From positions 1 through 64,000 of the forward strand of contig NZ_JACHIH010000022.1 of the NCBI RefSeq assembly GCF_014203125.1: a DNA stretch of 64,000 bases. The letters run 5' to 3'. The notes under the pieces were generated by a model. That model made no database searches. It saw only the letters and a program-made list of their open reading frames with translations, and was not told the DNA's origin. This stretch comes from Rhodopseudomonas rhenobacensis (GTDB taxonomy: Bacteria; Pseudomonadota; Alphaproteobacteria; Rhizobiales; Xanthobacteraceae). The translations under genes were made by a program, and so were the position numbers. Positions 1 through 64,000 of the stretch are shown here, in pieces (positions within the stretch are counted from its first letter, which is position 1; the number at the start of each line of letters is the position of its first letter).

Positions 1-116
1 TCGACCCCCGCATGGCCAAAATGGCCTGCGGCGTCCACCGCCTCAACGGCCAGCTGATGGTCGTCCTCGACGTCGACCGCGTCCTCGAAATCGGTCCCGA
101 CCGAATCGCCGCGTAA
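1..116 (+). CDS. cheW: CheW-like chemotaxis coupling protein, 3' end only
   Basis: The frame starting at base 3 is open from the window edge to a TAA at 114-116 and ends in VLDVDRVLEIGPDRIAA. CheW proteins typically finish with a VLDIDRLL-type strand followed by a short tail, and a cheY gene follows 69 bp downstream. CheW bridges chemoreceptors and the CheA kinase in the polar signalling array. Only about the last 37 residues are visible, so identity rests on this tail plus the chemotaxis neighbourhood. Confidence 0.7.
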   Translation, partial: DPRMAKMACGVHRLNGQLMVVLDVDRVLEIGPDRIAA

Positions 117-185
117 GTTGCGAGTTGCGTGCCTTGATGAGTTGAAAATGCCCATCCGGGCGCCAGAGAGAACACAGAGGCTGAA

Positions 186-551
<366 letters not shown>

Positions 552-624
552 TCCGGGCGCCGCCGCGGGGCGATCCCCGGCGGCTGCCGCGCTTGCCCTT
601 GTACGTGTTCAGTCTGGTAGTGTC

Positions 625-1794
625 ATGAGTATCGCAGTGGCGAGTGCTTCGAGTCCGGACCCGGTGCGGTACGAACCGCTGCGGGTGATGGTGGTTGACG
701 ATTCGGTGGTGATCCGCGGACTGATTTCGCGCTGGATCGACGCCGAACCCGACATGGTGGTGGCGGCGTCGCTGCGCACCGGGCTCGACGCGGTCAACCA
801 GGTCGAGCGCGTCAAGCCCGACGTCGCCTTGCTGGATATCGAAATGCCGGAGCTCGACGGCATTTCGGCGCTGCCGCAACTGCTCGCCAAGCAGCGCAAC
901 CTGATCATCATCATGGCTTCGACGCTGACCCGCCGCAACGCCGAGATCAGCTTCAAGGCGCTGTCGCTCGGCGCCGCCGACTACATCCCGAAGCCGGAGA
1001 GCACCCGCGAAGCCTCCGCCGCCGAAATTTTCCGTCACGACCTGTTGCAAAAGGTGCGTAGCCTCGGCGCCCGGGTCCGCCGCAGAGTGCAGACCGCGCC
1101 GGGCGCAGTCGCGGCGCCCGCAGTCGTGCGCGCCCGCGAGCCGGCGCCCTCCATCGTGCCAAGTCACGCGCCCGCGACGCCGTTGCTGCGCCGCGCGCTC
1201 GGCCTCACCGCGCCGCGCGTGCTGCTGATCGGCTCCTCGACCGGCGGCCCGCAGGCGCTGATGACGCTGGTCGCCGAGATCGGCCCGGTGATCGACCGCT
1301 TCCCGGTCCTGATCACCCAGCACATGCCGCCGACCTTCACCACGATTCTCGCCGAGCATCTCGGCCGCGCCAGCCGCCGTCCCGCCCATGAGGGCATCGA
1401 CGGCGAGATCATCAAGCCCGGCCAGATCTATCTGGCGCCGGGCGGCAAGCACATGCGGGTGGCGCGGCAGGGCGCCAACACGGTGATCGCGCTCGACGAC
1501 GGCCCGGCGGTGAATTTCTGCAAGCCCGCGGTCGATCCGTTGTTCATCTCGGCGATCGAGGTCTGGCAAAGCGCCATCATGGCGGTGATCCTGACCGGCA
1601 TGGGCTCCGACGGCATGCGCGGCGGCAAGGATGTGGTCGCCGCCGGCGGCAGCGTGATCGCCCAGGACGAAGCTTCCAGCGTGGTGTGGGGGATGCCCGG
1701 CGCCGCGGCCAATGCGGGGATCTGCGCGGCGATCCTGCCGCTCAACCAGATCGGCCAGAAACTGGTCCGCGTGTTCGCGGGGGACCGCTCGTGA
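625..1794 (+). CDS. cheB: CheB, chemotaxis protein-glutamate methylesterase/glutamine deamidase
   Basis: CheB removes methyl groups from chemoreceptor glutamates (and deamidates glutamines) to reset the array during adaptation. The N-terminal receiver domain (about residues 18-135) has D25-D26 and phosphoacceptor D71 ([11 protein letters not shown]). A proline/alanine-rich linker (about 155-195) leads to the methylesterase domain with the nucleophile motif GSSTGGPQ (near 203-210), ITQHMPP with the catalytic histidine near 233, and a late MGSDGM carrying the catalytic aspartate. The total of 389 residues is normal. The stop codon overlaps the GTG start of cheR by 4 bp (GTGA), indicating translational coupling. 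Confidence 0.96.
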
Positions 1795-2663
1795 CCCCGT
1801 TGGATTATGAGTTTCTCTGCAAACTCTTGAAGGAGCGCTCCGGGCTCGATCTGTCGGCCGACAAGCGCTACCTGGTCGAAAGCCGCCTGCTGCCGCTGGC
1901 GCGGCGCCACGATCTGCCGGGCATCAGCGAACTGGTGCAAAAAATCCGCGCCGGCGCCGAGGCGATCACCGCCGAAGTGGTCGAGGCGATGACCACCAAC
2001 GAGACGTTCTTCTTCCGCGACAAGCTGCCGTTCGATCATCTTGGCGAAGAGATTATTCCGGCGCTGCTGCAGGCCCGCGCCGGCCGCCGCGCCTTGCGGA
2101 TCTGGTGCGCCGCGGGCTCCACCGGCCAGGAGCCGTATTCGATCGCGATGGTGCTGAAGGAGATGGGCGCAGCACTCTCCGGCTGGCGGGTCGAGATCGT
2201 CGCCACCGATCTCAACCAGGCGGTGCTGGAGAAGTCGAAGTCCGGGCTGTACAGCCAGTTCGAGGTGCAACGCGGCCTGCCGATCCAGCTGTTGGTGAAG
2301 TACTTCAAGCAGACCGGCGAGATGTGGCAGCTCGATCCCGCGATCCGCGCCATGGTGCAGCACCGCCAGCTCAATCTGTTGCACGACTTCTCCCACCTCG
2401 GCACGTTCGACGTGGTGTTCTGCCGCAACGTGCTGATCTATTTCGATCAGGACACCAAGATCTCGATCTTCAACCGCATCGCCAAGATGCTGGAGCCCGA
2501 CGGCTATCTGGCGCTCGGCGCCGCCGAGACGGTGGTGGGGTTGACCGACGCGTTCAAGCCGCACGCCACCCGCCGCGGCATCTATCGGCCGAACGCCGAC
2601 CGCCGCGCGCCGTCGATCGTGCCGAGCGCGATGCCGGCGCTGAGGCTGGTCGCGGCGAGATAG
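1791..2663 (+). CDS. cheR: CheR, chemoreceptor glutamate methyltransferase
   Basis: CheR transfers methyl groups from S-adenosylmethionine to receptor glutamates, opposing CheB. From the GTG at 1791 the product is 290 residues and begins with the CheR N-terminal helical domain ([18 protein letters not shown]). It continues with [11 protein letters not shown] and the SAM-binding strand [18 protein letters not shown], and has [12 protein letters not shown] and [12 protein letters not shown] longer reading to 1686 is possible but would lie inside cheB; the GTGA overlap and the family start favour 1791. It is the last gene of the visible chemotaxis operon. Confidence 0.95.
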
Positions 2664-2736
2664 TACGCGCTGCCCGTTGTCTCAACATCGCGGATCGCGA
2701 TCGGCGCGAAGCCCGTTTCGAGGATCTGCCACATCC

Positions 2737-2874
2737 GTGTCCCGGACGTCGAGCAGCGCCATTGCGCTGCGAGGCGAGCCGGGACCGTACCAAAGACAGC
2801 ATCCGTAACGGCCCCGGATCTGCAGCGCACCACGCCGCAACAGCGGCGCGCTGCGCCGCGTCCGCGGCACGCTC
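2737..2874. repeat. Dispersed intergenic repeat, copy 1
   Basis: About 138 bp beginning GTGTCCCGGACG and ending near GCGTCCGCGGCACGCTC. It is closely matched by the segment at 3631-3770 in the same orientation. Both share GCGAGGCGAGCCGGGACCGT, CGTAACGGCCCCGGATCTGC and a GC-rich GCGCGCTGCGCCGCGTCC tail. The ends are partly complementary to each other (GTCCCGGACG against CGTCC-GGCAC), so the element can fold on itself, like the palindromic intergenic repeats common in Bradyrhizobium-type genomes. It has no coding potential of its own. Confidence 0.8.
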
Positions 2875-2883
2875 ATGTTGGTG

Positions 2884-3261
2884 TCATGCCGGCTGTTTGG
2901 TCGCGCTCGGCCGCACAAGGAGCTCGGCGGGGATTTTCCAGCCCTCACTGATCGCGCGGATCATCTCCACCGTCAGCGCTCGCCGCCGGTTCAGGACCTC
3001 GGAGGCGCGCGGCCGCGAGCCGAGCAGTTCTGCAAGTTCAGCCTGGGTGTGCCCGAGGTCTGAAATCGCGAAGTGCAAGAGATCGATCGGATCAGCGGTA
3101 TCGAGCATCGGCCAGCGGGACTCCTCGTACTTCTCGACCAGGGTCGCAAGGATGTCGAGCTTGTCGCCGTCATCGCTGCCGGCCGGCGCGCCCCACAGCC
3201 TTTCGATCTCGGCGAGTGCCGCGGCATGATCGTCGTCGTTTCGGATCGGGCGGATGTTCAT
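2884..3261 (-). CDS. higA: HigA-type antitoxin with helix-turn-helix domain
   Basis: The product is about 125 residues. An N-terminal part resembles the HigA dimerisation region (LAEIERLWGAP). The C-terminal XRE-type helix-turn-helix contains LGHTQAELAELLGSRPRASE and LNRRRALTVEMIRAIS, which is characteristic of HigA antitoxins that bind HigB and repress their own operon. The ATG at 3261 is preferred over the GTG at 3270 because GAGGGA lies nine bases before the ATG but directly abuts the GTG. It follows the toxin gene by 13 bp, the usual higBA order with toxin first. Confidence 0.85.
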   Translation of the reverse strand: MNIRPIRNDDDHAAALAEIERLWGAPAGSDDGDKLDILATLVEKYEESRWPMLDTADPIDLLHFAISDLGHTQAELAELLGSRPRASEVLNRRRALTVEMIRAISEGWKIPAELLVRPSATKQPA

Positions 3262-3274
3262 GGTGTGCACTCCC

Positions 3275-3577
3275 TCAGAAACGCGAAACTGTCAGGGCGT
3301 TGATCTTGTCGTAGTCGCCGTGGGTGCCGATGAATTTCACGAAAGCGATCTGCCGGCCGAAATCGATGGCGACGATCAGTCGATAGTTTCCGCCGGCGAT
3401 CTCGAACTTCACGCGTTCGGCGTTGAGGATCGTCGCGCTCGGCGCCGCGCGTCGGACGTCATCCATTGACGCCCAATGCGCGGCCCTGAGCAAAGTTCTC
3501 CACCGCATCAGCGGCACCGCGGTCTCCGGATGGCTTTCCGCGTAGGCTGCGAGCGTGCTCCAGGCGATTATCCGCAT
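3275..3577 (-). CDS. higB: HigB-type mRNA interferase toxin
   Basis: The product is 100 residues from MRIIAWSTL. It has the HigB pattern LRAAHWASMDDVRR, VKFEIAGGNYRLIVAI and AFVKFIGTHGDYDKI. HigB toxins are RelE-fold ribosome-dependent mRNA endonucleases; the basic and aromatic residues of the GNYRLI and GTHGDYDKI segments match the family. A longer reading to 3607 would start inside the upstream palindrome, so the ATG at 3577 is chosen. It forms an operon with the antitoxin gene downstream. The pair sits between two direct repeats, suggesting mobility. Confidence 0.87.
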   Translation of the reverse strand: MRIIAWSTLAAYAESHPETAVPLMRWRTLLRAAHWASMDDVRRAAPSATILNAERVKFEIAGGNYRLIVAIDFGRQIAFVKFIGTHGDYDKINALTVSRF

Positions 3578-3588
3578 GGTTAGAGTAT

Positions 3589-3605
3589 GTTCCCATATTG
3601 GGAAC
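3589..3605. promoter_or_regulatory. Palindromic operator of the higBA operon
   Basis: GTTCCCATATTGGGAAC is a perfect 7-bp inverted repeat (GTTCCCA/TGGGAAC) around a 3-bp centre. It ends 12 bp before the higB start. HigA antitoxins autoregulate by binding such palindromes over the promoter. Binding by this HigA is inference. Confidence 0.7.
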
Positions 3606-3630
3606 AAGTCAACCGGCGCTGCGCAAAGCC

Positions 3631-3770
3631 GTGTCCCGGACGCAGAGCAGCGCCCTGGCGATGCGAGGCGAGCCGGGACCGTTCCAAGCGCAACGTTCCG
3701 TAACGGCCCCGGATCTGCAGTGCACCACGCCGCAAGCGCGGCGCGCTGCGCCGCGTCCGGGGCACGCTCT
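3631..3770. repeat. Dispersed intergenic repeat, copy 2
   Basis: This is the second copy of the element at 2737-2874, in the same orientation and about 140 bp long, with a few substitutions and small indels. The two copies bracket higBA as direct repeats. It ends just before the 3' end of the epimerase gene. Confidence 0.8.
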
Positions 3771-3782
3771 CATCCCATCTAT

Positions 3783-4934
3783 TCAGCGCTCGCCGCCGAA
3801 CACCCGGTCGGCTTCGGCGACGGCAAACACCACATGGTACAGCGTCGACGCCGGCACGTAGTCCAGCAGCGGCCGGCCGTCGCCGTCGATGCGGTCGATC
3901 CAACCGCCGTCGAACGGCCCCGACAGGAAACATATGCGCAAGGCCCGCAGCAGCGCGGTGGCGCGGCTTGTCGCGAGCGCAGGGTCGCGGCCGGATTCGT
4001 AATCGCTGGCGACCGCCTTCAGCGCCTCGCAGGTCGCCCAGCAGCGGCGGCTTTCCGCCCGCGCAGGTCCTTCGATCGCAATCGATTCCACGATCGCGCC
4101 GCCGCCGCCGATGCCCTCGGCGAACGCCCGCTGCTGCAACTTGCCGATAAGCGCTGCGGTCGGCCGTCCGGTCGCCCGCGAGACGCGGTCGAGCAGCCAG
4201 ATCCATTCGAAATGGTGGCCCGGCTCGAAAACGGCGTGGGGCAGGTCGGCGATCTGCCAATTGTCGTCGTAGAGTTCGGCGAGTGCGAGGTGGCGGTGCG
4301 AGAACAACCGGGTCTCGAACAGCGTGACGATGTCGTCGCAGAGCTGCCGCGCCTCGGCGTCGGCGAAGGCGCCGGCGGCTTCCAGCGCCGCTTCCAACAG
4401 ATGCATCTGCGGGTTCTGCCGCGAGAAGCCGTCGCGGCGCGGTGCCGCGTCGACCACGCCGAGCCCGGAGCCATGCGCCAGATCGTTGCGCAAGACCGCG
4501 ATCAGCTGTGCCACGCTCGCCGCATCGACCCGCGGTCCCAACAGCCGGCGCGCCCAGGCCAGAGCGAACAGCAGAAACGCATAGCCGTAGCTGTCGGCGG
4601 TGGCGTCGCCGATGCTGCCGTCGGGATCGACCGAGAACGCCCACGGCGCGCGCGGCTGCCCGTTGGCAAATTTCGCCAAGGTGGAGCGCAGCGCGCGGTC
4701 GACGAGGTCGCGGCCGTCGAACCAGCCGAGCAGGGTGGCTTGCGAAAACACCGCGATCTGCCGGGCCTGCACCATCAGCCGGCGCGGCACCTCGAGCGGG
4801 CGGCCGGAGAAATCGACCCGCTCGACGAACAGATCGAGATCGCGGTCGAAGCCCGGGCCGGACCAGAACGGCAGCGCCGCTTGGGTGATCCAGGCTTTGG
4901 CCGACCCGAGTTCGGCTTGGAGGAGGTCCGGCAA
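3783..4934 (-). CDS. AGE-family sugar epimerase/isomerase (N-acylglucosamine 2-epimerase or mannose isomerase type)
   Basis: The 383-residue protein has the alpha6/alpha6-barrel signatures of the N-acylglucosamine 2-epimerase superfamily: RLMVQARQIAVFSQA near residue 52, SYGYAFLLFALAWA near 114, NPQMHLLEAALEA near 172, FEPGHHFEWIWLL near 236 with the catalytic-type histidine pair, and WATCEALKA near 304. These enzymes interconvert mannose/fructose or acylated hexosamines in the cytoplasm. Neighbouring genes for phosphomannomutase and mannose-1-P guanylyltransferase favour a mannose-related substrate, but that is inference. The apparent start is a TTG at 4934 with no strong ribosome binding site, so the exact start is uncertain. 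Confidence 0.8.
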   Translation of the reverse strand: MPDLLQAELGSAKAWITQAALPFWSGPGFDRDLDLFVERVDFSGRPLEVPRRLMVQARQIAVFSQATLLGWFDGRDLVDRALRSTLAKFANGQPRAPWAFSVDPDGSIGDATADSYGYAFLLFALAWARRLLGPRVDAASVAQLIAVLRNDLAHGSGLGVVDAAPRRDGFSRQNPQMHLLEAALEAAGAFADAEARQLCDDIVTLFETRLFSHRHLALAELYDDNWQIADLPHAVFEPGHHFEWIWLLDRVSRATGRPTAALIGKLQQRAFAEGIGGGGAIVESIAIEGPARAESRRCWATCEALKAVASDYESGRDPALATSRATALLRALRICFLSGPFDGGWIDRIDGDGRPLLDYVPASTLYHVVFAVAEADRVFGGER

Positions 4935-5075
4935 TGCAATGTCCCGCGCTTCGCCGCTCCTCTTATCGCAAGCCGCCGCCGCGATCCATCGCGGCGATCC
5001 GCTGTGGGCTTTTCTCGGTCGGGCACATCCGCTAAGGCTGCCGCCCTGCCGAGATCGTTCCCCGCGAGGCCATCA

Positions 5076-6575
5076 ATGTTTCCGACCCCGAAGCCGCTGC
5101 TGCGCCCGAACAGCTACGAATTCGAATCCGAGCCGATGGTGAAGCCGACCGGGTTTCGCGAATATGACGCGCGCTGGCTGTTCGGCTCCGAGATCAACCT
5201 GATGGGAGTGCAGGCGCTGGGCATGGGGCTGGGCTGTCTGATCGCCGAACTCGGGCAGCCCCAGGAAATCGTCACCGGGCACGATTTCCGCAGCTATTCG
5301 GCGTCGATCAAATACGCGCTGATCTCCGGATTGCAGGCCGCGGGCTGCAAGGTGCACGACATCGGGCTGTGCATGACGCCGATGGCTTACTTCGCGCAGT
5401 TCGAGCTCGACGTGCCGTGCGTCGCAATGGTCACCGCCTCGCATAACGACAATGGCTGGACCGGCGTCAAGATGGGCGCCAACCGGCCGCTGACGTTCGG
5501 GCCTGACGAGATGACGCGGCTGAAGGAGATCGTGCTGAACGCCGATTTCAACAACAAGGTCGGCGGCTGCTATCATTTCCACGAAAATTTTCCGGCGCGC
5601 TACATCGCCGACCTCACCAGGCGGGCGAAGCTGAAGCGCAAATTGAAGGTGGTGGTGGCCTGCGGCAACGGCACCGCCGGCGCGTTTGCGCCGCAGGTGA
5701 TGCAGGCGATCGGCTGCGAGGTGATCCCGCTCGACACCGAACTCGACTACACCTTCCCGAAATACAATCCGAATCCGGAAGACATGGAGATGCTGCACGC
5801 GATCCGCGACGCAGTGCTCGAGCACGACGCCGATCTCGGCTTCGGCTTCGACGGCGACGGCGACCGCTGCGGCGTGGTCGACAACACCGGCGAGGAGATC
5901 TTCGCCGACAAGGTCGGCGTGATGCTCGCGCGCGACATGTCGGCGATCACGCCGAACGCGCAGTTTGTGGTCGACGTCAAATCGACCGGGCTTTTCGCGA
6001 CCGATCCGGTGCTGCAGGCGCACGGCGCCAGGACCGAATATTGGAAGACCGGGCATTCCTACATGAAGCGGCGCACCCATGAATTGCAGGCGCTGGCCGG
6101 CTTCGAGAAATCCGGCCATTTCTTCTTCAACGCGCCGCTCGGCCGCGGCTATGACGACGGGCTGATCTCGGCGATCGCGATCTGCGAGATGCTGGACCGC
6201 GCGCCGGACAAGTCGATGGCGGATCTGAAAAACGCGCTGCCGAAAACCTGGTCGTCGCCGACGATGTCGCCGCACTGCGCGGATGAGGCCAAATACGGCG
6301 TGGTCGCCGCGGTGATCGCGCATTTCGAGGCGGCGCAGACCAACGGCGACAAGGTCGCCGGCCAGCCGATCCGCGATCTCGTCACCGTCAACGGCGTCCG
6401 CGTTACCTGCGAGGACGGCAGCTGGGGCCTGGTGCGGGCCTCGTCGAACAAGCCGGAACTGGTGGTGGTGGTCGAAAGCCCGGTGTCGGAGCAGCGGATG
6501 CACGACATGTTCGCCGCGATCAACGCCGTGCTCGGCACCCACGCAGAGGTCGGCGCCTACAACCAGACCATCTAG
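5076..6575 (+). CDS. manB: Phosphomannomutase/phosphoglucomutase
   Basis: The enzyme interconverts mannose-6-P and mannose-1-P (and/or the glucose equivalents), supplying GDP-mannose and surface polysaccharide precursors. The 499-residue protein is full length for the alpha-D-phosphohexomutase family. It has the phosphoserine loop TASHNDNGW (Ser near 120), the metal-binding FGFDGDGDR near 256-264, the sugar-binding GFEKSGHFFF, and a C-terminal phosphate-binding RASSNKPELVVVVES. The open frame extends far upstream, but the ATG at 5076 fits the family start and leaves a 141-bp intergenic gap to the divergent epimerase gene. Together with the guanylyltransferase at 7298 it makes a GDP-mannose pathway. 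Confidence 0.93.
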   Translation: MFPTPKPLLRPNSYEFESEPMVKPTGFREYDARWLFGSEINLMGVQALGMGLGCLIAELGQPQEIVTGHDFRSYSASIKYALISGLQAAGCKVHDIGLCMTPMAYFAQFELDVPCVAMVTASHNDNGWTGVKMGANRPLTFGPDEMTRLKEIVLNADFNNKVGGCYHFHENFPARYIADLTRRAKLKRKLKVVVACGNGTAGAFAPQVMQAIGCEVIPLDTELDYTFPKYNPNPEDMEMLHAIRDAVLEHDADLGFGFDGDGDRCGVVDNTGEEIFADKVGVMLARDMSAITPNAQFVVDVKSTGLFATDPVLQAHGARTEYWKTGHSYMKRRTHELQALAGFEKSGHFFFNAPLGRGYDDGLISAIAICEMLDRAPDKSMADLKNALPKTWSSPTMSPHCADEAKYGVVAAVIAHFEAAQTNGDKVAGQPIRDLVTVNGVRVTCEDGSWGLVRASSNKPELVVVVESPVSEQRMHDMFAAINAVLGTHAEVGAYNQTI

Positions 6576-6702
6576 CGGACATCGGCGGAACCGGCCCGCT
6601 CTGGCCCGGCCCCGCCATCTGGGTTATCCTTGCGGCGTTCTTCGAATGGGCGTGTGCTCGCGTTCGAGGCGTCACCGCAACCCGTTCGAACCGAGTTCTG
6701 CC

Positions 6703-7149
6703 ATGAAGTCATTGCTGGATCGCCTGGTTGCCGCCTGGCATCGCCGCGACATGCGGTTGAAGGCGATCAGCTTCGCGCTGGTCGGCGTGGTCAATACGCT
6801 GATCGATCTCGGCGCGTTCCTGGCGTTCTACCATTGGTTCGGGCTGCCGCTGGTGGCCTGCAACGTGCTCGCCTGGGCGATCGCGGTGTCGTTTTCCTAC
6901 GCCATGAACAGCTTCACGACGTTCGGCCCGGAATCCGGGCACCAGCTTCGGCTGCGCGATTACCTGACCTTCGTGGCGTCCGGGATCGCCGGCGTGATCG
7001 CCGCGACCGCGACGCTGCTGCTGCTGTCGCTGTATCTGCCGGTGCTGAGCGCCAAGCTGCTGTCGATCCTGGTCAGCTTCGTGGTGAATTTCTCGCTGTC
7101 GCATTTCGTGGTGTTCCGCCGCGCGCGGGACCACGACGTCGCTGGCTAG
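6703..7149 (+). CDS. GtrA-like polytopic membrane protein
   Basis: The 148-residue protein has four predicted membrane helices (about residues 22-42, 46-66, 84-106 and 112-132). It carries the GtrA pattern ISFALVGVVNTLIDLGAFL followed by FSYAMNSFTTFG and a final VNFSLSHFVVFR. GtrA-family proteins are thought to help move undecaprenyl-linked sugars across the inner membrane for O-antigen or polysaccharide modification. Its position between phosphomannomutase and mannose-1-P guanylyltransferase supports a polysaccharide role. The ATG at 6703 is preferred over an upstream in-frame start because the hydrophobic core then begins at the usual place. Confidence 0.85.
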   Translation: MKSLLDRLVAAWHRRDMRLKAISFALVGVVNTLIDLGAFLAFYHWFGLPLVACNVLAWAIAVSFSYAMNSFTTFGPESGHQLRLRDYLTFVASGIAGVIAATATLLLLSLYLPVLSAKLLSILVSFVVNFSLSHFVVFRRARDHDVAG

Positions 7150-7297
7150 ATTGCCCATCATTCTGAGACATCGATCCCGTTTTCCGACAACATCGCGCTC
7201 GAACAAAACGATCAAAAGCCGCGGGCTCTTGCAATGGTTCCGCGGGTGGGACACAAAAGCGGCGGCCTCTGCTCAACCGGAAGGTTAGTTCGATCTG

Positions 7298-8710
7298 ATG
7301 CCCAACCTGATCATTCCCCTCATCATGTGCGGTGGCGCCGGGACCCGATTGTGGCCGGCGTCGCGCGAGGTGCGTCCGAAGCAGTTTCTGCCGCTGTTCG
7401 GGCCGCGCTCGACGTTCCAGGACACATTGCTGCGGGTGTCCGATGCTTCGCTGTTCGGGCGCGCCATCGTCATCACCAATCTCGCCTACCGCTTCATGGT
7501 GCTCGAACAATTGGCTGAGATCGGGCTCGAGGCCGACGTCCTGCTGGAGCCGGCGCGACGGGATTCCGGCCCGGCGATCGCCGCGGGCGCCGCCTTCGCC
7601 CAGATCCGCGACCCCGACGCCGTCGTGCTGGCATTGGCGGCCGACCATGTGGTGACCGATAAGCCTGCCTTCGTTGCCGCCTGCCGGGAAGGCTTGGTGG
7701 CCGCCGAGGCCGGCAGCATCGTGACCTTTGGTGTGGCGCCGAGCCGCGCCGCCACCGAATACGGCTATATCCGCCCGGGCGACATCGTGGCCGGTGCGGT
7801 CCGCGCCGTGCAGAGCTTCGTCGAGAAGCCGGACCAGGCGACCGCGCAGGCCTACGTCCAGGACGGCTATCTGTGGAACAGCGGCAACTTCATGTTCCGC
7901 GCCGCCGTGCTGCTCGACGAATATCGTCTGGTCGACGCCGACAGCGTGCAGACCGTCGTCGATGCGGTGAGCAAGGCCGGGCGCGATCTCGGCTTTGTCA
8001 CGCTCGATCCTTCGTCATTCGCGGCGGCGAAACCGATCTCGATCGACTACGCGGTGATGGAAAAGACCAGCCGCGCCGCGGTGGTGCCGGTGTCCTGCGG
8101 CTGGTCCGATGTCGGCTCCTGGCACGCGGTCTGGGAGCTCTCCAGCAAGGACGCGCAGGGCAATGCCGCGCAGGGCCAGGCGGTGTTCGAGGATTCCCGC
8201 AACTGCAACGTGGCCACCGACAAGACGCTGGTGGCGCTGGAAGGCGTCGACGATCTCGTGGTGGTGGCGACGCAGGACGCCATCCTGGTGTCGCGGCAGA
8301 AGGACCCCAACGGCCTGAAGCGGCTGGTGGCGCGCCTGAAAACCGAAGCGCCGCGGGTCACCGAAGACCATATCAACGTGCACCGGCCGTGGGGCTCCTA
8401 CCAGTCGCTGGACAATGGCGATCGCCACCAGGTCAAGCGTATCGTGGTGAAGTCCGGCGGCCGGCTGTCGCTGCAACTGCACCACCATCGCTCCGAGCAC
8501 TGGATCGTGGTGCGCGGCACCGCGCGGGTCACCATCAACGACCTGATCAAGATCGTGCACGAAAACGAGTCGATCTACATCCCGATCGGCGCCACCCACC
8601 GGCTGGAAAATCCCGGCAAGATTCCGCTGGAATTGATCGAGGTGCAGACCGGCAGCTATCTCGGCGAGGACGACATCGTCCGCCTCGAGGACGACTACAA
8701 GCGGAACTGA
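7298..8710 (+). CDS. manC: Bifunctional mannose-1-phosphate guanylyltransferase/mannose-6-phosphate isomerase
   Basis: The 470-residue protein is typical of the AlgA/CpsB type II enzyme. The N-terminal nucleotidyltransferase domain begins with the pyrophosphorylase signature GGAGTRLWPASREVRPKQF near residues 10-28 and has the GDP-mannose motif FVEKPD. The C-terminal cupin holds the isomerase site (RPWGSYQSL, LSLQLHHHRSEHWIVV). It converts fructose-6-P to mannose-6-P and mannose-1-P plus GTP to GDP-mannose, so with the mutase at 5076 the pathway is complete. A strong bidirectional hairpin follows the gene. Confidence 0.95.
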   Translation: MPNLIIPLIMCGGAGTRLWPASREVRPKQFLPLFGPRSTFQDTLLRVSDASLFGRAIVITNLAYRFMVLEQLAEIGLEADVLLEPARRDSGPAIAAGAAFAQIRDPDAVVLALAADHVVTDKPAFVAACREGLVAAEAGSIVTFGVAPSRAATEYGYIRPGDIVAGAVRAVQSFVEKPDQATAQAYVQDGYLWNSGNFMFRAAVLLDEYRLVDADSVQTVVDAVSKAGRDLGFVTLDPSSFAAAKPISIDYAVMEKTSRAAVVPVSCGWSDVGSWHAVWELSSKDAQGNAAQGQAVFEDSRNCNVATDKTLVALEGVDDLVVVATQDAILVSRQKDPNGLKRLVARLKTEAPRVTEDHINVHRPWGSYQSLDNGDRHQVKRIVVKSGGRLSLQLHHHRSEHWIVVRGTARVTINDLIKIVHENESIYIPIGATHRLENPGKIPLELIEVQTGSYLGEDDIVRLEDDYKRN

Positions 8711-8799
8711 TCCGTTCTCGTTGGGCTTCCGCAGCGATCCGTCGGCCGCGTCACGGCTTCTGCAGGCAGGCCCCGGGCCGCCCATTCAATGCCCAAACA

Positions 8800-8827
8800 A
8801 AAACCCCGTCCTTGCGGGCGGGGTTTT
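8800..8827. terminator. Bidirectional Rho-independent terminator
   Basis: AAAACCCCGTCC and GGGCGGGGTTTT form a stem around a TTGC loop, with an A-run on one side and a T-run on the other. It lies between the convergent manC and ctrA genes and would stop transcription from both. Confidence 0.88.
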
Positions 8828-8882
8828 GTAAATGGCGAGAGCTGAGCCAGCTCTCTTGAAATCGTTGCAGCTTGAAACCGGC

Positions 8883-9584
8883 TCAGGCCGGGATGCGGGC
8901 TTCTTCTTCGTGCGGCTCGCGCAGCACGTAGCCGCGGCCCCACACGGTTTCGATGAAGTTGCGGCCGTCGGAGGCGTTGGCGAGCTTCTTGCGCAGCTTG
9001 CAGATGAAGACGTCGATGATCTTCAATTCGGGTTCGTCCATGCCGCCATAGAGATGGTTGAGGAACATTTCCTTGGTCAGCGTGGTGCCCTTGCGGAGCG
9101 AGAGCAGCTCCAGCATCTGATATTCCTTGCCGGTCAGATGCACGCGCTGGCCGCCGACTTCGACGGTCTTGGTGTCGAGATTGACGACGAGGTCGCCGGT
9201 CTGGATCACCGATTGGGCGTGGCCCTTGGAGCGGCGGACGATGGCATGGATGCGGGCGACCAGCTCGTCCTTGTGGAACGGCTTGGTCATGTAGTCGTCG
9301 GCGCCGACGCCGAGACCCTTGACCTTGTCTTCGATGCCGGCGAGGCCGGAAAGAATGAGAATCGGCGTCTTGATCTTGGAGACACGCAGCTGCTTGAGAA
9401 CGTCGTATCCGGACATGTCCGGCAGGTTCAGATCAAGCAGGATGATGTCGTAATCGTAGAGCTTGCCGAGATCGACGCCTTCTTCCCCGAGATCGGTTGT
9501 ATAGACATTGAAGCTCTCGGATTTGAGCATCAGTTCGATCGACTGCGCAGTCGCGCTGTCATCTTCAATCAGCAATACGCGCAT
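8883..9584 (-). CDS. ctrA: CtrA, essential cell-cycle response regulator
   Basis: CtrA is the OmpR-family master regulator of alphaproteobacteria that controls flagellar, chemotaxis and division genes by binding TTAA-N7-TTAA. The 233-residue protein begins [19 protein letters not shown] and has phosphoacceptor D51 ([15 protein letters not shown]). Its winged-helix domain contains [17 protein letters not shown] and [10 protein letters not shown], nearly diagnostic of CtrA. The ATG at 9584 is preceded by AAAGGGGA at proper spacing, so the eight-codon upstream extension is rejected. It is divergent from fliI, itself a typical CtrA-regulated class of gene. Confidence 0.97.
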
Positions 9585-9953
9585 GCCAGTCCCCTTTAAG
9601 CGCCGCAACGGGCGTCAGGCGTCCGCACTACCTGCGGCACTGGAAACGCCTTTGAACAACTGATTCGGATCCTGACGTCATATGGTTAACAAAACCTGAT
9701 TCGTGTTCGCAAGCTCTATCCGTGCAATTTTTATCGAATCGACGTAAGATCTTGTGAGCAAGCAGTTTTTTGTATCCGTACCAGTTCAAGTTCCACATTA
9801 AGAGCCGGGTGTAACCGACTCTCGCGATTCGTCCTTCGTTCTGCCGGACGAGCGCCTTCAGCCAGCCAAAGACAGTGTGCTAATGATTAACGATGCGGGT
9901 AAACAGCAGGTTAAGGATCCGGCTGCGATCCGCGGAAACTTAAGGCTTTCGCA
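9585..9953. promoter_or_regulatory. ctrA-fliI divergent intergenic region with CtrA-like half sites
   Basis: This 369-bp non-coding stretch is AT-richer than its surroundings. TTAAC half-sites occur at 9686-9690 and 9887-9891. At 9900-9914 TAAA and TTAA are separated by exactly seven bases (CAGCAGG), one mismatch from the CtrA consensus TTAA-N7-TTAA, 39 bp before the fliI start. This suggests CtrA control of fliI and perhaps autoregulation. No -35/-10 pair could be fixed confidently. Confidence 0.5.
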
Positions 9954-11279
9954 ATGAAGGCACTGGCGGAGCAGATCGGCGATCTCGACGCCGTCTTGAT
10001 GTACGGCCGGGTGGTCGGCGTCCGCGGTCTGATGGTGGAGATCGCCGGTCCGATCCACGCCATGTCGGTCGGCGCCCGCATCGTGGTGGAAACTGGTGGC
10101 AGCCGGTTCATTCCTTGCGAGGTGATCGGCTTCAACGGCAACAACGCGGTGGTGATGCCGTTCGCCGGGCTGGAAGGCGTGCGCCGCGGCTGCCGCGCGG
10201 TGATCGCCAATGCCGCCGCGCAAGTGCGGCCGTCGCCGTCCTGGCTCGGCCGGGTGCTCAATGCGATGGGCGAGCCGATCGACGGCAAGGGGCCGCTCGA
10301 CCAGGGCACCTCGCCGATGACGTTCCGCAATTCGCCGCCGCCGGCGCATTCCCGCAAACGGGTCGGCGCGCCGCTCGACCTCGGCGTCCGCGCGCTCAAC
10401 ACCTTTCTGACCTGCTGCCGCGGCCAACGGCTCGGCATCTTCGCCGGTTCCGGCGTCGGCAAGTCGGTGCTGCTGTCGATGCTGGCGCGCAACGTCGACG
10501 CCGACGTCTCGGTGATCGGTCTGGTCGGCGAACGCGGCCGCGAGGTGCAGGAGTTTCTGCAGGACGACCTCGGCGACGAAGGTCTCGCCCGCTCGGTGGT
10601 GGTGGTGGCGACCTCCGACGAGCCGGCCCTGATGCGGCGGCAGGCCGCCTACCTGACGCTGGCGATCGCGGAATATTTCCGCGACGAGGGCAAGGACGTC
10701 ATGTGCATGATGGATTCGGTGACGCGCTTTGCGATGGCGCAGCGCGAAATCGGGCTGTCGGCCGGCGAGCCGCCGACCGCCAAGGGCTATACGCCGACCG
10801 TGTTCACCGAGCTGCCGAAACTGCTGGAACGCGCCGGCCCGGGGCTCAACGAAGGCACCATCACCGGGATCTTCACCGTTCTGGTCGACGGCGACGACCA
10901 TAACGAGCCGGTCGCCGACGCGGTGCGCGGCATTCTCGACGGTCACATCGTGATGGAGCGCGCGATCGCCGAGCGCGGCCGCTATCCGGCGATCAACATT
11001 CTGAAATCGGTGTCGCGCACCATGCCGAAATCCGCCGATCCGGCCTATCTGCCGATGATCCGCCGGGCGCGGCAGATCATGGGCACCTATGCGGACATGG
11101 AAGAGCTGATCCGGCTCGGCGCCTATCGCCCCGGCTCCAGCCCCGAAGTTGACGAGGCGATCCGGCTGCACCAGCCGCTCGAGGACTTCCTGCGCCAGGG
11201 CAAGGAGGAGGCCACCGCGCTGCATGCGGGTTACGCCCAATTGGAGCAAATCCTCGGCAATTTAGAAACGGAACGCTAA
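9954..11279 (+). CDS. fliI: FliI, flagellar type III export ATPase
   Basis: FliI hydrolyses ATP at the base of the flagellar export apparatus to unload substrates from chaperones. The 441-residue protein has the F1-beta-like fold with Walker [12 protein letters not shown] near residues 161-171, the acidic [13 protein letters not shown], and a Walker B-containing [19 protein letters not shown] near 248. A long [16 protein letters not shown] segment is typical of FliI/YscN. fliJ follows 109 bp downstream, the usual alphaproteobacterial arrangement. Confidence 0.97.
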
Positions 11280-11388
11280 CTTTGTCACGCCATCATGCTG
11301 AAGAAGCACTTGCGTTGCCGGTGAGGCCCGTTTCGGGAATGCCGGCTCGTCCCGCGTCAGCTTGGGACTTCTGGGGAGTATTCAGTCG

Positions 11389-11808
11389 ATGAAGTCACGC
11401 GAAACCCTGATCCGCCTGAAGAAATTTCAGGTCGACGAGAAGCGCCGAAGGGTCGCGCAGATCGAAGGCATGATCGCCGATTTCCAGCGCATGTCGGTCG
11501 ATCTCGAACGTGAGATCCAGTCCGAACAGGACCGCGCCGGGATCAACGACCCGACGCATTTCGCCTATCCGACCTATGCCAAGGCCGCGATCCAGCGCCG
11601 CGAAAATCTGACCCGCTCGGCCGACGAACTGCGCATCCAGCTCGAGGACGCGAGAAGCCAGCTCAACGAAGCCTTCGACGAACTGAAGAAGGTCGAACTG
11701 TTGGACGAGCGCGACCAGGCCCGCGAACGCGCCGAGGAAAGCGCCCGCGAACAGGCCGACCTCGACAGCATCGGCCTGATGCGCGCCCGGCTCGGCGTCG
11801 TCGCCTGA
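11389..11808 (+). CDS. fliJ: FliJ-like flagellar export chaperone/central stalk
   Basis: The 139-residue protein is highly charged and predicted to be almost entirely coiled coil (for example KKFQVDEKRRRVAQIEGMI and ELRIQLEDARSQLNEAFDE). FliJ is the small coiled-coil partner of FliI, resembling the gamma stalk of F1-ATPase. Identification rests on size, coiled-coil character and position after fliI. The ATG at 11389 with GGGGAG ten bases upstream is chosen over an earlier in-frame codon at 11362. Confidence 0.88.
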   Translation: MKSRETLIRLKKFQVDEKRRRVAQIEGMIADFQRMSVDLEREIQSEQDRAGINDPTHFAYPTYAKAAIQRRENLTRSADELRIQLEDARSQLNEAFDELKKVELLDERDQARERAEESAREQADLDSIGLMRARLGVVA

Positions 11809-11853
11809 TTGTTTCTCCGGCGCAGCATCGCCGGACGATCGCACTTCGCAGAA

Positions 11854-11896
11854 ACGCAAACCAAGCACCCGGGTCGCAAGGCCCGGGTGTTTGCGT
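11854..11896 (+). terminator. Rho-independent-type hairpin after fliJ
   Basis: The arms ACGCAAAC and GTTTGCGT enclose GCACCCGGG/CCCGGGTG, giving a long stem with a TCGCAAGG loop. The 3' flank is TTGGGGGG rather than a pure T-run, so termination is likely but not textbook. Confidence 0.7.
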
Positions 11897-11914
11897 TGGG
11901 GGGATGGGAGATGA

Positions 11915-11953
11915 CACGCTTCGCCGTCGCTCATCGAGCGACGGCGAAGCGTG
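11915..11953. repeat. Palindromic repeat left of the deaminase gene
   Basis: CACGCTTCGCCGTCGCTC and its exact complement GAGCGACGGCGAAGCGTG are separated by three bases, giving an 18-bp perfect stem. It is followed by CCCACCCTACGCG. The same words (GAGCGACGGCGAAGCGTGCCCACC, partly; CCCACCCTACGC) recur at 13039-13171 on the other side of the deaminase gene. It looks like a dispersed palindromic element, not a terminator. Confidence 0.75.
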
Positions 11954-11998
11954 CCCACCCTACGCGTGCTTCGCCCTCGACCGTTCTAAGGACCCCAC

Positions 11999-13030
11999 AT
12001 GACCGACATCGAATCCTTCATCCGCGGCCTGCCCAAGACGGATCTCCACATGCACATCGAGGGCAGCATCGAGCCGCAGCTGATGCTGGACCTCGCCGCC
12101 CGCAATGGCATGAAGCTCCGCTGGGACACCGCCGAGGCGCTACGCGGGGCCTACCAGTTCGATAACCTGCAGTCCTTCCTCGATCTCTACTTCGAGGGTT
12201 GTAAGGTGCTGGTCACCGAGGGCGACTTCCGCGACGTGACCCGCGCCTACCTGCGCCGGGCCCATGAGGACGGCGTGGTCCGCGCCGAACTCTTCATCGG
12301 CCCGCAGAGCTTCATTGAACGTGGCACTCCACTCGAGGCGCTGATGTCCGGCGTGCTCGGCGCGATGCAGGAGGCTCGCCGCGAGCACGGACTAAGCGTC
12401 GGCCTGATGATCAGCGTCCACCGCCACCGCACCGAGGCGGACGCGATGGTCATGCTGGATCAGATCATGCCCTGGAAAGACCAGATCATCGCCATCGGCA
12501 TGGGCGGCGCCGAGATCGGCAACCCGCCCGCCAAGTTCGCCCGCTTCTTCAAAGCTGCCCGCGACCGCGGCTTCCGCACCACCGTCCATGCCGGGGAGGA
12601 AGGCCCCGCCGCCTACGTGCGTGAGGCGCTGGACCTGCTGCAGGTCGATCGCATCGACCACGGCAACGCCTGCCTCGCCGATCCCGATCTGGTACGAGAA
12701 CTGGCCATGCGACGTATCCCGCTGACCGTCTGTCCGCTCTCCAATCTGCGGCTGCAGGGGGTGACGGAGATGGCGCGGCATCCGCTGAAGACCATGATGG
12801 CGCAGGGCCTGCACGTCACCGTCAACTCCGACGACCCGCCTTACTTCGGCGGCTACGTGACCGAGAACCTGTTGGCCTGCCGCGACGCTCTCGACCTGTC
12901 GCTGCAAGAGATCGTCCGCCTCGTCCGCAACGGGCTGGAGGCCGCCTTCGTGACCACGGAGGAGCGCGAAATGCTGCTCGGACAGTTGGATGACTATCTT
13001 GCACGGCATGCCGGGGCATCAATGTCGTAG
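11999..13030 (+). CDS. Adenine/adenosine deaminase
   Basis: The 343-residue amidohydrolase has all metal and catalytic motifs of the ADA family: DLHMHIEGS (residues 15-23), HAGEEGPAAYV near 198 with the catalytic glutamate, DRIDHGNACL near 220, and NSDDPPYFGGY near 278. The HAGEEGP and SDDPxYF wording matches adenine deaminases (adenine to hypoxanthine plus ammonia) better than classical adenosine deaminases, so purine salvage from free adenine is the better guess. The gene is bracketed by palindromic repeats in opposite orientations, and no operon partner is visible. Confidence 0.88.
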   Translation: MTDIESFIRGLPKTDLHMHIEGSIEPQLMLDLAARNGMKLRWDTAEALRGAYQFDNLQSFLDLYFEGCKVLVTEGDFRDVTRAYLRRAHEDGVVRAELFIGPQSFIERGTPLEALMSGVLGAMQEARREHGLSVGLMISVHRHRTEADAMVMLDQIMPWKDQIIAIGMGGAEIGNPPAKFARFFKAARDRGFRTTVHAGEEGPAAYVREALDLLQVDRIDHGNACLADPDLVRELAMRRIPLTVCPLSNLRLQGVTEMARHPLKTMMAQGLHVTVNSDDPPYFGGYVTENLLACRDALDLSLQEIVRLVRNGLEAAFVTTEEREMLLGQLDDYLARHAGASMS

Positions 13031-13038
13031 CAGCGGTG

Positions 13039-13171
13039 GCGTAGGGTGGGCAAAGCGCGCGACGTCGCTGGAAGAGCGACGGCGAAGCGTGCCCACCATC
13101 ATGGCGTGAAGCGGCGTCGCGATTGAGACGAGGTGGGCACGGCGCCGGGAGCGGCTTTGCCCACCCTACGC
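13039..13171. repeat. Palindromic repeat right of the deaminase gene
   Basis: The outer arms GCGTAGGGTGGGCAAAGC (13039-13056) and GCTTTGCCCACCCTACGC (13154-13171) are perfect 18-bp inverted repeats. Inside is a stretch shared with the left repeat (GAGCGACGGCGAAGCGTG). The whole resembles a small MITE-like element of about 133 bp with terminal inverted repeats. Confidence 0.78.
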
Positions 13172-13219
13172 TTGCTGTCGCTAGCGGCCCAAAGTACAGT
13201 TCAGAGCTGGATTTAAGAG

Positions 13220-15526
13220 ATGACGTCTTTTGTGCAAAGACTTGGCGCTGAGTTCGTCGGTTCTTGTATCCTGCCCATCTACCAGACATCCCCAAATCGT
13301 TTTTCATTGGTTCCTAGCATGGTCCCCTTGCCGCCTACGTCCGCGCCTCGCCTCGAGCACGACATCTTTAATGATCTCGTCTCATTGTGTTCAAGCGCCG
13401 GCTACATCCACGCAATCGCTCATTTTTGCTTTCGAGATCACGTTGTCGGCTTCGGCGACGAGCTACAGGGGGAGGATTACGCGAAGCTGTTCTCCTTCGA
13501 TCGGCTCATCCGTACTGAAATCGCGACGCTCATCGGCTTGATGCTAAGAGCTCCTCGCGACATTACGCTGCCGGACCAGAAGCTGCTTGCGCAGTACATT
13601 GAACGCACAGAAGCGCTCCTTAAGGAAATGCATGCAGCGTTGAATGAGCTCGGTAAGGCGACACTGACGGCGGCGATGGCTGATCCGACGAGATCAGCCA
13701 ATCCTTTTACTAGTGCGGCGATGCTGCGCGAGCCAATCTTCTATGGCGCGGAATCTGCTTATACGTCCCAGTACCGCGATCTGTCTGTACTGAAGTATGG
13801 CCGAGATGATGCTTGGTTGACGAAGAACAAGGGATTCTCCGTTGCGGAAGCCAAGAGAGTGGTGGCTGCAATCTGTGATTTCCTCAATGAAAACATGGTT
13901 ACGACGCTCAAGAACCTAAAGGGGGTGCCGCCCACGCAGCGGACGATGCTTGGTGGCTTCGAATTTTCGGTCGCGGACATCGTGACCAAATCCGGCCTGA
14001 GTGTCGACAAGGTCAACGCAGTGGTCACTGCCTTCAGTTTTCCTGATAACGGCAACCCCACCTTCACCGCGCTTCATGAGTTTAATGCTGCCAACGCCTT
14101 TCCTATCCTCAAGGGAGAGGACCAGAAGTACATCCTTTTTCTCTATGCAAGTCTGACCGAAGCGCTCTACGAAACGCCGTTCTACTGGATGGGCGCCGAT
14201 GAAGCTTATGAGGCGACGGCGATGGCAAATCGCGGTCTCTTTGCCGAGGAATTTGTGGCTGATCGGATGACCAAGGTATTCGGAGTCGCCAATGTCTTTC
14301 GGAACGTTGACTTGTGGGAGACGAAGGCACGCAAGAAGACGATCAGCGAGATTGACACCCTCGTGCTTTTCGGAGATCGCGCCATTGCGGTGCAGGCGAA
14401 GTCGAAGAAGCTGACGCTAGCGGCACGCAAAGGAAACGATCTTCAGTTGCAGGCTGACTTCAAGGGCGCGGTGCAGGACGCCTGCGACCAGGCAATGCTA
14501 TGCAGCGAGAATCTGCTCAATAGGTCTGCGACCTTCACTGATGCCACCGGAAACGAAATTGCTATTCCTTCAGTTAAACAGGTTTACCCTATCTGCGTGG
14601 GCACGGACCATTATCCCGCTTTAAGTTTTCAAGCGCGACAGTTCCTTGAGTTTAAGGCAACGGATTTCATCAATGCGCCGCTCGTCTGCGACGTATTTTT
14701 CATCGATGTCGTGACCGAATTTCTCGACACGCCCTTGCGTTTTCTGAGTTATCTCGAATTGCGTGCGCGAGCTGGCGAAAACATCTTGCTCTCTCACGAG
14801 ACTACGGCGCTTGGCTACCATCTTAAAGGCAATCTGTGGCTCAACGAAAATGACCTCCTTTTGCTGGGAGATGATCTTGGCGTTGATGTCGACATTGCGA
14901 TGGCTGCTCGCCGCGATGGTGTGCCAGGCGAAAAAGTACCACATGGTATTTTGACGGCCCTCAAAGGAACCGCGGTTGGCCGCATCATCGAACAAATCGA
15001 GCGACGGTCGGAAGCTGGTGCCATCGGTGTCGGTCTCGAATTGCTCAAGTTGAGTGGAGAAAGTGCCGATAATCTAAGCCGTGGAATTGATGCGATCGTT
15101 GCTACGGCCGCAAAAGACGGCAAGCCTCATGATATCACCGTTGCGAGCTCCAAAGCCGCAAGTGGGCTCACCGTTCATTGCAACAGACTGGCCGAGAGCG
15201 TTGCTGGCCCAAAGCTTCGATGGCACTGCGAACTGCGCAAATACAGTGTGAAGGCGACGAAGTGGGCTGGGCTAGTCGTAGAGCCGGGGACCGGGGCTTT
15301 ACGTTTTGCGGGCCTAATAGATTTCCCGTGGAAAAAGGACGCCGAGATGGACGCCGCTACGGCACATATGGCTCCCCCGCAGCCGATCAAGGCCCTGCAG
15401 GCATTCATAAGACGCGGTAGGATAAAGCGACCGAAGCCGGGCCGCAATGATCAGTGCCCATGCGGTAGCGGCAAGAAATACAAGAGGTGTCATCTGTCCA
15501 TGGGCGGGTGGCCACCGGCTGGATGA
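13220..15526 (+). CDS. Large SEC-C zinc-motif protein with a restriction-nuclease-like core
   Basis: The 768-residue protein of unknown function ends in a classic SEC-C zinc motif (NDQCPCGSGKKYKRCH, near residue 747). Around residues 355-410 the order is ETKARKKTISEIDTLVLFGD, then RAIAVQAKSKK. The E-x-D...Q-x-K spacing fits a PD-(D/E)xK nuclease core like NERD or Mrr domains, but this is inference. Codon use and composition are clearly AT-richer than the adjacent genes, suggesting horizontal gain. It is monocistronic, between palindromic repeats and an ECF sigma gene. An internal ATG at 13319 is an alternative start. It could be an immune or DNA-processing factor. Confidence 0.7.
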   Translation: MTSFVQRLGAEFVGSCILPIYQTSPNRFSLVPSMVPLPPTSAPRLEHDIFNDLVSLCSSAGYIHAIAHFCFRDHVVGFGDELQGEDYAKLFSFDRLIRTEIATLIGLMLRAPRDITLPDQKLLAQYIERTEALLKEMHAALNELGKATLTAAMADPTRSANPFTSAAMLREPIFYGAESAYTSQYRDLSVLKYGRDDAWLTKNKGFSVAEAKRVVAAICDFLNENMVTTLKNLKGVPPTQRTMLGGFEFSVADIVTKSGLSVDKVNAVVTAFSFPDNGNPTFTALHEFNAANAFPILKGEDQKYILFLYASLTEALYETPFYWMGADEAYEATAMANRGLFAEEFVADRMTKVFGVANVFRNVDLWETKARKKTISEIDTLVLFGDRAIAVQAKSKKLTLAARKGNDLQLQADFKGAVQDACDQAMLCSENLLNRSATFTDATGNEIAIPSVKQVYPICVGTDHYPALSFQARQFLEFKATDFINAPLVCDVFFIDVVTEFLDTPLRFLSYLELRARAGENILLSHETTALGYHLKGNLWLNENDLLLLGDDLGVDVDIAMAARRDGVPGEKVPHGILTALKGTAVGRIIEQIERRSEAGAIGVGLELLKLSGESADNLSRGIDAIVATAAKDGKPHDITVASSKAASGLTVHCNRLAESVAGPKLRWHCELRKYSVKATKWAGLVVEPGTGALRFAGLIDFPWKKDAEMDAATAHMAPPQPIKALQAFIRRGRIKRPKPGRNDQCPCGSGKKYKRCHLSMGGWPPAG

Positions 15527-15787
15527 TCCAGGCGGTCCGAGCCGAGCGTCTGAAATCGGGTACGGTGATCGGCGTTTCCTGCAAGCCTGCGCTCTCGGCG
15601 CGCCGAATATGTCTTGGCGGTGCTCAGCGGAAGGCCGCCGCCCAAGCCCCGGGGCTCTGCAACTCCGCCTATCCACACCCCTTCTCCCCCGATGGTTGGT
15701 GGATGCCAGGGTCGCAGTTTATGATAAGAAGCGGCGCCGCCGATCGGCGTGCAGAGGGCGATGGGGTATCGCCGTGGGGGACGTTGA

Positions 15788-16336
15788 ATGCTGACGCCGG
15801 CTGAGTTGGTCTGGCTGCTTGCCGCTGTGTCCAAGGGCGACGAACTCGCCTTCGAGCGGCTCTATGCGGCGACGCGCGCGAAACTGTTCGGCGTGGTGCT
15901 GCGTATCTTGCGGCGTCAGGACCTCGCGGAAGAGGTCATTCAGGAAGCCTACGTCAAGATCTGGAACAGCGCCGGGCAGTTCAACCCCGCCGTCGCGTCC
16001 CCCATCACCTGGATGGTCTCGATCGCGCGCAACCGGGCGATCGACGTGGTGCGCAAGCGCGGCGAGGTCTCGATCGAGGAGGAGCCGGCGGCGCTGGATG
16101 TGGCGGCCGATACGCCGGATCCGTTGGCGCGCCGCGAGATGACCGAGGAGTTGACGCGGCTGTTGGAATGCGTCGGCCGGCTGGAGCCGGACCGGCAGAA
16201 GCTGGTGCTATTGGCCTATTACAACGGCTGGAGCCGGGACCAATTGGCGGCGAAGTTCGAGACGCCGGTGAACACGGTGAAGACCTGGCTGCGCCGCAGC
16301 CTGTTGGACGTCCGCGAGTGTCTGGGATTGGCATGA
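15788..16336 (+). CDS. ECF RNA polymerase sigma factor (SigK/RpoE type)
   Basis: The 182-residue sigma-70 family protein has region 2 (FERLYAATRAKLFGVVLRIL, EEVIQEAYVKIWN, ITWMVSIARNRAIDVVRK) and region 4 (RQKLVLLAYYNGWSRDQLA, NTVKTWLRRSLLDVRECL). It recruits RNA polymerase to a small stress regulon, likely envelope or oxidative stress given the partner. The next gene overlaps by 4 bp (ATGA) and encodes an RskA-type anti-sigma factor. The 261-bp region upstream of 15788 shows no clear autoregulatory promoter. Confidence 0.93.
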   Translation: MLTPAELVWLLAAVSKGDELAFERLYAATRAKLFGVVLRILRRQDLAEEVIQEAYVKIWNSAGQFNPAVASPITWMVSIARNRAIDVVRKRGEVSIEEEPAALDVAADTPDPLARREMTEELTRLLECVGRLEPDRQKLVLLAYYNGWSRDQLAAKFETPVNTVKTWLRRSLLDVRECLGLA

Positions 16337-17238
16337 TGGAGTACAGCGAAGACCATATCGCGCTCGCAGCGGAATACGCGCTGGGCACCCTCGATGCCGA
16401 GGAGCGCGCCCAGGTGCAGTCGATGATGGCGGTGGACAAGGACTTCGCCGCGATGGTCGAGGCCTGGGAGCGCCGGCTCGGCGCGCTCAACCAGATGGTC
16501 GACGCGGTCGAGCCGCCGGCGGAATTGTGGGATCGCATCAAGCTGGCCGCCGGCCTGTCCGGCGCGCAGCAGGCGTTGCAAATTCCGCCGTTGCCGATGG
16601 CGGCCACCGCGGCGCCGGCGCACGCCGAACCGGCGGCCGCGACGGCTGAACCGCCGGCCCCCACCGGGCTCAGCCCGGAATCCAAGCGCGTGGTGCATTT
16701 CGCCTTCCGCGCCAAGATGTGGCAGTGGGGCGCGATGGGCGTCGGCGCGATCGCGGCCTCGCTGTTCGCGATCATCGTCGCGCAACTGGCCTATCCGGAC
16801 ATCCTGCCGAACGAGTTGCGGCCCGCGGTCCGCACCCAGGTGGTGCAGGTCGCAGGCCCGCCGCCGCCGATCCCGGCGCAATACGTTGCCTTGCTGCAGA
16901 AGGACGCCAATTCGCCGGCGTTCATTCTCACGGTGAATGCCGCGACCAAAGACTTCACCGTGCGCAAGGTCGGCGCCGAGCAGGAGCCCGGCAAGAGCTA
17001 CGAATTGTGGCTGGTGTCCGACAAATTGCAGCGGCCGCGCTCGCTCGGCGTGATCGGCGGCGACGAGTTCACCATCCGCGCGGCGCTCGCGGCGTTCGAC
17101 AGCGACACCGTCAACAAGGCGACCTATGCGGTGACCGTGGAGCCGGAGGGCGGCTCGCCGACCGGCGTCGCCACCGGGCCGATCGTGTTCACCGGCAAGC
17201 TGATCGAGACCGTGCCGCCGGCCGCGCCGGCCCATTAG
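16333..17238 (+). CDS. RskA-type membrane anti-sigma factor
   Basis: The 301-residue protein has an N-terminal cytoplasmic sigma-binding part (ALAAEYALGTLDAEERAQV, FAAMVEAWERRLGALNQMV), which matches the anti-sigma-K family. A proline/alanine linker follows, then one membrane helix near residues 137-157 (GAIAASLFAIIVAQLAY), and a periplasmic RskA domain (SYELWLVSDKLQRPRSLGVI). It sequesters the sigma factor encoded just upstream until an envelope signal releases it. ATG codons occur at 16333 and 16336; the first overlaps the sigma stop codon. Confidence 0.92.
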   Translation: MMEYSEDHIALAAEYALGTLDAEERAQVQSMMAVDKDFAAMVEAWERRLGALNQMVDAVEPPAELWDRIKLAAGLSGAQQALQIPPLPMAATAAPAHAEPAAATAEPPAPTGLSPESKRVVHFAFRAKMWQWGAMGVGAIAASLFAIIVAQLAYPDILPNELRPAVRTQVVQVAGPPPPIPAQYVALLQKDANSPAFILTVNAATKDFTVRKVGAEQEPGKSYELWLVSDKLQRPRSLGVIGGDEFTIRAALAAFDSDTVNKATYAVTVEPEGGSPTGVATGPIVFTGKLIETVPPAAPAH

Positions 17239-17296
17239 GCTGCCTGAAGTTTGCCGCAAGATTTTTTGAGGTGGTTTTCGCTTGCTGGACTCAAAA

Positions 17297-17325
17297 GAAA
17301 ACGCCCGTGGGGCGCGGGCGTTTTC
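17297..17325 (+). terminator. Rho-independent terminator after the sigma/anti-sigma pair
   Basis: GAAAACGCCCG and CGGGCGTTTTC are perfect 11-bp arms around a short TGGGGCG loop, ending in TTTTC. It lies 58 bp after the anti-sigma stop codon. Confidence 0.85.
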
Positions 17326-17427
17326 CGTCTGAGGTCCACTTGGGGGAGTGGATTTTCCTAGACATCACACGGCGCCTGGGGCTGGAAAGCTCCGCGTGAA
17401 TTCCAAAAACTCCAATAAGATCAATCC

Positions 17428-17628
17428 TTAGCGAACCACCGAGGTGCCCGAACTGGTCACCGTCACCGGCTGCCCGGCCTTGATCACGCGCGCGGTCTGG
17501 CTGTACGATTCATCCGAATTGACGCGCGCCGAGATGCCAAATCCCGCCACCGCGATGCCGGCCACAAGCGCGACCACCACGATCTTCAGATGAGTGGTCC
17601 GATCGGCGCTGTAAATCGAATGATTCAT
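17428..17628 (-). CDS. Small single-span membrane or exported protein, EcfG-regulated candidate
   Basis: The 66-residue protein starts MNHSIYSADRTTHLKIVVVA and has one hydrophobic segment (about residues 15-33) followed by a short polar tail with VIKAGQPVTVTSSG. A strong CAGGAGG ribosome binding site precedes the ATG. The layout (anchor or uncleaved signal plus about 30 outside residues) is common among small conserved proteins of this bacterial group, but I do not recognise a function. A promoter resembling the general-stress EcfG consensus lies 77-102 bp upstream, which suggests stress induction. Confidence 0.8.
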   Translation of the reverse strand: MNHSIYSADRTTHLKIVVVALVAGIAVAGFGISARVNSDESYSQTARVIKAGQPVTVTSSGTSVVR

Positions 17629-17704
17629 GTGAGCCTCCTGCGTCTTCTCCGCCTTTCCGATGTGTCTTGGCCATCAAAAGGTCGGTTCAACGTCTCGCGG
17701 TAGA

Positions 17705-17730
17705 AACGTAAGATTCCTGCGTTTCGTTCC
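17705..17730 (-). promoter_or_regulatory. EcfG (general stress response) type promoter
   Basis: On the minus strand GGAAC (17730-17726) and CGTT (17708-17705) are separated by 17 bases. This matches the alphaproteobacterial EcfG/RpoE2 consensus GGAAC-N16/17-CGTT. It points toward the 66-residue gene and would give a leader of about 70 nt. Its use in vivo is inference. Confidence 0.65.
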
Positions 17731-17929
17731 GAAGAGGCAATCACAAGGCGGTGAAAACTGTTGATCGGCCGCGATCGGGCGGCGTAGCCGACGCGCCGTC
17801 ACCGTAAATTATCTCATCGATTCAATGGATTGATTTGATCCGACCGCCGCCCCCTGGACGGGGCGGCGACCAGGGTCAAGCCGGCGTTTGCGGCGAAAGC
17901 GCTTGGCTGTGGCGGAAATGCCGCGCCGC

Positions 17930-20065
17930 TTACACGCTGCCGACGGTCTTCAGCCGGGCGCGCGGATGGATTTCCGCCTGCGACAGCACCGTGGTCTGCG
18001 CCCGGAAGCGCTCGACCAGCGAGCGCACGAACGGCCGGATCGACGCCGAAGTGACCAGCACCGGGGACTCGCCCTCGCGCGCGGCTTGCTCGAACTTGTC
18101 GCGCACCACGGTCATGAACTCCGAGAGTTTCGACGGCTGCATCGCCAGGCTGCGATCCTCGCCCTGGCCGATGATGGATTCGGCGAACGCCTGCTCCCAC
18201 TTCGCCGACAGCGCGATCAGCGGCAGATAGCCGTTGTACGAGGTGTTCTGCGCGCAGATCTGCCGCGCCAGCCGGGCGCGGACGTGCTCGACGATGGTCG
18301 ACGGGTTGCGCGAGATGCCGAGCGCATCGGCGATGCCTTCGAGAATGGTCGAGAGGTCGCGGATCGAGATCCGCTCCGCCAACAGCAGCTGCAGCACGCG
18401 CTGGATGCCCGACACGGTGATCTGTCCCGGCACGATGTCCTTGACCAGTTCGCCCTGTTCTTTCGGAAGTTCCTTCAACAGCTTCTGGGTTTCGCCATAG
18501 GACAACAGGTCGGACATGTTGTTCTTCAACAGCTCGGTCAGATGGGTCGAGAGCACGGTGGCGGCGTCGACCACGGTGTAGCCCTTCATCGTCGCCTCTT
18601 CCTTGAGGCTGGCGTCGACCCAGGTCGCCGGCAGCCCGAAGGTCGGCTCGGTGGTGTGGATGCCGGGCACCGCGACCTGGTTGCCGGCGGGATCCATGAC
18701 CATGTACTGGTTCGGCCAGATCCGGCCGGTGCCGGCGTCGACCTCCTTGATCTTGATGACGTAGCTGTTGGCCTCGAGCTGCACGTTGTCGAGGATCCGC
18801 ACCGACGGCATCACGAAACCCATCTCCACCGCCAGCGAGCGGCGCAGCGCCTTGATCTGCTCGGTGAGGCGATCGGTGCCGTCCGGGCCGTTGACCAGCG
18901 GCAGCAGCGCGTAGCCGAGTTCGATCTTGAGGTCGTCGATCTTCAGCGATGCCTGGATCGGCTCTTCCTCCGCGGCGCTGGCGGCTGCGGCCGCCACGGC
19001 GGGCGCGCTGGCTTCGCGTTCTTCGGCGACTTTGGTAGCGCGGTTGCGCTTGCCGGCCGACACCGCGAGCCACGCCGCGCCGCCGCCGAGCATCAGGAAC
19101 GGCAGCATCGGAATGCCGGGCAGCGTCGCCAGCACCAGCATCACGCCGGCCGACATGCCGAGCGCCTGCGGATAGCCGGACAATTGCTTCATCAGAGCCT
19201 TGTCGGCGGCGCCGGAGACGCCGGCCTTCGACACCAACAGGCCGGCCGCGGTCGAGACGATCAGCGCCGGCACCTGGGTGACCAGGCCGTCGCCGACGGT
19301 CAATAGCGTGTAGGTGCGCGCGGCTTCGCTGAAGGAGAGGCCCTGCTGGGCGACGCCGATGATGATGCCGCCGATGACGTTGATGAACACCACCAAGAGG
19401 CCGGCGACGGCGTCGCCGCGGACGAATTTGGAGGCGCCGTCCATCGCACCGAAGAAGCCGCTTTCGTCTTCGAGGTCCTTGCGTCGTGCCTTGGCGGTCT
19501 TTTCGTCAATCAAGCCGGCCGACAGATCGGCGTCGATCGCCATCTGCTTGCCGGGCATCGAATCCAATTGGAAGCGCGCGGCGACTTCGGCGATACGGCC
19601 CGAACCCTTGGTGATGACCACGAAATTCACGATCACCAGGATCGCGAACACGATGATGCCGATGACGAAATTGCCGCCCATCACGAAATTGCCGAACGCC
19701 TCGATGACGTGGCCGGCGGCGGCGGTGCCTTCATGGCCGTGCGACAGGATCAGCCGTGTCGACGCCATGTTGAGCGACAGCCGCAACATCGTGGAAATCA
19801 GCAGGATGGTCGGAAACGAGGAGAATTCCAGCGGCGCCTGGATGAACAGCGCGGTCATCAGGATCAGGATCGACAGCGTGATCGAGATCGCCAGAAACAG
19901 GTCGAGCACGATCGCCGGCAGCGGCATGATCAGCACGACCAGGATGGTCAAGACGCCGAACGCCAGTGCCAGATCGCCGCGCTTCAGCATGGTGCCGAGT
20001 TCGCCGAGGCTCGGGATCTGCATCCCCTTGGCGCCGCCGCCCTGACCCGCCGCTACATCCGACAT
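17930..20065 (-). CDS. flhA: FlhA, flagellar export gate protein
   Basis: FlhA forms the nonameric export gate of the flagellar type III system. The 711-residue protein has eight predicted membrane helices in the first half (for example LAFGVLTILVVLIMPLPAIV and ILVIVNFVVITKGSGRIAEV). The conserved FHIPEP-region sequence includes RFQLDSMPGKQMAIDADLSA near 145. A large cytoplasmic domain ends near LSQAEIHPRARLKTVGSV. The ATG at 20065 with GGGGAAG upstream is chosen; the 36-codon upstream extension lacks family resemblance. It is physically separate from fliI/fliJ here but in the same neighbourhood. Confidence 0.96.
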   Translation of the reverse strand: MSDVAAGQGGGAKGMQIPSLGELGTMLKRGDLALAFGVLTILVVLIMPLPAIVLDLFLAISITLSILILMTALFIQAPLEFSSFPTILLISTMLRLSLNMASTRLILSHGHEGTAAAGHVIEAFGNFVMGGNFVIGIIVFAILVIVNFVVITKGSGRIAEVAARFQLDSMPGKQMAIDADLSAGLIDEKTAKARRKDLEDESGFFGAMDGASKFVRGDAVAGLLVVFINVIGGIIIGVAQQGLSFSEAARTYTLLTVGDGLVTQVPALIVSTAAGLLVSKAGVSGAADKALMKQLSGYPQALGMSAGVMLVLATLPGIPMLPFLMLGGGAAWLAVSAGKRNRATKVAEEREASAPAVAAAAASAAEEEPIQASLKIDDLKIELGYALLPLVNGPDGTDRLTEQIKALRRSLAVEMGFVMPSVRILDNVQLEANSYVIKIKEVDAGTGRIWPNQYMVMDPAGNQVAVPGIHTTEPTFGLPATWVDASLKEEATMKGYTVVDAATVLSTHLTELLKNNMSDLLSYGETQKLLKELPKEQGELVKDIVPGQITVSGIQRVLQLLLAERISIRDLSTILEGIADALGISRNPSTIVEHVRARLARQICAQNTSYNGYLPLIALSAKWEQAFAESIIGQGEDRSLAMQPSKLSEFMTVVRDKFEQAAREGESPVLVTSASIRPFVRSLVERFRAQTTVLSQAEIHPRARLKTVGSV

Positions 20066-20232
20066 CGTTGCCGCTTCCCCCCGCGATTGTCGCCCGCGGG
20101 TGCCAAACGCCTGCGCGACGGCCGAAGGGCCGCCGCCTTGAAGGTGAGGCACCGCACCAGCGTCCACGGGCAACCCCGGATCACGCGACCGACGACACTC
20201 AGTTCACTAGGCAATTTTTGCCCTGTGCATGG

Positions 20233-20248
20233 TTAGGAAAGGGTTAAC
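20233..20248. promoter_or_regulatory. CtrA-like binding site upstream of flhA
   Basis: TTAG and TTAAC are separated by exactly seven bases (GAAAGGG), one mismatch from TTAA-N7-TTAAC. It lies about 170 bp upstream of the flhA start and about 100 bp before the divergent MFS gene. CtrA control of flhA would fit known alphaproteobacterial flagellar hierarchies. Confidence 0.5.
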
Positions 20249-20346
20249 GTTGGTCGCGTCGGCTGTGGTTCTGGGGGGCCCTGGTCGGCCTGCGGACTTT
20301 TGCGAACGTCTCTTGACGCCCGCTGGCAGGGCAGGGAAGTTGCAGC

Positions 20347-21582
20347 GTGGAAACGCCTTCAAAAAGAGCCGGACACCCGGCGAAATTCGCCCCCGATTCA
20401 CGCCAAGCCTGGATCAGGTTGGCCGTTGCGCTGGCGATCGGCTCGATCGGCAGCGTCGGCATGTGGTCGGTGGTGGTGGTGCTGCCGGTGGTGCAGGCCG
20501 AATACCACACCAGCCGGGGCGCCGCGTCGCTCGCCTTCACCTTGGCAATGCTGGGATTTGGGCTCGGCGGCGTGCTGACCGGCAAGCTGACCGACCGCTT
20601 CGGCATCGTGCCGGCGATCGGTCTTGGCATCCTCGCGTTAGGGCTGGGCTATCTCGGGGCAGGGCTCTCCACCAGCCTGTGGCAATTCGTGCTGTTGCAT
20701 CTGGTGATCGGGGTGGGCGCCTCGGCGACCTTCGGGCCGTTGATGGCGGAAGCCTCGCACTGGTTCGAGCGTTACCGCGGTCTCGCGGTCGCGATCGCCG
20801 CCAGCGGCAACTATATCGCCGGCACGATCTGGCCGCCGCTGGTGAACTGGGGCACCCAATCGTTCGGCTGGCGGCCGACCCATATCGCCATCGGGCTGTT
20901 CTGCGTGCTGACGATGACCGCGCTGACATGGCTGCTGCGGGCGCGGATGGGGCGGCACGAGGCGCACCGCCACCTCAACGCGCCGCCGCCGCGGATCGAT
21001 CTGCGGTTGCCGACCAACACGCTGACGGCGCTGCTCTGCGTCGCCAGCGTCGCCTGCTGCGTGGCGATGGCGATGCCGCAGGTGCATATCGTCGCGTATT
21101 GCGGCGACCTCGGCTATGGGCCTGCGCGCGGCGCCGAGATGCTGTCGCTGATGCTCGGCTTCGGCATTATCAGCCGGATCGGCTCCGGCTTCCTCGCCGA
21201 CAAGATCGGCGGCATCCGCACTTTGCTGCTCGGCTCGGTGGCGCAGGGCTTTGCGCTGCTGTTCTACCTGTTCTTCGACAGCCTCGGCTCGCTGTACGTC
21301 ATCTCGGCGATGTTCGGCCTGTTCCAGGGCGGCATCGTGCCGAGTTACGCGATCATCGTGCGCGAGGCGATGCCGGCGCGCGAGGCCGCCACCCGGGTCG
21401 GCTTGGTGATCCTCGCCTCGGTGGTCGGGATGTCGCTGGGCGGCTGGATCTCCGGCGCGATCTTCGACGCCACCGGCTCCTACGCCGCCGCCTTCCTCAA
21501 CGGCATGGGCTGGAATGCGCTCAATGTCTCGATCATGGTGGCGTTGCTGCTGCGGGCGCGGCAGAGGTCCGCGCTGGCCTGA
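20347..21582 (+). CDS. Major facilitator superfamily transporter (oxalate/formate-antiporter-like)
   Basis: The 411-residue protein has about twelve membrane helices. The MFS loop 2-3 motif is GVLTGKLTDRFG near residue 76, with a related GFLADKIGGIR in the second half. The helix 4 region GASATFGPLMAEASHWFERYRG resembles OxlT/MCT-type transporters of small carboxylates. The substrate is unknown. The frame starts at GTG 20347 with GGGAAG upstream. It is the last chromosomal protein gene before the tRNA and the island. Confidence 0.87.
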   Translation: METPSKRAGHPAKFAPDSRQAWIRLAVALAIGSIGSVGMWSVVVVLPVVQAEYHTSRGAASLAFTLAMLGFGLGGVLTGKLTDRFGIVPAIGLGILALGLGYLGAGLSTSLWQFVLLHLVIGVGASATFGPLMAEASHWFERYRGLAVAIAASGNYIAGTIWPPLVNWGTQSFGWRPTHIAIGLFCVLTMTALTWLLRARMGRHEAHRHLNAPPPRIDLRLPTNTLTALLCVASVACCVAMAMPQVHIVAYCGDLGYGPARGAEMLSLMLGFGIISRIGSGFLADKIGGIRTLLLGSVAQGFALLFYLFFDSLGSLYVISAMFGLFQGGIVPSYAIIVREAMPAREAATRVGLVILASVVGMSLGGWISGAIFDATGSYAAAFLNGMGWNALNVSIMVALLLRARQRSALA

Positions 21583-21714
21583 GCGGACAGGCTCGGTGGC
21601 CTGAGCGCGAACGCCGGAGGGTCCAAAGCCGTAGGGCCTGGCGAAACGAACGCCGAGCGCCGCGCAGGCCCGTTGACGCGCGGGCCGCTCAATCGCACGC
21701 GGCCCGCGGGCCGC

Positions 21715-23421
21715 TCAGTCGCACGTGGCAATTGCCGCGACCGGATGGGCATTGTAAGGGGTATCGGCACCGTCGGCCGCGCCGCCCACGGGGGCCTGTA
21801 GCTCAATGGTTAGAGCCGACCGCTCATAACGGTCTGGTTGCAGGTTCGAGTCCTGCCGGGCCCACCATATTGGATGCGGAGGCGAATTTACGCCTCCGCA
21901 CCCGCCACCCGGACTTGGTGCGGAGCCAATTGTAGCAATCATTTCAAACGGTTGCCGAAACTCTACCGTTAGCTGCCCATTCTTCCACGAGCAGTTCGAT
22001 AGTGCGAAATTCATGAGCCGTCTTTTGCCGTTTTGTTCGGTTTCTTTAAATGTCGAGGCGGCTTCGTTAACGAGACGAAGCAAAGAGATTCCGTCTTCGA
22101 GATACGAGCCATCAGCGGTTTTGTGAAAGTGAATCTCCCGCAGATAGTCGTCTTGTTCCTCACGCCACTTCGCAGCCGTCAGATCAAAGAACGCAGCGTC
22201 GATTCGTCCGTCCAGCTTGTCGACATACATCGCCTGCAAACGGCCCTGGATGCGGTCGTACTCGGCTTGCAGTCGAGCGACTGCCGCAGCGTGCTCTTTC
22301 GTGTGATCCACGGTCACTATGCGAAGTGCATCCGTAAGCCAGCTTAGGAGCCTGTCCCCTAGGCGCAGCCGCCCCATGGCTAATGAAAGCTCTTCGGCAA
22401 TCACCTCTTCCCGAACGTAGCGCTCGTTACATTTTCCCTTGAAGCCGGTGCAGTGATAGTAGACGTAGCGGCCCTTTTTCAGCTCGGCGACCATCGCACA
22501 TCCGCAATGACCGCACTTGATAATGCCGGAGAACGTAAAGTCGTGCTTTGAGCGACGAATTCTTCTTTCATTTCGGCTTTCGAGCATCTCTTGCACGCGT
22601 ATCCATAGTTCGTGCGAGACAAGCGGCTGATGGGTTCCTTTGTAGACGTGGCCCGTCCACACAAACTCTCCCATGTAAATCGGATTGTGAAGAATGTGGG
22701 CTATCGCGCTCCGACCGATAGGACCCCCACTCAACCGATTGACGAGCCCGGCGGCTTTCGCTCGATCGGCCAGTTCCAACAATGAGAGATCGCCGGCGGC
22801 GTACCAGCCGAACATTTGCGAGACTATCGGACCAAGCACCGGATCAATCTCGATAACGCGTTTCCCGTGAGGGCCTGCAACGTTGAGATATCCGAGGGGA
22901 GCTGAGGAAGGCCAAATACCTTGCTCTGCCTTTTCCTGCATGCCCTTGCGGGCTTCCTCGGAGAGATTGTCGATGTAGTTTTTGGCCATCAGCACGCGGA
23001 TTCCGTGCATGAACTTGGCCGATGAGGACGACCCGCGCGACAACACTTCCCCCTCTTTCGGAAAGTGGAGGTCGACGTCCAACTCGCTAAGCGTAACCCA
23101 GTCCTTGATGTTGCGGTAAAGACGATCAGTCTTTTCGACGAGGATCGCCCGAACGTCCGGGTGTGCCTTGAGGTAGCGCACCATCGCTACGAAGTTTGTG
23201 CGCCCGGCCACCTTTGCCGTTTCCACATCAACGAACTCCTGGACGATATTTAATCCCTCGCTCGCCGCATAGTTGCGCAGAAGCTTTTGTTGGGCTGGTA
23301 TCGAGAACCCCTCATTGTCCTGTTCTTTTGAGGACACGCGGGCGTACGCCACCGCCTTAGTGGTTACGGGTACTTCTCGGCGTTTCTGGCGTTTGCGGTC
23401 CACGGCAAATTCTCGGGGCAA
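21715..23421 (-). CDS. Large serine recombinase (site-specific integrase) reading through the tRNA
   Basis: The N-terminal resolvase domain has the nucleophile region AVAYARVSSKEQ and ILVEKTDRLYRNIKDW. It is followed by the recombinase domain (PIGRSAIAHILHNPIYMGEF) and a zinc ribbon (SGIIKCGHCGCAMVAELKKG with a later CTGFKGKCNERYV). This architecture integrates elements at att sites. The last ~45 residues, including WWARQDSNLQPDRYERSAL, are encoded antisense to the tRNA gene and beyond it, so the stop codon lies in flanking chromosome. I prefer the TTG at 23421, with GGGGGA upstream and next to the stop of the preceding gene; an ATG at 23493 or a GTG at 23403 are alternatives. The natural C-terminus may be earlier in function. 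Confidence 0.9.
   Translation of the reverse strand: MPREFAVDRKRQKRREVPVTTKAVAYARVSSKEQDNEGFSIPAQQKLLRNYAASEGLNIVQEFVDVETAKVAGRTNFVAMVRYLKAHPDVRAILVEKTDRLYRNIKDWVTLSELDVDLHFPKEGEVLSRGSSSSAKFMHGIRVLMAKNYIDNLSEEARKGMQEKAEQGIWPSSAPLGYLNVAGPHGKRVIEIDPVLGPIVSQMFGWYAAGDLSLLELADRAKAAGLVNRLSGGPIGRSAIAHILHNPIYMGEFVWTGHVYKGTHQPLVSHELWIRVQEMLESRNERRIRRSKHDFTFSGIIKCGHCGCAMVAELKKGRYVYYHCTGFKGKCNERYVREEVIAEELSLAMGRLRLGDRLLSWLTDALRIVTVDHTKEHAAAVARLQAEYDRIQGRLQAMYVDKLDGRIDAAFFDLTAAKWREEQDDYLREIHFHKTADGSYLEDGISLLRLVNEAASTFKETEQNGKRRLMNFALSNCSWKNGQLTVEFRQPFEMIATIGSAPSPGGGCGGVNSPPHPIWWARQDSNLQPDRYERSALTIELQAPVGGAADGADTPYNAHPVAAIATCD
21792..21867 (+). tRNA. tRNA with CAT anticodon, probably tRNA-Ile2 (k2C34), island insertion site
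   Basis: The 76-nt sequence folds as a cloverleaf: acceptor GGGCCTG/CGGGCCC, D arm GCTC-AATGGTTA-GAGC, anticodon arm GACCG-CTCATAA-CGGTC, T arm GCAGG-TTCGAGT-CCTGC, and encoded A-CCA end. The anticodon is CAT. The D-loop and the overall pattern (TAGCTCAATGGTTAGAGC) resemble isoleucine tRNAs read after lysidine modification more than elongator methionine tRNAs, but this is not certain. Its 3' end abuts the serine recombinase gene, and tRNA 3' ends are usual integration targets. Confidence 0.92.
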
Positions 23422-23422
23422 T

Positions 23423-23749
23423 CTAGTCCCCCTGAGTCTGCTGGGCTTGCGACTCCAGTTCAACAGAATTCTTCGCGCCAAGGCAATGTGCATCACCAGA
23501 AAGAGCAGCGCGCCGTTTCGCCTCTGATAATTCGCGTAACACCGTGAAAAACCCCGTCATGTTCTCGATGATCTCACGCGCGTCTTCCCGCGTTAACGGT
23601 CGGGTCGTAAGCGGCTGCCAAACGGAGATTGTCTCATCGAGGAAGTCATCCCCAAAGAGGTCTGGCCGAGGTCGAAACGGCAGTGGATGTGCCCCATCCC
23701 GCCGCCGACTAGGTTGCCGCTTGTCGAGCTTGTCGCTTTTCGAAGGCAT
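23423..23749 (-). CDS. Small protein co-transcribed with the serine recombinase
   Basis: The 108-residue acidic/basic protein of unknown function has a central helical stretch, PLTREDAREIIENMTGFFTV, and VLRELSEAKRRAA. GGAG lies seven bases before the ATG at 23749. Its stop codon touches the proposed start of the recombinase, so the two are translated together. The pairing suggests an accessory or directionality role in integration/excision, but nothing in the sequence proves it. The shared promoter region carries two large palindromes. Confidence 0.75.
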   Translation of the reverse strand: MPSKSDKLDKRQPSRRRDGAHPLPFRPRPDLFGDDFLDETISVWQPLTTRPLTREDAREIIENMTGFFTVLRELSEAKRRAALSGDAHCLGAKNSVELESQAQQTQGD

Positions 23750-23798
23750 CGTTGCTCCGCCAGAGGGACGGATGGGTTCCTTTGTGCGCCACCCCTGT

Positions 23799-23859
23799 CA
23801 TTCGTTATTATCGCAAATGGTGCTTGCCTCGCCAGTGTCATTCGTTATAATAACAAATG
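23799..23859. promoter_or_regulatory. Twin 21-bp palindromic operators between divergent transcription units
   Basis: Two imperfect palindromes of the form CATT-x-GTTAT-x-ATAAC-x-AATG occupy 23799-23819 and 23839-23859. The second is near-perfect; the first has two mismatches in its right arm. They are offset by exactly 40 bp, close to four helical turns, so both face the same side of the DNA. They lie between the minus-strand integrase operon (start 23749) and the plus-strand gene at 23889, and could control both. Confidence 0.72.
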
Positions 23860-23888
23860 ATGAAATCGAACGGAGCATAAGGCGCGCA

Positions 23889-24563
23889 ATGGCGACCCCT
23901 GGACAACTGATGGAAGTAGTCGGCGAGTGTCTCGGGATGTCCGTGGCAAGCGTCGTGGGGTACGACCGCTATCTGGCCGATGCGGGGCTTCGGACGAAGG
24001 GCGGGCGAGGCAAAAGCGCTGTGCAAGTTACAGCCCGGGACGCCGCACATCTCCTCGTGGCCATATTAGGCGGCGGGCAGGTCAAGGACGCTGTAGCGAC
24101 GGTTCAGCGCTATGCGCAAACAGTGCCTCATTCAGAAACCTCAAGTAAACGAGGGTTCAAGCCACTGCGGTTTGATGAATTGGCGTCTCTTCCGGACAGC
24201 CACAGCTTCATTGATGCCTTGGAGGCAATCATCACAGCCGCCACCAATGGATCTTTGCGGGCAGCGGCCCAGTCACAGCAGAAGGGCCGTGCCGAACCAG
24301 CAGCGAAGGCTCCGCTCATCGAACTCGCGGCCCTGACGCCCGGTACCGTAGGCAATGTGCGGGTGTCCGACGGCCACGGAAAGAGTGCCGAAATCCGGTA
24401 CGCGCTCTTGAATCCATTTTCTTCGAACTCAAAGGCATCACGGAAGGAGATGACAGCATGGCAATCACGCATCAAAGTTCGAACCCAAAGCGATCTGGAG
24501 CAGTTTCGGAAAGTGTCCGAACGGACGGTATGGGCGATCGGCCGCGCGCTGGCGGCCTCCTAA
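23889..24563 (+). CDS. 224-residue island protein, divergent from the integrase operon
   Basis: I do not recognise the family. The N-terminus (LMEVVGECLGMSVASVVGYD, then RYLADAGLRTKGGRGKSAVQ) looks helical and could form a DNA-binding fold. It is followed by TARDAAHLLVAILGGGQVKD and a linker, and a short C-terminal domain. Its place next to the twin palindromes makes it a good candidate for the regulator that binds them, which is inference. The ATG at 23889 is the first after GGAG at 23872. The next gene begins 2 bp after its stop. Confidence 0.75.
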   Translation: MATPGQLMEVVGECLGMSVASVVGYDRYLADAGLRTKGGRGKSAVQVTARDAAHLLVAILGGGQVKDAVATVQRYAQTVPHSETSSKRGFKPLRFDELASLPDSHSFIDALEAIITAATNGSLRAAAQSQQKGRAEPAAKAPLIELAALTPGTVGNVRVSDGHGKSAEIRYALLNPFSSNSKASRKEMTAWQSRIKVRTQSDLEQFRKVSERTVWAIGRALAAS

Positions 24564-24565
24564 GC

Positions 24566-24811
24566 ATGACCGTTGCGGAGCTGCGGGCGCTTCTCGACGA
24601 GAGCTCCAGCCGCAACGACGAATGGCTGGGTGACGCCGCTCAGATCGCGGACTTCATCTGGGGGAAACCCGAATTGCGCACCCGGATATACGGGATGGTT
24701 CGCAAGAACACGGACGCACCCTTGATTAAATTGAACAATGGCCCAATCACCGCGCGTAAGTCAGCGATTGTCGCGTGGATTCTGGAAAAAGAGAAACGAA
24801 AGACGAAATAG
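24566..24811 (+). CDS. 81-residue partner of the 224-residue island protein
   Basis: The small protein begins MTVAELRALLDESSSRNDEW and ends ITARKSAIVAWILEKEKRK. The ATG at 24566 is two bases after the stop of the preceding gene, a typical coupled arrangement; a longer reading from 24458 would overlap that gene out of frame. The lysine-rich C-terminal helix could bind nucleic acid. No known family is recognised. Confidence 0.65.
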   Translation: MTVAELRALLDESSSRNDEWLGDAAQIADFIWGKPELRTRIYGMVRKNTDAPLIKLNNGPITARKSAIVAWILEKEKRKTK

Positions 24812-24888
24812 ACGACCATTCCAATGAATCGACGCCCTGTTCCAATTAGTCTTCTTGAGCCGGGTCGCAGGTAGGGTAGCGGACGCCT

Positions 24889-26253
24889 TCAGATGAATCC
24901 GCGCTGCGGCGACCAGTGGCGTGCATCCGGCGCGGGAGATCGTGGCAGCCTGCTGAGCAATGCCAACCCATCCCGAAACTGTGCAACAGGATAACGCGCG
25001 TCTTCGTCACGATATCCTCGGTCCAGGTCCGGCGAAAATCCAAATGGTTCGATGTCCGGTAAATCGAGCGCCAAAGGAACCTGGTCCCTGCCGCCGCGTA
25101 TCATGGCCGATAAGGCGAGAAGGAAAGACTTGGCCGCCCATTCGTCCATCGCAAAGACGTTAGCCAAACCACCCCGCAGCCGATGTCGCCACCGTTCGAA
25201 TTCCTCCCATGGCCATGGCACACGCGGAAATTCCAGTTCTTCGAAGAGAAAACGTGAGCGGGCATAGGGAAAGAAGTGCTCTGCAGCGGCCAGAAACCGG
25301 CGGCCCGAAACCTCGATGGTGAAGAAGGTTGTCACGTAATCTTCGGCGGGTTGATCGCCAGTTCCACGCAGCCAATCGATCCAAGCCACGACTTGCGTTG
25401 CCCCCATCAGCAGGAAATTCGACCGATGCGCTGCCAGTGCAAGTGAGGTCGGAACAGCGCCGGCGCCTCGCGGCTCCGCTTGAGGGGCCAGAGGGTTTGG
25501 CTTTCCTTTGTCCTTGGAAATTCTCGTCTCCGCGACATGAAGATAGGTGTCGAGGCTCGACGGGTTCGAGCCAAACGCGACCGAATACCCATGGATCACG
25601 TCGCCATGCTCGCAAGTAGTTGCGATATGAGGCTTTACCTGTCGCACGTACTTGTGGCGAGCCTCGCCGCTCATCCGGGTACCGTTGACGCTTTGCGCAA
25701 ACGAGCCGTGCGCCTCTGCCAAAACGACACCATGTGCGGCAACCGCGCCACCGCCATAAATGAAGTCCGCGTGGGAGATGGTGGGGCTCAGCACAGACGA
25801 AGCGTTGTCACGCCATGTGTAGCCGAGAGCACACATTACTATATCGGTTATGCCCGCGCCCGCGCGCCCAGCAAACGCAGTTCGCTCCGCGTCAGCCAGC
25901 GCCGTGATGAATTGTGTGAGCGAGAAGGCGACCCCATCGGCCACCAAGAATTCGATCTCGACGAGTGCGCTGCGCGCCCAATGCACAAGCAGCTCGTTTG
26001 GCGCGGTTCTCAATGTGACGGTGCGTGCGATTGATGCAGCTAACGCGATCGGCAGAAACCGAAGGCTCCTCGCTATCGTAGGTGCCACGAACCCTGGTGA
26101 CACGGGACTAGGCCTTTGCGGATGCAGGCTGTGTCCCGAAAGGAAGACCGTCTTTTCAGCGCGCCAGAGAACCGGCGCCGATGCCACCAATGTCACTGTA
26201 GCCCCCCCGAAGGCATGACGAATCCGATCATCATACCGCCTCCGGGAGAACAC
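24889..26253 (-). CDS. 454-residue protein of unknown function
   Basis: The frame is open for 454 codons and its composition resembles its neighbours. The sequence has an alanine-rich middle part (FITALADAERTAFAGRAGAG), then a C-terminal half with many aromatic residues (ATQVVAWIDWLRGTGDQPAE, FPRVPWPWEEFERWRHRLRG). No motif was recognised. The start is uncertain: GTG at 26253, or GTG near 26196 after a G-run. No transmembrane segments are convincing. It stands alone, convergent with the gene at 24566. Confidence 0.6.
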   Translation of the reverse strand: MFSRRRYDDRIRHAFGGATVTLVASAPVLWRAEKTVFLSGHSLHPQRPSPVSPGFVAPTIARSLRFLPIALAASIARTVTLRTAPNELLVHWARSALVEIEFLVADGVAFSLTQFITALADAERTAFAGRAGAGITDIVMCALGYTWRDNASSVLSPTISHADFIYGGGAVAAHGVVLAEAHGSFAQSVNGTRMSGEARHKYVRQVKPHIATTCEHGDVIHGYSVAFGSNPSSLDTYLHVAETRISKDKGKPNPLAPQAEPRGAGAVPTSLALAAHRSNFLLMGATQVVAWIDWLRGTGDQPAEDYVTTFFTIEVSGRRFLAAAEHFFPYARSRFLFEELEFPRVPWPWEEFERWRHRLRGGLANVFAMDEWAAKSFLLALSAMIRGGRDQVPLALDLPDIEPFGFSPDLDRGYRDEDARYPVAQFRDGLALLSRLPRSPAPDARHWSPQRGFI

Positions 26254-26265
26254 AACGGCCTTTAT

Positions 26266-26583
26266 CTATCTATGGCCGCAGCGGCCGCGCTTTCGGCTCC
26301 CGCGGGCTCGTCGCCGCGAAGCCTTCCGCTCGGCGGCCAGCAGCAGCTTTCGCACCTCGCGGTCGAGCGCCCGGCTGAGATCCATCACCTCATAGGCCCG
26401 CAAAGCGCGATCCATTGCGGTACGTTCTTCGGCTGACCAGTGGTCCGGCCGGGTGCACTCCTGCGGGCGCGAGGGCGCCAGCGCTGCACGCCTCCCCGCA
26501 TGCCGAGTCCGCCCCGTATGGCGGACCTCCCCGGCCGGTTTGCTGCTTCCCTTTCCGGAAGGTTTTTGTGAACGGCGTTGCAT
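26266..26583 (-). CDS. Small basic protein, module B (intact copy)
   Basis: The 105-residue protein has a basic, low-complexity N-terminus, then a conserved helix (RPDHWSAEERTAMDRALRAY, then EVMDLSRALDREV) and an arginine-rich tail. The same conserved helix occurs in the frameshifted copy at 40457-40811. Its ATG overlaps the stop of the upstream gene (TAATG), so it is translationally coupled to module A. The arginine-rich ends suggest nucleic acid binding; function unknown. Confidence 0.65.
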   Translation of the reverse strand: MQRRSQKPSGKGSSKPAGEVRHTGRTRHAGRRAALAPSRPQECTRPDHWSAEERTAMDRALRAYEVMDLSRALDREVRKLLLAAERKASRRRARGSRKRGRCGHR

Positions 26584-26774
26584 TAGAGGTCGCGCGCCAG
26601 CCGTCTTGCCCGGCCCAAGCACAGGCCGCGGCTGTGCACGGAGGCGCTTTTGCGCTCAGCATGCGGGGGTGTGGTGGCCTCGCCATTCATTTCCGCAAGC
26701 ACGTCTTCCGGTGCGCATAGAAGCAGCTTGCCTCGGTCGTTTCCGCGATGGTCCCTCCATGTAATATTTGTCAC
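26583..26774 (-). CDS. Short module A protein, paralogue of the C-terminal half of the protein at 39972
   Basis: The product is 63 residues from a GTG start with AAAGGAGA seven bases upstream. ITWRDHRGNDRGKLLLCAPE followed by DVLAEMNGEA aligns with LRWRDLDGNDQSKLLVTSPD followed by AVLSAVMGDGPA in the 161-residue protein at 39972. So this copy lacks the N-terminal ~100 residues of its paralogue but has a proper ribosome binding site and may be a natural short form. It is coupled to the basic protein gene that follows. Confidence 0.7.
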   Translation of the reverse strand: MTNITWRDHRGNDRGKLLLCAPEDVLAEMNGEATTPPHAERKSASVHSRGLCLGRARRLARDL

Positions 26775-26994
26775 CAGCGATCTCCTTTAAAGCGAAAATG
26801 GGAACGCTGAGAAAAGCGCAGCTCAAATGAATTCACAACAAAACGGTTTGTTATAAAGAAATTATTTCACGGAGGAAGCGCGCGTGAATACGTGCGCAAT
26901 CGCTTCAACACGGCCTTGTTCAACAAACTCTTAGTCGGAGCCGGTAACGGCTATCGCCGCGGCCTTCTGGTGGTTGCGCCGCAGCGATAAATCC

Positions 26995-27510
26995 TCAGAC
27001 CGGCTTGCAGTGCAGAAACTGCGGCACGCCCTCGGGGTTCACGCGCGCCCAATAGAGGTGCTCCTCCTTGGTGAGCATGATCGCGTCGTCGTGAGGCGGC
27101 GCTCGCAACGGGCCATAGAGGGAATACAAGGGATAGGGCAGTTGGCAGACGTGTTTCCGGAAGAGATGTAACGCCAGTTGGTCGCGGTTGATCGCTTCCT
27201 TTGGACACGAAAAGATCACGTCCTGGCCGTCGGTCAGAAACTTTGCCAAGGCGTAGCGCGCTGGCGTCGACATGCCAAAACGGCCGTCAGCGGTGATAAA
27301 TCCCGGCACATGGCGCGGGTCGCCGACACCCTGGCAGTAGTGCCCGTCTCGATACCGCGCCCGGATCAATGCCATCGCCTCCGGTCCGAAGAACGCTTCA
27401 AGATCGAGCGCGGGAGGTGGCGTTGCCGATGTACTGCCCGGCAGCGCCGCTGTGGCAGCGACGGCGACGGTGCTTTGAATCAGGGCGCGGCGAGAGAATT
27501 CCGGGGCCAT
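26995..27510 (-). CDS. Exported protein with Tat-type signal peptide
   Basis: The 171-residue protein starts MAPEFSRRALIQSTVAVAAT. The twin arginines, hydrophobic run and alanine-rich cleavage region near residue 26 are a Tat signal. The mature part (EAFFGPEAMALIRARYRDGH, HVPGFITADGRFGMST, YPLYSLYGPLRAPP) matches no family I know. Two cysteines flank the middle and a HCKPV tail ends the protein. GGAGG is eight bases before the ATG at 27510; an in-frame ATG at 27528 is less well placed. Tat export suggests a folded or cofactor-bearing periplasmic protein. Confidence 0.75.
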   Translation of the reverse strand: MAPEFSRRALIQSTVAVAATAALPGSTSATPPPALDLEAFFGPEAMALIRARYRDGHYCQGVGDPRHVPGFITADGRFGMSTPARYALAKFLTDGQDVIFSCPKEAINRDQLALHLFRKHVCQLPYPLYSLYGPLRAPPHDDAIMLTKEEHLYWARVNPEGVPQFLHCKPV

Positions 27511-28035
27511 GCGAGCATCCTCCAGCATGGCGGAGTCTGAATCATCGGAAGTGCTTGCGCAATCCTTTTCATAGACGCCGGGGAACCGCGAACCTTCTCG
27601 AAGAACGTTATCCGGCGGCCGATTCTGTGATCGTCGAGCGGCTTCGACGCGGAGGCATACTACAAATCCCGAATTCGACCAAGCGTGACCTGTCGCACCA
27701 TCTATCATCTCGCCGTGGGCAAGCGCATTCCGCATCGGCACGATCATCTGCGCGCGAAAATCCGTCTTGCTCGCCTGGATCGTCGGGCAGGAAGCGGCAT
27801 GTTGGGCGGCTGAACAGCCATCGCAGGCCGGGCGATAGACCTTACCTTCCGATTGAAGCGTGGCAGGCCCCACACTGCATTTACGAATTTTAACCAGCTA
27901 ACCCCGCGATCCGGAACGGTCCTCACCGTCATTAAGCGTTCTTCACCTTTCACCCGGTATTCTCGAAGGGATATTGGCGGGCCTGTTTGAGCGGCGCCTG
28001 CGTTTTGACAATGAAATTATTGCGCGAGCCATCTG
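27511..28035. other. Non-coding gap between divergent genes
   Basis: This 525-bp stretch contains only unconvincing open frames. A TTGACA hexamer at 28005-28010 is too close to the start at 28036 to serve as its promoter without a leaderless transcript. No hairpin series or repeat was noticed. It may hold the promoters of both flanking genes. Confidence 0.4.
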
Positions 28036-29625
28036 ATGACGACGCATTCGCTACGTCCACCGAACGTTGACGAGACCCTTTACGCCGACCTTGTCGCCAT
28101 GACGGCCAAGATGGCGCAGGAAAAGAACGTGCAGCTCACCGACACGATCGGCGCGCAGGCCGTGTGCAACGTCGCTGTTGAATCACTCGGCCCTCAGGCG
28201 CTGCAACGCGTTCGGAAAAACGATCCCGCCGCCACTATCTTGGCAGCGAAGGCGATTGATCGCGCGCTCGATCTCTGCGCCGCGACAGACGTGATGCTCC
28301 TCATGAACGCCAAGGCGGGTGTCGGCTTCGGCTATTGGAACAACGACCAGTACCGGATCGAGGCCTTTGTCGGGTGCCCGCCCGCGAACGACGAAGGACA
28401 GCGCCGCCATCGCTGGCCCGCACGGCTTGCGGATATCGTCGAGCGCTACGACGCGGCACGTTGGTCGCGCCCCATCTGCATCACACTGCCTCAAGGTCGC
28501 GCACGCACAAGCTATTTTCTCGACCGCGCGGCGCTTCAATCCGGTATCGCCGCCGCGCCTTCCTGGCCGCACCTTTGGCGTCTGATCCCGCCCGACGCCA
28601 TGATCCCCACCTCCAGGCGCGACACCGCTTATGGCCCAGTGATTGAAACGCTGAACGACGGCACGGTCATCACCAGCTACTGGTATAACGGCATGTTGCA
28701 CCGTGATCCCACAGAAGGCCCCGCCTGGCGTCTCAAAGGCGCGGGTCGCGAGCGGTCCGAATACCGCGTGGACGGGCGGCTGCATCGCCCTCATGCCGAG
28801 GGCCCCGCCGTGATCGACCGTGATGCTGCTCGCGGCATCGCCGCCGAGCATTACTATGCCGATGGCGAACTACACCGCCCAGCCAGCGAAGGCCCAGCGC
28901 AAATTGAAACCAATGCGGAAGGCGAACGCGTTCTTGAAGCCTACATCGAGCGCGGCCGGATGCATCGTGATCCCGGGGTGGGCCCTGCTCTCTATAGGCG
29001 CGATTTCGTCGCTCAGCGCTGGGAGTATTACGTCGATGGACAGCAGCACCGTCCCTCAGGCGAGGGACCCGCTGTCACCCATATCGATCTTTCCGGCCGC
29101 CTCGTTCATGAAGTCTACATGGAATATGGATTTTATCATCGCGAGGCGTCCGAGGGGCCAGCCTATTACACGCGCGACGGCGGCAAGGAGCATTGGACTT
29201 ACGCCGAGAATGGGTGGTGGCATCGCGACGAGAACGCTGGCCCGGCTTTCATTACGCGTGATGCCGCGACGGGCTGCGTGCTGCGCGACGAATATTATTT
29301 CTGCGGCAAAGCGCATCGCAGTCATGGCCCGGCTGCGATCGAGTACGCCGAGAATGGCGCGATGCTCCTCCAAAGCTGGTTTTGCGAAGGTTGGTGTCAT
29401 CGCGATCCCGTCGAGGGCGCCGCGGTTATCAGGCACGACGTCGAAGGCCGCATCATCGAGAGGCAGTACTGGATTGAAGGCATGCAGGTCCCGCCGCTCA
29501 AGCGGGTCCGCGCAGTCGTGGCGCAGGGCGACACCGTCGACACCCGCAAGGAGGCGGTAACGCGCACGATGGGCGACACCATGCGCGCCTCGCCCGTAGG
29601 TGATGGAGAGCCCGCCCATGGCTGA
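28036..29625 (+). CDS. HR-x-GPA repeat protein, long form
   Basis: The 529-residue protein has an N-terminal domain (about 1-205) of unknown fold, then about nine tandem units of ~25 residues. Each has an aromatic-rich strand, a glycine turn, HR and GPA: for example YNGMLHRDPTEGPAW, VDGRLHRPHAEGPAV, ERGRMHRDPGVGPAL, ENGWWHRDENAGPAF. The pattern resembles MORN-like beta-strand repeats and the HREDGPA repeats known from large phage proteins. A short acidic/basic tail ends it. The next gene starts inside its last codons. A repeat scaffold or binding surface is the likely role; there is no catalytic motif. Confidence 0.78.
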   Translation: MTTHSLRPPNVDETLYADLVAMTAKMAQEKNVQLTDTIGAQAVCNVAVESLGPQALQRVRKNDPAATILAAKAIDRALDLCAATDVMLLMNAKAGVGFGYWNNDQYRIEAFVGCPPANDEGQRRHRWPARLADIVERYDAARWSRPICITLPQGRARTSYFLDRAALQSGIAAAPSWPHLWRLIPPDAMIPTSRRDTAYGPVIETLNDGTVITSYWYNGMLHRDPTEGPAWRLKGAGRERSEYRVDGRLHRPHAEGPAVIDRDAARGIAAEHYYADGELHRPASEGPAQIETNAEGERVLEAYIERGRMHRDPGVGPALYRRDFVAQRWEYYVDGQQHRPSGEGPAVTHIDLSGRLVHEVYMEYGFYHREASEGPAYYTRDGGKEHWTYAENGWWHRDENAGPAFITRDAATGCVLRDEYYFCGKAHRSHGPAAIEYAENGAMLLQSWFCEGWCHRDPVEGAAVIRHDVEGRIIERQYWIEGMQVPPLKRVRAVVAQGDTVDTRKEAVTRTMGDTMRASPVGDGEPAHG

Positions 29626-30760
29626 AACGCCGCAGGCATATTCTTCCGGTACTGTCCCGCGGGGCGTTTTGGCAGGCGCGCCGCCCGTGGAAAAATATAC
29701 CCAATCGCAGGTCGCCGAGGCTCTGATGAGCATCGCGAGCAGCATTCTTCGTAAGGACGTCGATCGGACGACAGCACTAAACATGGCTGGCGTCCTATCG
29801 GTTTATGTCAACAATCCCGCCAACAAGGACTTTGCGCCGGGAGGCAATCTCACGGGCAATAGCGCGTTCACGGCTCTGGTCACGGAGAAGGTGCCGCTGC
29901 TTGCCTTGGCGGAGAAAGACCCGGCAGCGGCCATGGCCGCCGCAAAGGCCGAGCTAGCACGGGCGAATGTTTCCGGCGCGCCGCTGTCGGAGGCAACGCG
30001 TGCGGCACTGGGGCTTAGCCGCATCGCGGATGGAAGGGGAAATGCGAATGGGACAGGCGGCTCGGGCGAACGCGTATCGTCCGCCGGTTATACGCGCGAG
30101 CTTTCAGGAACAGCCTACACCGAGAAGATTGGCGTTTCAGCACGCGACGTGGAAGGCCTTGAGAAGCGCTTCGGCCATGACGCCGTGGCGCTCGCCACGC
30201 AGCAGATTCAGGATATGGGTCTGCGCGGTCGCCAGAACCTTGCTTACGCCGCCGAGTTCAAGGACGTGGCGGGTGCATTGCACGACGGCGACATTGCGCG
30301 CGCCCGGAGCATCGCGGCGCAGGAACCCGATCCACAGAAGAAACAGCGCGCCGAGCAATTCATCAAGAATTGGGAAGAAGCGCAGGCGAAACGGATTGAT
30401 AGCGCAACGAAGGGCATGCCGAAAGCCGAGGCCGATGAGTTCAAGAAGGTCTATCGCGAACACGAAAACCATCCGGCAAATCCGGAGATTCAAAAGAAGT
30501 TCGACGCGATGAAGGAGAAGTACAAGGACAATCCGAAAATCATGCGTGAGCTAACGCGTCATGACCATGACGAAGCGCAGGTGACAGCAATCAAGAACAA
30601 TAAGAGCTCTGAGAGTACAGCGCCGCAAGATCGGAATACGCATGAGAAGCAGGAAAATGCCAAGACTGCTGCACGCGTTGAGGACAAGTCGAAGATTGCC
30701 GCGGCAACGCAGGCGCAGGTGCAGAAGAAGAAAGCGGCTGCCTTAGCGGCGCTGGACTAG
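29618..30760 (+). CDS. 380-residue hydrophilic protein coupled to the repeat protein
   Basis: The ATG at 29618 overlaps the end of the preceding gene by eight bases and follows GGAGAG, so the two are co-translated. The middle (RDVEGLEKRFGHDAVALATQ) resembles nothing I recognise. The C-terminal half is lysine/glutamate-rich and probably a long helix or coiled coil (KKQRAEQFIKNWEEAQAKRI). There is no signal peptide or membrane segment. It may be a partner of the repeat protein, which is inference from gene order. Confidence 0.72.
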   Translation: MAETPQAYSSGTVPRGVLAGAPPVEKYTQSQVAEALMSIASSILRKDVDRTTALNMAGVLSVYVNNPANKDFAPGGNLTGNSAFTALVTEKVPLLALAEKDPAAAMAAAKAELARANVSGAPLSEATRAALGLSRIADGRGNANGTGGSGERVSSAGYTRELSGTAYTEKIGVSARDVEGLEKRFGHDAVALATQQIQDMGLRGRQNLAYAAEFKDVAGALHDGDIARARSIAAQEPDPQKKQRAEQFIKNWEEAQAKRIDSATKGMPKAEADEFKKVYREHENHPANPEIQKKFDAMKEKYKDNPKIMRELTRHDHDEAQVTAIKNNKSSESTAPQDRNTHEKQENAKTAARVEDKSKIAAATQAQVQKKKAAALAALD

Positions 30761-30768
30761 TGATATGC

Positions 30769-31281
30769 TTAAGCGCGGTCGCACTGCGCGATACGAGCCT
30801 TGAAGGCCTCTTTCATGGCGGGCGAGAGCGGTCCCTTGGCCTTCGCGGCGTTTATTTCCTGTGTAACCGCGTCCATGCACTTGCCTGCGCTAGCATCGCC
30901 TTGGATTTGACGATCCAACACCTGCTCTTGCTTCTTCAACCCTAGCCCTTTGAGCTGCTCGCGAAGAAGCGTGTTCCGTTGTTCGAGTGCCTCAACAAGC
31001 GGAAACATGTCCCCTTCCTTTTTCAGCGGCACATCCACGAAAGCGTTTTTAATTCCCAATTGTTTTCCAAGCATCTCATTTACCTGGACAAGACACATTG
31101 CCTTCGTGCCGAGACCGACATTTTCGCCCTTTTGAATTTTATCGTGGGTGAATTGGGTGCAGTCGGTGTTTGCGGTGATTTCCTGCGCGGCGCTCGTGCG
31201 GGGCGCAAACGAGAGGCCGACCATCGCAGCGGCGGTGAGCGCGAAGGCAGTCTTACGGAAAGATGATGGTCTGTAGAGCAT
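30769..31281 (-). CDS. Exported 170-residue protein with Sec signal peptide
   Basis: The N-terminus (MLYRPSSFRKTAFALTAAAM, then VGLSFAPRTSAAQE) is a Sec signal peptide with probable cleavage near residue 32. The mature protein has four cysteines (DCTQF, AMCLVQV, GKCMDAV, AQCDRA), enough for two disulfides, and mostly helical sequence including LREQLKGLGLKKQEQ. The family is not recognised. The cysteines and export suggest a periplasmic role. It is convergent with the preceding gene, with only 8 bp between their stops. Confidence 0.75.
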   Translation of the reverse strand: MLYRPSSFRKTAFALTAAAMVGLSFAPRTSAAQEITANTDCTQFTHDKIQKGENVGLGTKAMCLVQVNEMLGKQLGIKNAFVDVPLKKEGDMFPLVEALEQRNTLLREQLKGLGLKKQEQVLDRQIQGDASAGKCMDAVTQEINAAKAKGPLSPAMKEAFKARIAQCDRA

Positions 31282-31424
31282 GGTTTAGTCCGTGTTTTTA
31301 TATAACACAAAACTGGCTAGGCGGGTTTAGTTACTTTACTTTCACTGCAACACTCTGGCCCATAACGTTGCACTCCTGCATTTTTTGCTGTAAAAGCGGG
31401 GGTGCGCAGGGTTAACTTTGCCGG

Positions 31425-32162
31425 ATGACCAGCGACGCTCTGCCAGAAGTCTTTGAATCTTCTTCCCGATCGCCCTGTAACAATCTGGGCCAGAAGGTTT
31501 CATGCAAAGCGAAGGCGGCGCGATGGGCCTCCAGCGAGGCCGCGCTCTACGATCCAAAGGGTGAGCGGAAATATCTCAACCGCGATGAGCGCGCCCGTGT
31601 CCTCAACGTCATGGACACGCTCGATCCCGCCAAATCGCTGTTCGCTCTCGTGCTGGCATGGACGGGAGCCCGTGTGAGTGAAGTGCTCGCGCTCACCCCG
31701 GCATCTTTCCAGCTCGACAGCAGCGTGGTGACGATCGTCACGCTCAAGCGGCGCAAGCCGAGTATTCGTGAAGTGCCCATCCCGCCCAGCCTCATGGCGA
31801 AGCTGGAACGCGTCTTCGCGCTCCGGCGCATGCAGCAATCGGGCGTGGTCGTGCAACGGCTTTGGCCATGGTGCCGCGTGACGGCATGGCGGCTGATCAA
31901 GAAGGTGATGGCGCTGGCGCAGGTGACCGGGCGCGGTGCGTGCCCGCGCGGCCTGCGCCACGGGTTCGGTGTCGGCACGCTTCAGTCCGGCGTGCCGTTG
32001 AATCTCATCCAGCGCTGGCTCGGGCACGCGCGCCTGACAACCACCGCCATCTATGCCGCCGCGTGCGGGCCAGAGGAGTTAGCCTTCGCCCGTCAGTTCT
32101 GGCGCAGTATTCCAGCATCCAAGCCGGCACCACCAACCCTGCGGCCTCAGCCATGCGCATGA
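31425..32162 (+). CDS. Short tyrosine-recombinase-like protein
   Basis: The 245-residue protein carries the catalytic half of phage-type integrases without a full arm-binding domain. ALVLAWTGARVSEVLAL holds the first catalytic arginine. RGLRHGFGVGTLQSG contains the second arginine, with arginine where XerC/D have the first histidine of HxxR. WLGHARLTTTAIYA contains the last histidine and the tyrosine nucleophile. Such stand-alone proteins occur in conjugative elements and may resolve dimers. An XRE regulator gene overlaps its 3' end. It is unlikely to be the element's integrase given the serine recombinase at the tRNA. Confidence 0.82.
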   Translation: MTSDALPEVFESSSRSPCNNLGQKVSCKAKAARWASSEAALYDPKGERKYLNRDERARVLNVMDTLDPAKSLFALVLAWTGARVSEVLALTPASFQLDSSVVTIVTLKRRKPSIREVPIPPSLMAKLERVFALRRMQQSGVVVQRLWPWCRVTAWRLIKKVMALAQVTGRGACPRGLRHGFGVGTLQSGVPLNLIQRWLGHARLTTTAIYAAACGPEELAFARQFWRSIPASKPAPPTLRPQPCA

Positions 32163-32416
32163 TGCGCAAAGCCTCACCCGTCGATCTCGTCATCGGCGCG
32201 AATATTCAGTTTCACCGGCTGAGGCGCCGGTTGTCGCGGCAGGCTCTTGGCCAAGCGGTTGGAACGAGCGCCCAGCAGATCGAAAAATACGAGATCGGCA
32301 AGAACCGCGTCTCGGCCAGCCGTCTGTATGATATCGCGCAAGTGCTCGGCCTGACCTTCGACATGTTCTTTCAGGCTCCCGCGCTCAATGCACGGCGGGC
32401 CCGGTCGTCTACTTAA
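32153..32416 (+). CDS. XRE-family helix-turn-helix regulator
   Basis: The product is 87 residues, consisting of a lambda-Cro type helix-turn-helix: ANIQFHRLRRRLSRQALGQ, VGTSAQQIEKYEIGKNRVS and ASRLYDIAQVLGL. Three in-frame ATGs (32153, 32159, 32162) overlap the recombinase stop codon; any may be used. Such proteins repress island operons or form antitoxin-like switches. The gene is last in a two-gene unit with the recombinase-like protein. Confidence 0.85.
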   Translation: MRMMRKASPVDLVIGANIQFHRLRRRLSRQALGQAVGTSAQQIEKYEIGKNRVSASRLYDIAQVLGLTFDMFFQAPALNARRARSST

Positions 32417-32534
32417 ATTCACCCCCCTCGGCCAAGGCGCCTTCCCGGTGGCCGCCGGGTGACGGACGAAGCGTGCTCGTGGGCTATGCCGGGTACGGGG
32501 CGGTTGCGGTTAACTACCGCAAATATAACAAGCT

Positions 32535-35500
32535 TTGCGGGGGATCATTCCAGTTGAACAACCCTCCAAAATCCGCGACCATCGTGGCGGCTGGGAACTT
32601 CTTCTTGGATCGCCTTTGACCATCACTGACGACGATACTGCCCAAGATCGCTTGGCGGCACAGCGGCTTACGGGCCTCCTCGACTATGTCGAGGCGCTCG
32701 TTAAGCTCGACGAGCGCGTCGCCACGAGGCTATCGCAGCACAAATTGGCCGACGGCTCGCAATTCATACTCCACCAACACGAACTCGCCGGCCTGCCGGG
32801 CATCAAGAGCGACTTTGCCGACAACGATGGGCCGATCTGGCTGCGCGTTCAGCGGCTCCAGCGCTCCACGCCGCCCGAAGTCGGACAAGACTGCGCCGAA
32901 TGGATCGATATTTCCAACGATCCCACCCGAGCGCCGGAAATCCGCGAAACCGTGCATCACCGGCTTCCCGAAGCGGAGCAGCAGCGTCTTGTGGCGGAAG
33001 GCAAGGCGCGCGCGGAGGACTGCATCCGCTCGCTGAAGATCGCCAAGTCCGATCCACAGCACGAGATTTTTTTTGATGTGATGTTACGGCTCGAAGACCG
33101 GCCGGAGTTACGGGCGACGCTGGAATCCTATTGCGCAGGGCCGTGGGCGCGCTGGTCCGAACAGGAGAAGCCGCGGCGGCGCTCGATCGCCATTTACCAG
33201 CGTCTCTTTGAAATCGCGCAGCGTTTGCTCCAATCCGGGGGAGCGGAGTCGACCGAACTTGTCTGGGGCATCGGGCTATCCCGCTGGAACCGGGCGGGTG
33301 AGCTTATCGACCTGCCGATGATCGAATGCGGCGTCGAAATTGAGATCGCCGAGACCGGCAACGCGGAAATCACAGTGCGGCCGCGCAGCGGGGTATCCCG
33401 CGTCGAACTCCGGCCTTTCGAAAAGCTCGCGGGCCCGCGATTTGTGCTCGCAGAAGACGCCGCACGGCGTTGTATCCGCTTGCTTGAAGGCCCGGATAGC
33501 GAGGGCATTTCCCCGTTCCGGCAGGAGAGCTTTGAGCCGATCTTGAAGACCTGCGGCAACCAGCTTGATCCGGAAGGCCGTTACCTTCCCGACCACAAGT
33601 CGCTCCCGGCGGCCGATCCCGTCCCGGAAGCCGAAGGAGAATTCCTTAACGTCAGTGACCGCTACGTCCTCTATGCCCGCAGACGTTCCAGCAACTCAGT
33701 TCTCCGCGACATCGATCAGTTGAAGGACGCGGTTGCCGCTGAAGGGGAGGAGCCCGCCAAGATAGAAGGCTCGACCCGGACGCTCGTCCTGGGCCCGTCG
33801 GACGGCATCGATGACACGTTCGCACCGCTCGGCGACCGGCTCGGCGCTGCCGATGGGCTGCCGGTCGATAGCGACGAGGAGCCGGTGGATGCCGATCACG
33901 GCGATCTCTTCTTCCCCAAGGCCTTCAACGACGAGCAGGTCGAGATCATCCGCCGCCTGGAAAAGTCCGAAGGCCTTGTGGTGCAGGGGCCACCCGGCAC
34001 CGGAAAAACGCATACCATCGCCAATATCATCAGCCACATGCTTGCGACCGGACGCCGCGTGCTGGTGGTCTCCCACGGCGAGACCGCGCTGCGCGTCATT
34101 CAGGAGCAGCTTCCGGAAGGTGTGCGCGATCTTGCGATCAGCGTCACGACATCCGAACGTGAGGGTCTAAAGCAGGTCGAGAAGGCGATCGGGCTCATGC
34201 TCGGGATCGTCAACACGATCGACACGAACCGCAGCCGTCAGGTCAAACTAATCCGCGATCTTGAATCCGGTATCGCCGCCAACCGGAAACGGCTCGCCGA
34301 GATTGATGAGCAACTCGCCGCGCTCGCCGCACCGCACATGTCTTCCGTGCCGGGCTCCAAGCAGTCCCCTTATGAGGCCGCCAAGCGCCTCGTGGAAAAC
34401 CGCGACCGTCATGCGTGGTTCACGGACCGGCCCAGCCGGCCGCCTAGCGATGGGGGTGTGAGCCGCGCCGACATGGACGCGCTTTTCGGCGCGCGCAAGT
34501 CCGTCAAGGATTGTCTTAAGTACCTTGGCGAACGCTTGCCCAGTCCTGCCAATCTGCCTGATCCCGAGACCGTGCGCGGCTGGCACCAGGACCTGATCGC
34601 GGCCAAAGACCTCACGGCGGACACGGAAGCGCTGGAACCCCTGACCCGGCGCGCGATTGCGAAACTCGGCCTTGAGGGGGCTGATAAGCTTGCAAGCGGC
34701 CTCAAGGGCCTCGCCTCCCGGATGGAGGCGCTCAAGCGCCACGCATGGGCATGGGAGTTGGCGGAAGATCTCAGGGCCGATGCCGCGGCGGCGCATCGCC
34801 TTGACCCGCTCGCACGGTCATTTCTTGCCGATGCGCAAGACTTGATTGCGCGGCGCGCGGCTTTTCTCGCGCGGCCGGTTGAGCTGCCGAAGGAATTGCC
34901 ACCGGAAAAGCAGCTCGCGCAAATTCTGGATACCCTCATTGCAGGCAAGAACCCGTTCGGGATGTTGGCATTCGCAACGAAAGCCCATCAGCCTACCTTT
35001 GAGGCCATCCGGGTGGCGGGGGTCAGGGCGGCCGTGCCGCATGATTGGCAGCATGTGCGCGTGTTTATTGGCTTCTGCACCGAGGTGGAGAGCCTTTCGG
35101 CACGCTGGGATGCCTTGCGCCCCGAATTGTCGGCTCCCGCCGAGATCACGTTCGGGCTTCCGGCCCTTTCATCGCTCGCGCATCTCGCCGATACGCTGAA
35201 CGCAGCACTTATTGCCGTCCCAACGGAACTCAAGAATCTCTCACGGCAACTCGCGGTAGCGCTCGCCAACGACGCGGAAGCGAACGCGGTCCTGCAACAC
35301 CCCGCGGCGATCACTTCGTTTGCGGATGGCTTATCGCGGCACGTATCCTCGGTGCGGCTTTCCGCCGTGACCCGGAACGTCGCGGAAACGGCTGCGCAGT
35401 TTGACGACAGCGGAAGCGACATTGCCGGCTACGCCAAACAAATTCTCAACGAATTGATTGGAACGCCTACACTCGACGCCGGGCAACTGACGCAGGTCTG

Positions 35501-37640
35501 GCATAGCCTGCGTGCCCGGCTCGCGCATGTACGATCGTTGGAGCCGCTCTACGACCGCATCACGGCGACGACGCGCGCGATCGCGCTGGCCGGCGCGCCG
35601 GTCTGGGCCGAGCGTCTCCGTACCGAAGCCGCCCAGGACGACGGCGATCCGGCGGCACCGGCGGACTGGGCGGACGCGTGGGAATGGGCCACCCAGCTCA
35701 CCTATCTTGAGAGGATCGGCGCCACGGCTGATCTCGCCCATCTTCACCGCGAGCGTATCGAAACGGAGAAAGCTTTACGCGAGAGCTTTGCCACGCTCGT
35801 CAAGGAGCGGACCTTCTACAATCTTGCCGCCACCATGAAGGGCTCCGCCAAATCTGCGTTGCAGGGCTTTGCCAACATCATTCGTAGGCTTGGCCCCGGC
35901 ACTGGTACCGGACAGCGCGCCGTTCTGCACCGGCAGAATGCACGGCAGGCGATGCAGGGATGCTATGACGCCGTGCCCTGCTGGATCATGCCCGCTTGGC
36001 GAGTCTCGGAGCAGCTTCCGGCAAAGCTCGGCAGCTTCGATCTCGTGATTCTGGACGAAGCTTCGCAATCGGACGCCCGGGAGCTGCCCGCCTTGCTTCG
36101 CGGCAAGAAGATCCTCGTCGTCGGTGACGACCGGCAGGTGAGCCCAAGCTCAGCATTCCTCTCGATCGCCAATATCGCGCGGTTGCGCCACAACTTCCTC
36201 AGCGAATTCCCATTCAGGGCGGAGGTCGAGCCGGGTGCGTCCATCTATGACCTTGCGCGCGTCATGTTCCCCGCAAAGTTTGTGATGTTGAAAGAACACT
36301 TCCGCTGCGTCGAGCCGATCATCCGCTTCTCGATGCAGTTCTATAACGAAAATCTGATTCCGCTCCGCGTGCCCAAGCCGAGCGAAAGGCTCGATCCACC
36401 CCTGATCGACATCTATGTCGAAGACGGGCAGCGCCGCGGCAAGTCTAAGGTCAATCCGGCCGAAGCCGAGGTCATCGTTTCCGAAATCGAGAAGATCGTC
36501 GAGGCAACGCCGCCCGCGGCCGACGGAGTCTCGCCGCCCGCTCGATCGATCGGCGTCATCTCGCTGATCGGGGCCGACCAGGCCCTCCACATTCAGAAAC
36601 TGCTCATGGAGCGCATCGGCGAAGCCGCCATGGTGCGGCACCGTGTCGTATGCGGCGACAGCGCGACCTTGCAGGGCGACGAGCGCGACATCGTATTTGT
36701 TTCGATGGTCGCAGACCGCACGCGCAAACAGTCGCAGACCTCGATCCAGTACCAGCAGCGCTTCAACGTGGCCCTCTCGCGCGCGCGCGACCGCATGGTC
36801 CTGGTGCGCTCGGTCCGCGAGGAGGATTTAAACCCCAAGGATCTCAAGGCGAGGGTCATTGCTCATTTCCGCGCCCCGATGCCGAAGACGGAAAGCCCAA
36901 CCGCCGAGCTGATCGATCTTTGTCAGTCGGAATTCGAAAAAGCGATCTTCCGGCCGCTCGTCGAGCGGGGCTACTACGTGACGCCGCAAGTCGGGTCCGT
37001 CGGCTTTTCGATCGACATGGTCGTGGAAGGAGAGGGCGGAAGGCGGCTTGCGATCGAGTGCGACGGCGACCGCTATCACGGTCCGGATCGGTGGGCCGAC
37101 GACATGCGCCGTCAGCGAATTCTGGAGCGGGTGGGCTGGACGTTCTGGCGCTGCTTCGGATCGAATTTTAGCCTCGATCCCGAGGGGGTGCTCCAAGACC
37201 TTTTCGCCACGCTTGAGCGGATGAAGATCACTCCGGTCGAACATGAAGCCGTGGGGCGTGGCTTCTCCGAACACCGCACCGAGAGGGCCAAACCCGCCGA
37301 AGCGTCTCCCGGCACATCCTCATCCGGCAGCGACGTCATTGCACCGTTGGTATTGCCGGGCGATCAAGAAGATGCGGAAGCGCAGGAGCCGGAGACCCAG
37401 CTCCGAGAAGGCGACCGCGTTGTCATTCGCTACCTGGACGTCGAGCCGTCGCGGCCCGAATTTTACACGATCAGCAATACGCATGATGACCGGATCAACG
37501 GGTTTCTGCTTGTAACATCCCCGCTTGGACAGGCGCTCGCCGCGGGAAGCGCCGGGGACGAACTCACATTCCTTGAGGCCGGGAAGGAGCGCGCATTCCT
37601 TTTTGTCTCGCTGGAATCGGCCTCCGCGCAAGCCGCCTGA
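32535..37640 (+). CDS. Giant SF1 helicase with C-terminal Vsr/MTES_1575-like nuclease domain, candidate defence protein
   Basis: The 1,701-residue protein has a ~450-residue N-terminal region of unknown fold. A superfamily 1 helicase follows, with its first half at Walker A GPPGTGKTHT near residue 485. A long helical insertion lies between about 560 and 1130. The second half has Walker B ILDEASQSD near 1172, GDDRQVSPSSA, and motif VI NVALSRARDRMVLV near 1411. The C-terminal nuclease has FSIDMVVEGEGGRRLAIECD and GDRYHG near 1490-1512 and GWTFWRCFGSNF, matching Vsr-like restriction enzymes. Helicase-Vsr fusions are known in phage-defence proteins. The start (TTG 32535) is weakly supported. The coupled gene at 37646 is a likely partner. 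Confidence 0.82.
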   Translation: MRGIIPVEQPSKIRDHRGGWELLLGSPLTITDDDTAQDRLAAQRLTGLLDYVEALVKLDERVATRLSQHKLADGSQFILHQHELAGLPGIKSDFADNDGPIWLRVQRLQRSTPPEVGQDCAEWIDISNDPTRAPEIRETVHHRLPEAEQQRLVAEGKARAEDCIRSLKIAKSDPQHEIFFDVMLRLEDRPELRATLESYCAGPWARWSEQEKPRRRSIAIYQRLFEIAQRLLQSGGAESTELVWGIGLSRWNRAGELIDLPMIECGVEIEIAETGNAEITVRPRSGVSRVELRPFEKLAGPRFVLAEDAARRCIRLLEGPDSEGISPFRQESFEPILKTCGNQLDPEGRYLPDHKSLPAADPVPEAEGEFLNVSDRYVLYARRRSSNSVLRDIDQLKDAVAAEGEEPAKIEGSTRTLVLGPSDGIDDTFAPLGDRLGAADGLPVDSDEEPVDADHGDLFFPKAFNDEQVEIIRRLEKSEGLVVQGPPGTGKTHTIANIISHMLATGRRVLVVSHGETALRVIQEQLPEGVRDLAISVTTSEREGLKQVEKAIGLMLGIVNTIDTNRSRQVKLIRDLESGIAANRKRLAEIDEQLAALAAPHMSSVPGSKQSPYEAAKRLVENRDRHAWFTDRPSRPPSDGGVSRADMDALFGARKSVKDCLKYLGERLPSPANLPDPETVRGWHQDLIAAKDLTADTEALEPLTRRAIAKLGLEGADKLASGLKGLASRMEALKRHAWAWELAEDLRADAAAAHRLDPLARSFLADAQDLIARRAAFLARPVELPKELPPEKQLAQILDTLIAGKNPFGMLAFATKAHQPTFEAIRVAGVRAAVPHDWQHVRVFIGFCTEVESLSARWDALRPELSAPAEITFGLPALSSLAHLADTLNAALIAVPTELKNLSRQLAVALANDAEANAVLQHPAAITSFADGLSRHVSSVRLSAVTRNVAETAAQFDDSGSDIAGYAKQILNELIGTPTLDAGQLTQVWHSLRARLAHVRSLEPLYDRITATTRAIALAGAPVWAERLRTEAAQDDGDPAAPADWADAWEWATQLTYLERIGATADLAHLHRERIETEKALRESFATLVKERTFYNLAATMKGSAKSALQGFANIIRRLGPGTGTGQRAVLHRQNARQAMQGCYDAVPCWIMPAWRVSEQLPAKLGSFDLVILDEASQSDARELPALLRGKKILVVGDDRQVSPSSAFLSIANIARLRHNFLSEFPFRAEVEPGASIYDLARVMFPAKFVMLKEHFRCVEPIIRFSMQFYNENLIPLRVPKPSERLDPPLIDIYVEDGQRRGKSKVNPAEAEVIVSEIEKIVEATPPAADGVSPPARSIGVISLIGADQALHIQKLLMERIGEAAMVRHRVVCGDSATLQGDERDIVFVSMVADRTRKQSQTSIQYQQRFNVALSRARDRMVLVRSVREEDLNPKDLKARVIAHFRAPMPKTESPTAELIDLCQSEFEKAIFRPLVERGYYVTPQVGSVGFSIDMVVEGEGGRRLAIECDGDRYHGPDRWADDMRRQRILERVGWTFWRCFGSNFSLDPEGVLQDLFATLERMKITPVEHEAVGRGFSEHRTERAKPAEASPGTSSSGSDVIAPLVLPGDQEDAEAQEPETQLREGDRVVIRYLDVEPSRPEFYTISNTHDDRINGFLLVTSPLGQALAAGSAGDELTFLEAGKERAFLFVSLESASAQAA

Positions 37641-37645
37641 TTGCC

Positions 37646-38584
37646 ATGGGCCTCTTCGGTTCACTCTTCGGGAAAAAGGACGCCGGTGCAGAGGCCGCGT
37701 CGGATGCCGCCGACGGTAGCTTTCTTTCCGACTTCATCAACATTCCGTCGCGTGACTTCTTCGGGCCTTTCGCCAAATCGCCCAACGGGCGCTACACCCT
37801 TGCATGGTGTGACGGCGGGCCCGACCAGTCGCGCAAGGGGCGTTATTTCCTCCTCGACCGCGGACGCATCGTCGTCGAGGGCGGCATGCCGCGTCCGAAC
37901 GGTGGTCACATCGTCGATAGCGGCGTCTTCATCCTCAACGACTGGGGTTCGATTGAAACGCTGAGCGGGACCTTTACGGCGTTCGATCCGGACGGCACCG
38001 TGCGTTTCAGACGATCCCTCCACGCCAACCTCTTCAACAACGGCCTCTCGAATGACGGGCGCCTTGCAGTCTGCCAAATGGCGAACGCGCCGCATGAGGA
38101 CGGAGGTAAGCTGTTTGTGTTCGACCTTGCGGCTGGCGCGCAGATCGCTTCCTGGTATCCGGAATCCGGTTGGGCCAACTCCTATGAATTTCCGGAGGAC
38201 GGCCAGACCATCCGGCTCGTCTACCGCGACCGTGGCGCGTTCGCCTATGGCGTCGATGGCACTTTCATCGATCGTATGAGGTGGCTGGCCGTAGGCCTGC
38301 AGGTTGGCGACCTCGGCATCGTGCAGACGTTGCTCGCGGAAACCAACAACCAACCGACGCTCGCTCTCGTCGAGCAGCTTCTCGGCGGCATTGACGTTGC
38401 GCTCGCATCGTCCACCTATAACACTCCAAAATGGCGGGCGATTGCGTTCAAACTTCGCGGCTTATGCCTTGAGGCCATCGCGGAGGTGGGACAAGCGCTG
38501 GTCGCTTACGATCAAGCCCTCGCGCTCGATCCCAAGGTCGGCGTCAAACGAAAGGCCGACCAGCTCAGGAAGGTCGTTCCGTAA
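37646..38584 (+). CDS. Partner protein of the giant helicase-nuclease
   Basis: The 312-residue protein starts 5 bp after the helicase stop. It begins MGLFGSLFGKKDAGAEAASD, a short basic amphipathic start. A beta-rich middle follows with propeller-like strands (PNGRYTLAWCDGGPDQSRKG, GRLAVCQMANAPHEDGGKLF). The helical C-terminus looks TPR-like (LEAIAEVGQALVAYDQALAL). No enzymatic motif is seen. The tight spacing argues for a functional pair with the helicase, possibly as sensor, inhibitor or substrate adaptor. Confidence 0.75.
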   Translation: MGLFGSLFGKKDAGAEAASDAADGSFLSDFINIPSRDFFGPFAKSPNGRYTLAWCDGGPDQSRKGRYFLLDRGRIVVEGGMPRPNGGHIVDSGVFILNDWGSIETLSGTFTAFDPDGTVRFRRSLHANLFNNGLSNDGRLAVCQMANAPHEDGGKLFVFDLAAGAQIASWYPESGWANSYEFPEDGQTIRLVYRDRGAFAYGVDGTFIDRMRWLAVGLQVGDLGIVQTLLAETNNQPTLALVEQLLGGIDVALASSTYNTPKWRAIAFKLRGLCLEAIAEVGQALVAYDQALALDPKVGVKRKADQLRKVVP

Positions 38585-38795
38585 GACGCGGTGTGACTTC
38601 AAGGCGAACAAGTCGCTCGCGGCTTACGCCAGCCGAACATTTACTCGTCGGCATGAATACCGACCTGCTTCCCCTATTTATATCAGGGGGGAGGAGCTTA
38701 TATTCATTGTTTGTAGGGTCAGCGTTCCGCGCGGCAGGCGTTGGATAATGCAGACTGCTGTGCGCCGGCCGAACATGATTATTCCCCTCGCCGCC

Positions 38796-39635
38796 TCAGC
38801 CGTTAAGATAGCGGGCGACGCCCACCCGCATGAATTCGAGCAGACTGTTCCGGCGGCAAAACTGCCCGGCGGTGTCGTTGAAGCCACTTGAACTGCGCGC
38901 GTAACGCGGGGGATATCCCGGTTCGCTACATCGGGCTTTGACGTAATCCGTGACGCCTGGCGTGCGTTGGAGCAGCGCGATCTCAGAGGAGTTGAGGAAA
39001 TACATGTCGTCCGGATCGGTGGCGAACATGCGGTTGATGATGAACGGCGCGACACCCTTGCGCCACAAGAATTCAGATAACTTTCGCTGGTCACGCAGAT
39101 ATTGGCTATTCGTTTGCGAAACAGAATAAGGCACGCCGCGGGCATCCACATAGGTAAAGCGATGAATGCCAATTGTGTTGCCATCACGCGTGAACCCGCT
39201 GACCCAGATGAAGAAGCAGGCGCTTGCACAGGTGCATTCGTCGCCGTCAGGATCGGTGGTGTCGGCCCCGGCGCCCGGCTGAACGATGTCGCGTGACACC
39301 TGGGTGAACCCGCATATGGGCGCGCTGCCGCCCTGCGGAAGCGTCGGACTGCGCACCTGCGCCCGCAACACATAGATCTGTTCGCCGATATCGACCGCGT
39401 CGTCGACCGCGCCACCGGGCGAGGAGATCGTCACGCGATATAGCACAAGCCCAGCGCGCAGGGCCGGCGTGACGAGCCGCCGGAATTTCTGCGCGTCGCC
39501 TTCATCGATGTGACCCCAGAGACTGACGTAAGCGAGGCCTTGCTGTGGATCGGTCTGCAATTTCATGGAGAGGCCGAACGCTGCGCCGTTGGTTGCCAGC
39601 ACGATAGCGGCGATGGATAGAAGTAAACGAAGCAT
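38796..39635 (-). CDS. Exported ClpP/crotonase-fold protein
   Basis: The 279-residue protein begins MLRLLLSIAAIVLATNGAAF, a signal peptide cleaved near residue 22. The mature part shows the ClpP/crotonase-like order: LYRVTISSPGGAVDDAVDIG, then CTCASACFFIWVSG with a serine at the position of the ClpP nucleophile, then IGIHRF with a histidine. This layout is typical of secreted ClpP-like proteins of proteobacteria. A role in periplasmic protein handling is possible; catalysis is not proven. The upstream ATG at 39653 would extend it by six residues. Confidence 0.75.
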   Translation of the reverse strand: MLRLLLSIAAIVLATNGAAFGLSMKLQTDPQQGLAYVSLWGHIDEGDAQKFRRLVTPALRAGLVLYRVTISSPGGAVDDAVDIGEQIYVLRAQVRSPTLPQGGSAPICGFTQVSRDIVQPGAGADTTDPDGDECTCASACFFIWVSGFTRDGNTIGIHRFTYVDARGVPYSVSQTNSQYLRDQRKLSEFLWRKGVAPFIINRMFATDPDDMYFLNSSEIALLQRTPGVTDYVKARCSEPGYPPRYARSSSGFNDTAGQFCRRNSLLEFMRVGVARYLNG

Positions 39636-39971
39636 GCGAGCACCTTGTTGCATTCAAGGCCTCACTAGAATGCTTGCGCGTCCTGCCCGCAAACCTACGC
39701 ATTGGCGTTCCTTGCCATGCCTTATTCATCATTATTACGAATGCATGGGTGGTATATTTCATCGTGCACGTGCGCACCGCTTAACACATCGTTCGCCGGG
39801 ACATGCGCGGCCTAGCGCGCAAAGATGCACCTAGCCGCAGAGCAACATGATGCCTGGCGCGGCTACGTCGATGCGCGTCAGTTCGAGAATTTCTTTTCAA
39901 CCAAAATGCGGCCTTACGCGGCCACCGGAACCTGTGATGTTCTTTGCCTCCAAACGAAAAGGAGAACCACC
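39636..39971. other. Non-coding gap
   Basis: This 336-bp stretch between divergent genes has no convincing frame. It ends with AAAAGGAG, the ribosome binding site of the gene at 39972. Short G/C repeats such as GGACATGCGCGG occur but no extended palindrome was noticed. Confidence 0.4.
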
Positions 39972-40457
39972 ATGTCCAGTTTCATTATTGTTGGAAAACG
40001 GCTCTTGCCACGCGAGCAAATCGCGCTCGTGGAGAGCTATGCGCCAAGCGAGACAACCACCTTGCAGACAACGCGCACTTTTCAGTCGCGCGTCATCATG
40101 ATCAATCGGGACAGTGTGCTCCTGGAAGAAGCACCGGAACTGTTCGCACAAGCGAGCGGATTTCGCATGCTCGATGGCGACCGCGTGGCGTTCAATCCGG
40201 TCGTCCGATTCAACGTCGAGACGTTCGCGCCGGTGAGCGGATTCACGCCGACCAAGCCGTATGTCACCCGGCTGCGATGGCGGGATCTCGACGGCAACGA
40301 TCAGAGCAAATTACTCGTTACTTCTCCGGACGCGGTCTTATCCGCGGTCATGGGGGACGGGCCTGCCGCCAGACTGCCGCCCGGACGTGGCAATGGCACG
40401 CGGCCACGCCGCGCCCGTCAAACCAGTCGCCTCAAGCCGTCGTTGACACAATCCTGA
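39972..40457 (+). CDS. Module A protein, long form
   Basis: The 161-residue protein starts MSSFIIVGKRLLPREQIALV after AAAAGGAG. The first ~95 residues appear mixed alpha/beta (TTRTFQSRVIMINRDSVLLE). The following TRLRWRDLDGNDQSKLLVTS and DAVLSAVMGDGPA are shared with the 63-residue protein at 26583. A basic, proline-rich tail ends it. The family is unknown. Its TGA overlaps the ATG of the next frame (TGATG), the same coupling seen in the other copy. Confidence 0.78.
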   Translation: MSSFIIVGKRLLPREQIALVESYAPSETTTLQTTRTFQSRVIMINRDSVLLEEAPELFAQASGFRMLDGDRVAFNPVVRFNVETFAPVSGFTPTKPYVTRLRWRDLDGNDQSKLLVTSPDAVLSAVMGDGPAARLPPGRGNGTRPRRARQTSRLKPSLTQS

Positions 40458-40811
40458 TGGTTGCTCTGCGAGCCTGTTCAACCCGCAGAGACGCCAAACC
40501 AGCCGGGAGGGCCGCCGACCAAGGCGAACCTTCCCGGCGTCGGGGGAGGCGTGGCGCACGCCCCTCGGCGCCCGCAAACCTGCGCCCGGCCGGACCCGTT
40601 TTCTGCGCGAGAACGCGCGGCCATGGATCGTGCCTTGAAAGCGTATGAGATGCTGGATTTCAACAGGGAGTTGGATAGGGCAGTTTGGTGGATGGTGATA
40701 GAGGGTACACGGCGCCTACCATCGAAAGCCAACGACGCCAACCGATCCCAACTCGCCCCCAACGGCAAAAAGCATCTCCGCGCCGGATGTTTGCGGACAC
40801 AAAGAGATTGA
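40457..40811 (+). pseudogene. Frameshifted module B copy, 3' end overwritten by the STAND gene
   Basis: From the coupled ATG at 40457 the frame agrees with the intact module B (AAA CCx GCC GGG, residues KPAG). Between the shared words GGGAGGCGT and CGGCCGGAC this copy has 34 bases where the intact copy at 26266-26583 has 36. The conserved RPDxxSAxERxAMDRALxAY then appears in the frame of 40461-40811. The conserved part ends near 40685, and the rest of that frame lies antisense to the 3' end of the STAND gene (40716). It is therefore a decayed copy. Confidence 0.7.
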
Positions 40812-43800
40812 CCTTGGGGTGTCCTCGATCGTGACAGACCGGATAAGTCGACCCGTTACGCCGCTCCAAAGCTTCATTGTTCCGTTAGCGCCGTAGCTTA
40901 GAATCGCCGGCGCTCTTCCCGAAATCTCAATCCATATGGCGCCAATCAACCACGCACCATGATCAATCGGGTCAAAGGCGGGTTGATTAACGGACAAATC
41001 CCAGACAAATATCGTTCCGTCGTGGCGCCAACCAAAAACACGGCTCGTCTGCGACAACCACTTAACGCCCGAGAGGTCCTTACCGTCAAATAGTGTGGAT
41101 GACGCGCGATAGTATTCTTTCGCTTGGCTGTCGAATACCCGTATCAAGCCATTGCCGCACGCCATAAGGTTGGCTGTACCGCGCTCATTGCACAAGACAC
41201 CAAGCACGGATCTATCGTATGTTTCGAATAGCGACGCTTTGAGAATTCCGGTCCGAGCATCGCTAAATTTGATCACACCGTCGCGCGAAAATGTCACAAG
41301 CGTCGACCCAGCAGGGCTATCGAGCAATTTGACGGCGCGGATGTCGTCATCGTGCTGAATTGGTTCAAACCAGTATCTACAATCCTCCACACCACAACAG
41401 GTTACGCTTCGATCGCTACGCACGATTAAACCGCTGCCCCGTCCGCTATCGTGGATACGACCTTCGTAGCAAATCCAAGAATCAAACTCAAGAGATTGAG
41501 AAAATTGCTGCCCGCTCAGAGTCCATCCTTTAATTAAGCCGTCGCTACCTCCGGTTAAGACCCCAGACGACCCGTCGATCAGTTCAACGGGCAACGCGAA
41601 CCAAATCTCGCCCTCATGCGCGTTTTGTCGAATAACTTCGCGGCCGGTTCCAACATCCCAGATGGACCACGATCCTCCATGGGTCCAGCTCAGGATTCCG
41701 TGTGTCGTGGGAATTGCATCCACCAAGCCTTCAGAATGCTCTATCGGGGAAAATCTCAGGTCGCCAGTGCTCGCATTCATAAGCCGCATCGTTGAGTCTC
41801 GCGATAGAATCAGAATTGAAGGCTCACTGTGATCGCGCCCGATTACCCAATCGACTTTGATTATGCGCTTCGTATGCCGCGGTACCGCTTGAATGCCTTT
41901 GGCTTTTACATCGAAGACGCGAACGCCACCATCGGATGAGCTCGTTATGATAGCGGGCGTTCCGCGTTCGAAAGGAGCCCACCGTGCCCTCCTGATATGG
42001 TGATGCTGGGGGGCGAGATGCCATTGCATCTTGCCATCCTTTGCATCGTGAAGCGAAACTTCATCATCGACATTAAAAAGAATGAACGAAGAACAATGCC
42101 CCGCACTTTCGATTGGTGTGATGGATATGACACCACCTTCATCATGTATCGTAAGCTCCTCACCGGTGTTCACGGTGATGAGCGTTATGGTTCCATCCAG
42201 ATACCACACAAGGAGTCGTGGCTCTCCGTGGGTGTCTCGTATCCACAACGCATACGAGACCGGCGGTTGGCATCGCTGCCACGCCTTTACGGACTTGCCG
42301 GTTTCCGCATCCAAAATGGTGATCCGCTCACCCGCGCTGGCTGTAGCAAGGATTACAGCCCGATCGCAATAATCGTGAACCCATTCCGCGTGAGTGATTC
42401 CGCCCGGTACGCAGAATATCCGAAGGCTCTTGCCCGTGTCGCGATGCCAGATTCCAGTAACGCAGTCACCAAATTGAGCAAAAATGGACGGGCCGGCTTT
42501 TGGATCATTTACCCACTTGGCGAATGAGACATCACATTCGTAGTGGACTGGATCGAACGCCGTCACTCCTGCTTTTACATGCCAGAGAAATAGTGAACTG
42601 CGCGCATCGTCGGGCTGGTGGGGCGTGGGTGGTTCCGCCCATTCCTCGTCGACAAAGAGGCCGTGGGCTTGACTGATTGACCTCGATCTGCGTCTCCGCC
42701 ACTCGGGTTGGCTTTCGGACCAACTGAGGATCAATGGTTCAGCCGTGTCGCCTTCTATCCACTCCGCATGCTGGACTGGCCCATCGTGGATCAGCGGTTC
42801 GACTAAGGGTTTCCCGTCGATCGCCGACCACACACGCACCGTCCAATCGGCGCTCCAACTCACGATAACGGGGCCCGAGGTTTGCGAGTGTATGAACGTC
42901 GCGCCGCGCAATGAACCGGCGTGTTTCAGCGCCTCGAAGCGCAAGTGGCCGGTTTGCGCGCTTGAAAACATAACAGTACCATCAAGCGACCAACTTAAGA
43001 TCGATGATCCTTGAGGTGCGCGTTCAATCCACTCAGCCCCACCGACGTAACCGCGATGAGTAATGGCCTCTATGAGTGGCAATCCGCTCGATGCGTCCCA
43101 AAGCTGCACGGAGCCATCCTCCGCCCAGCTTAAAATAGTGGGTGTCGCATTCTCGCACGCGATGAGTGTTGCATCCGATACCGAAGCCCGGTGGAAGGAT
43201 GTAATACGAAGGCTTGAGAATTTCTCCAGGAGGAAGGGAAATTGCGCGAAGAAGTAGCCATGATCCTGACGACGGATCGTCGATGAAACGAGTTGATCCC
43301 ACATTGCATCGTTGTCTGGCGGCGCGCGAGCTGTAATCTGGAAACCAAGCTGGCTGCGATCAACCGACAGAATACCGACCGTTTTTCGGAGGTGGCCTAG
43401 ATACGGCTCTGATACCAGTCCGTCTGCCTCGACAAGCTGGCTCCAGAACAAAGTAACGTTTCCTTGCTCTGGCCGTTCGAGCTTGTCCGGAACGTCGAGG
43501 GCAGCCCGAAGCACCCTAAAATCACTTAGCCATTGTGACAGTAGTCGCGTTCCTAACTCTTGATCTGAAATGCGAACGAAATGGAAGGTGGCGCGGCGGA
43601 TCAAATAGTCGCCGAGGTGGCCCAGTTCATCCGGATCTTTATCGTACCATTCCAATTTCGGAATCAAACGAAGACGGGCGTCTTCTTCCACAAACTCAAT
43701 TTTTCCGTCCAAATCTCCATCAATCGATCCGGTAAGCAGCCCCATTGCTCGCAGAAATTCGCGGTGGCGATCGCCTAGCGTCTCTCCGCCCAGCTTCTTA

Positions 43801-45662
43801 CCGAGAAGTTCACGGATCAGGATCCGATATAGATCGTGAAGCGTGTAACGGCCGGGCTCGTTGGTGGGCCTGAGTAGGGAGTTACGCGCAAAAATGTGAA
43901 AAGGCCGCTTATGAGCGGCCATCGCAGCTGGTAGTGGGGGGCAATTTGGCCGCTCGCCATACTGCCAGAAGACATCGAAGACCTGCTCGTCCAAAGAGTC
44001 GCCAGGATGGGCAATCGCCAAGTCTAGATAACGTTCCTGTAGCTCGGAAGTTAGCGTGGACCATGCAAAGGCGAGCGCGTTCAGGACATCGCGTTGGCGA
44101 TGCGGGACGACTGTTGTGAGGTCGGCTTGAGGATCGAAAGATAGAATGTCTGTTGGACGCGAGGCGATCGTATCCGTGGCGCGATCCCAGAACCGCGTGA
44201 GATTGCGGATGTCCTGCCTAGAAGCCGAAGCAACCGCAGCCAGTGCAAGCGGATGACCTTGGAGAAATGAAATGGCCTTCTCAATGGCGCACTTTACTTT
44301 GGCGTCTTTTTCGATTTCGTCCTCTCGAAATTTTTGGATCGCCTCAACTGCCGCAGAAGACGTCAGCTCATCGTAAGCGTCAACCGACCACGCAGCGACA
44401 ATGTCGAGACACAATGAGGGGCTGTAAGGCCGATCATTGCCGCCGAGTTCATAGTCGAGTTCTTTGCCGAGAAAAGACAGCGAATTCGTTTGCGACGACG
44501 TGATAATGAACTTGGATCGCGCAGCAGGAATTTCGTTCGGAAGCAGCTTGAAGAGCGGTTCAATGACGGCGAATGCAAGATGGAAGTCCAGCACGTCGTC
44601 GATGGCGATAACGATGTTGGAGAGTCCAAAGCGAAGGATCGATGCGACCCTCGACAAGGTGGGCATATCGGGAATCGAATGCCCGCAATTCTGCACTACC
44701 GACAGGAAATAGTCCCAGCTAACGTCTTCTGCGAAGTTGTTGAGGAAGCTCTCTCGATTACGATCAACTCCGTCGGCGTATTCAGATTTCCGGCGTCCAA
44801 AATGCGCTTTGATAAGATCGCTCGCGGCCTGTTTTTTGCTGTCGCCGAGACCGTTTCCTATAGCAAGCGATGCAAGTGTAAAAATCAGTGTTGAGCATAA
44901 TCCCACATAGTCGCTAGTTTGTAGCGACCTGTTTCGGCTCACGGCTGCTTCAAGAAACGGGCGTGCGTCGATTTCCAACACACGCCGTTCGCTATCTCGC
45001 AGTTGCGCCAGGACCTGTCGGAGCAGCAGGCTCTTTCCGCTGCCTGACATTCCGCAAATGCTTACCGCACTAACTTGATTGAGCCGTGCGATTACCTCAT
45101 CAACTTCTGAATCGCGGCGAACAATCCGCCACTCTGGATCAGAGAGCAAAGCCTCACTCTTCGGAAAAGCTCCCCCCGTCTCGTCTATCGGAAGGGAAGC
45201 TTGCACAATCGTCTGTTCAAGAAACGCCTTCCACGTCGAAGTATTCGCGTCCTTAGGCCAATCGTCCTTGGAGCAGATGCCAAGCTGCACAAGAGCAGGA
45301 AGCATGCCTTCGAGCCAGTCCGGCGTGACTCTTCCGCGCACACCGAGGAGTTGGCGCGCGCCCCCAAGGTTTAGAGCCAGATGCCAAGCGGCGCTTTTGG
45401 TAGGGTCAATCCTTTGCGGCACGGGCTGACTTGTCCGAGAAATCAGCCTCTTAAGGGTATCCACTGCTGCGGGAACATTGTCGCTTGCCCGCTCGACAAG
45501 GGCGGCGATGAGGCTTTTCGTTAGATCGGCCAGCTCGGGGTCGCCCTTCACTGCCTTTACATCCTTCAGCTTAACGCAGCTAATGGGTTCCGACTTTGGA
45601 TCGCCGTCCCACGCCGCCACTCCGATGAAAGTAATTTCGGGCTTGCAGAGCCGCGAAGTCAA
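40716..45662 (-). CDS. STAND-family NTPase with WD40-like propeller, candidate NLR-type defence protein
   Basis: The 1,648-residue protein has an N-terminal ~180-residue domain of unknown type. An NB-ARC/STAND NTPase follows, with P-loop GMSGSGKS at 204-211, Walker B IVIAIDDVLDF near 350, and KFIITSSQTNS as the sensor region. Helical repeats follow to about 840. The C-terminal ~800 residues contain about fifteen beta-propeller blades recognisable by SWSxDG-TVxxW-type endings (LSWAEDGSVQLWDASSG, VSWSADWTVRVWSA, LSYGANGTMKLWSG). Propeller-bearing STAND proteins act as pathogen sensors that oligomerise and trigger an effector. The gene is AT-richer than the backbone and seems inserted between module B and a repeat gene. 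The start is a weak TTG. Confidence 0.85.
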   Translation of the reverse strand: MTSRLCKPEITFIGVAAWDGDPKSEPISCVKLKDVKAVKGDPELADLTKSLIAALVERASDNVPAAVDTLKRLISRTSQPVPQRIDPTKSAAWHLALNLGGARQLLGVRGRVTPDWLEGMLPALVQLGICSKDDWPKDANTSTWKAFLEQTIVQASLPIDETGGAFPKSEALLSDPEWRIVRRDSEVDEVIARLNQVSAVSICGMSGSGKSLLLRQVLAQLRDSERRVLEIDARPFLEAAVSRNRSLQTSDYVGLCSTLIFTLASLAIGNGLGDSKKQAASDLIKAHFGRRKSEYADGVDRNRESFLNNFAEDVSWDYFLSVVQNCGHSIPDMPTLSRVASILRFGLSNIVIAIDDVLDFHLAFAVIEPLFKLLPNEIPAARSKFIITSSQTNSLSFLGKELDYELGGNDRPYSPSLCLDIVAAWSVDAYDELTSSAAVEAIQKFREDEIEKDAKVKCAIEKAISFLQGHPLALAAVASASRQDIRNLTRFWDRATDTIASRPTDILSFDPQADLTTVVPHRQRDVLNALAFAWSTLTSELQERYLDLAIAHPGDSLDEQVFDVFWQYGERPNCPPLPAAMAAHKRPFHIFARNSLLRPTNEPGRYTLHDLYRILIRELLGKKLGGETLGDRHREFLRAMGLLTGSIDGDLDGKIEFVEEDARLRLIPKLEWYDKDPDELGHLGDYLIRRATFHFVRISDQELGTRLLSQWLSDFRVLRAALDVPDKLERPEQGNVTLFWSQLVEADGLVSEPYLGHLRKTVGILSVDRSQLGFQITARAPPDNDAMWDQLVSSTIRRQDHGYFFAQFPFLLEKFSSLRITSFHRASVSDATLIACENATPTILSWAEDGSVQLWDASSGLPLIEAITHRGYVGGAEWIERAPQGSSILSWSLDGTVMFSSAQTGHLRFEALKHAGSLRGATFIHSQTSGPVIVSWSADWTVRVWSAIDGKPLVEPLIHDGPVQHAEWIEGDTAEPLILSWSESQPEWRRRRSRSISQAHGLFVDEEWAEPPTPHQPDDARSSLFLWHVKAGVTAFDPVHYECDVSFAKWVNDPKAGPSIFAQFGDCVTGIWHRDTGKSLRIFCVPGGITHAEWVHDYCDRAVILATASAGERITILDAETGKSVKAWQRCQPPVSYALWIRDTHGEPRLLVWYLDGTITLITVNTGEELTIHDEGGVISITPIESAGHCSSFILFNVDDEVSLHDAKDGKMQWHLAPQHHHIRRARWAPFERGTPAIITSSSDGGVRVFDVKAKGIQAVPRHTKRIIKVDWVIGRDHSEPSILILSRDSTMRLMNASTGDLRFSPIEHSEGLVDAIPTTHGILSWTHGGSWSIWDVGTGREVIRQNAHEGEIWFALPVELIDGSSGVLTGGSDGLIKGWTLSGQQFSQSLEFDSWICYEGRIHDSGRGSGLIVRSDRSVTCCGVEDCRYWFEPIQHDDDIRAVKLLDSPAGSTLVTFSRDGVIKFSDARTGILKASLFETYDRSVLGVLCNERGTANLMACGNGLIRVFDSQAKEYYRASSTLFDGKDLSGVKWLSQTSRVFGWRHDGTIFVWDLSVNQPAFDPIDHGAWLIGAIWIEISGRAPAILSYGANGTMKLWSGVTGRLIRSVTIEDTPRSISLCPQTSGAEMLFAVGGELGSVGVVGFRW

Positions 45663-45717
45663 AATGTAGTTTTCGGCTAACGGTATCTAGATACTGGATC
45701 ATCCCCGATGAGTTTAT

Positions 45718-46332
45718 GTGCGCGTCCGTACTACCGAAACCAATCTCGACAACGGCATTGCCGTCCGTGACGCCTACCGCTTGAACGGGCGGCTTCACCG
45801 TGACCCCAGCGAGGGGCCCGCGTTTGTGTTGCGTGACGAATACGATGGTTCAGTCATATTCCTGGAATATCGCTGGCATGGGCGGCTCCACCGCGTGGGC
45901 GCTCCCGCTTTTATATTGTATGTCGGCAGATTTCGGAGTGGGACGCAGGCTATACGAGAAGAGTATTATGTGTCGGGGAGGCTTCATCGCGATCCCGCCG
46001 AAGGCCCTGCGGTGATCGAGCGAAACGGTGCAACGGGCACCGTTGTCGACGAGGCCTATTATGTCAAGAATGCCCTGCACCGCGATCCGACAGACGGCCC
46101 CGCTGAAATCTATCGGAATGACCTGACAGGCCGCATCACGAATGCCAGTTACTACGTCAACGGCAAGCTGCACAGAGATCCGGCGGAAGGTCCTGCAGTG
46201 ACGAAATGGGACGATGTCACCGGCGAAGTCACTGTGGAGGAATACAGGGTCGAAGGGGAGATTGTTACCGCTCCTGCTCGGCCCGCCAAGGGTCGCCGCG
46301 ATCCAGGCCCCAGTAGCGATCCAAAGCGCTAA
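45718..46332 (+). CDS. HR-x-GPA repeat protein, short form
   Basis: The 204-residue protein consists almost wholly of about five repeat units like those at 28036: LNGRLHRDPSEGPAF, WHGRLHRVGAPAF, VSGRLHRDPAEGPAV, VKNALHRDPTDGPAE, VNGKLHRDPAEGPAV. It lacks the ~205-residue N-terminal domain of the long form and starts at a GTG with no clear ribosome binding site, 55 bp from the divergent STAND gene. It may therefore be a 5'-truncated relic or a short functional form. The proline/lysine tail is unique. Confidence 0.7.
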   Translation: MRVRTTETNLDNGIAVRDAYRLNGRLHRDPSEGPAFVLRDEYDGSVIFLEYRWHGRLHRVGAPAFILYVGRFRSGTQAIREEYYVSGRLHRDPAEGPAVIERNGATGTVVDEAYYVKNALHRDPTDGPAEIYRNDLTGRITNASYYVNGKLHRDPAEGPAVTKWDDVTGEVTVEEYRVEGEIVTAPARPAKGRRDPGPSSDPKR

Positions 46333-46449
46333 AGCCTGCGTCACGCGGTCCGGCTTCGGACATTTTCCAAATTATGCCGGTGAAACGGCTGTTACACTTC
46401 CCCCGCGTGTTGTGACACTTTTACTGTTACAGGATCAGCTCGGATAACC

Positions 46450-46481
46450 GCTCCATCGTCCACTTCCGGACGCGATGGAGC
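46450..46481 (+). promoter_or_regulatory. Hairpin covering the ribosome binding site of the GNAT operon
   Basis: GCTCCATCG and CGATGGAGC are perfect 9-bp complements; CGTCC/GGACG inside offers an alternative extension. GGAG of the ribosome binding site (46477-46480) is in the 3' arm, seven bases before the ATG at 46488. Such a fold would hide the site until melted, so temperature, a ligand, a protein or upstream translation could regulate it. Confidence 0.6.
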
Positions 46482-46487
46482 GTAACG

Positions 46488-47156
46488 ATGGATGTCCCTA
46501 CACAGCCAATTTTACCAGTCGCAGCGACACCGCACAACCCGCGCCTCCAGCATCTCTCACTTGCCGGCCTCACTCTGCGCCGCAGCGGCCCGGTGGAACG
46601 CGCGGCGACGAGACACCTTAGCGTCGAATCGGCCCATGTTGATCTCATCGGCCGGATCAAGCAAACGGACGACGGGAAGAATATCTTTCGCTGCACCATC
46701 GAGAATATCGTTGCTTTGCAGGGCGTCGACCGCATTCTCAGCGATGAATCCCGTGGTTTTGCTGTCGCGCGCGCCGGCTTCTATACGACCCGCGAGGCCA
46801 GCGGACACATCATGATCCGCGGCATGGGGGTCGATCCAGCGTTTCGTCACCGCGGACTCATGCGTACCTTTCTCGCCTTCGAAATGCACCTTATGGGCGA
46901 GCAAGAACCGGATGTCGTGTTCGATGCCTATGTGCGGGTTGGGGTCCATGGTGTGAACCAAAGCGCCTATATGACCTTCCTTTCGCTGCTCTTCGACAAT
47001 TGTGACACCAACCGCTTTAAGTCCTCGGCCGATGATCCGGACATTAACGATGGAGAGGCCGACCCAGGCCATTACCGTGCGTGCCTCATGCGCACCACCT
47101 CCGGCTGGCGGGAGCGGGTTCGCGCCGTCGTGCTGAAATCTGGATGGCTGCCATGA
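46488..47156 (+). CDS. GNAT-like acyltransferase, first gene of a four-gene overlapping operon
   Basis: The 222-residue protein has a GNAT-like core: VARAGFYTTREASGHIMIRG, then GMGVDPAFRHRGLMRTFLAF with the acetyl-CoA-binding R-x-x-G pattern (RHRGLM). GNAT enzymes transfer acyl groups to amines, tRNA, peptides or toxins; the substrate here is unknown. Its stop overlaps the next start by 4 bp (ATGA). A ribosome-site hairpin precedes it. It is the only gene in the operon with an enzyme-like motif. Confidence 0.75.
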   Translation: MDVPTQPILPVAATPHNPRLQHLSLAGLTLRRSGPVERAATRHLSVESAHVDLIGRIKQTDDGKNIFRCTIENIVALQGVDRILSDESRGFAVARAGFYTTREASGHIMIRGMGVDPAFRHRGLMRTFLAFEMHLMGEQEPDVVFDAYVRVGVHGVNQSAYMTFLSLLFDNCDTNRFKSSADDPDINDGEADPGHYRACLMRTTSGWRERVRAVVLKSGWLP

Positions 47157-47443
47157 TCACCCCATCATTCCTCATCGAGGCCATTGGCTTTCTCGCGGGG
47201 TCGCTGGCTGCGCTCTCAGGCCTGCCGCGTCTCAGGGAGGCGATGGCGAGCAGTGCGGTCGCGCGCGGAGAGAATACCACGCGTAACGCGATGCTGGTCG
47301 CGGCCAACCTCCTGTGGATCGTCGTCGGTTCGGCGCAGGGTTTGCCCAGTCTCACCATCATGTGCGCCGTCTCAGCGGCGTTGAACGGAACGGTGTTGAT
47401 CCTCGCGTTGCGCGCCAAACGCTTGCCAGAGTCGCCGTCATGA
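47153..47443 (+). CDS. Small membrane protein with PQ-loop/SemiSWEET-like pattern
   Basis: The 96-residue protein has three hydrophobic stretches: EAIGFLAGSLAALSGLPRL, NAMLVAANLLWIVVGSA and MCAVSAALNGTVLILAL. The IGFLAGSL...GLPRL and later LLWIVVGSAQG resemble SemiSWEET triple-helix bundles, with proline-arginine replacing the proline-glutamine of the PQ motif. Some SemiSWEETs dimerise to transport sugars, but the match is loose. ATG overlaps both neighbours' codons, so it is translated with the operon. Confidence 0.7.
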   Translation: MITPSFLIEAIGFLAGSLAALSGLPRLREAMASSAVARGENTTRNAMLVAANLLWIVVGSAQGLPSLTIMCAVSAALNGTVLILALRAKRLPESPS

Positions 47444-47607
47444 AGCGCTCGGGAAAATCACGAGTGAAAAGTCGAACAGGCCGGACGCCGTCGCGCGCGG
47501 AATGGCTGGAACTGACGGCACCGTTCCGCATGGGTGGAGCGTTGCGTGTCATGCGCTACTTCAGCGCGCGTGTGGCCGCAGCAAAGTCAGCCAAATTGAA
47601 GAGGTAG
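47440..47607 (+). CDS. 55-residue basic protein
   Basis: From the ATG at 47440 (overlapping the preceding stop as ATGA) the frame encodes MKRSGKSRVKSRTGRTPSRA and about 35 further residues rich in lysine and arginine, ending SAKLKR. It is too short for most annotation thresholds, but the exact ATGA overlap and six-base gap to the next start support it. It could bind nucleic acid or acidic lipids. Confidence 0.55.
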   Translation: MKRSGKSRVKSRTGRTPSRAEWLELTAPFRMGGALRVMRYFSARVAAAKSAKLKR

Positions 47608-47612
47608 CCGCC

Positions 47613-49217
47613 ATGTCCATGCTCGATGGATTGCTGGATCGCCCGACGCACCGTCTCACCGCATGGCAACGCTTCCAGGCGAAAATGGTCGGTATGGATA
47701 CCGATCTGCTGGAGCGCTCGCCCGAGCGGGACGTGCACGAGGGCTCGCGTTGCTTCTGGCTTTTGATTCTGGTCGCGGCATATCAATGTGTTGTGTTTGC
47801 CAGTCTCGCCCACGTTCTTCTCGCCGAACCTGGAAAGCTGCATCCGGAATTCTTCCTGCTTGCCGCCCTACCTGCGATTCTCGTCGGCGTGCTTGAGGCT
47901 GCGCTTGTTATCGCGCCATCGTATTTGAGCAGCGGCATTCATACGCTGTCCCAAGCAGGGCTGGAGATGCCCAATCCATGGGGCCGCCGCGCGAAGAAGG
48001 CGATGGCGATCACGTTGCGTCTCACCTTTGCGCTCGCCTGCGCGCAGTTAGGTTCGATCGCAATCACGCTGCCGCTGCTGGGAAAGGACACGACCGCGGC
48101 CCTCGACCAGGCCTATCGGCAGAGCAATGCCATCTTGTTTGAGCAAGCGGATGCGCGGCACACCGAGACGTTACGGCGAAACAACGAAGAACTCGACCAG
48201 CTTCATGCGCAACTGTCGGACCTCAAGACCGAGGAAGAGCGCTGGCGCCGGGCCAGTATCGATCCGACCACCAGCGATCCAGAACTCGTGGCGCTGCTGG
48301 CGCGCGTCGAGCAGTTGCGGTCCGTCAAGGGCGCGGCGGATCAGGAGCTTGCCGCAGCGGAGCAGTTTGCCAACGACGAGTTAATGGGAAAGCAATCTGC
48401 GCCCGGCAATAGTGGGCGAATGGGCTACGGGCCGGTCCGCCGCGCCGCCGACGAAGCGGTGGCGAACGCCAGGCGAAAAGTCGAAGCGGCGGCCAGTGAT
48501 TTGCGCGAAGCCGAAGCGCGCCTTGCGCCGCTGCGCGAGAGACTGGCGGCGTCCGCGCAGGGCAAATCCAGCGGTGCGGAAACGCGCCTCGCCGAAGTCA
48601 CGCGCGAGCGGGATGCGTTGGACGAGCGGGCGGCGGTACTGGACGAACGCGTGCGCACGCTTATTGGCGACCGCGAGCGCCTGATCCGCGAGGCAGTTGA
48701 AGCCGATCCGGGCCATGTGAAAAAGGAAGACGGCATCCTGGCGCGCGTCCACGCCGTGCGCAACATCGTGGAGTCCGACAGTGCGGCGTTCGTGATCGTG
48801 CTGCTGTTCGATGTTGTATTGTTCTTCATCGAGGTCGCCGTGCTTCTCTCGAAGTCATTAGCAGCGCCGACAACCTATGCCACGTTGCTGGCCTATGCGC
48901 ATGTCGTCGGCGCTCATAAAATCGTGCAGGAGATCGCCAGGACGTTGAACGATGTCGAAGCGGCCCCCGAGAAAGAGGAGCCTCCATCGCCGGCCATCCA
49001 GGAGGATCGGAAGGAAAATCCCGTCCCCCTCGAAAATGGTGAGACGAAACCGGCGGAAGAAGCCGATCTCGGTGTCGGTCCGGCGCACGGCGGCACCAAA
49101 CCGCCTGAAGCCGATCTGCCCAAGCGTGGCCGGGGGCGGCCTCCGGGCTCTCCCAATCGCCCTCGCGCCGCAGACCTTCCATCCGAAACGGCCGAGGGCG
49201 AGAAAACGCCGCCGTGA
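47613..49217 (+). CDS. DUF4407-like membrane protein with long coiled coil and AT-hook
   Basis: The 534-residue protein has membrane helices near 42-66 (LLILVAAYQCVVFASLA), 78-102 and 133-153. A long charged coiled coil (about 180-385) with many ERE/RRK heptads follows, then a further hydrophobic pair (AFVIVLLFDVVLFFIEVAVL). The acidic proline-rich tail contains an AT-hook-like PKRGRGRPPGSPNR near 512. DUF4407 proteins share two membrane parts split by a coiled coil. The tail could tether DNA at the membrane. GAAGAGG precedes the ATG at 47613. It ends the overlapping operon. Confidence 0.78.
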   Translation: MSMLDGLLDRPTHRLTAWQRFQAKMVGMDTDLLERSPERDVHEGSRCFWLLILVAAYQCVVFASLAHVLLAEPGKLHPEFFLLAALPAILVGVLEAALVIAPSYLSSGIHTLSQAGLEMPNPWGRRAKKAMAITLRLTFALACAQLGSIAITLPLLGKDTTAALDQAYRQSNAILFEQADARHTETLRRNNEELDQLHAQLSDLKTEEERWRRASIDPTTSDPELVALLARVEQLRSVKGAADQELAAAEQFANDELMGKQSAPGNSGRMGYGPVRRAADEAVANARRKVEAAASDLREAEARLAPLRERLAASAQGKSSGAETRLAEVTRERDALDERAAVLDERVRTLIGDRERLIREAVEADPGHVKKEDGILARVHAVRNIVESDSAAFVIVLLFDVVLFFIEVAVLLSKSLAAPTTYATLLAYAHVVGAHKIVQEIARTLNDVEAAPEKEEPPSPAIQEDRKENPVPLENGETKPAEEADLGVGPAHGGTKPPEADLPKRGRGRPPGSPNRPRAADLPSETAEGEKTPP

Positions 49218-49420
49218 GGCAGGCTTCACGCCTTTGGCGTAGGCCTGCAGTGCCCGGGTGAAGCGGCCTTTCCGGCTGTCAATAGGACTGCGAATCACCC
49301 GAACTTCTCCTATTATTGTCCGTTCACTCCTTTTGCCCCCCCCTTTATTATGCATCCATTGCTGCATGCCGGCGCTCACCGTCGGCACGGAAATGGAAGG
49401 TGTCGCGACACGAGGCGGCC

Positions 49421-51169
49421 ATGTACATCGATTGCCTTCGCCTGCAACGGTTCCGCTCATGCGCGGATGTCACGGTGCGTTTTCACCGCGAACTGACGGT
49501 CCTTGTCGGCGAGAACAATGGCGGCAAATCAAACATCGTCGACGCGCTGCGGCTCCTGATCCTGCCGCTCAGCGGCCGCCGGGACCGTTATCCGGAGGAC
49601 GATGATTTGCGGCGCGGCAGCGCCGATACGCACTATGCACTCGAAGGCCGGTTCGCCGGGCTGGGCGACACCATGAAGGGATTGCTTATCTCTGCCGTGC
49701 CGGACCCAACCGCCGACGTGGCGGTATTCGGAATGCGCTACCAGACGCGGATCGCCGGCACGCTCCGGGGGCGCGCGTCGTCTTGGGCAGGGAAATTCGA
49801 GACGGCCGAGCCCGAAAGCGGTTCTACCGACCTTATTCGCCATGTCTATTTGCCGCCCCTGCGCGATGCCAAGCAGGCGCTGGGCACTGGCAGCGCGACG
49901 CGCATTGCGGCGCTGCTGCAGCACTTTTTGCAGACCGGCGAGGAGCAGCAATTCCTTACGCACGTCCAGCGCACCGGCGCCCCGCATCGCGTGTTGACGG
50001 CGATCAATACGGATATCGAGACCGCGCTCGGTGATCTAACACGCGGCGCGCGGCCGCAGACCGCCTCGCTTGCCTTCACCGCCGAGGCGCTCACGGACGT
50101 AGCGCGCGATCTTCGCTTCCGGCTCGCCGACCTCGGCCTACCTCCAGAGGACATAAAATCGTCGGGCTTGGGATATGCGAATCTCCTTTATATGGCGACT
50201 GTTGTGGTCGAACTCGCCAAGGCACGGGAGGCGGACTTAACGCTCTTCCTCGTCGAGGAGCCAGAGGCGCACCTTCATCCGCAATTGCAGATGCTGGTGC
50301 TGGATTTCTTGCTCGATCAGGCAAAAAAATCGCTTACGCAAGAGATCACGCCCGGCCAACCGGAAGGCCGCATCCAGGTCATCGTCACTACGCACTCTCC
50401 CAATCTCACAGCGTGGGTCTCGCCCGAGCACCTCGTGGTCATACGTTCGGCTCAGGAGACCGGCGTGACGCCGCCGGTCATGCAGACTGTTTCCATCCCG
50501 ATCAGCGGCTTGGGTCTCGATCCCCGGATGGTTCAGAAGGTGAGCCGCTATCTCGATGTCACGCGCTCGGCGCTACTGTTCGGCAACCGCGCCTTGCTCG
50601 TCGAGGGGATCGCCGAAGCGCTTCTGATGCCGGTCATCGCCCGGCATTGCGTTCTCAACACCAATCCCCACGCGTTGCAGCGATTTCGCGGCGCGGTGGT
50701 AGTGGCGATCGACGGCGTGGATTTCGCGCCTTATGTCCATATCCTCCTTCATCCTTGCGAGGGCGCGACGATTGCCGACCGCGTTGTCGTCGTCACCGAC
50801 ACCGATCCGCACTCACCGGGAAACCGCAAGGCCGATCTCGATGCGCGTGCGGCGGAATGGGGGGTGGCCGAACGGCTGAACGTTCTTACCAATGCCGTCA
50901 CGCTCGAACACGAGCTGTTTAGCGCGGGCAACGGCGCCTTACTGCGCGAGGTGTTCCTCGCTCTGCACCCCTTGTCGGAAGCCCGCTGGGTTGCGGAGGT
51001 GGATGGCGTTGCGGCTGAGGCGCGACCCGCGGCATTCGTGCAGCTTCTCAAAGGGACCACCACGCGGAAGGGCGACTTTGCCCAACAGCTTGCCGAACGC
51101 ATCGTCGCCGGTTCGGCTTTCACGGTGCCGGCGTATTTGCGCGATGCCATCCTTGCGGTGGCAGGATGA
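49421..51169 (+). CDS. gajA: Gabija GajA-like OLD-family ATPase-nuclease
   Basis: The 582-residue protein begins MYIDCLRLQRFRSCADVTVR with Walker A GENNGGKSN at 30-38, an ABC-like signature region, and FLVEEPEAHLHPQL near 275 (Walker B and D-loop). THSPNL follows as the H-loop. The C-terminal TOPRIM has LLVEGIAEALLMP near 393 and VVVTDTDPHSPGNRK near 457, the Glu and DxD residues needed to cut DNA. Length matches known GajA (about 578). In Gabija, GajA is a nucleotide-gated DNA nicking enzyme. The adjacent overlapping UvrD-like gene completes the pair. The ATG at 49421 fits the family start. Confidence 0.88.
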   Translation: MYIDCLRLQRFRSCADVTVRFHRELTVLVGENNGGKSNIVDALRLLILPLSGRRDRYPEDDDLRRGSADTHYALEGRFAGLGDTMKGLLISAVPDPTADVAVFGMRYQTRIAGTLRGRASSWAGKFETAEPESGSTDLIRHVYLPPLRDAKQALGTGSATRIAALLQHFLQTGEEQQFLTHVQRTGAPHRVLTAINTDIETALGDLTRGARPQTASLAFTAEALTDVARDLRFRLADLGLPPEDIKSSGLGYANLLYMATVVVELAKAREADLTLFLVEEPEAHLHPQLQMLVLDFLLDQAKKSLTQEITPGQPEGRIQVIVTTHSPNLTAWVSPEHLVVIRSAQETGVTPPVMQTVSIPISGLGLDPRMVQKVSRYLDVTRSALLFGNRALLVEGIAEALLMPVIARHCVLNTNPHALQRFRGAVVVAIDGVDFAPYVHILLHPCEGATIADRVVVVTDTDPHSPGNRKADLDARAAEWGVAERLNVLTNAVTLEHELFSAGNGALLREVFLALHPLSEARWVAEVDGVAAEARPAAFVQLLKGTTTRKGDFAQQLAERIVAGSAFTVPAYLRDAILAVAG

Positions 51170-52950
51170 GCGAGCCTACTCCGGAACAACGCGCCTTCGC
51201 CGAACACCCATGCGAGGCGTTCGTGCAGGCCTGTCCCGGCGGGGGAAAAACACGCACCATCGTTCAGCGCGTGCAGAAGCTGGCCCCCGGCCTGCCGCCG
51301 CGAAAGGGCATCGCCGTCCTGTCGTTCACCAATTCGGCTATCGATGAATTTCTCGCCAAGTGCCGGACACTTGGCCTTGATGCGATCGCGCGCCATCCGA
51401 ATTTCGTTGGCACCTTCGACGCGTTCCTGCGCCAGTTTTTCATATCGCCCTATGGCCTTGCAGGCGTTGCCGTCCGGCCCACCGTCGTGGATAGCTGGAA
51501 CACGCTCGGCGTTGAAGTCCGGCTGCGCGGGCGGGCCGCCTTTCGCGGGCCCGGCGTGTCCCTCGATCGCTTCGATCCGACGACCAACACGATCAATCCC
51601 GCGCTCATCGGACATAACGGCTTGCGTGCGCATGTTGTGGCAAACCGTGCCGCTTACCAGCAGATTGCCCAGCAGGCGCGGGCTGCGTTCCGGCGAAAGG
51701 GATACCTGAGCGCGGCCGATGCGCGGGTCGAAGCCCTGGCCCGGCTGCAAAATCCCCAATGGTCCGCAAGCCTTGGCCGCGCCATCGCGGCGCGCTTCCA
51801 CGAGGTGATCGTAGACGAAGCGCAGGACTGCAACCCGCTCGACCTCCAGCTCCTGACCTGGCTGCGTGGGCACGGGCTACGCGTTACCACCGTCTCCGAT
51901 GCCGACCAGGCCATCTACGGATTCCGTCAAGGCGATCCCACCGCCTTGGCCACGTTCGCGCAAGCCTACGGTGCCGACAATAATCTCGGCTTCTCCGGAA
52001 ACTTCCGCAGCAGCCCTGCGATCTGCCGCTGCGCGGCCACGCTGCGCAGCCGTGCCGAACCCGACGAGGCGCTTGGTGAAAATGCCAACATCCTGCTGCC
52101 GGTCTATATCCTCAAATACGAAGGCAACGCGCCGCCGGCATCCATCCATCTACAGTTCAATAACCTGTGCCAACAGGCTGAGATTGCTGTACCGGCACGG
52201 ATGGTGCTTGCGCATGCCCGCACCTCGGCACGCAACGCCTGCGGCCTTCGGGCGGATACGGAAGGCGGCGATTCCAAAGTGGCCCGGTTGGCACGAGCCA
52301 CCGGCACCTATCATGCCAAGGCAACGTCCGGGCGCGCCCGTGAGGCGTGCCTCGTCGTCGCCGAGCAGGCGTTGCTCGACCTGATGGGAAAATTCGAGGA
52401 GCAAAGCAGCGTCGTGCGTCTCGCCGAACAGCACGGGATTGATCGCCGCTGGCTACGCCGAATGGCGTTGCGCCTGATAAGCCAGCTTCCGCCAACCTGC
52501 GTAAACTCCGATGAAGCCCGCAGCGGCTGGGTGCTCGCGCTACAAACCGCTGTCACGGCCCTTGGTCTTGCCTATGGCCAAGGCATCACCGTGACAAATT
52601 ACTTCCGTAGGCCGCCGAATGGTGAATGGAGCCAGTTTCTGCAGCCCCGCGCCGATCTAGCCGCCGTTGCATGGGCGACGATCCACGAAGCCAAGGGCAG
52701 CGAACACAACGGTGTTTGTGTCGTCATCCCCAACGGCGACTATACCGAAGAGCTGATCGCCGCGTGGGAGACCCGCACGGATTTCGAGCCCAAGCGCGTG
52801 ATCTATGTTGGCGTAACCCGCGCCGAGAAACTCCTTGCAATCGCCGTGCCCGCGCCATTCTTGGAGCGCATCGCAGCTATTCTGCGCGCCGGCGAGGTCC
52901 CGTTCGAGGTTCATGATCTTTCCGTTGCCGCGGGCGCCGGTGTTCTATGA
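51166..52950 (+). CDS. gajB: Gabija GajB-like UvrD-family helicase
   Basis: The 594-residue superfamily 1A helicase overlaps gajA by 4 bp (ATGA). Motif I is ACPGGGKTRT (22-31), motif Ia VLSFTNSAIDEF, motif II VIVDEAQDC near 213, motif III SDADQAIYGFRQGD near 243, motif IV region GNFRSSPAIC, motif V TIHEAKGSEHNGV, motif VI YVGVTRAEKLL. It is somewhat longer than typical GajB (about 494 in Bacillus cereus). GajB is thought to sense DNA ends or promote GajA action. The order OLD-TOPRIM then UvrD is the definition of Gabija. Confidence 0.9.
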   Translation: MSEPTPEQRAFAEHPCEAFVQACPGGGKTRTIVQRVQKLAPGLPPRKGIAVLSFTNSAIDEFLAKCRTLGLDAIARHPNFVGTFDAFLRQFFISPYGLAGVAVRPTVVDSWNTLGVEVRLRGRAAFRGPGVSLDRFDPTTNTINPALIGHNGLRAHVVANRAAYQQIAQQARAAFRRKGYLSAADARVEALARLQNPQWSASLGRAIAARFHEVIVDEAQDCNPLDLQLLTWLRGHGLRVTTVSDADQAIYGFRQGDPTALATFAQAYGADNNLGFSGNFRSSPAICRCAATLRSRAEPDEALGENANILLPVYILKYEGNAPPASIHLQFNNLCQQAEIAVPARMVLAHARTSARNACGLRADTEGGDSKVARLARATGTYHAKATSGRAREACLVVAEQALLDLMGKFEEQSSVVRLAEQHGIDRRWLRRMALRLISQLPPTCVNSDEARSGWVLALQTAVTALGLAYGQGITVTNYFRRPPNGEWSQFLQPRADLAAVAWATIHEAKGSEHNGVCVVIPNGDYTEELIAAWETRTDFEPKRVIYVGVTRAEKLLAIAVPAPFLERIAAILRAGEVPFEVHDLSVAAGAGVL

Positions 52951-53071
52951 TGTCCGTTGCGACTGAGAGCCGACGAGATCCAGCCTTCCTTGGTCGTCGA
53001 TTTCGATCGACTTGGACCAGACGTCCGGCAGCCGTCGATCGGTTTCTCTTCGTGAGAACGAACCAGTTGGC

Positions 53072-54352
53072 TTAGGCGCGGCTCTTGGACCTGCGCATCT
53101 CCTCGCGGCGGTCGGGCCGTTCGGGTAGCAGATCGTCGAAGATAACTGCGCGGAAGCAGCGCGCCGCGATCAACTCGATGTCAATGATCGGATCGTCACC
53201 ATAGGTCTCGTAATAGCGGTGATACTTATCGGAGTCATGCACATCAGGGGCGCCACCATGGATGACCGTGGCGCGCAGGCCGAGCAGCAGTTTGAGCCGC
53301 TCATAGGGAAACGCAAATCCCCCGTGCTTGGTGACGGCCTCGATCACCGCCTGGGTGGCCTGGCTCGAATCTCCGAAGATCGAATCCATCCCCATGAATA
53401 GGTGCGAGAAGCTCTCATTAGGGTCGAGCGGCCATGCCCTGTAAAAGTATTCAAGCGCGCGGCAGTGCCGTTTGTCGGTGTTGTCGCCAGACAGGAGCTT
53501 CGCGGCCAGCACGGCCATCCACGGATGATCCTGCGCTTCCACCACAGCATCGTGCATCAGCGGCGGCACATTGGTTTCGCCGAAAGATTCCGTGGCGCCG
53601 CGCGCCGAGACCGTGCAGCGGCCACCATAGGTGTGTCTGCCGCTGAACATCTTACGTTCGTGGCGCGGCAGGGTAAGTGCCAGCGCGCCCAGGACCGCCG
53701 CTTTTCGCTTTTCAGCGATCGCAAAGGTCGGCGCGCTGACACCGAGCCAGGACAGGACGTCCTCCTTGCGGCCGCGTTCGTTGAATGGCGGGAACTTGTC
53801 CGGAAAAAGAGTGTTGCGCGGATGAATGCCAAGGCGTGCAGGCGTGAGCGCGGAAGGTTGTATGAAACAGAAGGTGCCGGATTCAAAATCCTGATCGACC
53901 CGTACCGCCACCAGCGGGTAGAGTGTCAGTTCCGTCGGCGGCTTGAATATGAGGGATTCCGCAAGAGCCGCCGCCAGCACGTCCTTGGTTTGCGGCGAAA
54001 CACAGCCGGAAAACGCCCCCTCGACCTGAGTGAACATCGTCTCGTCGGCCAAATACCCGAAGTTCTCCGAGACGAACGTCGTCAGCATACTCTGGATATC
54101 TTGCACCGCCATCTGCCGCAGATGCGATGGCCCGTTGGCGCGCACGTAGAGCACGGCGGCAAGGATCTTCTTGCGGCTATAGAATATCTCGATGCCGAGG
54201 TTCCGGGCGAAAAGCGGGGCGCCCGGCTTTCCGAACAGGAAGGCAGCGCGGAGGCCGTCTTCGCCCCTCGCTTTCGACATCGACGCAAGCAGGCGCTCAA
54301 TCGCTTCACGGCAGACCGGGTCGACGGGCAATTTCGTTTGCGGCTCACTCAT
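53072..54352 (-). CDS. HEPN-like protein of unknown function
   Basis: The 426-residue protein begins MSEPQTKLPVDPVCREAIER. Near its C-terminus, LKLLLGLRATVIHGGAPDVH fits the R-x(4)-H motif of HEPN ribonucleases. PWMAVLAAKLLSGDNTDK and LFMGMDSIFGDSSQAT give the helical context seen in Apea-like HEPN proteins. HEPN proteins often cleave RNA in abortive infection. Its place next to Gabija supports defence, but the family is not certain. The ATG at 54352 is preferred; the open frame extends 56 codons further without conserved features. Confidence 0.65.
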   Translation of the reverse strand: MSEPQTKLPVDPVCREAIERLLASMSKARGEDGLRAAFLFGKPGAPLFARNLGIEIFYSRKKILAAVLYVRANGPSHLRQMAVQDIQSMLTTFVSENFGYLADETMFTQVEGAFSGCVSPQTKDVLAAALAESLIFKPPTELTLYPLVAVRVDQDFESGTFCFIQPSALTPARLGIHPRNTLFPDKFPPFNERGRKEDVLSWLGVSAPTFAIAEKRKAAVLGALALTLPRHERKMFSGRHTYGGRCTVSARGATESFGETNVPPLMHDAVVEAQDHPWMAVLAAKLLSGDNTDKRHCRALEYFYRAWPLDPNESFSHLFMGMDSIFGDSSQATQAVIEAVTKHGGFAFPYERLKLLLGLRATVIHGGAPDVHDSDKYHRYYETYGDDPIIDIELIAARCFRAVIFDDLLPERPDRREEMRRSKSRA

Positions 54353-54362
54353 GACCGCTATT

Positions 54363-54841
54363 CTTGATGATTCAAGCCCGCCTGCATAGGGCGCGTCCGC
54401 TAAAACGGACCGGGGCTCTCGTGAACCGAGCCGCGTGCCGCGTCTCGGCCTTCGGCTTCGATCCCACTCGCGCAAGGACAGATATAAGGTGCCGCTCGCC
54501 GGGGGCAGTCGGTCCCGCATCCCGCCGCCGCTGCGCGGCGCCGGCGCTATGCTGATGCTCCTGCGGCTGCCCTTTTAGTCCGGTCTCACGGCTGCCGAAT
54601 GGCCTGCGCTACGCTCCGGACCATACGGCCATTTTCTTTTAGGTAAGGGCTAAGAGGCTCTGCCTCTCGCGCGCGCAAGGCATCCCAACACGACCCGCCG
54701 CATCCACCCGTCTCCCGCACGCGGGAGCCCTCGGGCGGAGCCTCGGCGTGTCGCGTTCGGAGCCTCCTTGCGCTTGCTACCTCCGCTCTTCGCCAGAGGG
54801 TCAGGGGTTATGCGGGGCGCTTCGCTTCGCAACAACCCCTG
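54363..54841. other. Hairpin-rich non-coding region upstream of the parB-like gene
   Basis: Within 479 bp there are at least five short perfect inverted repeats: CTTGA/TCAAG (54363-54376), GTCCG/CGGAC (54395-54410), GGCTC/GAGCC (54414-54432), AGAGGC/GCCTCT (54653-54667), CTCCCGC/GCGGGAG (54712-54727), and GTCAGGGGTT/AACCCCTGAC (54798-54841). The last lies just before the ribosome binding site of the parB-like gene. Such a layout is compatible with a transfer origin or a single-strand-active promoter; no nick site was recognised. No coding frame is convincing. Confidence 0.55.
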
Positions 54842-54859
54842 ACACAACGGAGAACTAAA

Positions 54860-56758
54860 ATGACCAAGAGAAAAAACGAACAAGCCTTCCCCGAAAACGG
54901 CAGCGTCCTTTTCATCCCGCTCAACAAGCTCAAAAAATCCCCGCGCAACGCCCGCAAGACGCCGCATCCCAAGGCGGATATCGAAGGACTCGCCGCCAGC
55001 ATCGCCAGCAACGGCATGCTGCAAGCGCCCGTGGTTGAGCCGGAAGTGACGGAGGGCAAGGCATCCGGCTTCTACCTCGTGACCATCGGCGAAGGCCGCC
55101 GTCAGGCGCAGTTGCTTCGCGCCAAGCGCAAGGAGATCGCCAAGTCCGAACCGATCCGTTGCCTCGTCGATACCGAGCATAACGCCCTCGAAATCTCGCT
55201 TGCGGAAAACGCTATTCGCTCCGAGATGCATCCCGCCGACCAGTTCGATGCGTTCCTTGAACTGCACCGCGACCACGGATTGAACGCCGAAGACATCGCC
55301 GCGCGGTTCGGCGTTACGCCTGCCGTCGTCAAGCAGCGTCTCAAGCTTGCCGTCATCAGCCCGGTGTTGATGAAGGCGTACCGCGACGAGGAGTTGAACC
55401 TCGACCAGTTGACAGCCTTCGCCTTCACCGACGATCACGCCAAGCAGGAGCAGGTGTTCGAGGCGCTCGGCGAAGATGCCGACCGCGAGGATATTCTCTC
55501 CGCCTTGAACGAGGAGCACCTTCCCGCCACCGACCCGCGCGCGGTGTTCGTCGGCCTCGATGCCTATCAGGCGGCAGGCGGCGCAATCCTCCGCGACCTG
55601 TTCGACGATGAGATCGAAGGCTTCCTTACCGATCCCGTGTTGCTGCACCGCCTTGCGGAAGCCAAGCTGCAGGGCATTGCCGATGCGGTGAAGGCCGAGG
55701 GCTGGAAATGGGTCGAAATCATGCCTCGCCTCGATCACAGCATGACTTCCGGCATGCGGCGTATCTATGCCGGAGCGCCGACACCATCCGCAGAAGCGCA
55801 AGCCCAGATCGATGCGCTTCAGTCGCAATACGACGCGCTTTGCGACGAACGCGGCGAGTCCGAGGAAACCGAGGCCGAGCTAAACCGCCTTGAACAAGAA
55901 ATCGCCGATCTTGAGGGCGAGGACGTATTCGATCCTGCCGAGGTCAGCCGCGCGGGCGTGATCGTGTCGATCTCGCGCGAGGGCGAGGCCCATATCGCGC
56001 GCGGCTATGTCCGCCGTGAAGATGAAGACCGCAAGGCAACGAGGGAGAAGGGGCCGAGGCAGCCGACGGACGGCCCCGCGCCATTGTCCGATAAGCTCAT
56101 CGCGGAATTGACCGCGCACCGGACGATGGCAATCCGCAACGCGCTGGGGCAGAACCCCGGCGTCGCGCTGGTGGCCGTGGTGCATGCCTTTGCGGGCGTG
56201 ACCTTCTATTCCCATGCGGATCGTGCCTCCTGCTTGGAGATCAGGGCGATCAGCGCCCATCTCGGTTCGCACGCGCCCGGCGTCGACGAGACCGCCGCCG
56301 CGCAGGACATCGAACAGCGCCACGAGAGATGGGCCAAGCATCTGCCGGACGAACCCGGTACTTTGTGGGACTTCGTGCTCGAATTGGAATCCGGCCAGCT
56401 CCTTGAACTGCTCGCACATTGCGTGTCGGCTACGGTCGATGCGGTCCGCACGCCGCGCAGCAGCGAGGACGCCAAGCTCGACCATGCCGACCAACTGGCG
56501 AGGGCTGTCCATCTCGACATGCGGACGCAATGGACACCCACGGCAGAGAGCTATTTCGGGCGGGTGAGCAAGGAACGCATCCTTGAAGCCGTGCGCGAAG
56601 GCGTTTCCAAGGAAGCCGCCGACAACCTCGCCAGCATGAAAAAGCAGGCGATGGCCGAGCAGGCCGAGAAGCGCCTGCAAGGCCGGGGCTGGTTGCCGCC
56701 GATCCTGCGCATGCCCGAGCCGGAAACATCGGAGCCCATGGCCATGGCCGCCGAATAG
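54860..56758 (+). CDS. ParB/Srx-like island protein
   Basis: The 632-residue protein has the ParB N-terminal fold: SVLFIPLNKLKKSPRNARKT, then LVTIGEGRRQAQLL (GEGRR at 77-81, the CTP/DNA-binding signature) and EISLAENAIRSEMHPADQFD. A helix-turn-helix with EDIAARFGVTPAVVKQRLKL follows. The rest is unlike chromosomal ParB: a coiled coil with LNRLEQEIADLEGEDVFD near 340-360 and a helical C-terminal domain. Such extended ParB-like proteins are common in alphaproteobacterial plasmids and ICEs. It may assist partition or replication of the transferred DNA. The start has GGAG nine bases upstream. Confidence 0.85.
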   Translation: MTKRKNEQAFPENGSVLFIPLNKLKKSPRNARKTPHPKADIEGLAASIASNGMLQAPVVEPEVTEGKASGFYLVTIGEGRRQAQLLRAKRKEIAKSEPIRCLVDTEHNALEISLAENAIRSEMHPADQFDAFLELHRDHGLNAEDIAARFGVTPAVVKQRLKLAVISPVLMKAYRDEELNLDQLTAFAFTDDHAKQEQVFEALGEDADREDILSALNEEHLPATDPRAVFVGLDAYQAAGGAILRDLFDDEIEGFLTDPVLLHRLAEAKLQGIADAVKAEGWKWVEIMPRLDHSMTSGMRRIYAGAPTPSAEAQAQIDALQSQYDALCDERGESEETEAELNRLEQEIADLEGEDVFDPAEVSRAGVIVSISREGEAHIARGYVRREDEDRKATREKGPRQPTDGPAPLSDKLIAELTAHRTMAIRNALGQNPGVALVAVVHAFAGVTFYSHADRASCLEIRAISAHLGSHAPGVDETAAAQDIEQRHERWAKHLPDEPGTLWDFVLELESGQLLELLAHCVSATVDAVRTPRSSEDAKLDHADQLARAVHLDMRTQWTPTAESYFGRVSKERILEAVREGVSKEAADNLASMKKQAMAEQAEKRLQGRGWLPPILRMPEPETSEPMAMAAE

Positions 56759-56831
56759 CGGGGTGCCGGAGCCGCCATGGTGGCGGCTCCGGCCTCGCCT
56801 TCAATTCACAACAACAAGAAGGAGAAATCCC

Positions 56832-57224
56832 ATGACCAACTACCTTGTTAAATTCATCACTGATGCGGGATCGGCCATTCATGAAGTAGCCGGAGACACG
56901 CCCGCCCACGCGCTCACCGCGGCACGAAAGCGCGCCGCGACCGACCCGGACGAATTGTATTTCGAGCCATACACAAGGCAGGACATCGATGAGATCATCG
57001 TCATGGACGACAACGGAGACCCCGAATGTACGTGGCAGAGCGATGCTCTACGCCTGCGCCTTGCGGCATCCGACCTATTGATTGCCGCGCGCGAAGTGGT
57101 GGCCTCATGGGAAGGCGGCCATCTTGCGGAGGCCGTGCGCAATCTGGCGGCGGCCATCGCGGAAGCAGAGCCGCTTCCCGATGGGGCCGCAGCGGAAGCG
57201 CAATCACAGGGGGATGCAGCATGA
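56832..57224 (+). CDS. Small island protein, 130 residues
   Basis: The ATG at 56832 follows AAGGAGAAA. The sequence starts MTNYLVKFITDAGSAIHEVA and has a short helical part (LIAAREVVASWEGGHLAEAV). No motif is recognised. It is in the same operon as the parB-like gene (74-bp gap) and overlaps the next gene by 4 bp. Similar short proteins accompany ParB-like genes in related islands, but no function can be given. Confidence 0.7.
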   Translation: MTNYLVKFITDAGSAIHEVAGDTPAHALTAARKRAATDPDELYFEPYTRQDIDEIIVMDDNGDPECTWQSDALRLRLAASDLLIAAREVVASWEGGHLAEAVRNLAAAIAEAEPLPDGAAAEAQSQGDAA

Positions 57225-57496
57225 CGGCGGGCAGAAACTCAGGCGATGGGGGCAGCGCCCTCATCGCCATCCGCCGTCCATCGCTGCGCGAGGCGCGCGA
57301 CGGCGCGGAGATCGTGTTCGTCCGCCTTCACGACCGGCAGCGCGTGAAGATATTCGCCGCAACCTGCTACGAGAGCTGGCAGCAATGGGGCGCTCCCAGA
57401 ACGCTGCTCTCGCAGAACGTGGAACTGGTCGAGTTGTGGCGGCGCGGAGGCTTGCACGGTTTTTCACCGCGAGCCGAAGCCGGGGACGACGCCTAG
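57221..57496 (+). CDS. Small island protein, 91 residues
   Basis: The ATG at 57221 overlaps the preceding stop by 4 bp (ATGA). It encodes MTAGRNSGDGGSALIAIRRP and a mixed segment VRLHDRQRVKIFAATCYESW. No family is recognised. The overlap and the following hairpin indicate that it ends the parB-like operon. Confidence 0.65.
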   Translation: MTAGRNSGDGGSALIAIRRPSLREARDGAEIVFVRLHDRQRVKIFAATCYESWQQWGAPRTLLSQNVELVELWRRGGLHGFSPRAEAGDDA

Positions 57497-57508
57497 CCCC
57501 GTCGTCCC
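57483..57508. terminator. Hairpin between convergent operons
   Basis: GGGACGAC and GTCGTCCC are perfect 8-bp arms around a ten-base loop. It spans the gap between the plus-strand parB operon and the minus-strand Abi operon. There is no T-run, so it may act as a weak bidirectional terminator only. Confidence 0.45.
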
Positions 57509-58326
57509 TATTGTTGATACCGCAGACGGCGCAAGAAGGCCCGCGCGGTCACGAGGATGATGTGCAGGCGGAATGTGCTGTGATCCTCATCGGACAGGCC
57601 GGGATGCGATCCATCTGTATGGAGCATCTTGAATAGCCCGTTGATATAATTCTTCCCGTCTTGAGTCCACTCGTTGCGGTCTTCGGCCAGAAAATTGATC
57701 TTGGCGAGCAGTGCGCGGCGGTTCTCCGATGTCAGGTGCGCCGTCTTGTCGGCACCCTCGCAATGCCGCGCGATGTCGTCAAAAAGCCCCTCAAGGAAGG
57801 TGCGAAATTGCGCATTCGCCGCCGCCCAGTCGCCCCGCGCATGCGCTTCGATGCCTTGACCGAGATGACCGAGTGGCTCGGAGAAGCCAAAGTGCTTGAG
57901 CAATTCATGCACTTCGTCGTCCACCGCAGGCAGCCCAAGTTCCTCGGGCAACGCCACCCGCAATGCCGGGCGATCCCGTTCGTCGAACGAAACCACGTAG
58001 CCATCTCGCGCCAGTCCCCGCGCGAATGCGATTTCCGATTCCTGCCCGGGCTCCGGACGCATCAATTGGACGGCTTCACGAATAAACGCCTCCGCCAGCG
58101 ACATGCTGCCTTCCAGCGTATCGACTTGATCCCCCGGCCGCTGCACGACGATGCGGCCCAGCGTATCGGCTTTCTTCGACACGCTGATGCCGGTGTCGGA
58201 GGTGATTTCGTTCTCAAGGCCGAGACGAAGCACCATGTGATTGAATGGCGCGTGGTGCTTCAGGTTCGCATCGAGAAACGCGACGGCGGCAATGATCGTC
58301 GGGCGGGTGAAGGGAACGGCGCTCAT
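57508..58326 (-). CDS. Third gene of the AbiE operon, Abi_C-like protein
   Basis: The 272-residue protein has a C-terminal segment TDGSHPGLSDEDHSTFRLHI followed by ILVTARAFLRRLRYQ, which resembles the Abi_C domain of abortive-infection proteins. The N-terminal half (HHAPFNHMVLRLGLENEIT) is not assigned. Its ATG lies one base after the stop of the AbiEii-like gene (TGACATG), so it is translated with it. AbiE systems normally have two genes, so this could be an extension or an independent effector sharing the promoter. Confidence 0.72.
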   Translation of the reverse strand: MSAVPFTRPTIIAAVAFLDANLKHHAPFNHMVLRLGLENEITSDTGISVSKKADTLGRIVVQRPGDQVDTLEGSMSLAEAFIREAVQLMRPEPGQESEIAFARGLARDGYVVSFDERDRPALRVALPEELGLPAVDDEVHELLKHFGFSEPLGHLGQGIEAHARGDWAAANAQFRTFLEGLFDDIARHCEGADKTAHLTSENRRALLAKINFLAEDRNEWTQDGKNYINGLFKMLHTDGSHPGLSDEDHSTFRLHIILVTARAFLRRLRYQQ

Positions 58327-58327
58327 G

Positions 58328-59260
58328 TCAGGCCGGACGTTTCTTGAGTTGATCGGCGAGCGCTTGCAGCGCGCCTATCGCAGTGTTGAAATCAGGCCCG
58401 CCGCCATAAACCATGTCGCGCTGGAAATTCGCGTAGCCGTCCGCGAACACCTTGTCCTTGGGAATACCCGCGATGGCGCGAAGCGTTTCGCCGAGCGGGT
58501 CTTTCTGCCACGCCGGGAATTTGTCGCCGCGCGTTGCGGCATCGGCGAGCATGACCTCGTGCGCCAAGGTGGCGACTTCCGCCGGATCATAGTGTTCGCG
58601 GATGGCGTGAAGGTCGTAGATATGCCGCACCAGCGTGGGATCACGGTCTTTCCGCAATCCCGCAAGCTCGGAACCCGCGCGCCACGTCAGCGCCACGAGC
58701 TTTTCGGCGGCGGTCTCGAGAACGGACGAACAGGCGATCTTCGGCAATTCCGGTTCGCGGCCATAGGCCTCGGCGATGAACGAGGTCACGGGCATGTCCA
58801 CGGCCTCGCGCCGCAATGGCCATACCGAGGTTTCTATCTGAATCTCGGGCCGCAGGATGCCCTTGCCTTCGGCAACGGCGGTGTAGGGCAATTGGTACTT
58901 GGTATAATGCCCCTTGTACATGGAGACGCGGTGTTGCTCGTTCTCCGGATCAAACGCGAAGCCCGCCGCAAGCAGCGCGTCGGTGATGTCGCCGCGCAGT
59001 TTGCGGAGTTCGCCGCGCGATGGGTTCTTCTCGCTGACGATCTTGAGATCGACATCCTCGGACATGCGCCGCGTCAGGCGATGCGCACGGCTCAGCGCCG
59101 TGCCGCCGCCGAACACAAGGCGAAACTCGCCCGTATCGACGGCGGCAATCGCGGCCAGCGCCTTGACGACGTACCAATCCTTCTCGACGAGCGCAGGCCC
59201 CGGCAGGCCAAAATGCTCCTGGACTTCAAGCAGCTCATCGAGGGTGGGCTTATCGCTCAA
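58328..59260 (-). CDS. abiEii: AbiEii/AbiGii-type nucleotidyltransferase toxin
   Basis: The 310-residue protein has the DNA polymerase beta-like nucleotidyltransferase signature GGGTALSRAH (51-60) and SEDVDLKI (67-74), followed by EKLVALTWRAG and a helical C-terminal domain (HIYDLHAIREHYD). AbiEii toxins add nucleotides to tRNA acceptor ends, stopping translation. It overlaps the antitoxin gene by 11 bp, the usual AbiE layout. The order antitoxin-toxin on the minus strand matches the type IV or nucleotidyltransferase toxin-antitoxin arrangement. Confidence 0.9.
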   Translation of the reverse strand: MSDKPTLDELLEVQEHFGLPGPALVEKDWYVVKALAAIAAVDTGEFRLVFGGGTALSRAHRLTRRMSEDVDLKIVSEKNPSRGELRKLRGDITDALLAAGFAFDPENEQHRVSMYKGHYTKYQLPYTAVAEGKGILRPEIQIETSVWPLRREAVDMPVTSFIAEAYGREPELPKIACSSVLETAAEKLVALTWRAGSELAGLRKDRDPTLVRHIYDLHAIREHYDPAEVATLAHEVMLADAATRGDKFPAWQKDPLGETLRAIAGIPKDKVFADGYANFQRDMVYGGGPDFNTAIGALQALADQLKKRPA

Positions 59261-59666
59261 GCACCAGCTCCGTGTTGCGGTACCGCAGTTGACGCGAGAA
59301 ACGACCCTTCACCTTGACGACCGGATTAACCGGCACTTGCGTGGAGCGGCCTTCGTTATAGGCGCGTTCGGCCTCGGTCGGCTCCCATTGCACGCCGAGC
59401 TTGTCGAGCGCTTGGCGCGCGACACCGGCAAAGCCGTCGCGGCTATACAGCATAGGCTTGCCGCTGAGGCGTGAGATCGTCGCGCGGCCATACACGCCAT
59501 AACCGAGGCGCACCAAGCGGCCATCATCCACCAGCTTGCGCAAGGCGCGCAGCACCTGATCTTCGCCGCCAAGCGCTTTGAATTCGCGCGTCAGGAATAC
59601 GTCATCGCCCTTCTTGCGGGCAATCCGCTGTTCAATCTTCTCACGCAATGTCTGTTTGCGAGGCAT
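59250..59666 (-). CDS. abiEi: AbiEi-type antitoxin/repressor
   Basis: The 138-residue protein has an N-terminal winged-helix region (REKIEQRIARKKGDDVFLTR, RALRKLVDDGRLVRLGYGVY) and a C-terminal part with VVKVKGRFSRQLRYRNTELV. AbiEi-like proteins repress the operon and neutralise the toxin. GGAGG lies six bases before the ATG at 59666. Two direct repeats lie within 55 bp upstream and are good operator candidates. The longer open frame to 59726 is excluded because it runs across the repeats. Confidence 0.85.
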   Translation of the reverse strand: MPRKQTLREKIEQRIARKKGDDVFLTREFKALGGEDQVLRALRKLVDDGRLVRLGYGVYGRATISRLSGKPMLYSRDGFAGVARQALDKLGVQWEPTEAERAYNEGRSTQVPVNPVVKVKGRFSRQLRYRNTELVLER

Positions 59667-59680
59667 GGTGGGCCTCCTTT

Positions 59681-59718
59681 GCAAAAACCCGACACTCAAT
59701 ATAGGCAAAAACCCGACA
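59681..59718. promoter_or_regulatory. Direct-repeat operator of the AbiE operon
   Basis: GCAAAAACCCGACA occurs at 59681-59694 and again at 59705-59718, offset by 24 bp. The repeats sit just upstream of the abiEi ribosome binding site. AbiEi repressors are known to bind repeats in their promoter; here the repeats are direct, not inverted. Confidence 0.65.
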
Positions 59719-59979
59719 TCTTTCAATGAAAATCACTGAAATTTCAATATCATAAGACATATCAATCGCTTAGTCTAATCGAGCGTTCCGATCTTAGCAC
59801 GGGAAGCCATCGGGTTTCTTGCAACATCGCATTCAGCCGCGGCTTGAGACCCGGCTACCGGCCCCGGGCGAACGCTTGCGCCGGGATCGTCTGCAAACGA
59901 TAATTGGAGGCGGCGCAGCCATTGTAGTGCATCGGCCCGCGCCTCGATTGCTGTTGCATCGATAAATTGTGAGCGCGGC

Positions 59980-60744
59980 ATGTTTTATTCCAAAGAAAGC
60001 ATGGAAGAGCTCGCGCGAAGCTTTGAGGGACTTGGCAAGCAGAGCACCGATCTGCTTGAGCGCTATCTCACGCTCGATTTGAAGAATGCGCGCGCACGGG
60101 AGTTCGCAACACAGGGTTTTCCCCGCAGGCTGCAAACGATGGTTCGCTGCATCAACCACGTCTTCACCCTGATCCCGCCGGAGCGCAACACGGTGCCGAC
60201 CGGAGACGAACTGGCCGACGCGACAATCCATATTCAATGCTTTGTGTTCAATGTGTTCGGCAGCCTCGACAATCTCGCGTGGATTTGGGTATGCGAGACT
60301 GGGCAGAAGCGGTCAGACGCCACTCCGATTAAAGACCGGCAGGTTGGCCTCGGTCCGGGGTTCGATACTGTTCGGGAAACGCTTCCCCAAGGATTGAAGG
60401 AACATCTTGAGAGTCTGAAGGGATGGTTCGATCACACTACGAATCTGCGTCATGCGTTGGCGCATCGTATCCCGCTGTACATCCCGCCTTACGTCATCAA
60501 GAAGGAAGACGAAGCCGCGTATCATGCGTACCAGACGAACATGGCGGCGGCCATTCACGTCCACGACTTCGCAGAATACGACCGGCTGTCCGCTGAGCAA
60601 TTGCAGCTCGGCCGGTTCATGCCATGGGTGAAGCACTCCTTCGAAGAGAACGCCCATCCCGTCGTCTTCCATCCCCAGATGCTGGCTGACTTCAACACCG
60701 TCGAGGAGCTTGGTCGCAAGATGCTCGATGCGCTTGCAGCATAA
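59980..60744 (+). CDS. HEPN-like protein, 254 residues
   Basis: The protein starts MFYSKESMEELARSFEGLGK and contains HTTNLRHALAHRIPLYIPP near residue 151. The RHALAHR stretch has the R-x(4)-H spacing of HEPN ribonucleases. ATIHIQCFVFNVFGSLDNLA resembles helical segments of HEPN-type proteins that use Arg-His pairs. It stands alone, divergent from the AbiE operon with 313 bp between the starts. A defence or RNA-processing role is possible but unproven. Confidence 0.65.
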   Translation: MFYSKESMEELARSFEGLGKQSTDLLERYLTLDLKNARAREFATQGFPRRLQTMVRCINHVFTLIPPERNTVPTGDELADATIHIQCFVFNVFGSLDNLAWIWVCETGQKRSDATPIKDRQVGLGPGFDTVRETLPQGLKEHLESLKGWFDHTTNLRHALAHRIPLYIPPYVIKKEDEAAYHAYQTNMAAAIHVHDFAEYDRLSAEQLQLGRFMPWVKHSFEENAHPVVFHPQMLADFNTVEELGRKMLDALAA

Positions 60745-61134
60745 CGACCGTTCGCGGTCGGGCGCGCGCCTTCGGCTTACGTCCGATAGCGCCCTCGTAA
60801 GTCTTGCGCATTGATCCACCCCGAACACCGTTGGCGCATCTGCGTTGGACGCGAATGGGATTGTGGGCCCGTCCGCGATGTCCCCGGCGGGCGGCGCATG
60901 AGGGAGCCTTCCCCGTTCCCTTTCAGACGTGCCCGAACAATAGCGGCTTCTTACCGTGGGGGATCACGCCGGAGCGCGCGCCGGATTCAAGGCCGCTCGC
61001 TTCCGCGCCGAGGCTTCGCCGTCGGCTTGTGCAGCTCCGCGCCGCCCATGGGGCGGTGCGCTGCGCACAGCCTTTGAACCCGCCGCTCATCCGCTCCGGC
61101 CAGTTGACCCCACGAAGCCGCACATCGTGTGCGG
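60745..61134. other. Second hairpin-rich non-coding region, upstream of the DUF2958 gene pair
   Basis: The 416-bp gap contains several short perfect inverted repeats: CGACCG-TTCG-CGGTCG (60745-60760, a stable tetraloop), CCGCCC/GGGCGG (61042-61056), GTGCGC/GCGCAC (61056-61068) and CCGCACA/TGTGCGG (61118-61134). The last ends 26 bp before the start codon at 61161. The composition is GC-rich and no frame looks coding. It resembles the region at 54363-54841, suggesting a shared regulatory or transfer-related role. Confidence 0.5.
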
Positions 61135-61160
61135 TCTCGAACAACTGAAAGGAAAACATC

Positions 61161-61373
61161 ATGAGCAAGAAACCAAAACTCATCGCCTACACCGTCAAGG
61201 AACGCGGCAACGGCCAATCGGCAATCTGGACCCGCATCGGTGCCGCCTGGCCGCATGCCAACGGCAGCACGGGGTTCTCCATCGAACTCCAGGCCTTTCC
61301 AGTCGATGGCCGCCTCGTCCTGATCGAACCGAAGGCGGGCGAAGAAACCGCCGAGAACGGAGGCGCTGCATGA
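61161..61373 (+). CDS. 70-residue conserved-type island protein
   Basis: The protein starts MSKKPKLIAYTVKERGNGQS after AAAGGAAAA. The centre WTRIGAAWPHANGSTGFSIE is characteristic of small proteins encoded beside DUF2958 genes on plasmids. The stop overlaps the next start by 4 bp. No biochemical function is known to me. Confidence 0.75.
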   Translation: MSKKPKLIAYTVKERGNGQSAIWTRIGAAWPHANGSTGFSIELQAFPVDGRLVLIEPKAGEETAENGGAA

Positions 61374-61726
61374 AGCTCCTCACAGATGCGCAACGCGCGC
61401 AACTGCTCGAAAACGGCCGCCGTCAGGCGGCCGTTAAGGGCACCTCGGCGGAAATTGACTTCAAGCCGGTCGTTAAACTGTTCAACCCGTGCGGAGGCGG
61501 GACTTGGCTGCTCACCGAGATCGATCCGGACGACGAAACCGTCGCGTGGGGCTTGTGCGACCTCGGCATGGGCTTTCCGGAATTCGGCACCGTCAGCCTG
61601 ACGGAGCTTGTCGAATATCGGGGGCCGCTTGCGCTCGGCATCGAACGCGATCTCTACTTCGAAGCGGAGAAGCCGATCTCGGCGTATTGCGACGAAGCCG
61701 CAGAGCGAGGATACGTCAAGGCATGA
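61370..61726 (+). CDS. DUF2958 protein
   Basis: The 118-residue protein starts MKLLTDAQRAQLLENGRRQA and has the DUF2958 core PVVKLFNPCGGGTWLLTEID, GLCDLGMGFPEFGTV and LGIERDLYFEAEKP. DUF2958 proteins are common on conjugative elements of proteobacteria; no function is established to my knowledge. It is coupled to the preceding gene and followed by a strong terminator. Confidence 0.88.
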   Translation: MKLLTDAQRAQLLENGRRQAAVKGTSAEIDFKPVVKLFNPCGGGTWLLTEIDPDDETVAWGLCDLGMGFPEFGTVSLTELVEYRGPLALGIERDLYFEAEKPISAYCDEAAERGYVKA

Positions 61727-61735
61727 CCGCAGCCA

Positions 61736-61766
61736 CGCACCGCGCCGGTTAACCCGGCGCGGTGCG
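61736..61766 (+). terminator. Rho-independent terminator after the DUF2958 gene
   Basis: CGCACCGCGCCGG and CCGGCGCGGTGCG are perfect 13-bp arms around a five-base loop, followed by TTTGCGTT. It sits 10 bp after the DUF2958 stop. Confidence 0.82.
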
Positions 61767-61838
61767 TTTGCGTTCGTTCGACTTCGTTGTCTCCGAAACG
61801 GATAACATGACGCGTAAAATGGTGCCGCGAGGTGCACC

Positions 61839-62564
61839 ATGATCCGCGTCAAGACGGCCCCGGCTTTCCGGCCCGTTGTCCTCAACGTCAAGCCGCAACA
61901 GGCCGTGGTGAGCGTCAGGCCGCGCAGGATCACGACCCGCCCCGTGACCATCCGCCAACCGGCGACTGCCACACGCATAGCGGTACGTGCGCCGCGCGTC
62001 GCACCGTCCCGCATGGCGGCGTCTCCCATGTTCGGCGATGCGACGCCGGAGGTCCGGATCAACCCTTATGTGGAATTTTCAGGACGTTTCACCGTCGCGG
62101 GCGGCATCGAAATCACCTACCGCGACTTGGACACGCGCTTCCTGCGAAAATTCCTGCACTTTCTTCTTTGGGCGACCTGCACCGCCGCCACCGGATGGTG
62201 GCTGTTTGAACGCTCGCAATTTACGCCGGTCTGGCAATGGGGCCTGTTCGCAGCGGTCGCCATCACGTTGGGCTACCTGTTGTCTCGCCCCAAAGAGATC
62301 GCCCGCACCATCGAAATCCGCGCCGACTGCATGATCCTCGATGGGGCCGACGTGTTCTGGCTCGACCGCATGGAGCTGGGCTGGCCGCAGTTCCTCCCCG
62401 ATCAGGACAACAACCTCGTGCTGCAGGGCGTCTATGGAACGCGCTTCGTCGAATTCTTCACCGTTCGCCGCTTCGATGAACGCGACCGTGGCCCGGAAGT
62501 GCTGCAGGCCCATTTGCAAGGGGCGATGCGGCAGCTCTGGGCGTTCCCCAACCGCGACACCTGA
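61839..62564 (+). CDS. 241-residue membrane protein with two helices
   Basis: The basic N-terminus (about 1-60, many arginines and valines: RPRRITTRPVTIRQPATATR) is followed by a soluble patch, then two membrane helices near 103-122 (LHFLLWATCTAATGWWLFER) and 128-147. A cytoplasmic C-terminal domain with VLQGVYGTRFVEFFTVRRFD ends it. The family is not recognised. It is convergent with the coupling-protein gene, with 8 bp between the stops, and may be a transfer- or membrane-associated accessory. Confidence 0.7.
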   Translation: MIRVKTAPAFRPVVLNVKPQQAVVSVRPRRITTRPVTIRQPATATRIAVRAPRVAPSRMAASPMFGDATPEVRINPYVEFSGRFTVAGGIEITYRDLDTRFLRKFLHFLLWATCTAATGWWLFERSQFTPVWQWGLFAAVAITLGYLLSRPKEIARTIEIRADCMILDGADVFWLDRMELGWPQFLPDQDNNLVLQGVYGTRFVEFFTVRRFDERDRGPEVLQAHLQGAMRQLWAFPNRDT

Positions 62565-62572
62565 CCGGGAAA

Positions 62573-64000
62573 CTATTCGGCATCCGCCAGCACGCGCGCG
62601 CGCAGCGCTGCCACGTCATGATGTTCAAGGCGGATGACCGCCGCCGGCGGCCGCCCATCCAGCATCAGGAGTTGCGCAAAACTCTCGCGGTGAAACGATG
62701 TGCGCAGCTCGAACGGCAGGATCAGGTTCTCGGTGCGCCGCGCAATGTAGTCGAGCGTCGCTTGATCCGCATTGGAGAAGCACTGGACCACCGAGGCGTT
62801 GCCGATAAATGTCTCCCAGCTCGCCGGGTAGTGACGGCGCAATTGCGTAATGTCCTGCAACACCGCCCACAGCTTCACGCCGAAGCCGGGAAAATACGCC
62901 GCCGCCGATTCCATCAATTGCATGTGGCCCAGAACCGGGAATTCTTCGAGCAAGAAGAGGATGGGCGTCTTGCCGACCGGCCATGTTCCCCGCCGCTCCA
63001 GCGTCGTGCAGGCCTGCCGGATGATCATGCGAAGCCAGCGGAAATGCGTTTCCATCCGCCCGGCGGGAAGACAGAGATAGATCGTGGTTGGCCGGTCACC
63101 CGCCAGCGCCTCAAGCTGAAAGTCGCTGGAGCGCGAAATCGCCCGCATCGGCAGGCTGTCGAGGAAATCTGTCTGCGCCGCCGCCGTCGAGAAGATGCTC
63201 CCCCGTTCATTGACCGGCGTGTTGGCAAACCGCTTGCCGATGGCGCAGAGAATCCCGCCAAACGCGTCGGTCTTCGCCGCCATCGCCATGGTCAATGTCT
63301 CCACCGCCGCGAGGCGTTCAATCTCCGCCTCGCTGTGGCGCCGCCGCTTGGCGCGGTGTTGCGCGTTGGCGCGCGCGGTCCTCACCGCGTCCAGCAGAGC
63401 CGGATGGGTCAGGGTGAGCAGTTGCCGTACGGCAATCAGATTGCGTTCGGCTTCGGGCAGCGTCAGCGCGAACAGGATCAACCCTTTCAGGAGTTCGCGC
63501 GAGCTGTCGTTCCAGTGGCGCGAACTGGCATTTGGATCTTCCACGATGATCGCCTGCGTGATCTCGGCCACGTCATCGATGATCGTCATCGAGGCCGGGT
63601 CGAGCTCCGCCATCAGATTGAACGACGCCGTTTTTAATCCCGATTGTCCGAACGGGTCGAGCACATGCACTCTGTGCCCGCAGGCCCGGCGGACCTCCGC
63701 CGTCTTCTTGGCCAGTTCGCCCTTGGGATCGAGCACCAGCATCGAGCCGGGATAGAGGTAGAGATTGGGCTCCAGCACCGTTGAGGTCTTGCCCGCCCGC
63801 GCGCCCGCAATCGTCACCAGCGGCCGGTCATCCATGTAGCCAATCGGTTGCCCGGCAATCTTCCCGAGTATGATTTGTCCGGGCTGGTAGGCGAATTCGA
63901 ACAAGTCGCTGGGCCGCATCCAGTGATTGACCGGCGGGCGCTGCGGCACCGCGCGCGGCAGCAGCACTCCACGCGGCAAGGACGTGTCGTAGAGTTTGCG
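62573..64000 (-). CDS. traG: TraG/VirD4-type conjugation coupling protein, 5' end outside the window
   Basis: The visible ~475 residues include Walker A GARAGKTST near residue 58 of the TTG-started reading, then MLVLDPKGELAKKTAEVR (second conserved block), SFNLMAELDPASMTIIDDVA, and FLLEEFPVLGHMQLMESAAA (Walker B and the following helix), with VKLWAVLQDITQLRRHYPAS. These are TraG/VirD4 features: a hexameric membrane ATPase that brings relaxase-DNA to the secretion channel. The frame is open to the window edge (RKLYDTSLPRGVL before the TTG), so the N-terminal membrane part is likely missing here and the TTG is not the real start. Confidence 0.92.
   Translation of the reverse strand, partial: RKLYDTSLPRGVLLPRAVPQRPPVNHWMRPSDLFEFAYQPGQIILGKIAGQPIGYMDDRPLVTIAGARAGKTSTVLEPNLYLYPGSMLVLDPKGELAKKTAEVRRACGHRVHVLDPFGQSGLKTASFNLMAELDPASMTIIDDVAEITQAIIVEDPNASSRHWNDSSRELLKGLILFALTLPEAERNLIAVRQLLTLTHPALLDAVRTARANAQHRAKRRRHSEAEIERLAAVETLTMAMAAKTDAFGGILCAIGKRFANTPVNERGSIFSTAAAQTDFLDSLPMRAISRSSDFQLEALAGDRPTTIYLCLPAGRMETHFRWLRMIIRQACTTLERRGTWPVGKTPILFLLEEFPVLGHMQLMESAAAYFPGFGVKLWAVLQDITQLRRHYPASWETFIGNASVVQCFSNADQATLDYIARRTENLILPFELRTSFHRESFAQLLMLDGRPPAAVIRLEHHDVAALRARVLADAE

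Follow-up and report, generated by a model that had tools for sequence, protein, structure and literature searches.

A helicase–nuclease gene and a propeller–TPR gene that lie side by side in Rhodopseudomonas rhenobacensis and may be independent defense modules

PADLOC includes PDC-S37, a candidate single-gene helicase–nuclease, and NCBIfam holds two anti-phage helicase–nuclease proteins, Hhe and ProA. Giant MTES_1575 proteins, which likewise join an SF1 helicase to a Vsr-family nuclease without modification genes, have been proposed to target invading DNA, according to the portion of a HEPN survey available to us (PMC3710099). The BrxR-type WYL regulators are, in the available part of their description (PMC9122601), one accessory family found beside many different defense and toxin–antitoxin systems. 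Here we analyze 64,000 nt of Rhodopseudomonas rhenobacensis (GCF_014203125.1, contig NZ_JACHIH010000022.1, forward strand, 1 to 64,000; hereafter the window), in which a helicase–nuclease gene is followed, as the original prediction had it, by a 312-residue ORF after a gap of five bases; we call its product P0002 (Table 1). The region around the helicase is rich in defense genes (GajAB and AbiEii), the tyrosine recombinase upstream may be the sign of a mobile island, and the small XRE/HTH_3 gene is a possible regulator.

Table 1. Features of the helicase–P0002 locus and its surroundings (window coordinates)
Feature	Residues	Coordinates	Strand	Remarks
Tyrosine recombinase (Phage_integrase)		31425..32162	+	upstream of helicase
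Small XRE/HTH_3 gene		32153..32416	+	upstream of helicase
SF1 helicase–nuclease ORF	1701 aa as called	32535..37640	+	start TTG
N-terminal region	~36-455	32640..33899	+	conserved across homologues; model pLDDT 61
Walker A of split SF1 core	485-492	33987..34010	+	GPPGTGKT
Insertion inside helicase	about 570-1100	34242..35834	+	weakly conserved
C-terminal helicase half	1174-1424	36054..36806	+	DEASQ, GDxxQVSP, QGxERD, QRFNVAxSRAR; AAA_12 at 1246-1424
MTES_1575/Vsr-type nuclease domain		36933..37214	+	
GreA/GreB C-terminal-type domain	1616-1679	37380..37571	+	degenerate
P0002 gene	312 aa	37646..38584	+	start ATG; propeller–TPR protein; 5 nt after helicase stop
P0002 small WD40-like beta-propeller	25-202	37718..38251	+	AF2 model, fold matches
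P0002 TPR tail with GVKR motif	264-308	38435..38569	+	similar to P2-type small terminase
GajAB		49316-52950		
AbiEii		58328-59260		

The helicase–nuclease and its described relatives

Pfam places AAA_11 at residues 464-528 of the large ORF, AAA_12 at 1246-1424 and MTES_1575 (PF18741) at 1467-1560, the last scoring 104.5 bits (cut-off 38.2). Walker A, Walker B and the C-terminal helicase motifs are all present, as expected of an SF1 helicase, and the Pfam score and conserved acidic residues identify the nuclease as MTES_1575/Vsr-type. All ten rows of an alignment keep the motifs GPPGTGK, DEASQ, GDxxQxSP, QGxER and QRFNVAxSRA unchanged, together with the nuclease residues ID...ECDGD..HG, and the reading frame is therefore not a product of chance. 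The original prediction of a 1,701-residue SF1 helicase with a Vsr/MTES_1575 nuclease thus holds, except that the protein does not end in the nuclease but in a degenerate GreA/GreB-type domain. That domain (PF01272) stays below its cut-off here (16.0 of 26.9 bits) and exceeds it in both of the relatives that we scanned for it, L026 (35.5 bits) and L064 (35.3 bits), and the nearest relatives of the window helicase carry it. Because most homologues align from residue ~41 onward, translation probably begins downstream of the TTG at 32535, with the in-frame TTG at 32616 as a candidate start. The N-terminus (~420 residues) gave a poor structure model (pLDDT 61), unsuitable for fold search, and the helical insertion of the original prediction gives no match in Pfam (residues 534-1165 scanned).

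Profile comparison places the helicase, as a divergent member, in the candidate-defense kind represented by PDC-S37, which is its best PADLOC profile (E 4.4e-73, 244.8 bits, PADLOC's acceptance thresholds not applied); this and the defense-rich region support the part of the original prediction that counted the helicase–nuclease among candidate defense genes. The match is split into two stretches, the better of which pairs residues 928-1577 (the C-terminal helicase half and the nuclease) with profile positions 708-1354 of 1550, and the clade of the window helicase, unlike PDC-S37, adds the GreA/GreB-type C-terminus. Hhe and ProA resemble it in the helicase and nuclease region. Assignment to Hhe is rejected (NF042953, 186.6 of 2000 bits; no DUF4011 and no DUF3320 by Pfam), as is assignment to ProA (NF058533, 274.8 bits against a curated cut-off of 1500), a family with matches over cut-off in 3 of 61 same-family genomes. 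The giant MTES_1575 proteins differ in having HEPN, transglutaminase and wHTH domains, none of which Pfam finds in the window helicase (PMC3710099, portion available to us).

Matches to the helicase that run from about residue 40 to at least residue 1692 occur in 4 of 198 same-family genomes, and a fifth, divergent copy lies in G048. Neighbors of its relatives include brxL (L068, L069), restriction–modification genes (L066, L070), HsdM (L027) and, 8 nt away, a GmrSD gene (L028). Viral contigs yielded no pattern match to the helicase in a single-sequence search, which reaches close relatives only.

Fold of P0002 and the likeness of its tail to a small terminase

The expectation of a propeller/TPR-like partner agrees with the AF2 model of P0002 (pLDDT 91.0, pTM 0.82), in which strands occupy residues 25-202 and helices 210-310, the former having the features of a WD40-like propeller in the predicted model. 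The best VIA-align match is the Swd1 propeller (Z 14.9, rmsd 3.1, 159 aligned), and the 4- and 5-blade fragments 6r5y and 6r60 also match. Foldseek TM-scores by query are only about 0.28-0.42 because the P0002 propeller is smaller than those it matches, and a Foldseek comparison with viral structures returned general WD40-type matches. The family is without a name and without a recognized enzyme domain, and neither Pfam nor the model revealed a DNA-binding domain in P0002.

The last ~50 residues of P0002 resemble the C-terminus of gpM, the small terminase of P2-like phages, including an AL..LD..GVK motif; hhalign gives a probability of 97.3 over 104 columns, pairing the helical part from residue 217 with gpM from residue 91 on and leaving the propeller unmatched. 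P0002 thus has the C-terminal TPR-GVK module and not the full-length gpM organization, with a propeller in place of the gpM N-terminal part. By profile scores the likeness appears to exceed what a generic TPR alone would give, but generic TPR similarity explains part of it. A designed consensus TPR of three repeats, the one control sequence on which this background is based, reached 47.4 bits summed with the terminase profile, against 35.6 for the best family member, which weakens the terminase claim. Per domain the control scored 14.9 bits, 31 family rows scored 14.7 to 34.5 and the window P0002 scored 21.5; L036 fell below the control, and L035 and L032 were barely above it. A 19-residue tail profile is weak (6.9 bits for the window P0002). 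In a search of 3,285 ORFs it ranked ten terminases first, and ranks 11-34 include 22 family ORFs, equivalent to 16 distinct loci after removal of duplicate copies; the remaining members scored no better than background. Among annotated phages no match to the whole of P0002 was found at E<=0.01. The tail alone matched three records, two of which are one phage, at its small terminase gene (E 0.06), and the third a hypothetical protein (E 7).

Distribution and neighbors of the P0002 family

P0002 relatives occur in 3 of 198 same-family genomes and, in wider searches that count the window's own genome and whose first step scores no more than 5 candidates per genome, so that TPR noise may hide members, in at least 2 of 397 genomes of the order and at least 1 of 385 of the class. 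Our set of 37 loci includes near copies and short, little-flanked contigs (e.g. L048, L049, L052, L061) and leaves out, from a 26-locus set, two gene remnants (L053, L054) and a P2-type small terminase itself (L055). At 10 of the 14 alphaproteobacterial loci the P0002 gene lies directly behind a gene for AbiEii (L030, L040, L044, L009), HipA (L038, L039), an SMC/AAA protein (L034, L037), a ResIII helicase (L033) or a WYL-like protein (L031; 17.0 bits, under the Pfam cut-off of 21.8), the last locus having an SNF2 helicase downstream. The window's own AbiEii has no P0002 adjoining it, its genome holding one P0002. No such upstream gene was recognized at the 23 loci outside known Alphaproteobacteria, few of which were scanned.

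The P0002 family behaves as a mobile, gene-sized cassette. The two closest relatives of P0002 (61%) lie, respectively, behind AbiEii and between the WYL-like gene and the SNF2 helicase, so that the clade of these three proteins (P0002, L030 and L031; support 100/98) has three different neighbors. In two Sphingomonas loci, L034 and L037, a 2.3-kb stretch that begins ~72 nt before the P0002-family gene is 93% identical; upstream stand two different ATPase genes (1307 and 812 aa) with no DNA match between them, whose proteins align in short pieces only (best E 8e-4 over 71 aa). Likewise, the DNA of L041 and L046 is 87% identical between -53 nt and a point shortly beyond the stop of the family gene. 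Five sphingomonad copies apparently carry a VRR-NUC nuclease, found by Pfam in L039 and recognized by the same GWPDL...EVK motif in L034, L037, L040 and L044.

We know of no function for any member of the family. Titles and abstract openings yielded no paper describing it, which is not proof of its being unpublished, and the portions available to us of PMC10250203, PMC8565338 and PMC10907252 hold nothing on it. Of the accessory families, BrxR resembles P0002 in its varied company and differs in being a transcriptional regulator (PMC9122601, in part), P0002 combining a propeller with a TPR tail.

The original prediction had read the two genes as one defense system and had named absence of the partner beside helicase homologues as what would count against this. 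As far as tested, that is what we found. P0002 relatives adjoin none of the 12 other helicase loci (tblastn E<=0.1, profile E<=1), a set made up of 5 loci from genomes and 7 of the 43 plasmid records that match the helicase, the partial matches G106, G112, G118 and G191 lying outside it. Reciprocally, full-length helicase relatives stand beside none of the 37 P0002-family loci. On these counts we reject a fixed helicase–P0002 unit conserved across the loci covered.

Independent modules and the alternatives

Since P0002 relatives lie behind quite different defense and toxin–antitoxin genes, the helicase and P0002 are probably separate parts. We favor, with reasonable though qualified confidence, a model in which two independent defense modules stand side by side and P0002 is a plug-in sensor or adaptor. 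The helicase–nuclease would be a modification-independent or accessory DNA-degrading effector resembling PDC-S37; to judge from its domains, it would load onto foreign or replicating DNA, move along it and cleave it by means of the Vsr-type nuclease. P0002 would bind other proteins through its small propeller and terminase-like tail, and its cassette would spread and land behind very different toxin–antitoxin and defense genes, a placement that would lead to co-expression with them; some sphingomonad relatives would bring their own VRR-NUC effector. Either gene could have an anti-phage role. A family that passes between toxin–antitoxin systems and systems built on ATPases or DNA cutting would amount to a reusable part for sensing or coupling, and we regard the P0002 gene as of more interest than the helicase, whose contribution is a divergent clade, with a Gre-type C-terminus, of a candidate kind already known.

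Several observations temper the model of independent modules. The gap of 5 nt in the window, like the 4-nt overlaps between AbiEii and P0002-family genes in L009, L040 and L044, suggests that translation is really coupled; such coupling can have a functional basis and speaks against independence. The genes upstream in L034 and L037 both encode SMC/AAA-type ATPases, so the exchange may have stayed inside a single broad class of partners. At 27 of the 37 loci no defense or toxin–antitoxin gene was recognized directly upstream, most of these ORFs having been compared with 16 reference proteins rather than with family libraries, and, as 23 of the 27 lie outside known Alphaproteobacteria, the plug-in idea draws on one class.

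Foremost among the alternatives, if unlikely, is that P0002 is a modulating partner of toxins or effectors, serving as a third component, much as an antitoxin or chaperone does, to restrain the upstream protein until infection. The overlaps at three AbiEii genes would fit this, as would the positions directly behind AbiEii at 4 of the 37 loci (3 once the near-identical L040 and L044 are merged) and behind HipA at 2; AbiEii occurs at 17 places in 41 related genomes, from which we infer, with no formal null, that repeated chance adjacency is unlikely. However, no domain recurs among the upstream genes that would offer a single modulator an obvious target, and no such partner was recognized at the Pseudomonas and prophage-type loci.

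The tail similarity raises a second alternative, which we hold to be improbable and rank after the modulator: P0002 proteins could be effector-agnostic sensors of phage packaging, the tail docking on the packaging motor and the propeller signaling to whichever effector it is plugged behind, or decoys that jam packaging. The docking target would be the large terminase that a P2-type gpM would bind, and the effectors would be the helicase–nuclease, AbiEii or HipA toxins, SMC/AAA or SNF2 ATPases and the fused VRR-NUC. If the tail does bind phage terminase, this would explain how unrelated effectors acquired a common infection trigger.

We give still less credence to a true two-gene system in which P0002 is an obligate cofactor of the helicase (loader, inhibitor or sensor) recently joined to it in this lineage. 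The two genes are on the same strand, and the 5-nt gap and lack of an obvious ribosome-binding site before P0002 make coupled translation likely, but the other helicase loci are without P0002 and its nearest relatives have other partners. A scan for RNA structure around the junction gave nothing (z 1.47). Least probable is that P0002 hitchhikes neutrally, as an autonomous mobile-element gene with a role of its own that common islands have brought near defense genes. Some relatives would agree with this, as they lie among phage genes or on contigs of viral origin (L056-L063, L012), or else on two Pseudomonas plasmids where no defense gene adjoins them, but direct same-strand adjacency, the 4-nt overlaps and the VRR-NUC fusions suggest selected coupling. 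The helicase–P0002 pair is itself a single instance, the two genes occurring together, among the 198 same-family genomes, only in the window's own.

Conservation of the helicase–P0002 pair

A SF1 helicase-nuclease of 1,701 residues and the 312-residue protein encoded behind it (P0002) were originally put forward as a candidate two-gene defence system. Much of the description behind this proposal holds: both open frames are present on a common strand with a 5-nt gap, and the Vsr/MTES_1575-like nuclease scores 104.5 bits in Pfam against a cut-off of 38.2. The second protein is likewise modelled as the proposed propeller/TPR-like partner without enzymatic motifs. An AF2 model built on an alignment of 26 family members (pLDDT 91.0, pTM 0.82) has strands at residues 25–202 and helices at 210–310; VIA-align paired it with propellers of the WD40 type (best Z 14.9, rmsd 3.1, 159 residues) and with four- and five-bladed fragments, and its tail matches TPRs. 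Foldseek returned the same kind of match at TM-scores of only about 0.28–0.42 by query, because the propeller is small. Pfam, PADLOC and NCBIfam gave nothing beyond weak TPR matches and thus no enzyme domain was recognised.

The pairing itself did not hold up. In 198 same-family genomes, surveyed for both genes in the same draw (by handles), the P0002 family occurs in three, and a helicase whose match begins near residue 40 and extends to at least residue 1692 in four; the own genome is counted in each and is the only one with both. A divergent fifth helicase (27%) lies in genome G048 (locus L029). Wider samples, again including the own genome, gave 2/397 and 1/385 for the P0002 family and 2/397 for the helicase. 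We compared 12 other helicase loci, from genomes (L026–L029, L075) and from 7 of 43 plasmid records (L064–L070); the long frame is open in 11, and L075 has two in-frame stops. No P0002 relative was found at any of these 12 loci, and no full-length helicase relative at any of 37 P0002-family loci, although at one of them (L050) a DUF4011-type helicase-nuclease is encoded some 2 kb downstream. As far as tested, then, the pair is unconserved and looks like a local arrangement.

Features of the window and of related loci
Feature	Sequence	Position	Strand	Match
Helicase-nuclease	window	32535-37640	+	
AAA_11, first half of split SF1 core	helicase	residues 464-528		Pfam
AAA_12, second half of split SF1 core	helicase	residues 1246-1424		Pfam
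MTES_1575 nuclease	helicase	residues 1467-1560		Pfam
P0002	window	37646-38584	+	
1648-aa protein	window	40716-45662	-	Weak AAA/NB-ARC/STAND-type NTPase, many WD40 propeller matches (Pfam)
571-aa protein, just ahead of Gabija	window	47502-49217	+	DUF4407
Gabija operon, 4-nt overlap	window	49316-52950	+	PADLOC: GajA, E 2.3e-247; GajB, 1e-191
272-aa ORF adjoining AbiEii gene	window	57508-58326		No Pfam match
AbiEii-type nucleotidyltransferase	window	58328-59260	-	
Protein downstream of AbiEii gene	window	60956-61726	+	DUF2958
Dense island (Caballeronia)	L050	6167-18643		AbiEi relative, AbiEii, PDC-S06-like AAA gene, P0002 relative, DUF4011-MTES_1575-DUF3320 helicase
P0002 relative adjoining DUF1367 and RecA-dependent-nuclease-type genes	L057 (viral contig)	9872-12014		
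Helicase-Vsr protein with terminal GreA/GreB domain	L026	5399-6163		
Helicase-Vsr protein with terminal GreA/GreB domain	L064	10105-10923		

The helicase belongs, as a divergent representative, to an already known candidate kind. When it is aligned with nine full-length relatives of 25–47% identity (a 12-row version was also made), the helicase motifs and the nuclease block ID...ECDGD show no or almost no variation. Most relatives align only from residue ~41, and the called TTG start therefore probably lies too far 5′. At its C-terminus the helicase has a sub-threshold match (16.0 of 26.9 bits) to the GreA/GreB C-terminal domain, which scores above the cut-off in both relatives scanned (L026, 35.5 bits; L064, 35.3 bits); L027 and L028 also align here, and the region is absent from the more distant L065, L067 and L068 in the alignment. 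One might speculate that this end of the L026 and L064 proteins docks on RNA polymerase. Genes beside helicase relatives differ from locus to locus: brxL directly upstream (L068, L069), annotated methyltransferase and restriction genes nearby, which we read as type III (L066, L070), HsdM (L027), and GmrSD at 8 nt (L028).

P0002 as a mobile accessory family

The part of the pair that merits follow-up is P0002, which belongs to an unnamed mobile accessory family. The 37 loci comprise 23 of 26 loci from genome contigs, eight viral contigs, five plasmids and genome locus L074, and include near copies (L040/L044, L010/L011, L012/L063, L057/L058/L060). At ten, the same-strand gene directly upstream, within 144 nt, is a toxin, defence-type ATPase/helicase or WYL-like gene: AbiEii (L030, L040, L044, L009), HipA (L038, L039), SMC/AAA (L034, L037), a ResIII helicase (L033), or a WYL-like gene under the Pfam cut-off, with a SNF2 helicase downstream (L031). 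All ten fall among the 14 known alphaproteobacterial loci. No such upstream gene was recognised at the remaining 23 loci, which include eight viral contigs of unknown host; there, 16 reference proteins were the only comparison for most upstream ORFs, and few were set against family libraries. There are near misses: in L050 AbiEii is found three ORFs upstream of the P0002 relative and a PDC-S06-like AAA gene stands between them, in L033 an AbiEi relative lies three ORFs downstream on the opposite strand, and TmtA, ThsB and dGTPase matches are among the genes listed upstream in L043, L046 and L049. The viral-contig member L057 occupies a position where phages commonly carry accessory genes.

Partners appear to be exchanged. 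P0002, L030 and L031 form a clade (support 100/98) in which each member has a different partner, and AbiE-linked members occupy separate places in the tree. L034 and L037 are 93% identical over 2.3 kb, starting about 72 nt before the P0002-family gene, and their upstream genes (1307 and 812 aa) have no DNA match to each other; each encodes an SMC/AAA-type ATPase, and similarity between the two proteins is confined to short stretches (best E 8e-4 over 71 aa), which argues for exchange between different ATPase genes. In L041 and L046, 87% identity begins 53 nt upstream of the gene and ends just past its stop; the near flanks differ, and further shared pieces lie farther downstream. AbiEii occupies 17 places in 41 related genomes, so that repeated direct adjacency by chance seems unlikely on this informal count.

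Five sphingomonad members (L034, L037, L039, L040, L044) carry the VRR-NUC motif GWPDL...EVK in a C-terminal extension (Pfam E 1.8e-8 for L039, the one scanned), behind SMC/AAA, HipA or AbiEii genes; in a sixth, L038, this region is altered. The plasmid copy L009 is shortened near an IS21 element, and L053 and L054 are remnants in which only the TPR-GVKR end is still open.

A terminase-like tail

PHROGs links small terminase subunits to the tail of P0002 and to that of three viral-contig relatives out of four (E between 1.4e-4 and 2.2e-7), L059 being the exception. A tblastn search with the last ~54 residues of P0002 against 50,697 phage records returned three; the top two are separate accessions of a single phage, matched at the small terminase gene (E 0.06). 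The family search of genome contigs also recovered a P2-type small terminase locus (L055, identified by gene order and terminase-profile score), and when the family was aligned by hhalign with ten P2-type small terminases, the probability was 97.3 (E 2.7e-11, 104 columns).

Part of this likeness is due to generic TPR similarity: summed over repeats, a designed TPR beats family members on the terminase profile. Per domain it scores 14.9 bits; the 31 family rows range from 14.7 to 34.5 (21.5 for the window), and 30 of them lie above it. When the profile is limited to the 19-residue GVK tail, the designed TPR is not listed; the ten terminases take the top ten ranks and family ORFs, at low scores, 22 of ranks 11–34 (16 distinct loci). 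On these comparisons the tail module is probably related to the P2-type small terminase module, and the two may have a function in common. The C-terminus of gpM, the small terminase subunit of P2-type phages, is expected to contact the large terminase.

Surroundings of the pair

The helicase is preceded by genes for a tyrosine recombinase and an XRE protein. Downstream of the pair are the NTPase-WD40 giant, the Gabija operon and the AbiEii gene, which gives the region the appearance of a defence island. The AbiEii gene of the window has no P0002 relative beside it. The NTPase-WD40 gene has a GC content of 0.543 versus 0.617 for the window and is therefore possibly a recent arrival and a candidate defence gene.
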